Assembly: GCA_029939505.1 (NCBI GenBank) | Contig: JAOZSV010000025.1 | Location: 1-33,623, forward strand | Reading direction: 5' to 3' | Source of the DNA: Thiotrichaceae bacterium | GTDB lineage: Bacteria > Pseudomonadota > Gammaproteobacteria > Beggiatoales > Beggiatoaceae | DNA length: 33,623 nt | Shown: positions 1 to 33,623 of the stretch, piece after piece | How the letters are laid out: each line of letters starts with the position of its first letter | Position numbering within the stretch: position 1 is the stretch's first letter | The notes under the pieces: generated by a model | Told to the model about the DNA's origin: nothing | The model's input: only the letters and a program-made list of their open reading frames with translations | Database searches by the model: none | Position numbers and translations under genes: made by a program

Positions 1-1368
1 GCAGCCTGATTGATGCGGCGACTTTTGTCTTTCCTTTACCGCCTGAAGTACAACAGGTTAAATTATGGCAAGCTGGGAAAGAAATGTTGCCTGTCGCTCT
101 GCAATATCGCGCCGCCAAAGTTTACCGTTTGACAGAAACGGAGTATTTGGAAATGATTTCACACTTTGGTTCGCCAAAAGCCTTGTTTGACTATTTTATG
201 ACGGTTTTACGCGACTATAAAGAAATCTCCCCAAATAACGCTAATTCATACGGGAAAATGGCAACCGCTTTTCACCCCTTTTCCTCAAAGAGAACAACAG
301 CAGAACGGGAATTATATAATCATTGGTTGCCCTTAATTCATTTTCTACACGCTCAAAAAAGACATTTTCTAGCCAAAATGCCTTCTGAACAAGAAGAATA
401 TCAAACTCATTCACTAGAGTCTGCTGAATTAGACGCTTTGGTTACAGAGGCGCGTCAAGCAGAAGTCAATCAAGAATGGGTGATCGCTTTAGAAAAGTGG
501 ACAGCGATTGCACAGGGTAGTCAGGGCGATTTACATCATCAAGCGCAATTAGCCAGGGCAGAACTGTTAGAACAATTGGGCGACGTTTTTTTAGCAACGC
601 GCCTATTACAGCGTTTATTTCTAGGCTCTGATCCACTCTTGTCTCAAAAGGCTTATGATAAGTTATTGAAAGACAAAGAAAAAACAAAGCGTGCGCTCTT
701 ACCCCTATTAGCGACAGCTGTATTGCGCTCAGAAACCGAGTTTTCAGAAACCGAGTTTTTTGAAAAAACTCGATTCGATGTTTTCGTTTTTTTGAAAACG
801 AAAACATCGAATTCTAAACATATTAACTCAACTCATTCACGTTTTAATAGAAAAAGGCTATCGAAATGAAGCATTTATGCTCGGTTTGATCATGCCCCCA
901 ACGCAACGCCCTCATGCTTTGATGATAGAACTCGCTTATCATTCAAGTTGGTGGCAAACGTTTACGGCACTTCTCTGGTTTCTCTCAGACGAAAAGCAAC
1001 AATTATGGCTTGGTTTCAAAGCGCAAGATAAAGGAAATTATGCGGCGGCTATCAACTTTTGGCGTGATGCGGGTGCAGAAGGGCTCAAATTCGCTCACGC
1101 GCTAAAAAAAGGGATTGAGATTCGCACAAAATTACAAACACCCGTTGATCCGCTAAAAAAAGGATTTAAAGAGAGAAAACAAGCCATTTCAGACTGGACG
1201 CGGTGGCAAACAGAACATCCTGGACCTCGCCATTGGAAAAATGCGGATCATTTTGTCCATGATTATGCACGCAACGCGCTCATTTATAGTCTTGAACGGA
1301 ATCGCTATTTTCACGTTTTTATCAGAACTCGTAGGGTGTATAAGCGGAGCGTCATACACCAAAAATAA
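1..1368 (+). pseudogene. Secreted TPR-like protein, copy A: 5' cut by window edge, frameshifted by a hairpin insertion
   Basis: The reading frame is already open at the left edge (codons begin at base 3: SLIDAATFVFPLPPEV) and matches the C-terminal part of the protein at 12941-14893, so the true start lies outside the window. The frame stops at 869 (KRLSK) and resumes one frame later at 877 (MLGLIMPPTQRP). Comparison with the fragment at 20743-21302, which reads through the same region, shows a net gain of 37 bases at about 773-812, where a second hairpin sits in copy A only; 37 is not a multiple of 3, so the gene is broken. The tail contains helical TPR-like segments (WVIALEKWTAIAQGSQGD; QDKGNYAAAINFWRDAGA). 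The last residues (RTRRVYKRSVIHQK) are encoded by an inserted repeat beginning at 1331, so the native C-terminus is probably lost too. The molecular function is unknown. Confidence 0.8.
752..812. repeat. Two adjacent hairpins inside copy A
   Basis: The first palindrome is CGAGTTTTTT-G-AAAAAACTCG (752-772). The second has perfect 18-base arms at 773-790 and 795-812 around a TTTG loop. Only the first has a counterpart in the fragment copy at 20994-21026; the second is extra and shifts the frame. Confidence 0.85.
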
Positions 1369-1432
1369 TCCGATTTAATGGGAATAAAACCATTATTGAA
1401 AGGTGCATGACGCTATCGCTTATGCACCCTAC
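1331..1432. repeat. Inverted repeat pair (GTAGGGTG...CACCCTAC), MITE-like
   Basis: GTAGGGTGTATAAGCGGAGC starts at 1331 and its imperfect reverse complement (GCTATCGCTTATGCACCCTAC) ends at 1432. The same GGTGCATGACGCTATCGC arm recurs at 15120-15151. The element supplies the end of the reading frame of copy A. Confidence 0.7.
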
Positions 1433-1461
1433 AAATCTTATAGTTTAATACACCTTACGAG

Positions 1462-1854
1462 TTAGATATCTAATGAGACAATCTCCCACCCAGCAAGTAA
1501 ATCTTGAGTAATCATATTTGTTCTACCCATTTCAGCTAACATTGCCACAGTTGTAGCTATGGCAAAACCATCAAGATCTTCACCTTCATGTTTAAAACAT
1601 CCTGAAACAAATTCAACTGTTGCTTTAACATTTGGTCTGTTCAGAAGTCCGCTTGCATAGCCTAAACCGGAAAAACAGGTCGCTTCTATCGCAGCATATG
1701 ATTCATACTGACTTTCATCGGTCGCATTTATAAGATTTTTCATGCAGTTCGCCGTCAGCTCGCTCTTTATTTTGAATGGAGTGCTTTCTTCAACACGAAT
1801 ACGCACGGATATTTCTACATTTTCCGCTTTTTTTGCAATAACAACTAATCCCAT
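1462..1854 (-). CDS. Small hypothetical protein, candidate immunity protein for the Rhs module at 2126
   Basis: This encodes 130 aa starting MGLVVIAKKAENVEISV. A good Shine-Dalgarno (GAGAGG) ends 8 bases before the ATG, which supports this start. There is no signal peptide or membrane segment, so the protein should be cytoplasmic. It contains an alanine/glycine-rich middle (ATCFSGLGYASGLL) and two conserved-looking cysteine positions, but I recognise no family. It is the first gene after the orphan Rhs-Hint-toxin module on the same strand, 271 bases downstream, which is the usual position of a cognate immunity gene in Rhs and CDI systems. The gap holds two palindromic elements and a 24-base tandem repeat. 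The immunity role is inferred from position only; the protein could be an unrelated hypothetical. Confidence 0.6.
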   Translation of the reverse strand: MGLVVIAKKAENVEISVRIRVEESTPFKIKSELTANCMKNLINATDESQYESYAAIEATCFSGLGYASGLLNRPNVKATVEFVSGCFKHEGEDLDGFAIATTVAMLAEMGRTNMITQDLLAGWEIVSLDI

Positions 1855-1914
1855 TCAAATAGCCTCTCAGCTCTTATTAAGATGATAACTAATTCTACTT
1901 GGTTAAATTTGACG

Positions 1915-1975
1915 TAACTGATTGATTTATAAGAAATCACTAAATATAAGTGAATTCAATAAAATCAATCAGTTA
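1915..1975. repeat. Short inverted-repeat element with TAACTGA ends
   Basis: Perfect 14-base arms, TAACTGATTGATTT (1915-1928) and AAATCAATCAGTTA (1962-1975), are separated by 33 AT-rich bases. A related element with ATAA(C/T)TCATTGATTT arms lies at 25972-26043. The outer heptamer TAACTGA matches a repeat I recall being described from Beggiatoa genomes; that link is from memory. Confidence 0.65.
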
Positions 1976-2028
1976 CCCTATAATGTGACAAAGTATACTG
2001 CACACGGGCATAACTTAAACTTTTAAGT

Positions 2029-2057
2029 AGGTGGGCAAAGTCTTTTTTTGCCCACCT
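2029..2057. repeat. GGTGGGCAAA hairpin repeat
   Basis: Arms AGGTGGGCAAA (2029-2039) and TTTGCCCACCT (2047-2057) enclose a T-rich loop. Relatives are at 12724-12755, 14890-15075 and 33318-33331. It lies between the orphan toxin and its candidate immunity gene and could form a hairpin in their transcript. No T-run follows it, so I do not call it a terminator. Confidence 0.6.
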
Positions 2058-2061
2058 TCCT

Positions 2062-2109
2062 CATTAGAAAAGTTAAGTTTATTCCCATTAGAAAAGTTAA
2101 GTTTATTCC
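2062..2109. repeat. 24-base tandem duplication
   Basis: Two perfect head-to-tail copies of a 24-base unit beginning CATTAGAAAAGTTAAG, at 2062-2085 and 2086-2109, lie just downstream of the toxin-module stop codon. Confidence 0.85.
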
Positions 2110-2125
2110 CGTACTGAGTATAGAA

Positions 2126-4048
2126 CTAATCCCATTGAAATGGTTTCAAAGCATTGGGGGCTACTTTCAAACCTTGTTTTTCTATGGCTGCTTTGATTGA
2201 TCCCAAGATTTCTCCACCAAATTGAAATGAACCAGAAATATTATCAAGTTCAGTAATAACACTTCCGTCTATTTTTAATGTCCCTGCCCCTCTAGTAGGC
2301 TTATTTCCCCCCAATACTTGAGGATGCATGTGAGGCCCATTTGTAGCAATATGTACCACACTATCTACATCCATTACATAAACATACTCTCCTGACTCTA
2401 CGTTAGATGTTAGTTTAACAGAAGATGAATGTTTTTTGTAAAGAAAATCATCAACAAGAGGTCTTCTTGGTCCAGAACCACCGCAATTGTGAACAAGATA
2501 ACCTTTTTTGCCAACAAAATAATTTTCATTTGTGGCCACTGTAAGATTAAAGACTAGGCCATAAAATGGCCGTTTAATCACATTCTGAACTTTCAATTCT
2601 GTTTTATGCAAAGTAAAAAGGTGATCACCTTTTTTAATTTGATTAGCATGAACCCATCCTTGACCATTTATGTAAAATGGATGTTCAGCAGTAGCCTCAA
2701 TAGTTTCACCATTTTCCAAAATCAGAGTGACAATGGTGTATTCCTGTTCACCTTGAATAAGATTAACAACCTCATTAAATTGTTCTTGTCCAATTTTCTC
2801 ATCATAGGACAAAACGAAGTCACCTATTCTGATTTCCTCAATAGGAATCAAGCCCTGTCTCGTGTGGACTAAGGTACCAACTATGAAACTACTCTTTTTC
2901 TTAGAACTGCAACTACCGCCCAAGCGTAGAAACAATTTTTGTGTGGATTTGTTTAACCTCCCTAAAATAACAAGAGCACCAAGTGCTTTGTCAGTCAGTT
3001 TCTCTGTCACCGCTCCCATAGGATCAGTAACGAAATCAAAGAAATTCAAGGCTTTGTCAATCCGACTCATGGTGCTCAAGATGCTACTAACCGAGTTACC
3101 TGCACTAAAACTGCCCAATGAAAAGTACCCACTCGGATCAACCATATTAACCGGATCAGCATTGCCATACAAATACTTATGCAAGGTAATCGGGTCTTGC
3201 GGAACACCATCAAAGCCATCCATACTCAAAAACCGCCCACTACCTGGATTATAATACCGCGCTCTCAGATAATAATTCCCTGTATTCGGATCAATCTGTT
3301 CACCCGTGTACAGATAATTATTATCCGTTTCACCCGTTTGCTCTAGCAATTCACCAAAAGCGTCATAAGTATAGCTATCTGTGATTTCACTACTTGGGTT
3401 AGTTAGGGTTCGAGTACTGCCTAACCCATCATAATGGTAATAGTTAACCTCATTATCGCGATATTGACTAACCAGATCATCACCATAAAGATAAGCAACC
3501 TTGATTTGATTATCTTGGTCAAGTTCGGCAATCACTTGAGATAAGCTATCATTACTCTCTACGACATATTGAGTGACTTCTCCATCGGCATTGGTTTGAA
3601 CACGGTTGCCATCCGCATCATAAGCATAAGTAACCGTACTTGTCGTTTGACCATTTTCCTCTGTCACCACTTCAATTAAACGGTTATCGCCATCATAGCT
3701 ATAGAGCAAGATATTATCTTCTTCCGCAATCCTAATCGTGTTACCGTTGTTATCATACTGATATTCGACACCACCTTGCTTTTTAAGACGGTCATTAGCG
3801 TCATAAGTGTACTCAGTATGAACTCCATCTTCTATGCTATAAACACGATTACCAACGCTATCATATTGATAACTAAATGAGATTTCACTACCATCAGCCT
3901 TAGTAATTGCTTCATCCTTTAAGCGATAAAGGTCATCATAACGGTAATCAACCACACGACCAGTATGCTCTGTGACTTGAAGACGATGTCCGGTAGGAGC
4001 TAGAGTATATTGGTAACTCGCAAGAAAAAAAAATAGGGGACAGACCAC
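2126..4048 (-). CDS. Orphan (displaced) Rhs core - Hint - toxin tip module
   Basis: From about 4020 down this is the 3' part of an Rhs gene. It has YD repeats, then the Rhs core with YLYGDDLVSQY and RYYNPGSGRFLSMDGF, then the linker PSGYFSLGSFSAG. A Hint domain follows (SSFIVGTLVHT ... HPFY ... GYLVHNCG, about 2480-2890) and then a tip of about 115 residues. Hint position 1 appears to be Ser, not Cys. The tip contains HPQVLGGNKPTRGAGTL and ITELDNISGSF, resembling a GAG...I..N.SGHY motif I recall from other polymorphic-toxin tips; its activity is unknown. The frame opens at a GTG inside a 22-base inverted repeat (4032-4084) with no Shine-Dalgarno, and there is no signal peptide. It is therefore probably a silent cassette that can donate its tip to the homologous full-length gene at 5283-11714. 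It is followed by a candidate immunity gene at 1462-1854. Confidence 0.8.
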   Translation of the reverse strand: MVCPLFFFLASYQYTLAPTGHRLQVTEHTGRVVDYRYDDLYRLKDEAITKADGSEISFSYQYDSVGNRVYSIEDGVHTEYTYDANDRLKKQGGVEYQYDNNGNTIRIAEEDNILLYSYDGDNRLIEVVTEENGQTTSTVTYAYDADGNRVQTNADGEVTQYVVESNDSLSQVIAELDQDNQIKVAYLYGDDLVSQYRDNEVNYYHYDGLGSTRTLTNPSSEITDSYTYDAFGELLEQTGETDNNYLYTGEQIDPNTGNYYLRARYYNPGSGRFLSMDGFDGVPQDPITLHKYLYGNADPVNMVDPSGYFSLGSFSAGNSVSSILSTMSRIDKALNFFDFVTDPMGAVTEKLTDKALGALVILGRLNKSTQKLFLRLGGSCSSKKKSSFIVGTLVHTRQGLIPIEEIRIGDFVLSYDEKIGQEQFNEVVNLIQGEQEYTIVTLILENGETIEATAEHPFYINGQGWVHANQIKKGDHLFTLHKTELKVQNVIKRPFYGLVFNLTVATNENYFVGKKGYLVHNCGGSGPRRPLVDDFLYKKHSSSVKLTSNVESGEYVYVMDVDSVVHIATNGPHMHPQVLGGNKPTRGAGTLKIDGSVITELDNISGSFQFGGEILGSIKAAIEKQGLKVAPNALKPFQWD

Positions 4049-4084
4049 ATTTATTTTCGCATTAAATGTGGTCTGTCCCCTATT
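4032..4084. repeat. REP-like perfect inverted repeat (GGGGACAGACCAC family)
   Basis: Perfect 22-base arms, beginning AATAGGGGACAGACCACATT at 4032 and ending CCCCTATT at 4084, flank a 9-base loop. The sequence resembles REP elements associated with RAYT (TnpA-REP) transposases; no such transposase is in the window. The element sits exactly where the orphan Rhs sequence begins. Confidence 0.85.
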
Positions 4085-4096
4085 ATTGAACGAGTT

Positions 4097-4280
4097 ACCT
4101 CAACGAGAAATAGGGGGGGACAGTCATGAACTGGCTTGTTGCCAGTGTTGACGGATTGGTGGACCTCTTGACGCTGGCGCGTCGAGAATGGATTCCCACG
4201 CCGGCGCGTGGGAACCAGAAAAACCCCTGCTGCGAGCCAGAGAATGGATTCCCACGCCGGCGCGTGGGAACCAGAAAAAC
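4097..4280. repeat. Repeat block with two CCCACGCCGGCGCGTGGG hairpins
   Basis: Block 4097-4227 is nearly identical to 21549-21679 (shared TTGTTGCCAGTGTTGACGGA and CTCTTGACGCTGGCGCGTCG). It ends in the palindrome CCCACGCCGGCGCGTGGG within AGAATGGATTCCCACGCCGG. A second copy of the palindromic part follows at 4242-4280. The open frames across it (FWFPRAGVGIHS) are translation of the repeat and not a gene. Both long copies abut a broken Rhs gene. This accounts for the 4021-4337 gap. Confidence 0.8.
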
Positions 4281-4318
4281 TCTTTGGTCGTGTTCCACTT
4301 ATGTAATGATGAACGTGA
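4279..4318 (+). repeat. Direct repeat flanking the HEAT gene, left copy
   Basis: CTCTTTGGTCGTGTTCCACT followed by ATGTAATGATGAACGTGA. It is the same sequence as 5111-5152 with a 1-base indel. The pair brackets the HEAT-repeat gene and a MITE-like element. Confidence 0.85.
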
Positions 4319-4337
4319 TAGATGAGTATTACATAAC

Positions 4338-4961
4338 TTACTTGTCTGATTGACGTTTTTTGATTTTATTATGGAATAAATCATATTCATCACATCCATG
4401 TTCTAGGTAAAAAAGTGATTTTTTAGCATCTTCACGTACTTCTTCCATTTCATCAGACAATGCGGTTTCTAAGGCCACAATGGACATTTCACATTTAAAA
4501 AATCGTAGTGCCCAAGCTATTGCACAACGAATGTACCAATCAGTCTCTTTATTTCCACCGCTTAACAGTCGGCAAAAGCGTAAAACCACTTTCTGTTGTT
4601 GAGTGGCAGACATTTCTTTTCCTTGTTCAATAAGATAATCTTGAATCTTACCAAGTTCTCCAATAATCGTTTCTCGATTATAATCATGTTTTTCCTCTTT
4701 TAGAAGGTTTAGTAACATATCAACTACTTGTTCGCCACCCAACGAGCTTAGTAATATGATAGCTCTATTTCGATCATGCCAATCTAAAAACAATTTTTTA
4801 TTTAATGCCTCACGAATAGCATTAAACGTTTTTTCTCCTCCAATCTTTTCAAGACAACTAAGAACATTATCCTTAGTACCTTCTTGGAAAGGTTTTCCAT
4901 CGCCTATTAAAATTCTCAGACACTTATCTTCATCAGTTTCTTTAACTTTTTTCTTACTCAT
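4338..4961 (-). CDS. HEAT/PBS-like repeat protein, candidate immunity protein
   Basis: The preferred start gives 207 aa (MSKKKVKETDEDKCLRIL). An in-frame upstream ATG at 5042 would add 27 residues encoded by a MITE-like element (4992-5080), so I reject it. No clear Shine-Dalgarno precedes 4961. The protein is all helical, with HEAT-like units such as WYIRCAIAWALRFFKCEM-SIVALETALSDEMEEVREDAKKSL near the C-terminus and earlier copies around GGEKTFNAIREAL and GGEQVVDMLLNLL. It is cytoplasmic, with no signal peptide. It lies directly downstream of the deaminase-tipped Rhs gene and its tip remnant on the same strand, the usual immunity position. HEAT-like folds commonly bind proteins, which fits neutralising a toxin, but this is inference. 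A 41-base direct repeat on each side suggests that it came in as a cassette. Confidence 0.75.
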   Translation of the reverse strand: MSKKKVKETDEDKCLRILIGDGKPFQEGTKDNVLSCLEKIGGEKTFNAIREALNKKLFLDWHDRNRAIILLSSLGGEQVVDMLLNLLKEEKHDYNRETIIGELGKIQDYLIEQGKEMSATQQQKVVLRFCRLLSGGNKETDWYIRCAIAWALRFFKCEMSIVALETALSDEMEEVREDAKKSLFYLEHGCDEYDLFHNKIKKRQSDK

Positions 4962-4991
4962 AAGATTTATAAAAGTATGATAAAAACTAAT

Positions 4992-5080
4992 GGTAGTGTC
5001 CCAATAATAATAAAAAATTTTAAAAATCTTGTGTCTCCTCAACCTTAAAATAAAATTTTCTTTATCTTTGGGACACCACC
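4992..5080. mobile_element. MITE-like element, 89 bp
   Basis: Terminal inverted repeats GGTAGTGTCCCAA (4992-5004) and TTGGGACACCACC (5068-5080) match at 12 of 13 positions around an AT-rich, non-coding interior. No flanking target duplication is clear. Confidence 0.6.
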
Positions 5081-5110
5081 AAAAGTAGTGTAAATAGACA
5101 AATTGTAACC

Positions 5111-5152
5111 AACTCTTTGGTCGTGTTCCACTTCATGTAATGATGAACGTGA
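5111..5152 (+). repeat. Direct repeat flanking the HEAT gene, right copy
   Basis: Same 41-base sequence as 4279-4318, with one extra C (CCACTTC instead of CCACTT). It lies between the HEAT gene and the deaminase-tip remnant. Confidence 0.85.
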
Positions 5153-5206
5153 AAATTGCTTTATTCTAAGCTATTTTACACTTCACATTTCATAATTTTT
5201 GGAATA

Positions 5207-5281
5207 TTACCTAGATTTTCTTCCTTCAATGGTATTCGATGTACCAAAAGCATTTTTATCTCCTACACTAACCCCCAAAGC
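5207..5281 (-). pseudogene. Orphan remnant of a second deaminase toxin tip
   Basis: Translation on the minus strand from 5281 gives ALGVSVGDKNAFGTSNTIEG followed by RKSR and a stop. This aligns with LGVCMGDKKAFGTTHTIG in the tip of the Rhs gene that ends 2 bases upstream (5283), but it stops just before the CSE motif. It is in another frame from that gene and has no start, so it is a decayed leftover of a related tip. Such remnants directly 3' of an Rhs gene are expected when a new tip replaces an old one. Confidence 0.75.
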
Positions 5282-5282
5282 A

Positions 5283-8200
5283 TTAATTTTTAAGACCATG
5301 AATATTTTGGCAAACGTTGCAATGATCTTTCACTTTGCCACGCGCAGCGTGGCCAGTAGCACCTTTTCTAACCTCATATGACAAAGTCCAAAGTATGCTT
5401 AGAGGGTTTGACCCTGTCCACAAGAGTTTATTAGCTGCACGAAATTCTGAACAACGTCCAATGGTATGAGTTGTACCAAAAGCCTTTTTATCTCCCATAC
5501 AAACTCCCAAAAACTGTAAACGTTTAAGTAGTACTGGGTGTACTGATGAGGGTCCATCACCATTAAATGCTGCTCGTGCTTGAACTTTAACGGGATCATA
5601 TGCAGCACCAACAATATATATCTTTGGTACTTTATTAAGTCGACTATTTGGTGTCTTGTGCAGCAATTTATCCATCGCCTGATATGCCCGGTGTTTCGCT
5701 TTCCGAACTTTATCGCGTTTTTGTTTACATTTGCTTCCTTTTCCTTTATTGTGAACCACCAATTGTTGAGAACCGACCATATAGGTATGCGAATCTTCAA
5801 CTGTTAGGTTGTATACCTCAACATGAGTTGGAAACTTGGAAATACTAATGACTGTTGCCAAATCACCAGTTGCGAGCCGAACATTATCACCTTCTTGTAA
5901 CTCTTGGGCAACTCTCCAAGTCTTATCTTCTAAATAAAAAGGATGATTCAGCGTTGAAGTAATACTTTCGCCAGTGTTAAAAGCAATCTCAAGTAAATCA
6001 TATTGACCCTTTCCACGAATTAGATTGGTTACTTCATGGTATTGATAGGTATCCGTTTCTTCGTCATAACTTAAAACGAAATCTCCTATCTGAATATCTT
6101 GAATAGAAACCAGCCCTTTTTCAGTGGTAACTTGCGTTTCAGCCGTAAAACTATTACAACTAGTGAACAACGTTAGCAACTGATCGGCTGCCTTGCTTTG
6201 ACCTAGCATTCTAAATAAAACAAGGCCCCCACGTGCTCTGTTAGTCAATTTGTCAACGACCGCACCGGCCGGATCAGTCACGAAATCAAGTATATTCAAG
6301 ACTTTGCCAACCCGACTCATGGTGCTCAAGATGCCACCAACCGAATTACCGACACTGAAGCTCCCCAATGAGAAATACCCACTCGGATCAATCATATTAA
6401 CCGGATCAGCATTGCCATACAAATACTTATGCAACGTAATCGGTTCTTGAGCATTCCCATTAAAACTATCCATACTCAGGAAACGACCACTACCAGGATT
6501 ATAATACCTAGCTCTCAGATAATAATTCCCCGTATTCGGATCAATCTGCTCACCCGTATACAGATAATTATTGTCCGTTTCACCAGTCTGCTCTAGCAAT
6601 TCACCAAACGCTTCATAAGTATAGCTATCTGTGATTTCACTACTTGGGTTAGTTAGGGTTCGAGTACTGCCTAACCCATCATAATGGTAATAGTTAACCT
6701 CATTATCGCGATATTGACTAACCAGATCATCACCATAAAGATAAGCAACCTTGATTTGATTATCTTGGTCAAGTTCGGCAATCACTTGAGATAAGCTATC
6801 ATTACTCTCTACGACATATTGAGTGACTTCTCCATCGGCATTGGTTTGAACACGGTTGCCATCCGCATCATAAGCATAAGTAACCGTACTTGTCGTTTGA
6901 CCATTTTCCTCTGTCACCACTTCAATTAAACGGTTATCGCCATCATAGCTATAGAGCAAGATATTATCTTCTTCCGCAATCCTAATCGTGTTACCGTTGT
7001 TATCATACTGATATTCGACACCACCTTGCTTTTTAAGACGGTCATTATCATCATAAGTGTACTCCGTATGAACACCATCTTCTATGCTATAAACACGATT
7101 ACCAACCGCATCATATTGATAACTAAAGGAAACTTCACTGCCATTCGCCGGCGTAATTGCCTCTTCCTTCAAGCGATAAAGGTCATCATAACTGTAATCA
7201 ACCACACGACCCGAATGCTCTGTTATTTGAGTACGATGCCCTGTCGGGGCTAAAGTGTATTGATAACTGGCTAGCAAACTATTATCTGGTTTGCGTGTTT
7301 CCAAGGAGGTCAAGCGGTTAAGCTTATCGTAACCATACTGTGTGGAAGTGCCATTGGCATAGTTCACCTGTTCACGATTGCCCACCGAATCATAGACATA
7401 AATGGTTTCGCCATCAGGTGCTATCACCTTTTGTAATCGAGACAGTGTATCATACTTATACTTCACCTCAGCCACACTACCATTAGGAGCCGTGAACTTC
7501 AATAAAGTCCGATTCCCCAACTTATCATAGCCATACTCTAAAATCGCCTGATTAGGTTTCACTTCCTTAATCAAGCGATGACGGTTGTCATAGCTGTAAT
7601 TCGTTGTTCCTAAAGGGTCAGTCTGAGTTTTACGATTACCAATCACATCGTAAGTAAAGCTTTCCACCCGTCCATCGGCATAAGCGATTTTTAGCAAACG
7701 ATCATTGTTGGGATCGTAGCTAAAAGTCGTTGTTTTTTGATTGAAATCCGTATGACTCAGCAAGTGACCTGTCTTTTTATGGTATGCAAAGGTTTCCGTC
7801 ATGCCTAACGGCAATGTGCGACTGAGAACCCGACCCAATTTGTTGTATGTCCAAGTTGTTGTCTGCTGGTTCGCATCTATTTGACTCAGACGATTACCGA
7901 CTTCGTCATAAGCAAAGCGAGTTTGTACTTGGCTATCATTAAGAAACTTGGCCACTTGAGTCAGGCGAGCTACTTTGTCGTATTCGTACTGGGTTTCCCG
8001 TCCAGCCAAATCTCTCTCACTCACCAAACGCCCACCAAGATCATAAAACTCTTCTTTGACAAGATTATCAGAATAGAGGGTTTTGATACGTCTGTCTAAC
8101 ACATCATACTGATAAGAGATAATGTGATTGTTGGCATCGGTTTCCGAAACCAAGTTGCCATTTTTGTCATAGACAAAAGAGCTTACCTGCCCCAAGGCGT

Positions 8201-11200
8201 TCTTGGTTTCAATCCAGTTGCCCGCTTTATCGTATTTGAACTCGGTCAGATTCCCTTCTTCGTCCAGTTGCGCGATGACATTGCCCACCGCATCATACTT
8301 GATTTGCGTAAAGCGGTTATCCGGGTGAATCACCTTGGTTTGACGATCAAGTTTATCGTATTCATAACGGATGATTTGTCCAGCCGCATCCGTTCTTGAA
8401 AGGAGATTTCCTTCCGCATCAAACGAGCGAGTTTCCTTGGTACCATCTGAATAACGGGTTTCAGTTAGATTACCGTAAACATCATATTTATACTCAGTCC
8501 GCCTTTCTAAGGCATCAATACGAGCCACTTCTTGGCCAAGGATGTTGTATTTCGTTTTGCTGACATTGCCCAAAGCATCAGTGGTTTGAATCAGGCGATT
8601 GCGTTTGTCGTATTTGTAAGAAGTGATTTCTGTAGTTGGATTACCATCGGCACCCGTGCGTTTATGGCTTTCACTGAGTTGATTGCCGTTGTCATCATAG
8701 GTGTAAGTGACGGTGTGACCTAGCGCATCCGTTTCCGTTAGCTTGTTGCCACTTTTATCATAAGTGAACTTGGTGATATGACCTAAAGCATCGCGGGTTT
8801 CCGTGATTAAACCTTTTTCAATGGTATTGACGATTTTGGCATTAGCAAGGGGGAGTCGAATTTCCTTCAAGTTGCCACGATCATCATAATCTATCTCAAA
8901 AGTACTACCTTTCGCGTCAGTCAGCGTGGTTTCTTGGCCCTGTTCATTGTAGGTGAACTTAACGACGTGACCTTCTGGGTCCTTCTCTTCAAGCAGATTA
9001 AACTTATTATCATACTTAAAGAAAGTCGTATTATCCAACGGATCCGTTTCGCTCAATTGATTACCGAAATGATCGTAAGTCGAACGAGTGAGATTGCCTA
9101 ACGGATCAACCAGGCTCGTGACATTACCCCGATCATCGTAATACAGTTGAGTCACTCGCCCAAGACGATCAGTGACGAGGGACTGGCGACCTTCGAGATT
9201 ATGATTGAAATTGGTGCGGTTGCCTTCTGCGTCAAGTTGAGCGATTAATCGACCAGAATCATCATAGATATTTCGCACCTGTTGACGGCCTAACGGGTCT
9301 TGAATATCCGTCATGGCGTGAGTGCGGTTGTAGCTGTAACGCACCGTGTTATCGGTCGCATCAGTGGAAGCGACTAAGTCACCGGCGGCGTTGTATTGAT
9401 ATTTTATTTGGTGACCACTGGAATCGGTGATTTTAGTGATGCGGTCTTGGTTATCACGGGTGAAGAGAACGCTTTTGCCAGCAGAATGAATGATGCCATC
9501 ACGGGTATAAGTCAAAGTATTGCCATTGGGGTCTTTAACATTTTTGATGCCAAACGATTCATCCAATACATATTCATAGCCCGCTTGCGTGGTCAATCTG
9601 TAGCGACTCGGATTGAAGGGTTCGCCCGTCGATAAATCAATCAGATCACGGCTATCAAAGTAAATATCGTCGCTCAGGGCATCCAATGATTCCAGTTTGG
9701 AGAAGGTGCCTTGCTGTGATTGAAATGCCACCACTGGATTAATGGGTCCCCCTTGGAAAATGGGGCCGCATTCCGGTTGTACATGGACATTGAAGGTTTC
9801 AACTTGACCATCTGGCAGCGTCACAGCAACTTGTGGCGAGCCTAATGGTTCGAGACAAAGTTTGCCCATGAAACCGAAGCCGTATTGGTTGAGTATCCAA
9901 TCTTTTCCCGGTATACGCGATTCCTCCACTTTAATACTCTGATAGTTGACGCTCCAACCATGCCCAAAGTCAAGTGCTTGCCCTTTTTGGCGCGTGTCGT
10001 AGGTTCGCAAAACATTGAGGGGCATACCCATCATCGGAATCGACAAGTCTTCTACTGTGAAGGAAAAGTGGCCGACTTTGAGATCACCTGAGACTTTGAT
10101 AACGCGGTCAACCACCGTGGTTTGGTTATTGGCATCCGTCGCGGTCACACGAATATCGTACAGGCCGTTCATAAGCAAACTTGGGTCAAGAGTGCCTAAG
10201 ACATCGTTATTGATTGCACTTGACCCATTGAAAAAAGTGGTATAGCTATTTTTACCACGAGGTGACCAAGCAAGAGTATAACCAATCAGATAAGTATCAG
10301 AAACCGTACCAATAATCTCGGTAGGCGCTGTTATTTCGGCATCTGCTGGGGGAGAAGTCAGCGTCACAACTGGCGGTGTGTGATCATTAGGAGCCGTCAC
10401 CACAAAACGGCTGGATGCTTCCGTCGAATTGCCCTTAGAATCGGTGACAGTCACTTGAATCAGATAAAGGCCAGGCGTGTCGCTGCTGAACTGAGCGTGA
10501 CCTTCAGCATCAACTTCAATGGGGGTACCATTAACGGTCAAAACAATCGTCAAACGGTCAAGCGCAACATCGCTTTCAATGGTGATTGGCAGCGTGTCGC
10601 CTGGTATGACAGTCTCGGCGTGCTTGATTTTGATGACTGGCGGCGGTGTTTGGTTTTCAACGTCATAGAGGATTTGTCGATCACCACTGGGGTAAATGAT
10701 CCGAAAGTCGGCAATACCATCGCCATTGACATCCTCAATCTGTTCCATAATGAGTTTGCCATCAGGAGGTGGTGTCCCTTTGGTGACGAGCTCATCTAAT
10801 TGGCTTTGATGAATTTCCCCATTTTGAGTGATTGTAATCGCACCATCAGGGGTAATCTCAACGGCTTCAACACCTTCAAGGCTTTCAAAATAGGCTCGAA
10901 GGGCCTCTAAGTTAGAGGGAATAGTGCAGGCAATAGGCCAAGCGATACCCTCAATATCATTATAAGGGGTATTAAAACTGGCATCAGCAACGGTTTCGCA
11001 GGTGTCGGCATTATAGGTATGAATAGCCAGTTGCTTGTCGTTGTGGAAACCATAGAGCAACAAGCCATCAGGTAATGTTTCAAGGCTTTCCACTTTTTTG
11101 GGCAAACCGTTACAAGCAACGTTCCAACCTGTGCTATCATACACCCACAGGGTACTCGTTTGCGGATGGTCTGCGGCAACACCATATAAAAGGGTGCCTT

Positions 11201-11714
11201 CCCGATTCCACGCCAGTGCGTAAATGGAGAAAGGTCCAAATTGTTCAAAGGCGTTTTTTTCGGCTTCGGTTTGAGGCCAAATTAAAGTACCCTCTGCTGT
11301 GTCAATATCTAGTTTCAATAGGCCCTGGTCAGCCCAAGCCACTAGACGGCCATCAAAATGAAAGGCCAAACCGACGACGTTGTCAAAGCCAATGTCACCG
11401 ATCAGCTTAGGTTCTCCCGTGTCGCCATCGACTTGGAACAATTGGGCCTCTTTTTTGCCAGAGGCGGCAAAGAGTGAGCGAGTTTGCGGATGGCTATCAA
11501 GGGCCTCAATGTCATAGGCTTCAAGTTTGTCACCTAACGAATTAAAAAGACCTTCTTTTAAGTCGTAAGTGAAAAATTGAGTCTCGGAAACCCCTTCATC
11601 ATGCACTGCATAAACGGTGTTACATTGGGCTGGGGCTTGTGCTTGTGCAGCTTGAAAATGACTTGAAAAGTAAATCAAGCTGAAACAGGCGAAATAAAAT
11701 AGGGTTTTATTCAT
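5283..11714 (-). CDS. Rhs1: secreted YD-repeat polymorphic toxin with Hint domain and deaminase-like tip
   Basis: This encodes 2143 aa. I chose the ATG at 11714 (MNKTLFYFACFSLIYF) over 11723 because AGGAG (11724-11728) is 9 bases away from the former and touches the latter. In order it has a signal peptide to about residue 27 (AAQAQA), a beta-propeller-like region (30-265) and DVNGDGIADF at about 328 (EF-hand/FG-GAP-like). Two Ig-like modules follow (about 350-540), then the Rhs entry segment (DLSIPMMGMPLNVLRTYDT), YD repeats (about 770-1660) and the Rhs core to RYYNPGSGRFLSMD. The Hint domain runs from Ser1855 to His-Asn 1988-1989, and the tip is 1990-2143. The tip has GRC(2088)SE(2090)F and C(2132)NVC(2135), the layout of the nucleic-acid deaminase fold ((H/C)xE plus CxxC zinc ligands), closest in my memory to YwqJ-like deaminases. 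There is no PAAR/VgrG part, so export through Sec followed by an unknown outer-membrane step is more likely than T6SS. Confidence 0.9.
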   Translation of the reverse strand: MNKTLFYFACFSLIYFSSHFQAAQAQAPAQCNTVYAVHDEGVSETQFFTYDLKEGLFNSLGDKLEAYDIEALDSHPQTRSLFAASGKKEAQLFQVDGDTGEPKLIGDIGFDNVVGLAFHFDGRLVAWADQGLLKLDIDTAEGTLIWPQTEAEKNAFEQFGPFSIYALAWNREGTLLYGVAADHPQTSTLWVYDSTGWNVACNGLPKKVESLETLPDGLLLYGFHNDKQLAIHTYNADTCETVADASFNTPYNDIEGIAWPIACTIPSNLEALRAYFESLEGVEAVEITPDGAITITQNGEIHQSQLDELVTKGTPPPDGKLIMEQIEDVNGDGIADFRIIYPSGDRQILYDVENQTPPPVIKIKHAETVIPGDTLPITIESDVALDRLTIVLTVNGTPIEVDAEGHAQFSSDTPGLYLIQVTVTDSKGNSTEASSRFVVTAPNDHTPPVVTLTSPPADAEITAPTEIIGTVSDTYLIGYTLAWSPRGKNSYTTFFNGSSAINNDVLGTLDPSLLMNGLYDIRVTATDANNQTTVVDRVIKVSGDLKVGHFSFTVEDLSIPMMGMPLNVLRTYDTRQKGQALDFGHGWSVNYQSIKVEESRIPGKDWILNQYGFGFMGKLCLEPLGSPQVAVTLPDGQVETFNVHVQPECGPIFQGGPINPVVAFQSQQGTFSKLESLDALSDDIYFDSRDLIDLSTGEPFNPSRYRLTTQAGYEYVLDESFGIKNVKDPNGNTLTYTRDGIIHSAGKSVLFTRDNQDRITKITDSSGHQIKYQYNAAGDLVASTDATDNTVRYSYNRTHAMTDIQDPLGRQQVRNIYDDSGRLIAQLDAEGNRTNFNHNLEGRQSLVTDRLGRVTQLYYDDRGNVTSLVDPLGNLTRSTYDHFGNQLSETDPLDNTTFFKYDNKFNLLEEKDPEGHVVKFTYNEQGQETTLTDAKGSTFEIDYDDRGNLKEIRLPLANAKIVNTIEKGLITETRDALGHITKFTYDKSGNKLTETDALGHTVTYTYDDNGNQLSESHKRTGADGNPTTEITSYKYDKRNRLIQTTDALGNVSKTKYNILGQEVARIDALERRTEYKYDVYGNLTETRYSDGTKETRSFDAEGNLLSRTDAAGQIIRYEYDKLDRQTKVIHPDNRFTQIKYDAVGNVIAQLDEEGNLTEFKYDKAGNWIETKNALGQVSSFVYDKNGNLVSETDANNHIISYQYDVLDRRIKTLYSDNLVKEEFYDLGGRLVSERDLAGRETQYEYDKVARLTQVAKFLNDSQVQTRFAYDEVGNRLSQIDANQQTTTWTYNKLGRVLSRTLPLGMTETFAYHKKTGHLLSHTDFNQKTTTFSYDPNNDRLLKIAYADGRVESFTYDVIGNRKTQTDPLGTTNYSYDNRHRLIKEVKPNQAILEYGYDKLGNRTLLKFTAPNGSVAEVKYKYDTLSRLQKVIAPDGETIYVYDSVGNREQVNYANGTSTQYGYDKLNRLTSLETRKPDNSLLASYQYTLAPTGHRTQITEHSGRVVDYSYDDLYRLKEEAITPANGSEVSFSYQYDAVGNRVYSIEDGVHTEYTYDDNDRLKKQGGVEYQYDNNGNTIRIAEEDNILLYSYDGDNRLIEVVTEENGQTTSTVTYAYDADGNRVQTNADGEVTQYVVESNDSLSQVIAELDQDNQIKVAYLYGDDLVSQYRDNEVNYYHYDGLGSTRTLTNPSSEITDSYTYEAFGELLEQTGETDNNYLYTGEQIDPNTGNYYLRARYYNPGSGRFLSMDSFNGNAQEPITLHKYLYGNADPVNMIDPSGYFSLGSFSVGNSVGGILSTMSRVGKVLNILDFVTDPAGAVVDKLTNRARGGLVLFRMLGQSKAADQLLTLFTSCNSFTAETQVTTEKGLVSIQDIQIGDFVLSYDEETDTYQYHEVTNLIRGKGQYDLLEIAFNTGESITSTLNHPFYLEDKTWRVAQELQEGDNVRLATGDLATVISISKFPTHVEVYNLTVEDSHTYMVGSQQLVVHNKGKGSKCKQKRDKVRKAKHRAYQAMDKLLHKTPNSRLNKVPKIYIVGAAYDPVKVQARAAFNGDGPSSVHPVLLKRLQFLGVCMGDKKAFGTTHTIGRCSEFRAANKLLWTGSNPLSILWTLSYEVRKGATGHAARGKVKDHCNVCQNIHGLKN

Positions 11715-11723
11715 AATTATCAT

Positions 11724-11728
11724 CTCCT
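11724..11728 (-). promoter_or_regulatory. Ribosome binding site deciding the Rhs1 start
   Basis: AGGAG on the minus strand is immediately followed by ATGATAATTATG. Only the second ATG (11714) has usable spacing (9 bases). The same arrangement is at 32285-32289. Confidence 0.75.
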
Positions 11729-11776
11729 AAGAATTAAAGGGTGAGCAAGCAAGCGTCAGGTCACTGCCATTAAGTT

Positions 11777-11819
11777 TTCGAGGTTTGAGTTTTTTTTTCA
11801 AAAAAACTCAAACCTCGAA
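11777..11819. repeat. Hairpin, TCGAGGTTTGAG arms
   Basis: Perfect 20-base arms (11777-11796 and 11800-11819) around TTC: TTCGAGGTTTGAG + T-run, then A-run + CTCAAACCTCGAA. In the second unit a different hairpin (32359-32401) occupies the same place, inside the same TAAGTT...AACTTA frame. Confidence 0.85.
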
Positions 11820-12189
11820 TACTTCCAAATCTAAAGGTTTGGACTCCAAGGCTTAACTTAATGGTATTGAAGCGTCAGGTGGGTCACTTTCTACTAAATC
11901 CACCCTCAAATTGCACTTTCCACCCGTTGATTAAAGATTTAATCAATGGCACAACAATTTTACTGTTTTTATAATAACACATCAAACTTCAAAAATATTT
12001 TTCGCGTTATTTTTTTAAATATTTTCGCATATTGCACCTTATGCCCATCATTTATTTAAAGGCGGTTCATTTTTTTAGGGTAAAATTTTTCTTCAAAAAA
12101 TTTGAAAGCCTCGAATTTTGATTGTGTGGTTGATCAAAAAGGCTTTTGACTCATCGTATTTTCGCCATATAGTTTGTCAGATAAATAAT

Positions 12190-12232
12190 GATCGAGGCGA
12201 AAGTTTTTCTTCAAAAAACTTTCGCCTCGATC
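12190..12232. repeat. Hairpin, GATCGAGGCGAAAG arms
   Basis: Perfect 19-base arms (12190-12208 and 12214-12232). The second unit has only GATCGAGGCGATC at the equivalent place (about 32793-32805), lacking 30 bases that make the hairpin. Confidence 0.85.
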
Positions 12233-12329
12233 ACAAGGGCAGACACGCAGGTCTGCCTCTACAAGTACGTTATTTCATACGATTTCAGGTAGGGGCATTC
12301 GAGGTTTTAGTTTTTCTTCAAAAAACGAA

Positions 12330-12369
12330 ATTCGAGGTTCAAGTTATCGAAAAAACTTGAACCTCGAAT
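12330..12369. repeat. Hairpin, ATTCGAGGTTCAAGTT arms
   Basis: Perfect 16-base arms (12330-12345 and 12354-12369) with an 8-base loop. The same element is present in the second unit at about 32902-32943. Confidence 0.85.
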
Positions 12370-12392
12370 CGAATCCTGTGTGTTCGCCCTGA

Positions 12393-12474
12393 TTGTGATC
12401 GAGGCTAAAGTTTTTTGAAGAAAAACTTTAGTCGAGGCTAATGTTTTTTCTTTAAAAAAAACATTAGCCTCGAC
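12393..12474. repeat. Two abutting hairpins, CTAAAG and CTAATG arms
   Basis: The first hairpin uses CTAAAGTTTTT against AAAAACTTTAG. The second has perfect 19-base arms GTCGAGGCTAATGTTTTTT (12431-12449) and its complement (12456-12474). Both recur in the second unit around 32970-33050. Confidence 0.8.
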
Positions 12475-12792
12475 TCGATCATTATTTATCTGAACATCTA
12501 TATATGGTAAAATAATTACAACGATCACTTAAAATTACCATAAAGATTTTCATCATTTAAACCGTTTTTGCTGAGATGATTATAGCCTAACTTTTTGTTT
12601 TTTAATGAAATTATTAATTTTAACGCCTGCCAAAAGCGGATTTGAATTTAAGTCAATCAAGAGAAAGTTTTAGGCGATAATCTCTGATCCATTGGATAAG
12701 ATATTATTATATCATTGTAAAATGGTGGGCAAGATAAAACTTTGCCCACCCTACCAGGCTACCAGGCTAAGGAATACAAAATAATTTCTACA

Positions 12793-12930
12793 ACGTTGTT
12801 TCAAACCTGTCAGGTTTAGTTGAACGTTGTTTCAAACCTGTCAGGTTTAGTTGAACGTTGTTTCAAACCTGGGTTTAGTTGAACGTTGTTTCAAACCTGA
12901 CAGGTTTTAAAAACCTGTCAGGTTTAGTTA
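12793..12930 (+). repeat. 31-base tandem repeat with AACCTGTCAGGTT palindrome
   Basis: Units start at 12793, 12824, 12855 (3 bases shorter) and 12883 (expanded with an extra palindrome). Each reads ACGTTGTTTCAAACCTG followed by the palindromic TCAGGTTTAGTTGA. The array ends 10 bases before the start codon at 12941. The second unit has one ACGTTGTTT followed by a different hairpin (33454-33486) in its place. Confidence 0.85.
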
Positions 12931-12940
12931 AAGACTCAAA

Positions 12941-14893
12941 ATGAATATTAAAAATTTACCTTCTATTCCTCACCCATTTTTCATTATTACCACATTTTTA
13001 TTATGGCCTTTTGTCAGTTATGCCCTCCTTGATGATATACAAATTGGATTATCACAGCCTTTTCAATTTCCTCTCCATTGGGATAATGTTAAAGAGGCTC
13101 CTGTTTGGGTGGATGGCAAAGCCCCTGAATTTAATAGAGATTGGGGACTGCCCCAAATCACATTAGCCCCGAACGAATTGGTCACTATTTGGTTAGCAGA
13201 GGGACAATGGTTGCGAATTCGTCATCCAAATAAACCTTTTCCGACGGATGCCCTGGACATTTCTGTGTCTTATGGTACGGGATTATATGCTTATATGCCC
13301 ATTTACAGTGCAGAAGAGGGCAAATCTCTCTTGCTGAGCCCTGATTTGAGTCAGTCTCGTTTTGTACGCATCCAGCTTGCGCCTCAACAAAAGGAAAAGG
13401 TTGCAATGGCTTTGTTGACTTCGCGCCATGAAAATCAACGGGATATCGCACCTCAATCTCAGGAAATACCTCTGTCTTCTGAGAGCGTTAAATTACAGTT
13501 TGGATATCAAACGGAAGCGCAGTTGCTTGAGGAAAGATTTTGGCATTTGCCAGCGAACTCGCCGGTGAATGTGACGATAGAAGGACCAATGTCATTGGCA
13601 TTGGAAAGCCGTTTTATTTATCCACCCAGCGAGGCGGTTTTACAGCAAGCTTATCGCCTCTTTGTGACTTTAGATGATGATAATCTGTGGGTGTTGGATT
13701 TTGAAACCAGTGCGGAAAATAATCAATCTATTCATATTAGCGGTAATATACAGGTGTTAGGGCGATTAGAAAAGACTTATTTGAAAATACCGGCGGGGGT
13801 GCATGATGTGCAAATCAATAGTAGCGCGAATTTATTTATTCGTCTCCTTCAACATCTTGAAACGCCCTATTTTTTGCCGGAAATCAATCAACTTAAAGAC
13901 AATCCTTCCCCAGAAGCCACTTGGTTAAATAAGTCAGTATGGCAATTAACAGAGAAAGAGATTTTGACGCTGAAATTGACCCATTTTGATACATTGGCGA
14001 TCATTAAACAACATGCACTGCGTTTGATACGTGATAATAGTCATCGTGAAGGGGGATTATTGGGGGCGATGACAATGCGTGAAGCGGCCAGGCGGCGACC
14101 AGATGAAGCGAGAGTTCGCCAATTTGCTGATAACTTATTAGGGCGATATACCTTTTATCGCAATTTGTTACCAAAACAAGGTAACGGTTCCTTTACATTT
14201 CATCGGTTTATCACTTATCCCTTGCGTGATACAAGACCACGAAAACAACCACTTGTGGTTGCTGAACAACATGTTGAGGCTTATTTAAAACGGATATCAG
14301 GGGCTTATTTTGCGCCCATTCAAAGACAGTATAACCATTATCAACTGCCTAAACGTACCGTTCCAAGCCTATTGCGCGTCATCGTCAAACCACAATCAGA
14401 ACCGCAAATATTTTGGTTACAGTTGGATAATGAAACCCCTGTGCGGATGCGAGTTGAACCTGATATATTTGAAGCGCCTTCTCATTATTATCGTTACGCT
14501 CAAGGTGAAGCGGGATTAAAAACGCTGGCCTTGAAACATCAGACCGATGCCGACACATTGGGCGGTCCTTTTGCCAGTCGGCATAAACTAGGCAGCCTGA
14601 TTGATGCGGCGACTTTTGTCTTTCCTTTACCGCCTGAAGTACAACAAGTGAAATTATGGCAAGCCGGGACAGAAATGTTGCCTGTTGCCCTGCAATATCG
14701 CGCCGCCAAAGTTTACCGTTTAACAGAAACGGAGTATTTGGAAATGATTTCGCACTTCACATCGCCAAAAGACTTATTTAACTATTTTATGACGGTTTTA
14801 CGCGACTATAAAGAAATATCTCCTAACGCTAATTCATACGGGAAAATGGCAACCAACCCCTTTTCCAAGCGTAGGGTGGGTAGGAGTGAATAG
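12941..14893 (+). CDS. Secreted protein of unknown function, copy B, 3' truncated
   Basis: This encodes 650 aa with a clear Sec signal peptide (MNIKNLPSIPHPFFIITTFL...WPFVSYA, cleavage near residue 29). The mature part begins LLDDIQIGLSQPFQFPL. The rest is a beta-rich region to about residue 320, then a helical basic stretch (LGAMTMREAARRRPDEARVR), then a part shared with copy A. The last residues (NPFSKRRVGRSE) come from an inserted GTAGGGTGGG repeat: copy A continues MATAFHPFSSKRTTAERELYN where this copy stops, so the TPR-like C-terminal third is missing. No Shine-Dalgarno is visible; the sequence AAAGACTCAAAATG at the start is shared with copy D. It is divergent from Rhs1 and always found with an Rhs gene here. 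It could assist Rhs export or surface display, but this rests only on the linkage. Confidence 0.75.
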   Translation: MNIKNLPSIPHPFFIITTFLLWPFVSYALLDDIQIGLSQPFQFPLHWDNVKEAPVWVDGKAPEFNRDWGLPQITLAPNELVTIWLAEGQWLRIRHPNKPFPTDALDISVSYGTGLYAYMPIYSAEEGKSLLLSPDLSQSRFVRIQLAPQQKEKVAMALLTSRHENQRDIAPQSQEIPLSSESVKLQFGYQTEAQLLEERFWHLPANSPVNVTIEGPMSLALESRFIYPPSEAVLQQAYRLFVTLDDDNLWVLDFETSAENNQSIHISGNIQVLGRLEKTYLKIPAGVHDVQINSSANLFIRLLQHLETPYFLPEINQLKDNPSPEATWLNKSVWQLTEKEILTLKLTHFDTLAIIKQHALRLIRDNSHREGGLLGAMTMREAARRRPDEARVRQFADNLLGRYTFYRNLLPKQGNGSFTFHRFITYPLRDTRPRKQPLVVAEQHVEAYLKRISGAYFAPIQRQYNHYQLPKRTVPSLLRVIVKPQSEPQIFWLQLDNETPVRMRVEPDIFEAPSHYYRYAQGEAGLKTLALKHQTDADTLGGPFASRHKLGSLIDAATFVFPLPPEVQQVKLWQAGTEMLPVALQYRAAKVYRLTETEYLEMISHFTSPKDLFNYFMTVLRDYKEISPNANSYGKMATNPFSKRRVGRSE

Positions 14894-15151
14894 TCATGTA
14901 GGGTGGGCAAAGTCCTTTGATTGCCCACCTTCCTCATTAAAAAAGTGGTGGGCAATAAAAAGACGTTGCCTACCCTACATGGCTACTTGAGGCTTTAAGT
15001 TGATTTGGAGAAGGGGTTTTTTGAGATTTTACCCTTTTGCCGGTCGGTGGGCAACCACGTTGCCCACCCTACCTGGCTATTTTTTTCACAAATTGGGTTG
15101 TGTATGTCATTGCCATAATGGTGCATGACGCTATCGCTTATGCACCCTACG
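14871..15151. repeat. Cluster of GTAGGGTGGGCAA and GGTGCATGACGC palindromic repeats
   Basis: At least three GTAGGGTGGGCAA / TTGCCCACCCTAC arms (about 14871-14930, 14945-14982, 15045-15072) are followed by a GGTGCATGACGCTATCGC arm (about 15121-15151). They fill the space between truncated copy B and the LRR gene; no gene is seen from 14894 to 15217. The first arm supplies the stop of copy B. Confidence 0.7.
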
Positions 15152-15217
15152 ATTGACGAATTATTCAAGTTGACCAGTCAAACATATGCGGCTTACGAGT
15201 TTACGAGTTACGCTTGC

Positions 15218-16444
15218 TTATTTCCCATTTATTTCAAAATAGTCAATAATGGCTTGTTTGCCTTGTTTGACGATTTCTACCGGTGGGGTTTGGAATGGAT
15301 TGTCTTCGACATTGATGTCTGTAATCATGGGCATGGGAATTTTAATAAAAAAATTATTCCCCCAGTTAACTTCTAAGTCTAAATTTAAAAGTATTTTGGG
15401 AAATTGGCTTAAGTTATTTCCACATAAATCAAGCCCCAATATTTGCAGTTTTCCCATTTCCAGTGGCAAGTTGCTTAATTGGTTATAAGATAAATCAAGC
15501 TCAACCAAGTTTTGCAGATTTCCTATCGAAGGCGGCAAGTTGCTTAACTGGTTTCCTCCTAAATAAAGCTCTTCTAATTTTTGCAGATTTCCTATCGAAG
15601 GCGGCAAGTCGCTTAATTGATTTCCTCCTAAACTAAGCTCTTTTAATTTTTGCAGATTTCCTATCGCAGGCGGCAAATGGTTTAACTGGTTTCCTCTTAA
15701 ATCAAGAACTTCTAATTTTTGCAGATTTCCTATCGAAGGTGGCAAATCGCTTAACTGGTTTCCTCTTAAATAAAGCCCGGTTAATTTTTGCAGTTGTTCT
15801 ATCGAAGATGGCAAGTAACCTAACTGGTTATCTTCTAAAACAAGCCAAGCTAATTGTTGCAGTTTTCCTATCGAAAGCGGTAAGTCGCTTAACTGGTTTC
15901 CTCCTAAATAAAGACTCGTTAATTGTTGCAGTTTTTCTATTGAAGGCGGCAAATAGCTTAATTGGTTTCCTCCTAAATCAAGGTCAGTTAGGTTTTGCCA
16001 TTCTCCTATTGAAGGCGATAAGTTGCTTAATTGGTTTCCTCCTAATCCAAGCTTAGTCAATTTTTGTAGTTGTCCTATTGAAGGCGGCAAGTCGCTTAAT
16101 TGGTTTTCTCCTAATCCAAGCTTAGTCAATTTTTGTAGTTGTCCTATTGAAGGCGGCAAGTCGCTTAACTGATTCCCTCCTAAATCAAGCTCAGTTAAGT
16201 TTTGCAGTTTGACTATCGAAAGCGGTAACTCTTTCAAACCACAATTATATAAACCTAATCCCGTGATTTGATTATGCTTATTCCGCACATAGCCCACTGG
16301 ATAACTAGAATACTTCAGCTTTTCTGAATAAACAAAATGATGAATCTTCTTTCTGTTTTTTATTTTTTTGCCTATGGTTTGTTCTAATTGTTTGATAATT
16401 TCTGGTTTATCTGATTTGAATAAGTTTTTGAAAAATTTAAACAT
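15218..16444 (-). CDS. Leucine-rich repeat protein
   Basis: This encodes 408 aa from MFKFFKNLFKSDKPEI. I prefer the ATG at 16444 to 16513 because the extra 23 residues (MKGVYFFIPFDDPDTEL...) look non-conserved; neither start has a strong Shine-Dalgarno. After a basic N-terminal segment there are 13 repeats of 23 residues with consensus LTxLDLGGNQLSDLPPSIGNLQK, the SDS22/Shoc2-like plant-type LRR pattern. A cap follows, VEDNPFQTPPVEIVKQGKQA-IIDYF, of the kind that ends LRR domains of bacterial Roco-type proteins. No GTPase or other effector domain follows, and there is no signal peptide, so it is probably a cytoplasmic protein-binding scaffold. Repeats 2-3 and 8-11 are nearly identical at DNA level, suggesting expansion by slippage. 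Its link to the toxin genes is only positional. Confidence 0.9.
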   Translation of the reverse strand: MFKFFKNLFKSDKPEIIKQLEQTIGKKIKNRKKIHHFVYSEKLKYSSYPVGYVRNKHNQITGLGLYNCGLKELPLSIVKLQNLTELDLGGNQLSDLPPSIGQLQKLTKLGLGENQLSDLPPSIGQLQKLTKLGLGGNQLSNLSPSIGEWQNLTDLDLGGNQLSYLPPSIEKLQQLTSLYLGGNQLSDLPLSIGKLQQLAWLVLEDNQLGYLPSSIEQLQKLTGLYLRGNQLSDLPPSIGNLQKLEVLDLRGNQLNHLPPAIGNLQKLKELSLGGNQLSDLPPSIGNLQKLEELYLGGNQLSNLPPSIGNLQNLVELDLSYNQLSNLPLEMGKLQILGLDLCGNNLSQFPKILLNLDLEVNWGNNFFIKIPMPMITDINVEDNPFQTPPVEIVKQGKQAIIDYFEINGK

Positions 16445-16785
16445 GTTTTTTCCGTTTTTATTTAACTCGGTATCGGGGTCATCGAATGGAATAAAAAAAT
16501 AGACACCCTTCATATTTATGCAAAAGTAGTGAACAGTTTATTCTCTGCATGTCATTCCAGTGAAAACGAGATTCCAAACTATCTTTATTAAACTTGTCCG
16601 TAAATACTGTCATTGGTTAAAGAATAACAAAATAGGCTATCCATGCCTATTTTACCTTTGACCGTCCGTGACAAGGATACAAGGCTCTGGCCGTCCTGTG
16701 TCCGCTGGTTTTCGCAAGCTCAAACAACGCTCTCCCCAATGACTGGACGCAGTAACGCACTTTTTCAAAAGTGCTCTAGCTGCTA
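16445..16785. other. Non-coding gap between LRR gene and IS630
   Basis: I see no gene. Two small hairpins are present: AAAATAGGC...GCCTATTTT (16629-16653) and GCACTTTT-TC-AAAAGTGC (16757-16774). The string ACTTGTCCGTAAATA at about 16591 recurs at 18541. Confidence 0.6.
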
Positions 16786-18005
16786 GTACTCTAACAATCT
16801 TGGATTGATGGATACAATGATTTGAGTTTTATCCGTGCATCTTCAGTGGTAAAACGCCAGTTCACACGAATAGTTTCTTGATTTCGTTTCTTTTCCCATT
16901 TATCTATTTCTAACCGCAAAATTTCTTGATTTGGAATGCGTCGATTCAAGCATTGACGGCTCAAAACGCCAATTTCTATTTCTGCCATATCAAGCCAACT
17001 ACCGTGTTTTGGGGTGTAATGAATTTCCAAACGTTCAGCAATTCGTCTTGCTTCTTCTGGTTTGAATGCGCTATAAAGTGACCCCAGTTTGTGGGTATTC
17101 AAATTATCCATGACCAATATTATTTTTTTATCTGGATAGTGTTTGTCAACCAAATCTTTCATTAAATGTGCCCAGTCTATTTTTGTGTGCCTATCTGTGA
17201 CTTTGACATGTCGCCAGCCTTCCAGTGGTGCAGACAGCATAATTGCTCACTCCATTACGCTCGTATTCGTAATCATATTTTTCAACGCTATTTTCCTTTT
17301 GAGGTAACGGTGTTCGTGTTTCTTTCAGATGTTGCTTGCTGGTTTCATCCATACAAATCAACACTTCATCTTCTTTATAATCTCGGTGATAGACTTCAAG
17401 CACATCTTCCATTGCACAAACAAAATCGGCATCTTCTTTGGGGGGAATGACCCAACATTCATTTTGCCAAGGTTTTAATTCATTTTTTTTTAATGTTTGC
17501 CGAACACACTCAGTGGATATTGAATCAACAACTTTATGTTCAACCAATCTATCCGCAAGCCATTTCAACGTCCAATCAGAACGTCCTTCGGGTGCTTGAG
17601 AACAAGCAGTTGCTACCAAAAAAGCTTCTGCCATCAAGTTTTTTCGGTATCCGACGTTTTTGAACTCTTGGATTAATTGCTAAGTCAATACCTTCTTCAA
17701 CAAAACGTTTGCGAACACGCTCTACTGTCAATCGACTGACATTTTGTGCTTTGGCTATATCTGCATCTTTTAATGAAGTTCTTTCACCTGCTTCATCAGC
17801 TAATAATAAAATTTGAACATGAATCAGTTTGCGTACTGCTATTTTTCCTTTTGACGTTAATTTTTCTAATTCGATTCGTTCTTCTTGTGTTAACGTTACT
17901 TTATATTTTTTTGCTGGCATGACTCACATCTTGATGATAATTTGTTTTAATTGATAGGGAAATATATCATACATTATATTCATCATAGCTACGATGTCAG
18001 AGTAC
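16786..18005 (-). mobile_element. IS630-family insertion sequence with TA target duplication
   Basis: Terminal inverted repeats GTACTCTAACA (16786-16796) and TGTCAGAGTAC (17995-18005) differ at one position. They are flanked by TA at 16784-16785 and TA at 18006-18007, the target duplication expected for IS630/Tc1-mariner elements. The interior carries a frameshifted DDE transposase. Total length is 1220 bp, typical for the family. Confidence 0.9.
16791..17920 (-). pseudogene. IS630-family transposase, interrupted by two frameshifts
   Basis: Three consecutive minus-strand pieces form one transposase. The first (17920 to about 17640, MPAKKYKVTLTQEERIELEK) has the N-terminal HTH region, with ADIAKAQNVSRLTVERVRKR. 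The second (about 17637 to 17240, MAEAFLVATACSQAPEG) has the second HTH-like part (WTLKWLADRL) and the first catalytic Asp in EVLICMDETS. The third (17240 to 16791) has the second Asp in IILVMDNLNTH and the Glu in HGSWLDMAEIEIGVLSRQ. Frames change near KLDGRS/MAEAF and near GVSN/MLSAPLEGW. Programmed frameshifting usually gives one change between two frames, so two breaks point to decay. A trans-acting intact copy could still move the element because its ends look intact. Confidence 0.85.
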
Positions 18006-18086
18006 TAGAGACTACTTGCCATCCTTGGCTCGCAGCGTATTTGGCCGTTGAAATCCTGATGAGTTTTCAAAGCATTGGGGCCATAA

Positions 18087-18239
18087 CTAAAGCTCTCTGT
18101 CACCCAACGGTAAAGTGCGTGTTAGAATATGGCCTATACTGTCGTAAGCCCAAGTTGTGATGTGGCTGTTAGCATCCTGCTGTGAAATTTTATTACCAAT
18201 CTCGTCATATTTGAAATGAGTTTCACCAGCGAAGCTATT
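18087..18239 (-). pseudogene. Rhs YD-repeat remnant
   Basis: Minus-strand translation from 18239 gives NSFAGETHFKYDEIGNKISQ then QDANSHITTWAYDSIGHILT and RTLPLG before a stop at 18087. This is the same segment as TRFRFDEMGNRLSQTDGN...LTRTLPLG in the fragment at 21678-22713 but diverged. It has no start and is isolated, a relic of another Rhs gene. Just beyond it, 18066-18080 matches the last codons (APNALK) of the tip at 2126; that may be chance. Confidence 0.75.
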
Positions 18240-18329
18240 TGGAAAAGAAGGAAAAGGACTAGGTTCGGATTATTTTGTAAACACCACAATTCGCACAAAA
18301 ATTCAAGCCTACTCTCTTTTATTCGCAGC

Positions 18330-18444
18330 TATAGTGTTTCCCGATTGAGTAAGGTACAAAATTTAATTAAATGCAAAATTATCTTTTATATTATCAAGTA
18401 GTTAAATAACATAAATGTACTTCACTAAATCGGGAAACACTATA
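18330..18444. mobile_element. MITE, 115 bp, TATAGTGTTTCCCGATT ends
   Basis: Perfect 17-base terminal inverted repeats (18330-18346 and 18428-18444) flank an AT-rich non-coding interior; the arms extend imperfectly to a GTAC inside. The TA at each outer end fits an IS630/Tc1-mariner-type TA target. The ends do not match the IS630 element at 16786, so another transposase would be needed to move it. Confidence 0.8.
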
Positions 18445-18540
18445 TTCTTTTGGTATGTCGCCAAAATAGGCCTAAGTTCAACAAACGAATGACCCAGACC
18501 TATTTTTTCACCGAAAATCACCAAAAACGGTACACAATAG

Positions 18541-18613
18541 ACTTGTCCGTAAATAAAATTTATATTAGTAAAAACAATAAATTAAAATCCTCAAACCCTT
18601 ATTATCGGACAAC
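18541..18613. repeat. Weak inverted-repeat element with TTGTCCG ends
   Basis: ACTTGTCCGTAAATAA at 18541 and TTATTATCGGACAACT ending near 18613 match at about 12 of 16 positions. A lone left end is at about 16591. Together with the Rhs relic and the MITE at 18330 this accounts for the gap 18006-18628. Confidence 0.4.
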
Positions 18614-18628
18614 TCTAATAGGTAATGC

Positions 18629-19603
18629 TTATGCTCTACCCAATAGCTTGCTGATTTTGCTTAAAATTTTCTTTAAAATTTTACCGACCAATATTAATAG
18701 GTCTAATAGGTATTCGCCTTTATTTGAATAACCCGCTTTTAACCACTGGTTCAATGAAATTTTGAGTAAAGTGAGTTTATGGCTAAATTCTTCTTGCTCC
18801 CAAGCATCTAGTAAAATTTGATCACATTCTTTGAGAAATTGTTTTTCAATTTTTCTATATGCTTTATATGCTTTATCATATAGAAATTCAAATTCTTTAT
18901 TTTCTGCTAGAAAAGGAGCATTTTCAGGCAATTTTAGGGTTTCAACTAGCGGCAAATCATTTTTTAACAAGATATCTTCCACTTGCTTAGAAAATTCATA
19001 GATAAGTGATGGTTCGTCTTGATTGATTTTTTTTATGTGCATAGCGTGAAGAAGGGTTATTGTTCCTTCAATTTTTCGCTTAAGGTAAAGCCAGTGAGTT
19101 TTTCCGTGTTCAATAAACTGTTTCTCAGTTTTAATCGTTTCAAATATATCCCATATATCCCATAAACCCGTATTTAATCCCTCCCACATGTCAGACTCTC
19201 TTACATCTGGTGCCATTAAGCGACCTTCAATATGTGGAATTTTGGTCAAATAAACGGTTATTTCTATCCAAAAAAACTGCACGTCCTCCAGAGTATAATT
19301 TTCGTGACGAAACGTTATAGAGTGGGGTTGCTTTGGGTTGCACAATATAGTAGCATAGTGTTCACAAATCAGTTTTTCCGTTTGTAAAATATTCTCCAAA
19401 TTTTGCTCTTCAAAAAAAATATTACGTTCATGATTTGTGTCTTCGTCTGTAAATATAGAAAAATCTAAAATTTCTTTTAAATCAATATGAGTTTTAAAAA
19501 AATCCTGCACAAATATCAAATATTTTGGCAGATAAGCTCTAAATGAACTGATTTTGCAGTCAGGCAAAAATTTTATGAATTTAAAATCAGATAAATACAT
19601 CAT
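18629..19603 (-). CDS. Candidate immunity protein D (FLPDC/CDQILL family)
   Basis: This encodes 324 aa. GAGG lies about 10 bases before the ATG at 19603 (a second ATG follows directly). It shares five motif blocks with three other proteins here: N-terminal FKFIKFLPDC, central VYLTKIPHIEG, HWLYLKRKIEG, EPSLIYEFSKQVEDILL, and C-terminal CDQILLDAWEQEEFSHKL with LNQWLKAG. Unlike the others it has a C-terminal extension (about 37 residues, LLDLLILVGKILKKILSKIS) that is amphipathic to hydrophobic and could be membrane-associated. No signal peptide is present. The family is new to me. Two members directly follow papain-like Rhs tips, so an immunity role is inferred for all four. This one has no adjacent intact toxin and may be an orphan immunity gene kept after its toxin was lost. 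Confidence 0.8.
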   Translation of the reverse strand: MMYLSDFKFIKFLPDCKISSFRAYLPKYLIFVQDFFKTHIDLKEILDFSIFTDEDTNHERNIFFEEQNLENILQTEKLICEHYATILCNPKQPHSITFRHENYTLEDVQFFWIEITVYLTKIPHIEGRLMAPDVRESDMWEGLNTGLWDIWDIFETIKTEKQFIEHGKTHWLYLKRKIEGTITLLHAMHIKKINQDEPSLIYEFSKQVEDILLKNDLPLVETLKLPENAPFLAENKEFEFLYDKAYKAYRKIEKQFLKECDQILLDAWEQEEFSHKLTLLKISLNQWLKAGYSNKGEYLLDLLILVGKILKKILSKISKLLGRA

Positions 19604-19897
19604 CTTGAAATGACCTCATTAAAATAGATGGTAGTCCTAAACAACTCGACTTTGGCCATTTTTAGGAGCAATTATGCCATTAAATATAACCCTTTGATAA
19701 TCAATTTGTTAATTAGGGCCAGTCTGCCTTATGAGGTGATGTGCCCTAATTCTAATATCATTTATCTTAGAAAACACAAGGAGTATGGAATTGCTTTAAC
19801 GAGTTATCCTCTATAATCTTGATTATGAATTCCATTCAGAAAGTCATTTGGAAGGAACTCAATCATCAATAAAGACAGAACTGTGGCAAATAATTCT

Positions 19898-20695
19898 TTA
19901 TACCGCTTTCAACCACTCTTTTAAAGAAACACCTAGCGGTTTCAACTTGTTAGCAAATTCTTTACGACCCCATAGCAATAAAAGGAGTTGGTCATGTTGC
20001 TTCAAAAATATTTTATCATCCATTTTAGAAAAGAGATTTTTAAATACATAAGATAATGTGGTCACTCGTTCCATAAAACTAATTGATGATAAATCTTCCT
20101 CCACAAATTGAAAAGGTCTCTCCATTTGGTTATAGCGAGTCATTCTGTCACAAGAAGGTCGAAGTGATTCTATTTTCCAGACTTTTTTCCAAAAATAGAG
20201 CCATTTTCTTTTTCCAATTAATTGATTGTCATAGTAAGCTGAATCAATTAAACCTGTTTGTAAACCGTCAATTAAAAACGGTTTATATTTTTTATAAAAT
20301 GTTTGATGATTTATATCGTTGAGATCACCAAAATAACGAATTCCTAAGTTCCCTGTAACATGAGGAAAATGGTTGAGTTCAATGGTTATAGAAAAATCTC
20401 CTTCTCTGAGACACATCTCATTCCTTTTTAATTCACAAGGTAATTTACTAAAATCCCAATAAGAAAAAACAAATCTGTTAACTGATGTATCATACAATAT
20501 TGCTTCATATTCTTTGATAATTTTTTTATTTAAATAAAAAAAATCCTCAGTTCGTAAACAACGTCTGTGCCACGGATGCTGATGATATTTTGCTATTGAA
20601 TCAGTCAATTGTTGAAGATAAAATGCCAAATGTTTTTTATGACAGTCACGTAAAAAACTTGTAAAACTGATTTGGATACCAGGAAAAGTCATCAT
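19898..20695 (-). CDS. Candidate immunity protein C (divergent FLPDC/CDQILL family member)
   Basis: The preferred start at 20695 gives 265 aa (MMTFPGIQISFTSFLRDC). The frame is open for 80 more codons upstream to 20935, but that part is antisense to the secreted-protein fragment at 20743-21302 and not conserved. Shared motifs are FTSFLRDC near the N-terminus, ITIELNHFPHVTGNL, KWLYFWKKVWKIESL and the C-terminal HDQLLLLLWGRKEFANKLKP-LGVSLKEWLKAV. It lacks a clear EPSLVYEF block and is the most divergent of the four. No Shine-Dalgarno is visible and a breakpoint lies within about 50 bases upstream, so the native promoter may be gone. It is followed after 294 bases by family member D on the same strand; I see no gene in that gap. 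Confidence 0.75.
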   Translation of the reverse strand: MMTFPGIQISFTSFLRDCHKKHLAFYLQQLTDSIAKYHQHPWHRRCLRTEDFFYLNKKIIKEYEAILYDTSVNRFVFSYWDFSKLPCELKRNEMCLREGDFSITIELNHFPHVTGNLGIRYFGDLNDINHQTFYKKYKPFLIDGLQTGLIDSAYYDNQLIGKRKWLYFWKKVWKIESLRPSCDRMTRYNQMERPFQFVEEDLSSISFMERVTTLSYVFKNLFSKMDDKIFLKQHDQLLLLLWGRKEFANKLKPLGVSLKEWLKAV

Positions 20696-20742
20696 ATACA
20701 ATCGCTGCGAGCCAGGGAAAGCCGATAGGTGGGGGCGAGTAA

Positions 20743-21302
20743 AAGTGGACAGAGATTGCACGGGAGAGTCAGGGCGATTTACATCATCAAGCGCAATTAG
20801 CCAGGGCAGAATTGCTGGAACAATTGGGCGACGTTTTTTTAGCAACGCGCCTATTACAGCGTCTATTTCTAGGCACTGATCCACTCTTATCCCAAAAGGC
20901 TTATGATAAGTTATTGAAAAATAAAGAAAAAACAAAGAGTGCGCTATTACCCCTATTAGCGACAGCCGTATTGCGCTCAGAAACCGAATTTTCAGAAACC
21001 GAGTTTTTTCAAAAAACTCGGTTTCTAAACATATTAATTCAACTCATTCACGTTTTAATAGAAAAAGGCTATCAAAATGAAGCATTTATGCTCGGTTTGA
21101 TCAGGCCCCCAACGCAACGCCCTCATGCTTTGATGATAGAACTCGCTTATCATTCAAGTTGGTGGCAAACGTTTACGGCACTTCTCTGGTTTCTCTCAGA
21201 CGAAAAGCAACAATTATGGCTTGGTTTCAAAGCGCAAGATAAAGGAAATTATGCGGCGGCTATCAACTTTTGGCGTGATGCGGGTGCAGAAGGGCTCACA
21301 TA
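20743..21302 (+). pseudogene. Secreted TPR-like protein, copy C: internal fragment
   Basis: Codons from 20743 read KWTEIARESQGDLHHQAQLA, matching EKWTAIAQGSQGDLHHQAQL of copy A, and run without a frameshift through MLGLIRPPTQRPHALMIELA to DAGAEGLT and a stop near 21303. Copy A continues GLKFAHALKKGIEI, so this copy has lost both ends. It keeps the short in-frame hairpin (20994-21026), encoding ETEFFQKTRF, and shows what copy A looked like before its second hairpin. With no start or signal peptide it should not make a functional protein. Confidence 0.8.
20994..21026. repeat. Perfect hairpin inside a coding sequence, AGAAACCGAG arms
   Basis: Sixteen-base arms (20994-21009 and 21011-21026) surround a single C. 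The inserted stretch is in frame, encoding ETEFFQKTRF. The element at 33454-33486 is the same except for a paired G-to-A / C-to-T change. Confidence 0.9.
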
Positions 21303-21498
21303 ATCTCCCCTTCGTTCACCCCCAACTCTATGCAAACATGGTTAATTAATTCCTCTGTTATCACTCGTTCATATAATGATTTCCTATTCGGCATTTGTCC
21401 ACTCACCCGACGCTTACTTTCATCGTCTCAGAAATTGGAAACGAGGAGATGAATATTTTTTAACTTATTGTTTTTTATTCAAGTTTATCAGCAAGTCA

Positions 21499-21518
21499 AC
21501 GTGATTATTTAATCACGT
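21499..21518. repeat. Small palindrome in a gene-free gap
   Basis: ACGTGATTATTTAATCACGT is near-palindromic with 8-base arms. The surrounding 21304-21548 shows no gene. Confidence 0.5.
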
Positions 21519-21548
21519 TTGGTTAAAATCGGTGGTAATCATACTATT

Positions 21549-21679
21549 TAGTCACCTCAACGAGAAATAGGGAACAATCATGATCAGGCTTGTTGCCAGT
21601 GTTGACGGATTTGTGGACCTCTTGACGCTGGCGCGTCGAGAATGGATTCCCACGCCGGCGCGTGGGAACCAGAAAACCA
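21549..21679. repeat. Repeat block (second copy) at an Rhs breakpoint
   Basis: Nearly identical to 4097-4227, including the CCCACGCCGGCGCGTGGG palindrome. Here it abuts the truncated end of the Rhs fragment; at 4097 it lies next to the opposite truncated end of another Rhs fragment. Confidence 0.85.
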
Positions 21680-22713
21680 CACGACCAGTATGCTCAGTGA
21701 CTTGAAGACGATGTCCGGTAGGAGCTAGAGTATATTGGTAACTCGCAAGCAAACTATTATCTGGTTTGCGTGTTTCCAAGGTGGTTAAGCGGTTAAGCTT
21801 ATCGTAACCATACTGTGTGGAAGTGCCATTGGCATAGTTCACCTGTCCACGATTGCCTACCGAATCATAAGCATAAGTGGTTTCGCCATCAGGTGCTATC
21901 ACCTTTTGCAACCGAGAAAGTGCATCATACTTATATTGCACCTCAGCCGCAGTACCATCGGGTGCCGTGAACTTAAGTAAAGTCCGATTCCTCAACTTAT
22001 CATAGCCATACTCTAAAATCGCCTGATTCGGCTTAACTTCCTTAATCAAGCGATGACGCTTGTCATAGCTGTAAGTCGTTGTTCCTAAAGGGTCGCTCTG
22101 AGTTTTACGCTTACCATCAACATCATAAGTAAAACTTTCCACCCGTCCATCGGCATAAGTCGTTTCCAGCAAACGATCATTGTTGGGATCGTAGCTGAAC
22201 GATGTCGTTTGTCCATTAAAGTCAGTATGGCTGATTAGATTGCCCGTCTTTGAATCAGAGACAAACGTTTCCGTCATGCCAAGTGGCAAAGTCCGAGTCA
22301 AAACATGTCCCATACTGTTATATGTCCAAGAGGTTATCTGGTTGTTGCCGTCGGTTTGACTGAGACGATTACCCATTTCGTCAAACCTGAAGCGGGTTGT
22401 TACCGGATTACCATCAAGGAATTTTATAACTTTGGTCAAACGACCAAGCGGGTCGTACTCATACTCGGTTTCACGGCCTGCCAAGTCTTTTTCACGCACT
22501 GCCCGTCCCAAAACATCATAAAATGTTTCGGTTTGGAGGCTATTTGGGTAAATGGTTTTCGTGCGTCGGTCCAATGCATCAAGTTGATAAGCAACCGTAT
22601 TTCCGTTGGCATCAGTTGAAAAACATGTAGTTAAATAACTAAATCGAGTCTGACCCCCATTGATTTTGATGAGATCATTGCCATACAAATAACCTACCTG
22701 GAGTTCACCATTT
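21678..22713 (-). pseudogene. Scrambled Rhs fragment (core piece joined to YD repeats)
   Basis: The minus-strand frame reads NGELQVGYLYGNDLIKINGG (an Rhs-core segment), then abruptly TDANGNTVAYQLDALDRRTK and about 300 residues of YD repeats (LFGRVVFWFPRAG at the end). In a normal Rhs protein the core follows the YD repeats, so the order is inverted and the piece is a junction of two fragments. It ends where the repeat block 21549-21679 begins, so the last residues (FWFPRAGVGIHS...) are repeat translation. It directly follows candidate immunity B; the first codons overlap the region just after that stop. There is no start signal. About 70 bases at its truncated end (21679-21747) match 3950-4020 of the orphan module at 2126. 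Confidence 0.8.
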
Positions 22714-23607
22714 TTAGTCCTTTCCAGCTTTTAACCATTCATCTAAAGACACATTCAACGGCTCAAGCATTTCACTAAACTTCTTATTTTCCCATGCATC
22801 TAACAAAATTTGATCGCATTTGGTAAGGAATTCCTCTATAACCTGATTTTGGGCTGCAAGCAAATCTTCCATCGTCTTTTGCTCTAAATTAGGTACACTC
22901 GACAGATCGGGAAGTCTTAGCTTGACGTAAGGATCGCCTATTAACGATAAAACGACTGAAGATTGCTTGGCAAACTCATACACAAGAGAAGACCCACCTT
23001 GTAATTTTTCTTGTGTGTACATCTGGTGAGGTACTTTGAGTTCCCTTATTTTTTCACGAAGATAAATCCAAGTTGGTTTACCTAGTAGAGTTTCTTTTTC
23101 TAATCCATTGCTTTCCAAATAAATTCCACCTAATTCAATAATATCCGCTACTCCTTTTTCCAATCCTCTTTCTAATTCCTCTTCTAGGGCCTTTCTTATA
23201 GAATTTTTACATCTATAATTATCGCATGATGAATGAAGTCTTGAAGAAATAATAACTCTCGGAATCTTGGTTAAAGAAATATCTATTGGCCCTTCTGTTC
23301 CCCTTGCACTTTCCATGACTATCGCAAAACCATGTGAAGAATGAGGGTAAATATCACACAACATCAGCACCCATTTATTCAAGAAAGGATTAATTAAAGA
23401 GTGCTGATAAATACTATACTTGGCATATAGTTTTTCCTTTTTAAATGACGGAAGAAAAATAGGTAATTTGTTTACAAGGCTCCTATAATTAGTTTGGCCA
23501 GATTTGGTATTCATAATATCTGTTAACTGCTCTATATATGATACAAATGATGCTTTACTGCAATCCGGCAAAAATTTAATTAAAATTATATCACTAATAA
23601 AAAACAT
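22714..23607 (-). CDS. Candidate immunity protein B (FLPDC/CDQILL family)
   Basis: This encodes 297 aa from MFFISDIILIKFLPDC. An upstream ATG at 23640 would add 11 residues, but the 23607 start lines up with the starts of the related proteins at 19603 and 25748. Family motifs are IKFLPDCSKASFVSYIEQLT, IDISLTKIPRVI, TWIYLREKIREL, SSLVYEFAKQSSVVL and CDQILLDAWENKKFSEML followed by LNVSLDEWLKAGK. It is cytoplasmic, with no signal peptide. It lies 120 bases after the orphan Rhs module with the second papain-like tip, the position of a cognate immunity gene; the gap holds a nested hairpin (23655-23715). Pairing with that tip is inferred from adjacency. Sequence divergence from member A is high outside the motifs, as expected if each recognises a different tip. 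Confidence 0.82.
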   Translation of the reverse strand: MFFISDIILIKFLPDCSKASFVSYIEQLTDIMNTKSGQTNYRSLVNKLPIFLPSFKKEKLYAKYSIYQHSLINPFLNKWVLMLCDIYPHSSHGFAIVMESARGTEGPIDISLTKIPRVIISSRLHSSCDNYRCKNSIRKALEEELERGLEKGVADIIELGGIYLESNGLEKETLLGKPTWIYLREKIRELKVPHQMYTQEKLQGGSSLVYEFAKQSSVVLSLIGDPYVKLRLPDLSSVPNLEQKTMEDLLAAQNQVIEEFLTKCDQILLDAWENKKFSEMLEPLNVSLDEWLKAGKD

Positions 23608-23654
23608 AATGCTTATATACTCACTCGTTCTTTTGAACATTTTCTTAAGACACC

Positions 23655-23715
23655 AATTCGTACCAACCTATTTTTGGTTAACTTGGAAAATTCCAAGATT
23701 AGGTAGGTACGAATT
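23655..23715. repeat. Nested inverted repeat between toxin tip and immunity gene
   Basis: Outer arms AATTCGTACCAACCT (23655-23669) and AGGTAGGTACGAATT (23701-23715) have one mismatch. An inner palindrome CTTGGAAAATTCCAAG lies at 23682-23697. It may be an insertion, or an RNA structure adjusting toxin/immunity expression. Confidence 0.65.
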
Positions 23716-23726
23716 AATGAAAAATA

Positions 23727-24848
23727 TTAAGGGAATAGAGGTATTTTACCCACTCTCTTTGCCATTATTAACGCAAACGCCGTCCATGATTGACAATTCC
23801 ATCGCCCCTGAAAAGAATATGTCGTCTCCTTATAAGGTTCATAAACCACAAATTGCCACAAAAAATATTGCAAAATTGTAAATCGTGCCTCTTTCCTCCA
23901 AATTCTTGTCGTTGGGTTCTCCTTTTTCATTTCCTTTCTTGAGGTAGAGTCCTTTATCAAAAAACCGGGATAGGTATTAGTTGGAGAGCTTCCATCTAAA
24001 GCACACTTAATATCTTTCATAGCTTGCACCCGTTGCCCTCTATCCATCCCGTCAAACTGAATTCCAATATCAAATCGCCATCCTTGACGTTTAAATTTCT
24101 TCTCAACATAGACAAAATGGTGTGCCAAAGGATTTTTACTTATTCTAGGAATATTACTAGTTCCCTTAAAAACATGATATTTATTACTCTTTAGCAGTGC
24201 TTTAATAAAGCGACGATAAATATTTATCCTTCCCAAATTCAATATACTTCTTATTTGTAGCCCAATACTAACACTGGCTAAACTCATCTGTCCTGTTGGA
24301 TCAACAAACACCACTGGATTCCCATTCGCATAAAGATACTTATGCAAAGTAATCGGTTGATCCCGTTGTCCTTGCCAAGTATCTGAGGTAAGAAAACGCC
24401 CACGACTTGGGTTATAATACCGCGCTCTCAAGTAAATCAACCCGGTTTGCTGATCATGTTGTTCGCCAGTGAATCGGTAGTGATTTAGCGTGGCACCATT
24501 TATCTGTAATGGATTCCCAAATGCGTCATAGTGGTAAACATCCGTTACCGTTTGGTTGTCATCGGTTAAGCCTTTGGTACTACCCAATCGATCATAATGG
24601 AAGTAGCGATTTTCGGATCCCCGTTTTTGACGAAGTAAATCATTGCCGTAGGTGTAGCTGGCTAGCAAATCATTTTCAGAAGAACGTTCTTCCAAGACTT
24701 GGGCATAAGGACGATTTTTGTCAACCAAGTAGTGAGTAGCAACCTCATTGAGCGTGCTACCGATCCGAATTCCATCGGTATCATAAACATAAGCCATGCT
24801 GTCATTAGAAGTGGTTACGTTGACTAAGCGGTTCTTCAAGTCATAACC
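23727..24848 (-). pseudogene. Orphan (displaced) Rhs core with papain-like toxin tip B
   Basis: The sequence starts mid-gene (GYDLKNRLVNVTT), directly after the stop of candidate immunity A and in the same frame (GAA AAA TAA TAA GGT TAT). The only nearby initiator is a TTG at 24839, without Shine-Dalgarno or signal peptide. The Rhs core (SYTYGNDLLRQ to RYYNPSRGRFLTSD) is nearly identical at DNA level to that of Rhs2 over about 574 bases. The tip of about 190 residues then diverges but is homologous: KYHVFKGTSNI, AHHFVYVEKKF, GWRFDIG, FTILQYFLW, YSFQGRWNCQSWTAFAL. The conserved His of AHHFV and Cys of WNCQ suggest a permuted papain-like (NlpC/P60-LRAT) active site. It is probably a silent donor cassette rather than an expressed gene. 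Candidate immunity B follows. Confidence 0.8.
24275..24848 (-). repeat. Rhs core homology block, orphan copy
   Basis: It aligns without gaps to 26962-27535 in Rhs2 (offset 2687). By eye only a few substitutions are seen, mainly at the tip-proximal end and one near 24809. This is the segment through which the tip could be exchanged. Confidence 0.85.
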
Positions 24849-24851
24849 TTA

Positions 24852-25748
24852 TTATTTTTCATATTTTAACCACTCCTCTAAAGACACCCCTAATGGGACT
24901 AAATTCTCACTAAACAGTTTCTCTCCCCAAGCTTCCAACAAAATTTGGTCATACTTCTCCAAAAACTCTGCAAGCCTTTTATTATCAGCCGCATCCCATT
25001 TATTTATTTCAGTTTGGGACAAACCGGCGAATTTAAAAATATCTCGCTGTTTGAGTTCTATGTAAGGGCTAGTGCTTGTTGGTAACAAGATTTCTCCCAC
25101 TTGCAGGGCAAATTCATATACCAGCGAAGGCTCATCACATGACGATTTCTCTTGTTCCTGAAGCCATGAAAGGGTTTTAAACTGAGATATTTTTTCTTGG
25201 AGATAAACCCAATGAAGTTGGCCTAAAGTAATTATTTCTTCAGTAGTCGGTTTATCAATACTCATTTGATCCACTAGTCCCTGTTCCATAGCCATTACTA
25301 TCAATTTTTTATACTGGTTTCTCTCGGCTTTGGGTGGTTCCAAAAAAAACTCAAAGTGAGGTATCTTAGTCATATAAAAATTCAAATGAAAACATGCTCT
25401 ATCAAATAAGGCACCCGGAGAAGGATATTGCCATAACATAGAACCCACAACAGGAGAGTGTCTTGATTGAGCTAAGTCTAGGTTTTTAGTGTACCTATTG
25501 AGAGAACCCAAAAATGGCAAAGGATGTGGTTGAAATGCTGTTCTTTCTAAATCAGATGTCTTAGTGGTTTTATTTTTGACGTAGGCTTGGTATAATTCCC
25601 TTTTGATACTTGACGGTTCAAAGTTGACATTTTTATCAACAGGCCACTTTTGAAAAGTCTCGGTTAGTAGGCTTAGGTATAAATTAAATGACACTTCTCC
25701 ACAATCAGGCAAGAATTTAGTAAACCCAAAATAAAAATGTAGCACCAT
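24852..25748 (-). CDS. Candidate immunity protein A (FLPDC/CDQILL family)
   Basis: This encodes 298 aa from MVLHFYFGFTKFLPDC. AGGA lies about 8 bases before the ATG, supporting the start. Family motifs are FTKFLPDCGEVSFNLYLSLL, FYMTKIPHFEFFL, HWVYLQEKISQFK, EPSLVYEFALQVGEILL, and YDQILLEAWGEKLFSENLVP followed by LGVSLEEWLKYEK. It is cytoplasmic, without signal peptide or membrane helix. It is the first gene after full-length Rhs2 on the same strand, although a 605-base gap separates them, so it probably protects against the Rhs2 tip. Its stop codon touches the start of the next orphan Rhs core, in frame, as expected if the immunity gene and the next module were joined by recombination. No named immunity family is recognised. 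Confidence 0.83.
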   Translation of the reverse strand: MVLHFYFGFTKFLPDCGEVSFNLYLSLLTETFQKWPVDKNVNFEPSSIKRELYQAYVKNKTTKTSDLERTAFQPHPLPFLGSLNRYTKNLDLAQSRHSPVVGSMLWQYPSPGALFDRACFHLNFYMTKIPHFEFFLEPPKAERNQYKKLIVMAMEQGLVDQMSIDKPTTEEIITLGQLHWVYLQEKISQFKTLSWLQEQEKSSCDEPSLVYEFALQVGEILLPTSTSPYIELKQRDIFKFAGLSQTEINKWDAADNKRLAEFLEKYDQILLEAWGEKLFSENLVPLGVSLEEWLKYEK

Positions 25749-25971
25749 GGTTAATTCCTATCTCATTAGTAATAGAGTTAATCCAAGCCAGCATCCTCTT
25801 GAGTGGCTTTCTCTAAAAAAAATTACGAAGTTACCAAAATGACCAAGGTTGATTCCGTACAAGTAGTGGTTTATTTTTAACAGCCTTATGTGTCACTTTC
25901 ATAACACTTGTCACTGTGTAGGATAGCACTAATCAAGGAACGGGCACATTCCTAAAAAATAGGTCATTTTT

Positions 25972-26043
25972 ATAATTCATTGATTTATAAAAAACTTTAT
26001 TAGGATGTGCATCGCCGACAGTTTAGTAAAATCAATGAGTTAT
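25972..26043. repeat. Inverted-repeat element, ATTCATTGATTT ends
   Basis: ATAATTCATTGATTT (25972-25986) and AAATCAATGAGTTAT (26029-26043) differ at one position. Related to the element at 1915-1975. Confidence 0.6.
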
Positions 26044-26200
26044 ATTACCCACTTGGAAAATGGGAATGCGCCTCAAGAAACGTTTGTAAAAGTAGTGACA
26101 AAAAATCATTCCTACAAAAATTATCAGTTTTTGATACTCAATAAGGCAATAAACTAAACTTTTGTTAACTTTTGTTAAAGTAGCGAATAGCCAATGAATT

Positions 26201-26227
26201 ATGGCCTATTGATTGTCAATAGGCCAT
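26201..26227. repeat. Perfect 12-base-stem hairpin
   Basis: ATGGCCTATTGA (26201-26212), loop TTG, TCAATAGGCCAT (26216-26227). On the minus strand no T-run follows, so it is a weak terminator candidate at best; it could still stop or protect the Rhs2 transcript end. Confidence 0.6.
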
Positions 26228-26353
26228 TTGTAATTTTTAAAAAAACGTTTGGTTTATAGCCTCACGTCGTATAAAAAACTGAATTTTTGTCTACACCAGT
26301 TATCACTACCTACGGTGTGTAGGAACAAGACTAAAGCATCATGCCATCATATC

Positions 26354-29300
26354 TCAAGGATAGACACGCATTTTTTGTATGAGTCTTGCGTTCCATAACG
26401 CAAAACGGGTCCAATTTTGACAGTTCCATCTGTCCTTAAAAGAATAAAGAAACGTTTTCCCATCTTCGTAAGCATACGGAAAGTAAACCGTCATTTCCCA
26501 TAGAAAGTATTGCATGTATGTAAATTTGGCTTCCGCCTTCTTTTTAAGGTGTCCCGGAACAAACATTTCATTTCCGGTGTGAATTTGCTTTCTTGTTGTA
26601 TCGTTCTTCATCAAAGTAGCATTATATCGGGTGGAGGGTTTTTCGCCTCCTAAAACAAAAGCATTCAGTAGTTCACATTTAAACTGCTTACGCTGAACCA
26701 CCGTTCTTGGTCGAAATGTAGCAATATCATAACGCCATCCCGCACCTACCAGCGGTTTTCGGCTTCTTCCAACTTTGAGCAGAGTATGTTCAACAAAAAC
26801 AAAGTGATGAGCAGGTGCCTTGGTTACGTTCCGAATGCCAGAAGTTCCTTTGAAAACGTCAAACTTCTTCCCTTTAAGTTTATTCTTGATAATGTAACGA
26901 GCAAGCTTTAGCATAGACGTTCTTGCTAAATGGCCCATTATTTGGAATGTTGCATTGAGACTGGTTAAACTCATATGTCCCGTTGGATCAACAAACACCA
27001 CTGGATTCCCATTCGCATAAAGATACTTATGCAAAGTAATCGGTTGATCCCGTTGTCCTTGCCAAGTATCTGAGGTAAGAAAACGCCCACGACTTGGGTT
27101 ATAATACCGCGCTCTCAAGTAAATCAACCCGGTTTGCTGATCATGTTGTTCGCCAGTGAATCGGTAGTGATTTAGCGTGGCACCATTTATCTGTAATGGA
27201 TTCCCAAATGCGTCATAGTGGTAAACATCCGTTACCGTTTGGTTGTCATCGGTTAAGCCTTTGGTACTACCCAATCGATCATAATGGAAGTAGCGATTTT
27301 CGGATCCCCGTTTTTGACGAAGTAAATCATTGCCGTAGGTGTAGCTGGCTAGCAAATCATTTTCAGAAGAACGTTCTTCCAAGACTTGGGCATAAGGACG
27401 ATTTTTGTCAACCAAGTAGTGAGTAGCAACCTCATTGAGCGTGCTACCGATCCGAATTCCATCGGTATCATAAACATAAGCCATGCTGTCATTAGGAGTG
27501 GTTACGTTGACTAAGCGGTTCTTCAAGTCATAACCATAAGTGGTGGTTCCTTCGGGCCCATTTTGCGTTAAGGTGTTGCCATTAGCATCATAGCTATAAG
27601 AATGATCTCCAGCTGTGAGTAAGCGGTTGTTGGCATCGTAGTTATAGCGGCCGATAACCACGCCATCGACTTGAATTGCTACACGGTTGCTTACCGCATC
27701 ATAGCTGTAAGCGAGAGTCAGATCGCCGTTGATCGGGTCGGTGATGTCTTCCTGAATCAGTCGCCCTAACTTATCATAAGTATAAGCGACTATTCGGCCA
27801 TTGGGTTCAATTACTTGAATTGGGTAGCCAAGTACATTCAGGGTATACTCGTAACTGCCAATGACACTTATGTCCGAATTGAGATGCTCTAGTTTGACCA
27901 ACTGATTGGACGTATCGTAATGATACACGGTGATGGTGCCATTGGGACGAGTCACACGCGTTAAATTACCAACTACATCATAAACATAGCTAGTTACACC
28001 CTCATCAGAATTTGTAACACTACTGAGGCGGTTGAGTTTATCGTAAGTGTAAGTCGTTTGGCCAGAAGAAGTAGTGACAAAGGTGCGATTGCCATTAGCA
28101 TCGTAGCCATATTCAAGGGTAGCCCCTTCTGGATGAACCACTTTGACCAATTGATTATGCACATCATAGCTGTAGTGAGTGACACCTCGACTATCAGTGA
28201 TAGTAGCGGGTAGGCCGTTTTTGGTGTAGGTATAACCAATGATACTTTCATCTGGATAGGTTTCCATCACCAGCCGATTATTGCTATCATAGCTATAACT
28301 AATTGTATCACCATTAAAATTTGTATGGGTCAGGACATTACCATTACCCTCATAAGTGAAGGTTTCGGTCATGTTAAGCGGCAAGGTTCGACTTAACGGC
28401 CTACCCAAATTATCATATGTCCAGCTAGTGGTATGATCCAGCGCGTCAGTTTCGCTGATGACATTGCCAACTTCATCATAGAGATAGCTGGTTTCACCGC
28501 CTTCGGCATCAATAACTTTAGTCAAATGGCCTACTGCATCATATTCATAGCGGGTTACTTGACCGGCCCTATCAACATCTTGAACCCGACGGCCCAAGTC
28601 ATCATACACCACTTGAGTAAAGGTATTATCCGCGTAGATAACTTGAGTTGGTCTACCGACACCATCATATTCAAACCGAATCGTTTGGCCCGATGCATCC
28701 GTGACACTGGTACGATTACCAATACCATCATAGGTTAGCTGGATACTTTGACCTAAAGCATCGGTGATTTTAACGGGTTGTTCACCTTTTCCATATTCAA
28801 AAGTCGTTCGGTTACCATTCGCATCGACTTCCGCCAATACCTGCCCAACAGCATCATATTCCCGGCTGGTAGAGGTTTTGTCAGGTAATAGGGTTTCCAC
28901 CAGACGATTTTGATAATCGTAACGATACTGCGTGGTTTGCCCTTGCCGATCCGTGAAGCTGATTTGATTATCATTGGCATCATACATCGAACTGGTTGAA
29001 GTGTCATCCGGGTAGTTAGTTTTAATTAAACGACCCTGTATATCGTATTCAAAAGTGGTACGATGCCCGTTTTTATCTACAGTCGCGACGACTTGACTAG
29101 CTGCATTATATTCCGTCTGGGTCACATAACCGGCAACATCTGTGATTTTGGTGGGTTTACCATCAGCATCGTAGACTGTCGTACTGAGGAATGAAACGGG
29201 ATTGCCATCAGCCCCAGTACGTGTTTTAAGTTGACTGAGTTCATTGCCATTTTTATCATAAGTGATATGGGTGACATTTCCCAAACTATCGGTTTGACTG

Positions 29301-32275
29301 ATAGGATTTCCGTCATTGTTATAACTAAATGACATAATGAGTTTACCACGCCCATTGAGGATGGCAGTGGCTTGTTTAGCACTGTCATAGATTGGCTCAA
29401 AAATATGACCCGCTGGATCGGTTGCCTTGAGTAGATTGCCTTGCGTGTCATAAGACATTTCTAACACATTATCATTGGGGTATTCTTCCCTTAAGAGATT
29501 GTTATGGTTATCGTAAGCACTTTTCGTGATGTGACCTTCTGGGTCTTTTTTAGTCAAAACGTTCCCATGGGCATCATAAGTGTACTTGGTGGTATGGCCG
29601 AATGGATCAGTGCGACTTAATTCATTCCCATTTGCATCGTAATCATGATAAGTCACATGACCTTTTGCATCAATTTCTGTGACTATTTTACCTTTATCAT
29701 CATAAACGTAAGTCGTCGCAAATCCACGACGATCACGAATGATCTCCTCACGCCCTTCGATATCATGATTAAAATGGATGTGGTTACCTTCTGCGTCAAT
29801 TTGAGCAATTAATCTGCCAGAATCGTCATAGAGGTTCCGCACCATTTTGCGGCCTAACGGGTCTTGAATATCCGTCATGGCGTGGGTGCTATTGTAGCTG
29901 TAACCTACCGTGTTGCCGATCGCATCGCTGGAAGCAATTAAGTCACCAGCAGTGTTGTATTCATATTTCAATGAGTTGCCATTCGGATCAGTGATTTTGG
30001 TAATACGATCCGAACTATCACGGGTGAACTGGACACTTTTGCCAGCAGAATGAATGATGCCATCCTTGCTATAAGTCAAAGTATGGCCGTTAGGGTCTTT
30101 TACTTGACGGATACCAAAGTCCTGTTCCAATTCATATTGGTAGCCTGCTTGAGTCGTTAACCGATAGCGATTGGGATTGACAGATTGACCAGTCGATAGA
30201 TAAATCAGATCATTCCCATCAAAAAGGATAAAACCCAGAGCATCTAATGATTCCAGTTTGGAGAAGGTGCCTTGCTGTGATTGAAATACCACCACTGGAT
30301 TAATGGGTCCCCCTTGGAAAATGGGGCCGCATTCCGGTTGTACATGGACATTGAAGGTTTCAACTTGACCATCTGGCAGCGTCACAGCAACTTGTGGCGA
30401 GCCTAATGGTTCGAGACAAAGTTTGCCCATGAAACCGAAGCCGTATTGGTTGAGTATCCAATCTTTTCCCGGTATACGCGATTCCTCCACTTTAATACTC
30501 TGATAGTTGACGCTCCAACCATGCCCAAAGTCAAGTGCTTGCCCTTTTTGGCGCGTGTCGTAGGTTCGCAAAACATTGAGGGGCATACCCATCATCGGAA
30601 TCGACAAGTCTTCTACTGTGAAGGAAAAGTGGCCGACTTTGAGATCACCTGAGACTTTGATAACGCGGTCAACCACCGTGGTTTGGTTATTGGCATCCGT
30701 CGCGGTCACACGAATATCGTACAGGCCGTTCATAAGCAAACTTGGGTCAAGAGTGCCTAAGACATCGTTATTGATTGCACTTGACCCATTGAAAAAAGTG
30801 GTATAGCTATTTTTACCACGAGGTGACCAAGCAAGAGTATAACCAATCAGATAAGTATCAGAAACCGTACCAATAATCTCGGTAGGCGCTGTTATTTCGG
30901 CATCTGCTGGGGGAGAAGTCAGCGTCACAACTGGCGGTGTGTGATCATTAGGAGCCGTCACCACAAAACGGCTGGATGCTTCCGTCGAATTGCCCTTAGA
31001 ATCGGTGACAGTCACTTGAATCAGATAAAGGCCAGGCGTGTCGCTGCTGAACTGAGCGTGACCTTCAGCATCAACTTCAATGGGGGTACCATTAACGGTC
31101 AAAACAATCGTCAAACGGTCAAGCGCAACATCGCTTTCAATGGTGATTGGCAGCGTGTCGCCTGGTATGACAGTCTCGGCGTGCTTGATTTTGATGACTG
31201 GCGGCGGTGTTTGGTTTTCAACGTCATAGAGGATTTGTCGATCACCACTGGGGTAAATGATCCGAAAGTCGGCAATACCATCGCCATTGACATCCTCAAT
31301 CTGTTCCATAATGAGTTTGCCATCAGGAGGTGGTGTCCCTTTGGTGACGAGCTCATCTAATTGGCTTTGATGAATTTCCCCATTTTGAGTGATTGTAATC
31401 GCACCATCAGGGGTAATCTCAACGGCTTCAACACCTTCAAGGCTTTCAAAATAGGCTCGAAGGGCCTCTAAGTTAGAGGGAATAGTGCAGGCAATAGGCC
31501 AAGCGATACCCTCAATATCATTGTAAGGGGTATTAAAACGGGCATCGGCAACGGTTTCACATCGGTTGGCATTATAGGTATGAATACCCAGTTGCTTGTC
31601 GTTGTGAAAACCATAGAGCAACAAGTCATCAGGCAATGTCTCAAGGCTCTCCACTTTTTTGGGCAAACCTTTACAAGCAACGTTCCAACCCGTGCTATCA
31701 TACACCCACAGGGTACTCGCCTGCGGATTGTCAGCGGCAACACCATACAAAAGGGTGCCTTCCCGATTCCACGCCAGTGCGTAAATGGAGAAAGGCCCAA
31801 ATTGTTCAAAGGCGTTTTTTTCGGCTTCGGTTTGGGGCCAAATTAAAGTACCCTCTGCTGTGTCAATATCCAGTTCCAACAAGCCTTGGTCTGACCAAGC
31901 CACTAGACGACCATCAAAATGAAAGGCCAAACCGACGACGTTGTCAAAGCCAATGTCACCGATCAGCTTAGGTTCTCCCGTGTCGCCATCGACTTGGAAC
32001 AATTGGGCCTCTTTTTTGCCAGAGGCGGCAAAGAGTGAGCGAGTTTGCGGATGGCTATCAAGGGCCTCAATGTCATAGGCTTCAAGTTTGTCACCTAACG
32101 AATTAAAAAGACCTTCTTTTAAGTCGTAAGTGAAAAATTGAGTCTCGGAAACCCCTTCATCATGCACTGCATAAACGGTGTTACATTGGGCTGGGGCTTG
32201 TGCTTGTGCAGCTTGAAAATGACTTGAAAAGTAAATCAAGCTGAAACAGGCGAAATAAAATAGGGTTTTATTCAT
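26354..32275 (-). CDS. Rhs2: secreted YD-repeat polymorphic toxin with permuted papain-like tip A
   Basis: This encodes 1973 aa, starting at 32275 for the same reason as Rhs1 (AGGAG at 32285-32289, 9 bases away). The N-terminal two thousand bases are almost identical to Rhs1: signal peptide (AAQAQA), propeller-like region, DVNGDGIADF, Ig-like modules and Rhs entry segment. The YD-repeat cage then diverges, and the core reads YTYGNDLLRQKR to RYYNPSRGRFLTSDTW. There is no Hint domain; the tip follows PTGHMS at about residue 1769. The tip carries AHHFVFVE with His1823-His1824, GAGWRYDIA, and RWNC(1952)QNWTRFAL. His before Cys, with the Cys in an NCQxW/NCExF-like motif, is the order in permuted NlpC/P60-LRAT enzymes (peptidase, amidase or acyltransferase). 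That assignment is inference from motifs. Candidate immunity A follows. Confidence 0.9.
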   Translation of the reverse strand: MNKTLFYFACFSLIYFSSHFQAAQAQAPAQCNTVYAVHDEGVSETQFFTYDLKEGLFNSLGDKLEAYDIEALDSHPQTRSLFAASGKKEAQLFQVDGDTGEPKLIGDIGFDNVVGLAFHFDGRLVAWSDQGLLELDIDTAEGTLIWPQTEAEKNAFEQFGPFSIYALAWNREGTLLYGVAADNPQASTLWVYDSTGWNVACKGLPKKVESLETLPDDLLLYGFHNDKQLGIHTYNANRCETVADARFNTPYNDIEGIAWPIACTIPSNLEALRAYFESLEGVEAVEITPDGAITITQNGEIHQSQLDELVTKGTPPPDGKLIMEQIEDVNGDGIADFRIIYPSGDRQILYDVENQTPPPVIKIKHAETVIPGDTLPITIESDVALDRLTIVLTVNGTPIEVDAEGHAQFSSDTPGLYLIQVTVTDSKGNSTEASSRFVVTAPNDHTPPVVTLTSPPADAEITAPTEIIGTVSDTYLIGYTLAWSPRGKNSYTTFFNGSSAINNDVLGTLDPSLLMNGLYDIRVTATDANNQTTVVDRVIKVSGDLKVGHFSFTVEDLSIPMMGMPLNVLRTYDTRQKGQALDFGHGWSVNYQSIKVEESRIPGKDWILNQYGFGFMGKLCLEPLGSPQVAVTLPDGQVETFNVHVQPECGPIFQGGPINPVVVFQSQQGTFSKLESLDALGFILFDGNDLIYLSTGQSVNPNRYRLTTQAGYQYELEQDFGIRQVKDPNGHTLTYSKDGIIHSAGKSVQFTRDSSDRITKITDPNGNSLKYEYNTAGDLIASSDAIGNTVGYSYNSTHAMTDIQDPLGRKMVRNLYDDSGRLIAQIDAEGNHIHFNHDIEGREEIIRDRRGFATTYVYDDKGKIVTEIDAKGHVTYHDYDANGNELSRTDPFGHTTKYTYDAHGNVLTKKDPEGHITKSAYDNHNNLLREEYPNDNVLEMSYDTQGNLLKATDPAGHIFEPIYDSAKQATAILNGRGKLIMSFSYNNDGNPISQTDSLGNVTHITYDKNGNELSQLKTRTGADGNPVSFLSTTVYDADGKPTKITDVAGYVTQTEYNAASQVVATVDKNGHRTTFEYDIQGRLIKTNYPDDTSTSSMYDANDNQISFTDRQGQTTQYRYDYQNRLVETLLPDKTSTSREYDAVGQVLAEVDANGNRTTFEYGKGEQPVKITDALGQSIQLTYDGIGNRTSVTDASGQTIRFEYDGVGRPTQVIYADNTFTQVVYDDLGRRVQDVDRAGQVTRYEYDAVGHLTKVIDAEGGETSYLYDEVGNVISETDALDHTTSWTYDNLGRPLSRTLPLNMTETFTYEGNGNVLTHTNFNGDTISYSYDSNNRLVMETYPDESIIGYTYTKNGLPATITDSRGVTHYSYDVHNQLVKVVHPEGATLEYGYDANGNRTFVTTSSGQTTYTYDKLNRLSSVTNSDEGVTSYVYDVVGNLTRVTRPNGTITVYHYDTSNQLVKLEHLNSDISVIGSYEYTLNVLGYPIQVIEPNGRIVAYTYDKLGRLIQEDITDPINGDLTLAYSYDAVSNRVAIQVDGVVIGRYNYDANNRLLTAGDHSYSYDANGNTLTQNGPEGTTTYGYDLKNRLVNVTTPNDSMAYVYDTDGIRIGSTLNEVATHYLVDKNRPYAQVLEERSSENDLLASYTYGNDLLRQKRGSENRYFHYDRLGSTKGLTDDNQTVTDVYHYDAFGNPLQINGATLNHYRFTGEQHDQQTGLIYLRARYYNPSRGRFLTSDTWQGQRDQPITLHKYLYANGNPVVFVDPTGHMSLTSLNATFQIMGHLARTSMLKLARYIIKNKLKGKKFDVFKGTSGIRNVTKAPAHHFVFVEHTLLKVGRSRKPLVGAGWRYDIATFRPRTVVQRKQFKCELLNAFVLGGEKPSTRYNATLMKNDTTRKQIHTGNEMFVPGHLKKKAEAKFTYMQYFLWEMTVYFPYAYEDGKTFLYSFKDRWNCQNWTRFALWNARLIQKMRVYP
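26962..27535 (-). repeat. Rhs core homology block, full-length gene copy
   Basis: Partner of 24275-24848. It ends at the tip boundary (DPTGHMS) on one side and at GYDLKN on the other, so a single crossover here would replace tip A by tip B and delete candidate immunity A. Confidence 0.85.
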
Positions 32276-32284
32276 AATTATCAT

Positions 32285-32289
32285 CTCCT
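32285..32289 (-). promoter_or_regulatory. Ribosome binding site deciding the Rhs2 start
   Basis: AGGAG lies 9 bases before the ATG at 32275 and directly touches the ATG at 32284. Identical to the Rhs1 site. Confidence 0.75.
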
Positions 32290-32358
32290 AAGAATTAAAG
32301 GGTGAGCAAGCAAGCGTCAGGTCAATGCCATTAAGTTAAGCCAGGGCGAACACGCAGG

Positions 32359-32401
32359 ATTCGAGGCTAATGTTTTTCTTCAAAAAACATTAGCCTCGAA
32401 T
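32359..32401. repeat. Hairpin, ATTCGAGGCTAATG arms
   Basis: Perfect 19-base arms (32359-32377 and 32383-32401) around CTTCA. It is at the same site as the TCGAGGTTTGAG hairpin of the first unit. Confidence 0.85.
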
Positions 32402-33453
32402 GCCCCTACAATCACATCATACACGGGGTTTTGTAGGGGCAGACCTGCGTGTCTGCCCTTAACTTAATGGCATTGAAGCGTCAGGTGGGTCACTTTCTAC
32501 TAAATCCACCCTCAAATTGCACTTTCCACCCGTTGATTAAAGATTTAATCAATGGCACAAAAATTTTACTGTTTTTATAATAACACATCAAACTTCAAAA
32601 ACATTCATTTTTTAGCGTTATTTTTTTAAATATTTTCGCATATTGCACCTTATGCCCATCAATTAAAGGCGGTTCATTTTTTTAGGGTAAAATTTTCAAA
32701 AAACTCGAAAGCCTCGAATTTTGATTGTGTGGTTGATCAAAAAGGCTTTTGATTAATCGTATTTTCGCCCTATAGTTTGTCAGATAAATAATGATCGAGG
32801 CGATCACAAGGGCAGACACGCAGGTCTGCCCCTACAAGTACGTTATTTCATACGATTTCAGGTAGGGGCATTCGAGGTTTGAGTTTTTCTTCAAAAAACG
32901 AAATTCGAGGTTCAAGTTATCGAAAAAACTTGAACCTCGAATCGAATCCTGTGTGTTCGCCCTGATTGTGATCGAGGCTAAAGTTTTTTGAAGAAAAACT
33001 TTAGTCGAGGCTAATGTTTTTTCTTTAAAAAAAACATTAGCCTCGACTCGATCATTATTTATCTGAACATCTATATATGGTAAAATAATTACAACGATCA
33101 CTTAAAATTACCATAAAGATTTTCATCATTTAAACCGTTTTTGCTGAGATGATTATAGCCTAACTTTTTGTTTTTTAATGAAATTATTAATTTTAACGCC
33201 TGCCAAAAGCGGATTTGAATTTAAGTCAATCAAGAGAAAGTTTTAGGCGATAATCTCTGATCCATTGGATAAGATATTATTATATCATTGTAAAATGCCG
33301 TTGCACGATAAAACTTTGCCCACCCTACCAGGCTCCTGTTTATACTCACCGCGTTTTGGATGAAATAGTCAATATTTTGTTATTGAACTAAGGAATATAA
33401 AATAATTTCTACAACGTTGTTTTAGTCTATCGTTTTTCAGATAAATACGGAAA

Positions 33454-33486
33454 AGAAACCAAGTTTTTTCAAAAAACTTGGTTTCT
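33454..33486. repeat. Perfect hairpin, AGAAACCAAG arms
   Basis: Sixteen-base arms around a single C. It differs from 20994-21026 only by one base pair in the stem, changed on both arms. It stands where the first unit has the 31-base tandem array, just before the secreted-protein start. Confidence 0.9.
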
Positions 33487-33519
33487 AAGAGATAAGATGC
33501 TCTGCTTAAAAGACTCAAA

Positions 33520-33623
33520 ATGAATATTAAAAAATTATCCTTTCACCCATTTTTCATTATTACCACATTTTTATTATGGCCTTTTGTCAGTTATGCCCTC
33601 CTTGATGATATACAAATTGGATT
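33520..33623 (+). CDS. Secreted protein of unknown function, copy D: 5' end only (window edge)
   Basis: The frame starts MNIKKLSFHPFFIITTFLLW and continues PFVSYALLDDIQIG to the window end. It matches the start of copy B, with a two-residue deletion and changes after MNIK, and keeps the Sec signal peptide ending near VSYA. The context AAAAGACTCAAAATG before the start is the same as in copy B; no Shine-Dalgarno is seen. It is divergent from Rhs2, as copy B is from Rhs1. Whether it is full length cannot be seen. Confidence 0.8.
   Translation, partial: MNIKKLSFHPFFIITTFLLWPFVSYALLDDIQIG

Follow-up and report, generated by a model that had tools for sequence, protein, structure and literature searches.

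Cyanobacteria have small dispersed repeats, tiny mobile sequences that, like the hairpins described here, become inserted in other repeats. REP and REPIN sequences, which are associated with RAYT proteins, are palindromes of 20-40 bp that are intergenic, non-autonomous, and present in hundreds of copies (PMC3733652, PMC3116915). Very short mobile hairpins with no known mover include the GC42 mitochondrial GC clusters of yeast, for which putative AG/ACT duplications have been reported (PMC4478555), the RHE of sponges and the DHE of Allomyces (PMC2800124), and the palindromes of Volvox (PMC2670323). Template switching in replication has been reported to cause compensatory changes in stems and to invert loops while the stem is kept, the switches having been inferred in rRNA and other RNA genes (PMC8794818). 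In Ca. Thiomargarita nelsonii, which belongs to the same family as the bacterium studied here, MITEs and palindromic repeats of unknown nature have been reported; the accessible part of that report describes a MITE in hupL with direct repeats and a build different from that of our hairpins, and contains no description of a TCGAGG hairpin family, of its empty sites, or of covariation (PMC4853749).

The TCGAGG hairpins analysed here resemble each of these systems in part. They have the small size, high copy number, intergenic location, and non-autonomous character of REP sequences, but they lack the GTAG or CGTC tag (their flanks are symmetric, with no fixed one-sided tetranucleotide), have symmetric ends, replace about 3 bp of target, display extreme arm covariation, and have no matching RAYT gene flanked by the repeat. 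In contrast with the mitochondrial GC clusters and the other hairpin elements, they reside on a bacterial chromosome, their target is lost, and loop flips and two-sided changes are found at homologous sites. They share two-sided stem changes and loop inversion with the template-switched RNA hairpins, but here the affected sequence is a DNA repeat, scattered through each genome in about 1000 copies.

Hairpins in the window

The window, that is, the whole 33,623-nucleotide stretch that was analysed, belongs, as contig C186, to a genome of 5.58 Mb in 497 contigs from a giant sulfur bacterium, which its close relatives in the same genus place in the family Beggiatoaceae. It contains 13 perfect hairpins with arms of at least 12 bases and loops of at most 12, while five order-3 Markov shuffles gave 0, 0, 2, 0, and 0. 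The relevant features are the following.

746-772: AGAAACCGAG-type hairpin whose right arm was lost to the insertion at 773; one-base loop G
773-812: ATTCGATG hairpin, perfect, inserted in 746-772; replaces the GTT of the paralogous copy near 21015-21030
11777-11819: TCGAGG hairpin, perfect; arm type TTTGAG, loop TTC
12189-12233: TCGAGG hairpin, perfect; arm type CGAAAG, loop CTTCA; replaces the TTC of an empty repeat found in loci L135, L020, and L022
12299-12329: TCGAGG hairpin with unmatched arms (left TTTTAG, right CGAA), interrupted by the nested hairpin at 12330
12330-12369: nested TTCAAG hairpin, perfect; loop ATCGAAAA; sits in the right arm of 12299-12329
12398-12429: CTAAAG hairpin without its right end, disrupted by the insertion at 12430; L135 has an intact counterpart (98.9% identity)
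12430-12475: nested CTAATG hairpin, perfect; loop CTTTAA; has taken the place of GCC in the host arm
20994-21026: AGAAACCGAG hairpin, perfect; loop C, flipped relative to 746-772; uninterrupted paralogue of 746-812
32359-32401: CTAATG hairpin, perfect; loop CTTCA; replaces the TTC of an empty repeat
32872-32902: duplicate of 12299-12329; left arm TTTGAG instead of TTTTAG, right arm the same, hence a one-sided change
32903-32942: duplicate of the nested hairpin 12330-12369
33003-33048: duplicate of the nested hairpin 12430-12475, identical to it
33454-33486: AGAAACCAAG hairpin, perfect; locus unrelated to that of 20994

Seven of the nine hairpins listed in a preliminary description of this DNA were directly confirmed as perfect (those starting at 773, 11777, 12189, 12330, 20994, 32359, and 33454). 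Its entry 12393-12474 resolves into the broken hairpin 12398-12429 and the perfect one inserted in it, and its entry 752-772 is a remnant of the 746-772 hairpin cut short by the insertion at 773. Absent from that list were 32903-32942, 33003-33048, and 12893-12925, the latter being of another palindrome family.

That palindrome, AAACCTGACAGGTTTT-A-AAAACCTGTCAGGTTT, represents a third high-copy family, with 78 copies in the sampled loci, often in tandem. A perfect hairpin with 22-bp arms at 4032-4084, AATAGGGGACAGACCACATTTA around TTTTCGCAT, is unrelated to the others. The window is also repetitive on a larger scale. Two large Rhs-repeat genes have in common a 2.6 kb stretch (9187-11776 and 29751-32337) with 94% identity, and the gene at 5283-11723, the one of the two that was scanned, has a pretoxin HINT domain at its C-terminus. 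Between genes, the block 12228-12760 has a second copy at 32801-33334 with 98.7% identity. Dispersed repeats of 90-130 bp (1324-1455, 1991-2086, 14892-14984, and 14985-15079) fill intergenic regions; they have many copies in two genomes of the same genus, Thiomargarita sp. RS_2_10 (JAGLHR01) and Gammaproteobacteria B20_G6 from Guaymas (QNES01), and one of them is 99% identical between species.

Copy number and host range

The preliminary description had proposed a hairpin family, and a genome-wide search bore this out far beyond the window. The form TCGAGG-N6-T5..loop..A5-N6'-CCTCGA, in which TCGAGG, the T and A runs, and a few stem bases were fixed and four positions per arm left free, occurs 943 times in the genome, versus none for a reversed control pattern; for the T6C..A6 core the counts were 577+930 versus 33+22 for the reversed pattern. 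Thiomargarita sp. RS_2_10 has 569 TCGAGG hairpins, B20_G6 has 23, and five other Beggiatoaceae members have 1-11, with zero in the remaining relatives; Ca. Parabeggiatoa HSG14 carries them too. Over 360 further genomes of the class gave none, and no copy was found in IMG/VR. A narrower pattern run against a species-level genome collection gave matches confined to Beggiatoaceae-type records. We read the hairpins as palindromic mobile elements of Beggiatoaceae that are non-autonomous and very short, at about 40-47 bp, with about 1000 per genome. Detailed comparisons of loci were carried out on about 0.85 Mb of the 5.58 Mb genome, sampled in stretches.

Empty and filled sites

The main fact, that each hairpin appears to be a mobile insertion replacing about 3 bp, had not been seen in the preliminary description. 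Empty counterparts were found for 70 hairpins, which fall into 32 clusters of independent sites. The hairpin has taken the place of exactly 3 bp in 18 clusters, 2 bp in 4, 4 bp in 4, and 5 bp in 2; the remaining clusters comprise three large or disturbed cases and one within a tandem repeat. No target-site duplication was found at any clean site of the 32 clusters. For instance, CACGCAGG-TTC-GCCCC (empty) corresponds to CACGCAGG-(ATTCGAGG..CCTCGAAT)-GCCCC (filled), and CTAAAGG-TTT-GGACTCC to CTAAAGG-(ATTCGAGG..CCTCGAAT)-GGACTCC. The direction of the change is taken to be insertion because the empty forms are themselves multi-copy, internally palindromic repeats, such as GGGCGAACACGCAGG-TTC-GCCC. 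In the window, the replacement is directly visible for four insertions, at 773-812 (GTT), 12189-12233 (TTC), 12430-12475 (GCC, inside a hairpin), and 32359-32401 (TTC). The comparisons show that copies with an empty counterpart are insertions that replace about 3 bp without target duplication, 3 bp being the mode and not a rule, and they make mobility of the hairpins well supported.

The targets comprise other repeats, genes, and other hairpins. One regular expression retrieved 12 nested composites, and the same composite recurs in different flanks. TTCAAG hairpins with unusual loops lie repeatedly in the right arm of TTTGAG or TTTTAG hairpins, at the same position and in different flanks (loci L009, L015, L017, L022, L067, L112, L137, L141, and L145), as if the composite had moved as a unit. 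A longer inverted-repeat element ending in TGTACAGGACATTTTTT is found twice inside or beside TCGAGG hairpins (L009:864-1227 and L020:2358). In 81 non-redundant sites, the base exactly four positions outward from TCGA is preferentially G/C on either side, the fifth A/T, and the seventh T/A, and A accounts for only 3% at the fourth base in the right-hand reading. These preferences keep register with the hairpin rather than with the midpoint of the 3 bp that it replaced.

Covariation of the arms

In 850 kb of the genome, 194 of 208 strictly anchored hairpins are paired at all six inner arm positions, and at least 16 arm types are found. So that pairing would not be preselected, hairpins were also anchored by the left arm only, each then being counted once per strand. 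Among the 537 left-arm matches with the A-run in place, 397 pair at 13 of 13 positions and 46 at 12 of 13, while 45 perfect hairpins are expected if right arms are shuffled among hairpins. In a set of 60 distinct arm pairs, chosen from 109 with nested-insertion rows left out and therefore more selected than the 537, 95.4% of cells are paired versus 79.5% after shuffling, two-sided changes affect 11 of the 13 stem pairs, and 107 cells are changed on both sides versus 33 after shuffling. None of 500 shuffles equalled the observed value on any covariation measure, and pairing drops to 53% or less in slid controls. One-sided standard pairs of the G-U type account for 8 cells, against the 107 two-sided ones.

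The proposal that the arms covary holds on these measures. That they always pair perfectly was too strong a statement, since about 74% of left-arm-anchored copies are perfect and about a quarter are imperfect, truncated, or interrupted, with two window copies broken by nested insertions. The hairpins at 20994 and 33454 do differ by a single compensated base pair, as had been noted, but they are two separate copies and not a change in place, because their flanks are unrelated. A pattern in which the loop equals part of the arm (TAAAG in CTAAAG, TAACG in CTAACG) was considered and dropped, as loops are common to several arm types.

Changes at homologous sites

Changes in place were sought in copies whose two flanks each contain at least 28 identical bases, with a mean identity of 92%. 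In the 42 resulting pairs, from 31 clusters, two-sided change with preserved pairing affects 12 stem positions and one-sided change affects 7, while 0.15 two-sided changes are expected under independent change at the observed rate. The change in the window pair 12299/32872 is one-sided as well. CTAACG in L155:16884 and CTAATG in the window copy 32359-32401 are the same insertion with one pair changed on both sides and the loop unchanged, and a single compensated base pair is likewise the only difference within the hairpins at L009:1140 and L164:19251, whose loops agree.

The loop is exactly inverted in 6 of the 31 clusters. L146:5042 and L146:8609 have inverted loops between flanks identical at 64 of 64 bases on both sides, the loop CGGAG of L217:664 is CTCCG in L218:5521, which belongs to another genus, and the G loop of 746-772 corresponds to C in its paralogue 20994-21026. 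Loop inversion and joint two-sided stem change at homologous sites are both shown by these alignments. Stems changed at 2.8% per side versus about 8% in the flanks, which fits homogenization or recent spread better than free drift, and which copying alone does not predict. Some targets, such as GGAG-TCC-AACG, carry several arm types.

Genomic placement and search for a mover

Only 24 of 236 hairpins lie within predicted ORFs, which cover 75% of the sequence, so that about 90% of copies are outside. Intergenic copies lie between convergent genes in 14% of cases, tandem genes in 63%, and divergent genes in 23%, versus 17, 58, and 25% for random positions. No terminator-like placement was found in this comparison, and a search of Rfam gave no match to the hairpins. 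A placement that is poor in ORFs and otherwise random points to insertions that have been purged from genes, and not to terminators.

A linked transposase or reverse transcriptase, envisaged in the preliminary description, was sought and none was found. The numbers of Y1 transposase, reverse transcriptase, and PDDEXK_2 genes do not track the number of hairpins and are as high in hairpin-free relatives; genomes with zero hairpins have 7 Y1 genes. In low-copy relatives, the genes beside hairpins encode common kinds of protein (Radical SAM, cNMP-binding, AAA, Rhs, NlpC/P60), and no enzyme recurs among them. In 0.49 Mb of the 5.58 Mb genome, no solitary arms were found as the ends of an autonomous element; the search recovered hairpin copies that were nested or decayed, and mosaics that included other repeats.

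RAYT-like genes are present in the genome, and their neighbours are AGAAATCC or unrelated hairpins. One of them has about 100 bp upstream a AGAAATCC hairpin, conserved in a congener, which belongs to a family different from the TCGAGG hairpins; in Thiomargarita sp. RS_2_10, a TCGAGG hairpin lies only distantly downstream of a RAYT-like gene. A second hairpin family, TTAGAAATCCGATTTTT..AAAAATCGGATTTCTAA, has hundreds of copies in this genome and far fewer in congeners. At L059:8815-8851 and L062:3775-3811, it lies upstream, by about 100 bp, of a RAYT-like gene with almost the same sequence here and in Thiomargarita sp. RS_2_10. It may be the REP of that RAYT, the two positions counting as one shared locus and not as two independent cases. 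The AGAAATCC, AACCTGACAGG, and GCCTTGAAAT palindromes were also examined for empty sites, of which few were informative.

Origin of the hairpins and of their covariation

We propose that the hairpins are mobile elements that replace about 3 bp, are moved in trans by an enzyme, and have their arms kept paired by copying of one arm from the other, an explanation to which we assign as a whole a probability of roughly 0.62. One arm would periodically be rewritten from the other by fold-back template switching, intrastrand or across the fork, during replication; such rewriting would flip the loop, repair mismatches in the stem, and carry a new mutation to both arms. Because the fold and the ends are constant while arm and loop sequences vary, the enzyme would probably recognize the folded hairpin rather than a fixed sequence, in a single-strand mechanism. 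The preliminary description had left a choice between selection and arm copying, and the loop flips with unchanged stems and the two-sided changes better support the latter.

Arm-on-arm copying is the likeliest cause of the covariation; its main rival is ectopic gene conversion or repeated insertion at hotspots, by which whole mobile hairpins would be swapped as units with no arm copying, and both processes may act. Exchange of this kind, doubtful as the full account, would explain why arm and loop types are modular and common to many sites and why one target may have several arm types, and the hairpins at L009:1140 and L164:19251 are both of existing arm and loop combinations. However, the single-pair changes with identical cores and near-identical flanks (L155 versus 32359-32401, L009 versus L164) demand a very similar donor each time, as does the loop flip in otherwise identical surroundings in L146, and intermediates with mismatched arms do occur (8 of the 23 hairpins of B20_G6). 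Selection for a function of the hairpin as an RNA stem, a terminator, or a protein site, followed by compensatory substitutions, would account for the strong covariation, for stems that change less than flanks, and for the preponderance of copies outside predicted ORFs. It is nevertheless a very improbable explanation, with little to support an RNA or terminator role: there is no convergent-gene enrichment, a terminator needs its T-run after the stem while here it is inside, G-U or one-sided cells that would be intermediates are very few, hairpins are inserted in genes and in other hairpins, and an Rfam match is absent.

As small, high-copy intergenic palindromes in a genome that has RAYT-like genes, one with a hairpin close upstream, the elements might be taken for classical REP sequences moved by a RAYT, a Y1 tyrosine transposase. 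This appears improbable, though, in view of the missing tag, the symmetric ends, the different family of the hairpin beside the RAYT gene, the independence of Y1 gene number from hairpin number, and the replacement of the target rather than simple insertion. Standard DDE transposition does not fit a loss of about 3 bp without duplication. That the hairpins are ordinary MITEs derived from DDE transposons, or else assembly artefacts at palindromes, is the most improbable of these readings, even if other MITE-like repeats with inverted ends abound in the genome and MITEs have been reported in Ca. Thiomargarita nelsonii (PMC4853749). No transposon with these ends was found in the examined loci, and the 32 empty-site clusters have a modal loss of 3 bp, with no duplication at any clean site. 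An ordinary read is longer than a hairpin of about 45 bp, and assemblies made independently contain the same hairpin types.

We file the TCGAGG hairpins with palindromic miniature mobile elements, with which they share dispersed copies in empty and filled sites, and outside the REP and MITE families, because the tag and cognate RAYT of REP sequences and the target-site duplication of MITEs were looked for and not found. Their inverted loops and compensated stem changes at homologous sites are those of hairpins maintained by template switching. More tentatively, and with the odds against it, they might represent a separate class of mobile DNA. Such an element would travel as a single strand folded into a hairpin, exchange itself for three target bases, and stay recognizable by rewriting arm from arm as the DNA replicates; the fold alone would be inherited, and the arm sequence could drift freely.

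Implications

A functional RNA stem is ordinarily proved by covariation, and here about 1000 hairpins per genome covary strongly, apparently through copying and transposition and not through RNA function. The hairpins make template switching and the correction of one hairpin arm by the other measurable within one bacterial genome, and the signature left at the target, about 3 bp replaced with no duplication, provides a handle for seeking the mover.

What the first reader, a model, noticed from the sequence alone, without database searches (positions are those of the whole stretch)
26354..26972. Rhs2 tip looks like a permuted papain-like (NlpC/P60-LRAT) toxin, with a second version in the orphan module
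Seen: the tips at 26354-26970 and 23727-24280 align at KGTSxI, AHHFV(F/Y)VE, GWR(Y/F)DI, QYFLW, YSF..RWNCQ.WT.FAL. Known: in permuted NlpC/P60 and LRAT-like enzymes the His precedes the Cys and the Cys sits in an NCExF-like motif. Inference: His1823 or 1824 and Cys1952 of Rhs2 form the catalytic pair, and the target could be peptidoglycan, lipids or proteins.
Basis: partly seen in the sequence, partly recalled or inferred. Interest (0 to 1): 0.7.

Follow-up and report, generated by a model that had tools for sequence, protein, structure and literature searches.

The report
Permuted papain-like Rhs toxin tips
Two related, swappable toxin ends of giant Rhs proteins in a sulfur-bacterium genome look like a new family of papain-like enzymes with the active-site order reversed, each followed by its own probable antidote gene; it is a new family of a known kind of bacterial weapon.

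Summary
The Rhs2 tip and the orphan tip are homologous (38% over 211 columns) and share every motif named, while the DNA just upstream is 99.1% identical: the signature of tip swapping. A third intact homologue tips an Rhs protein of Candidatus Parabeggiatoa, and a broken fourth lies in another genus of the family. Invariant in the three intact copies are a His pair, an Asp on the next strand, a Tyr 8-10 residues before the Cys, and one Cys: the four active-site positions of permuted NlpC/P60-LRAT enzymes. A moderate-confidence model puts the His pair at a strand start and the Cys at a helix start. Its four best structural matches (TseH, CLN5, Aichivirus 2A twice) are, or are thought to be, permuted papain-like enzymes, clear of the rest but at Z 6-7. 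No sequence library matches, profile comparisons are not significant, the GD motif is missing, and a second model failed. A new immunity family follows the tips in the same three genomes and lacks a signal peptide or clear membrane helix, hinting at a cytosolic or inner-leaflet target. Best reading: a permuted papain-like thiol acyl-hydrolase/acyltransferase toxin. New family of a known kind; substrate untested.

The parts
26354..32284 (-). Rhs2: long Rhs protein (1976 aa) with a probable Sec signal peptide, RHS repeats and the DPTG core end, carrying the tip
   Evidence: ORF; Pfam RHS_repeat E 9e-143 and DUF6531; signal peptide judged by eye from MNKTLFYFACFSLIYFSSHFQAAQAQA
26354..26980 (-). 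Rhs2 tip: predicted permuted papain-like toxin domain
   Evidence: P0001; alignment with two other intact tips; model and structural matches
26804..26809 (-). Codons of the invariant His pair (H58/H59 of P0001, 1826/1827 of the ORF); the first is the better candidate by analogy with LRAT relatives
   Evidence: Invariant in all three intact tips; start of strand 58-65; first His of the pair is the invariant one in LRAT relatives
26726..26728 (-). Codon of invariant Asp85, candidate third residue of the triad
   Evidence: Invariant; on strand 80-88 that follows the His strand
26444..26446 (-). Codon of invariant Tyr179, candidate fourth active-site residue, 8 before the Cys
   Evidence: Invariant; counterpart Tyr is invariant 7 before the Cys in LRAT relatives and described in PMC3142127
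26420..26422 (-). Codon of Cys187 (1955 of the ORF), candidate nucleophile in WNCQNWT
   Evidence: Only Cys invariant in all three intact tips; first residue of helix 187-202
23727..24839 (-). Orphan module: end of an Rhs core almost identical to Rhs2 plus a second version of the tip (23727-24284); frame opens at a TTG, no start of its own evident
24852..25748 (-). Probable immunity gene of the Rhs2 tip (298 aa)
   Evidence: Same family follows the tip in all genomes that have it; no signal peptide or clear membrane helix
22714..23640 (-). Probable immunity gene of the orphan tip (308 aa)
   Evidence: 35% identical to the first; follows the orphan tip directly
18629..19603 (-). Further member of the immunity family, no tip in front of it
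   Evidence: Profile match E 1.5e-37; alignment
19898..20935 (-). Further, more distant member of the immunity family
   Evidence: Profile match E 8.5e-81 with the eight-member profile that includes it; local match E 1.1e-8 with the three-member profile that does not

Best explanation
The two tips belong to one new family of Rhs toxin domains with a circularly permuted papain-like (NlpC/P60-LRAT type) catalytic core. The first His of the HH pair activates the Cys of the WNC motif, Asp85 orients the His, and Tyr179 helps polarise the substrate carbonyl; the Cys then forms a thioester with an acyl group that is hydrolysed or passed on. The most likely substrate class is an acyl or lipid linkage, as for other permuted members, rather than peptidoglycan. 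The tip rides on an Rhs cage, is neutralised by the gene that follows it, and can be exchanged for the orphan version through the shared Rhs core DNA. Shown: homology of the tips, invariance of the residues, tip-swap architecture, genomic pairing with the downstream family. Supported by a model: the fold. Inferred: catalysis, substrate class, toxicity and immunity.
For: Three intact homologues keep HH, D, Y and C in this order. Model with beta strands first and the Cys helix last, HH at a strand start, Cys at the helix start. Best structural matches TseH Z 7.2 (118 aligned, rmsd 3.1), CLN5 Z 6.7, Aichivirus 2A Z 6.2 and 6.0, next row Z 3.9 with rmsd 10.3. Best viral match a picornavirus polyprotein, probability 0.98 against 0.21 or less for the others, though E is 0.011 and the matching part is not identified. 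LRAT relatives from the same bacteria read HHGIYIG ... Y..NNCE; a loose pattern built on both matches all three tips and 6 of 9 LRAT relatives, but 1 to 7 of 200,000 shuffles (pattern chosen after seeing the data). Family literature: triad plus Tyr, hydrophobic pocket in permuted members (PMC3142127); Tox-Act1, a permuted NlpC/P60 toxin, cleaves phospholipids (PMC12994826). Tip and immunity families occur in the same 3 of 42 genomes of the family.
Against: Mean pLDDT is only 64 and four of the five models were poor. A second model of the trimmed orphan tip failed (pLDDT 41) and matched nothing useful. Foldseek alone ranks no permuted enzyme significantly (TseH rank 20, E 1.2), and Z under 8 can be a common arrangement. 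Profile-profile comparison with LRAT and C92 relatives is not significant. The GD motif of the NlpC/P60 cluster is absent. No direct evidence of toxicity.
Confidence: 0.72

Rival explanations
1. Permuted papain-like enzyme that acts on a protein in the cytosol (peptidase, deconjugating enzyme, deamidase or depalmitoylase, like the permuted PPPDE/Desi enzymes or CLN5) rather than on membrane lipid.
For: The paired immunity proteins have no signal peptide and no clear membrane helix, unlike Imm-Act1 with two (PMC12994826), so neutralisation probably happens in the cytosol. Rhs-borne toxins are usually cytosolic (same paper). CLN5, a depalmitoylase according to PMC10318531, is the second-best structural match.
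Against: A soluble antidote could also protect the inner leaflet. Two of the four structural matches have a reported or proposed lipid or acyl link (TseH phospholipase activity; CLN5). Nothing here shows the substrate.
Confidence: 0.35
2. Peptidoglycan amidase or endopeptidase acting in the periplasm.
For: Canonical NlpC/P60 enzymes cut peptidoglycan, and the Rhs2 chain has a probable Sec signal peptide.
Against: The permuted members have a hydrophobic pocket and act on lipid-type substrates (PMC3142127; PMC12994826). The immunity family lacks an export signal.
Confidence: 0.08
3. Not papain-like at all: another alpha+beta toxin fold in which the conserved His, Cys and Trp are structural or bind metal.
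For: Moderate model, failed second model, no significant sequence match to any known family.
Against: Four active-site positions in the right order and on the right secondary-structure elements, and the top structural matches all of one enzyme group.
Confidence: 0.2
4. Decayed tips under no selection.
For: The orphan module has no evident start codon of its own and the copy in a third genus is broken.
Against: Rhs2 is intact over 1976 codons. The two tips differ at about 60% of positions and yet keep frame and all candidate catalytic residues.
Confidence: 0.05

Closest known systems
Tox-Act1 (STox_15) of Salmonella T6SS, permuted NlpC/P60 toxin (PMC12994826)
   Same: Antibacterial-type toxin domain with His first and Cys last (H43/C151, 108 apart; here 109 in the orphan tip and 129 in Rhs2), followed by an immunity gene
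   Different: No sequence match through Pfam or NCBIfam here; Tox-Act1 is toxic in the periplasm and its immunity protein has two membrane helices, while the present family has neither signal peptide nor clear membrane helix. Direct sequence comparison not run
TseH-type effectors (DUF6695; PDB 6v98)
   Same: Best structural match, Z 7.2 over 118 residues, permuted catalytic order
   Different: 8% identity in the structural alignment; TseH is a stand-alone T6SS effector, not an Rhs tip
LRAT/H-rev107 family (PF04970)
   Same: HHGIYIG / Y..NNCEHF against HHFVYVE / Y..WNCQ.WT, same order and similar spacing of the Tyr
   Different: No Pfam match; profile-profile comparison not significant; GD motif absent
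Papain-like toxin domains Tox-PL1, Tox-PL-2, Tox-PL3, Tox-NLPC/P60 of polymorphic toxins (PMC3482391)
   Same: Papain-like domains at the tips of Rhs-type polymorphic toxins
   Different: These are listed with the Cys before the His; here the His comes first

Membership tests
Rhs polymorphic toxin tip with immunity gene | Variable C-terminal domain after a conserved Rhs core end, swappable between copies | tested here: met
   99.1% identical DNA upstream, diverged tips (38% protein identity) directly after DPTG; RHS repeats
Rhs polymorphic toxin tip with immunity gene | Conserved small gene directly downstream that goes with the tip | tested here: met
   Same family downstream in three genomes, and in the same 3 of 42 genomes as the tip
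Rhs polymorphic toxin tip with immunity gene | Toxicity of the tip and protection by the partner | not testable with these tools
   Needs expression in a laboratory strain
Permuted NlpC/P60 (LRAT, YaeF/YiiX) enzymes | Catalytic His before catalytic Cys, with a polar third residue | tested here: met
   Invariant HH, then Asp, then Cys in three intact homologues
Permuted NlpC/P60 (LRAT, YaeF/YiiX) enzymes | Conserved Tyr as fourth active-site residue, shortly before the Cys in permuted members | tested here: met
   Invariant Tyr 8-10 before the Cys; rule from PMC3142127; invariant 7 before the Cys in LRAT relatives
Permuted NlpC/P60 (LRAT, YaeF/YiiX) enzymes | Papain-like core in permuted order | tested here: inconclusive
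   Moderate model and top four structural matches agree, but Z is below 8, Foldseek alone is not significant and a second model failed
Permuted NlpC/P60 (LRAT, YaeF/YiiX) enzymes | GD motif on the first strand | tested here: not met
   The first strand reads F/Y-x-VFK-G/A-T with no conserved GD; motif described in PMC10318531 and PMC3142127
Permuted NlpC/P60 (LRAT, YaeF/YiiX) enzymes | Significant profile match to PF04970 or PF05708 | tested here: not met
   No Pfam match up to E 10 for either family; hhalign against relatives not significant
Permuted NlpC/P60 (LRAT, YaeF/YiiX) enzymes | Hydrophobic acyl-binding pocket and thiol acyl chemistry | not testable with these tools
   Coordinates not available; needs a structure and an assay

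The most novel reading that the evidence does not exclude
A new family of permuted papain-like Rhs toxins that works from inside the target cell, on a cytosolic protein or the inner membrane leaflet, guarded by a new family of soluble immunity proteins that may bind the active site.
Probability: 0.35. Interest if true: 0.6.

Novelty: new member of a known kind. Interest (0 to 1): 0.45.

Why it matters
Permuted NlpC/P60 toxins have only just been shown to attack membranes (Tox-Act1, 2026). A diverged family on Rhs tips, with apparently soluble antidotes, would widen the known range of this enzyme fold in bacterial competition and gives named residues and gene pairs to test. Neither the toxin nor the immunity family is in the protein-family libraries searched.

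Tried and rejected
Pfam, NCBIfam, PADLOC and solved-structure sequence searches found nothing significant for tips or immunity proteins. Plasmid and viral-contig searches found no relative. Class-wide weak hits of the tip profile: the one that was read (L009) is a pyruvate-flavodoxin oxidoreductase with GWAYDIG, a chance resemblance; the class-wide ones mostly lie in similar ~1200-codon frames matching the same stretch but were not read, and a phylum-wide sample found none beyond the window's own. Profile comparison with LRAT and C92 relatives from the same bacteria: not significant, although the LRAT one aligned NCQSWTAFA with NCEHFARWC. A second structure job on the trimmed orphan tip gave pLDDT 41 and no useful matches; it is not used as evidence either way beyond a similar order of strands and helices. 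TseH and Tox-Act1 sequences were not fetched as yardsticks, since they are injected effectors of pathogens; they are compared through structure titles and the paper only.

Full report
What is there. On the minus strand Rhs2 (26354-32284, 1976 codons) ends in a variable domain after the Rhs core end DPTG. Directly downstream lie a 298-aa gene (24852-25748), then an orphan module (23727-24839) with a copy of the Rhs core end and a second version of the tip, then a 308-aa gene (22714-23640). The core ends of Rhs2 and of the orphan are 99.1% identical in DNA over 579 bases and diverge at the tips, which is the usual structure for exchange of Rhs tips by recombination. The orphan frame begins at a TTG with no evident start of its own, so it is probably a silent reserve (inference).

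The observation. A search of 95 related genomes found a third intact tip in G039, the same 64,045-base contig as Candidatus Parabeggiatoa sp. nov. 3, QNEL01000001.1, where it also ends a long Rhs protein, and a fragment in a further genus, G018, which lies next to transposase-like frames and keeps NCQTWTRYAL. Samples of 369 genomes of the class and 398 of the phylum gave no convincing further copy; the family looks narrow, with the limit that one alignment of three rows is a weak probe.

Active site. Invariant in the three intact tips are H58, H59, D85, Y179 and C187 (numbers of P0001). C187 is the only invariant Cys; C102 is missing in the third copy. Permuted NlpC/P60 enzymes carry, in this order, His, a polar third residue, a Tyr and the Cys (PMC3142127). 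LRAT relatives fetched from the same group of bacteria show HHGIYIG with the first His invariant, and an invariant Tyr 7 before the Cys of NNCE; the tips have the Tyr 8 or 10 before the Cys. By this analogy the first His of the pair is the better candidate. A loose pattern written from both groups matches all three tips and 1 to 7 of 200,000 shuffles of each; since it was written after seeing the data, this is only a rough guide.

Fold. A model of the Rhs2 tip from the three-row alignment has mean pLDDT 64 and pTM 0.66; four of the five models were poor. Its order is strand 40-47, strand 58-65 opening with the His pair, strand 80-88 with D85, helix, strand 119-129, helices, and a last helix 187-202 opening with the Cys. 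Foldseek alone finds nothing significant. The second-look aligner puts TseH (Z 7.2), CLN5 (6.7) and Aichivirus 2A (6.2, 6.0) first, then drops to 3.9 with rmsd above 10. PMC12994826 calls TseH permuted NlpC/P60, and PMC10318531 lists CLN5 among papain-like enzymes as a depalmitoylase; that the 2A protein belongs to the H-box/NC group is my own knowledge. The ends of the CLN5 alignment (model 204 to CLN5 297) would place C187 on CLN5 residue 280 if there is no gap between; that CLN5 uses Cys280 is from memory and was not checked. The best viral match is a picornavirus polyprotein, probability 0.98 but E 0.011, matching part unknown. Set against this: Z below 8, a failed second model, and no significant profile match to LRAT or C92 relatives.

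Partners. The downstream genes form one family: 35% and 51% identity among the three paired ones, all ending near DQILLxAW...FSExLxPLxVSLDEWLKAG. In the 42 genomes of the bacterial family the tip and this family occur in the same three. Two more members lie at 18629-19603 and 19898-20935 of the window, and two more follow the tip in Parabeggiatoa, a polyimmunity pattern. No member matches Pfam. By hydropathy none has a signal peptide or clear membrane helix; P0004 has a borderline N-terminal stretch. Imm-Act1 has two membrane helices and Tox-Act1 acts in the periplasm, so the present pair probably acts elsewhere: in the cytosol or at the inner leaflet.

Verdict. Works like a permuted papain-like thiol enzyme: likely (0.72). 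Formal membership of the NlpC/P60 superfamily is not claimed, since the GD motif is absent and no profile match exists. Substrate: acyl or lipid linkage favoured, cytosolic protein next, peptidoglycan unlikely. All of toxicity, immunity and chemistry remain to be tested at the bench.

Noticed in passing
29751-33623 and 9187-13050: About 3.9 kb duplicated at 89.7% DNA identity: the front part of Rhs2 and of Rhs1 with the region upstream, so the two Rhs genes come from a duplication.
   Followed up: partly
5283-11723 (-) and 2126-4048 (-): Rhs1 and a second Rhs-type frame carry a pretoxin HINT domain before their tips, unlike Rhs2.
   Followed up: no
18629-19603 (-) and 19898-20935 (-): Extra members of the immunity family without a tip in front, as in a polyimmunity locus.
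   Followed up: partly
15218-16513 (-): Leucine-rich-repeat frame with a long run of near-identical tandem units at about 69-base spacing; its start also reads KKIHHFVYSEK, probably by chance.
   Followed up: no
16791-17920 (-): Three overlapping frames that look like a transposase in pieces (IS630-like by eye).
   Followed up: no
L054 602-3478: In genome G018 the tip is reduced to a fragment beside transposase-like frames, while the immunity gene next to it is open.
   Followed up: partly
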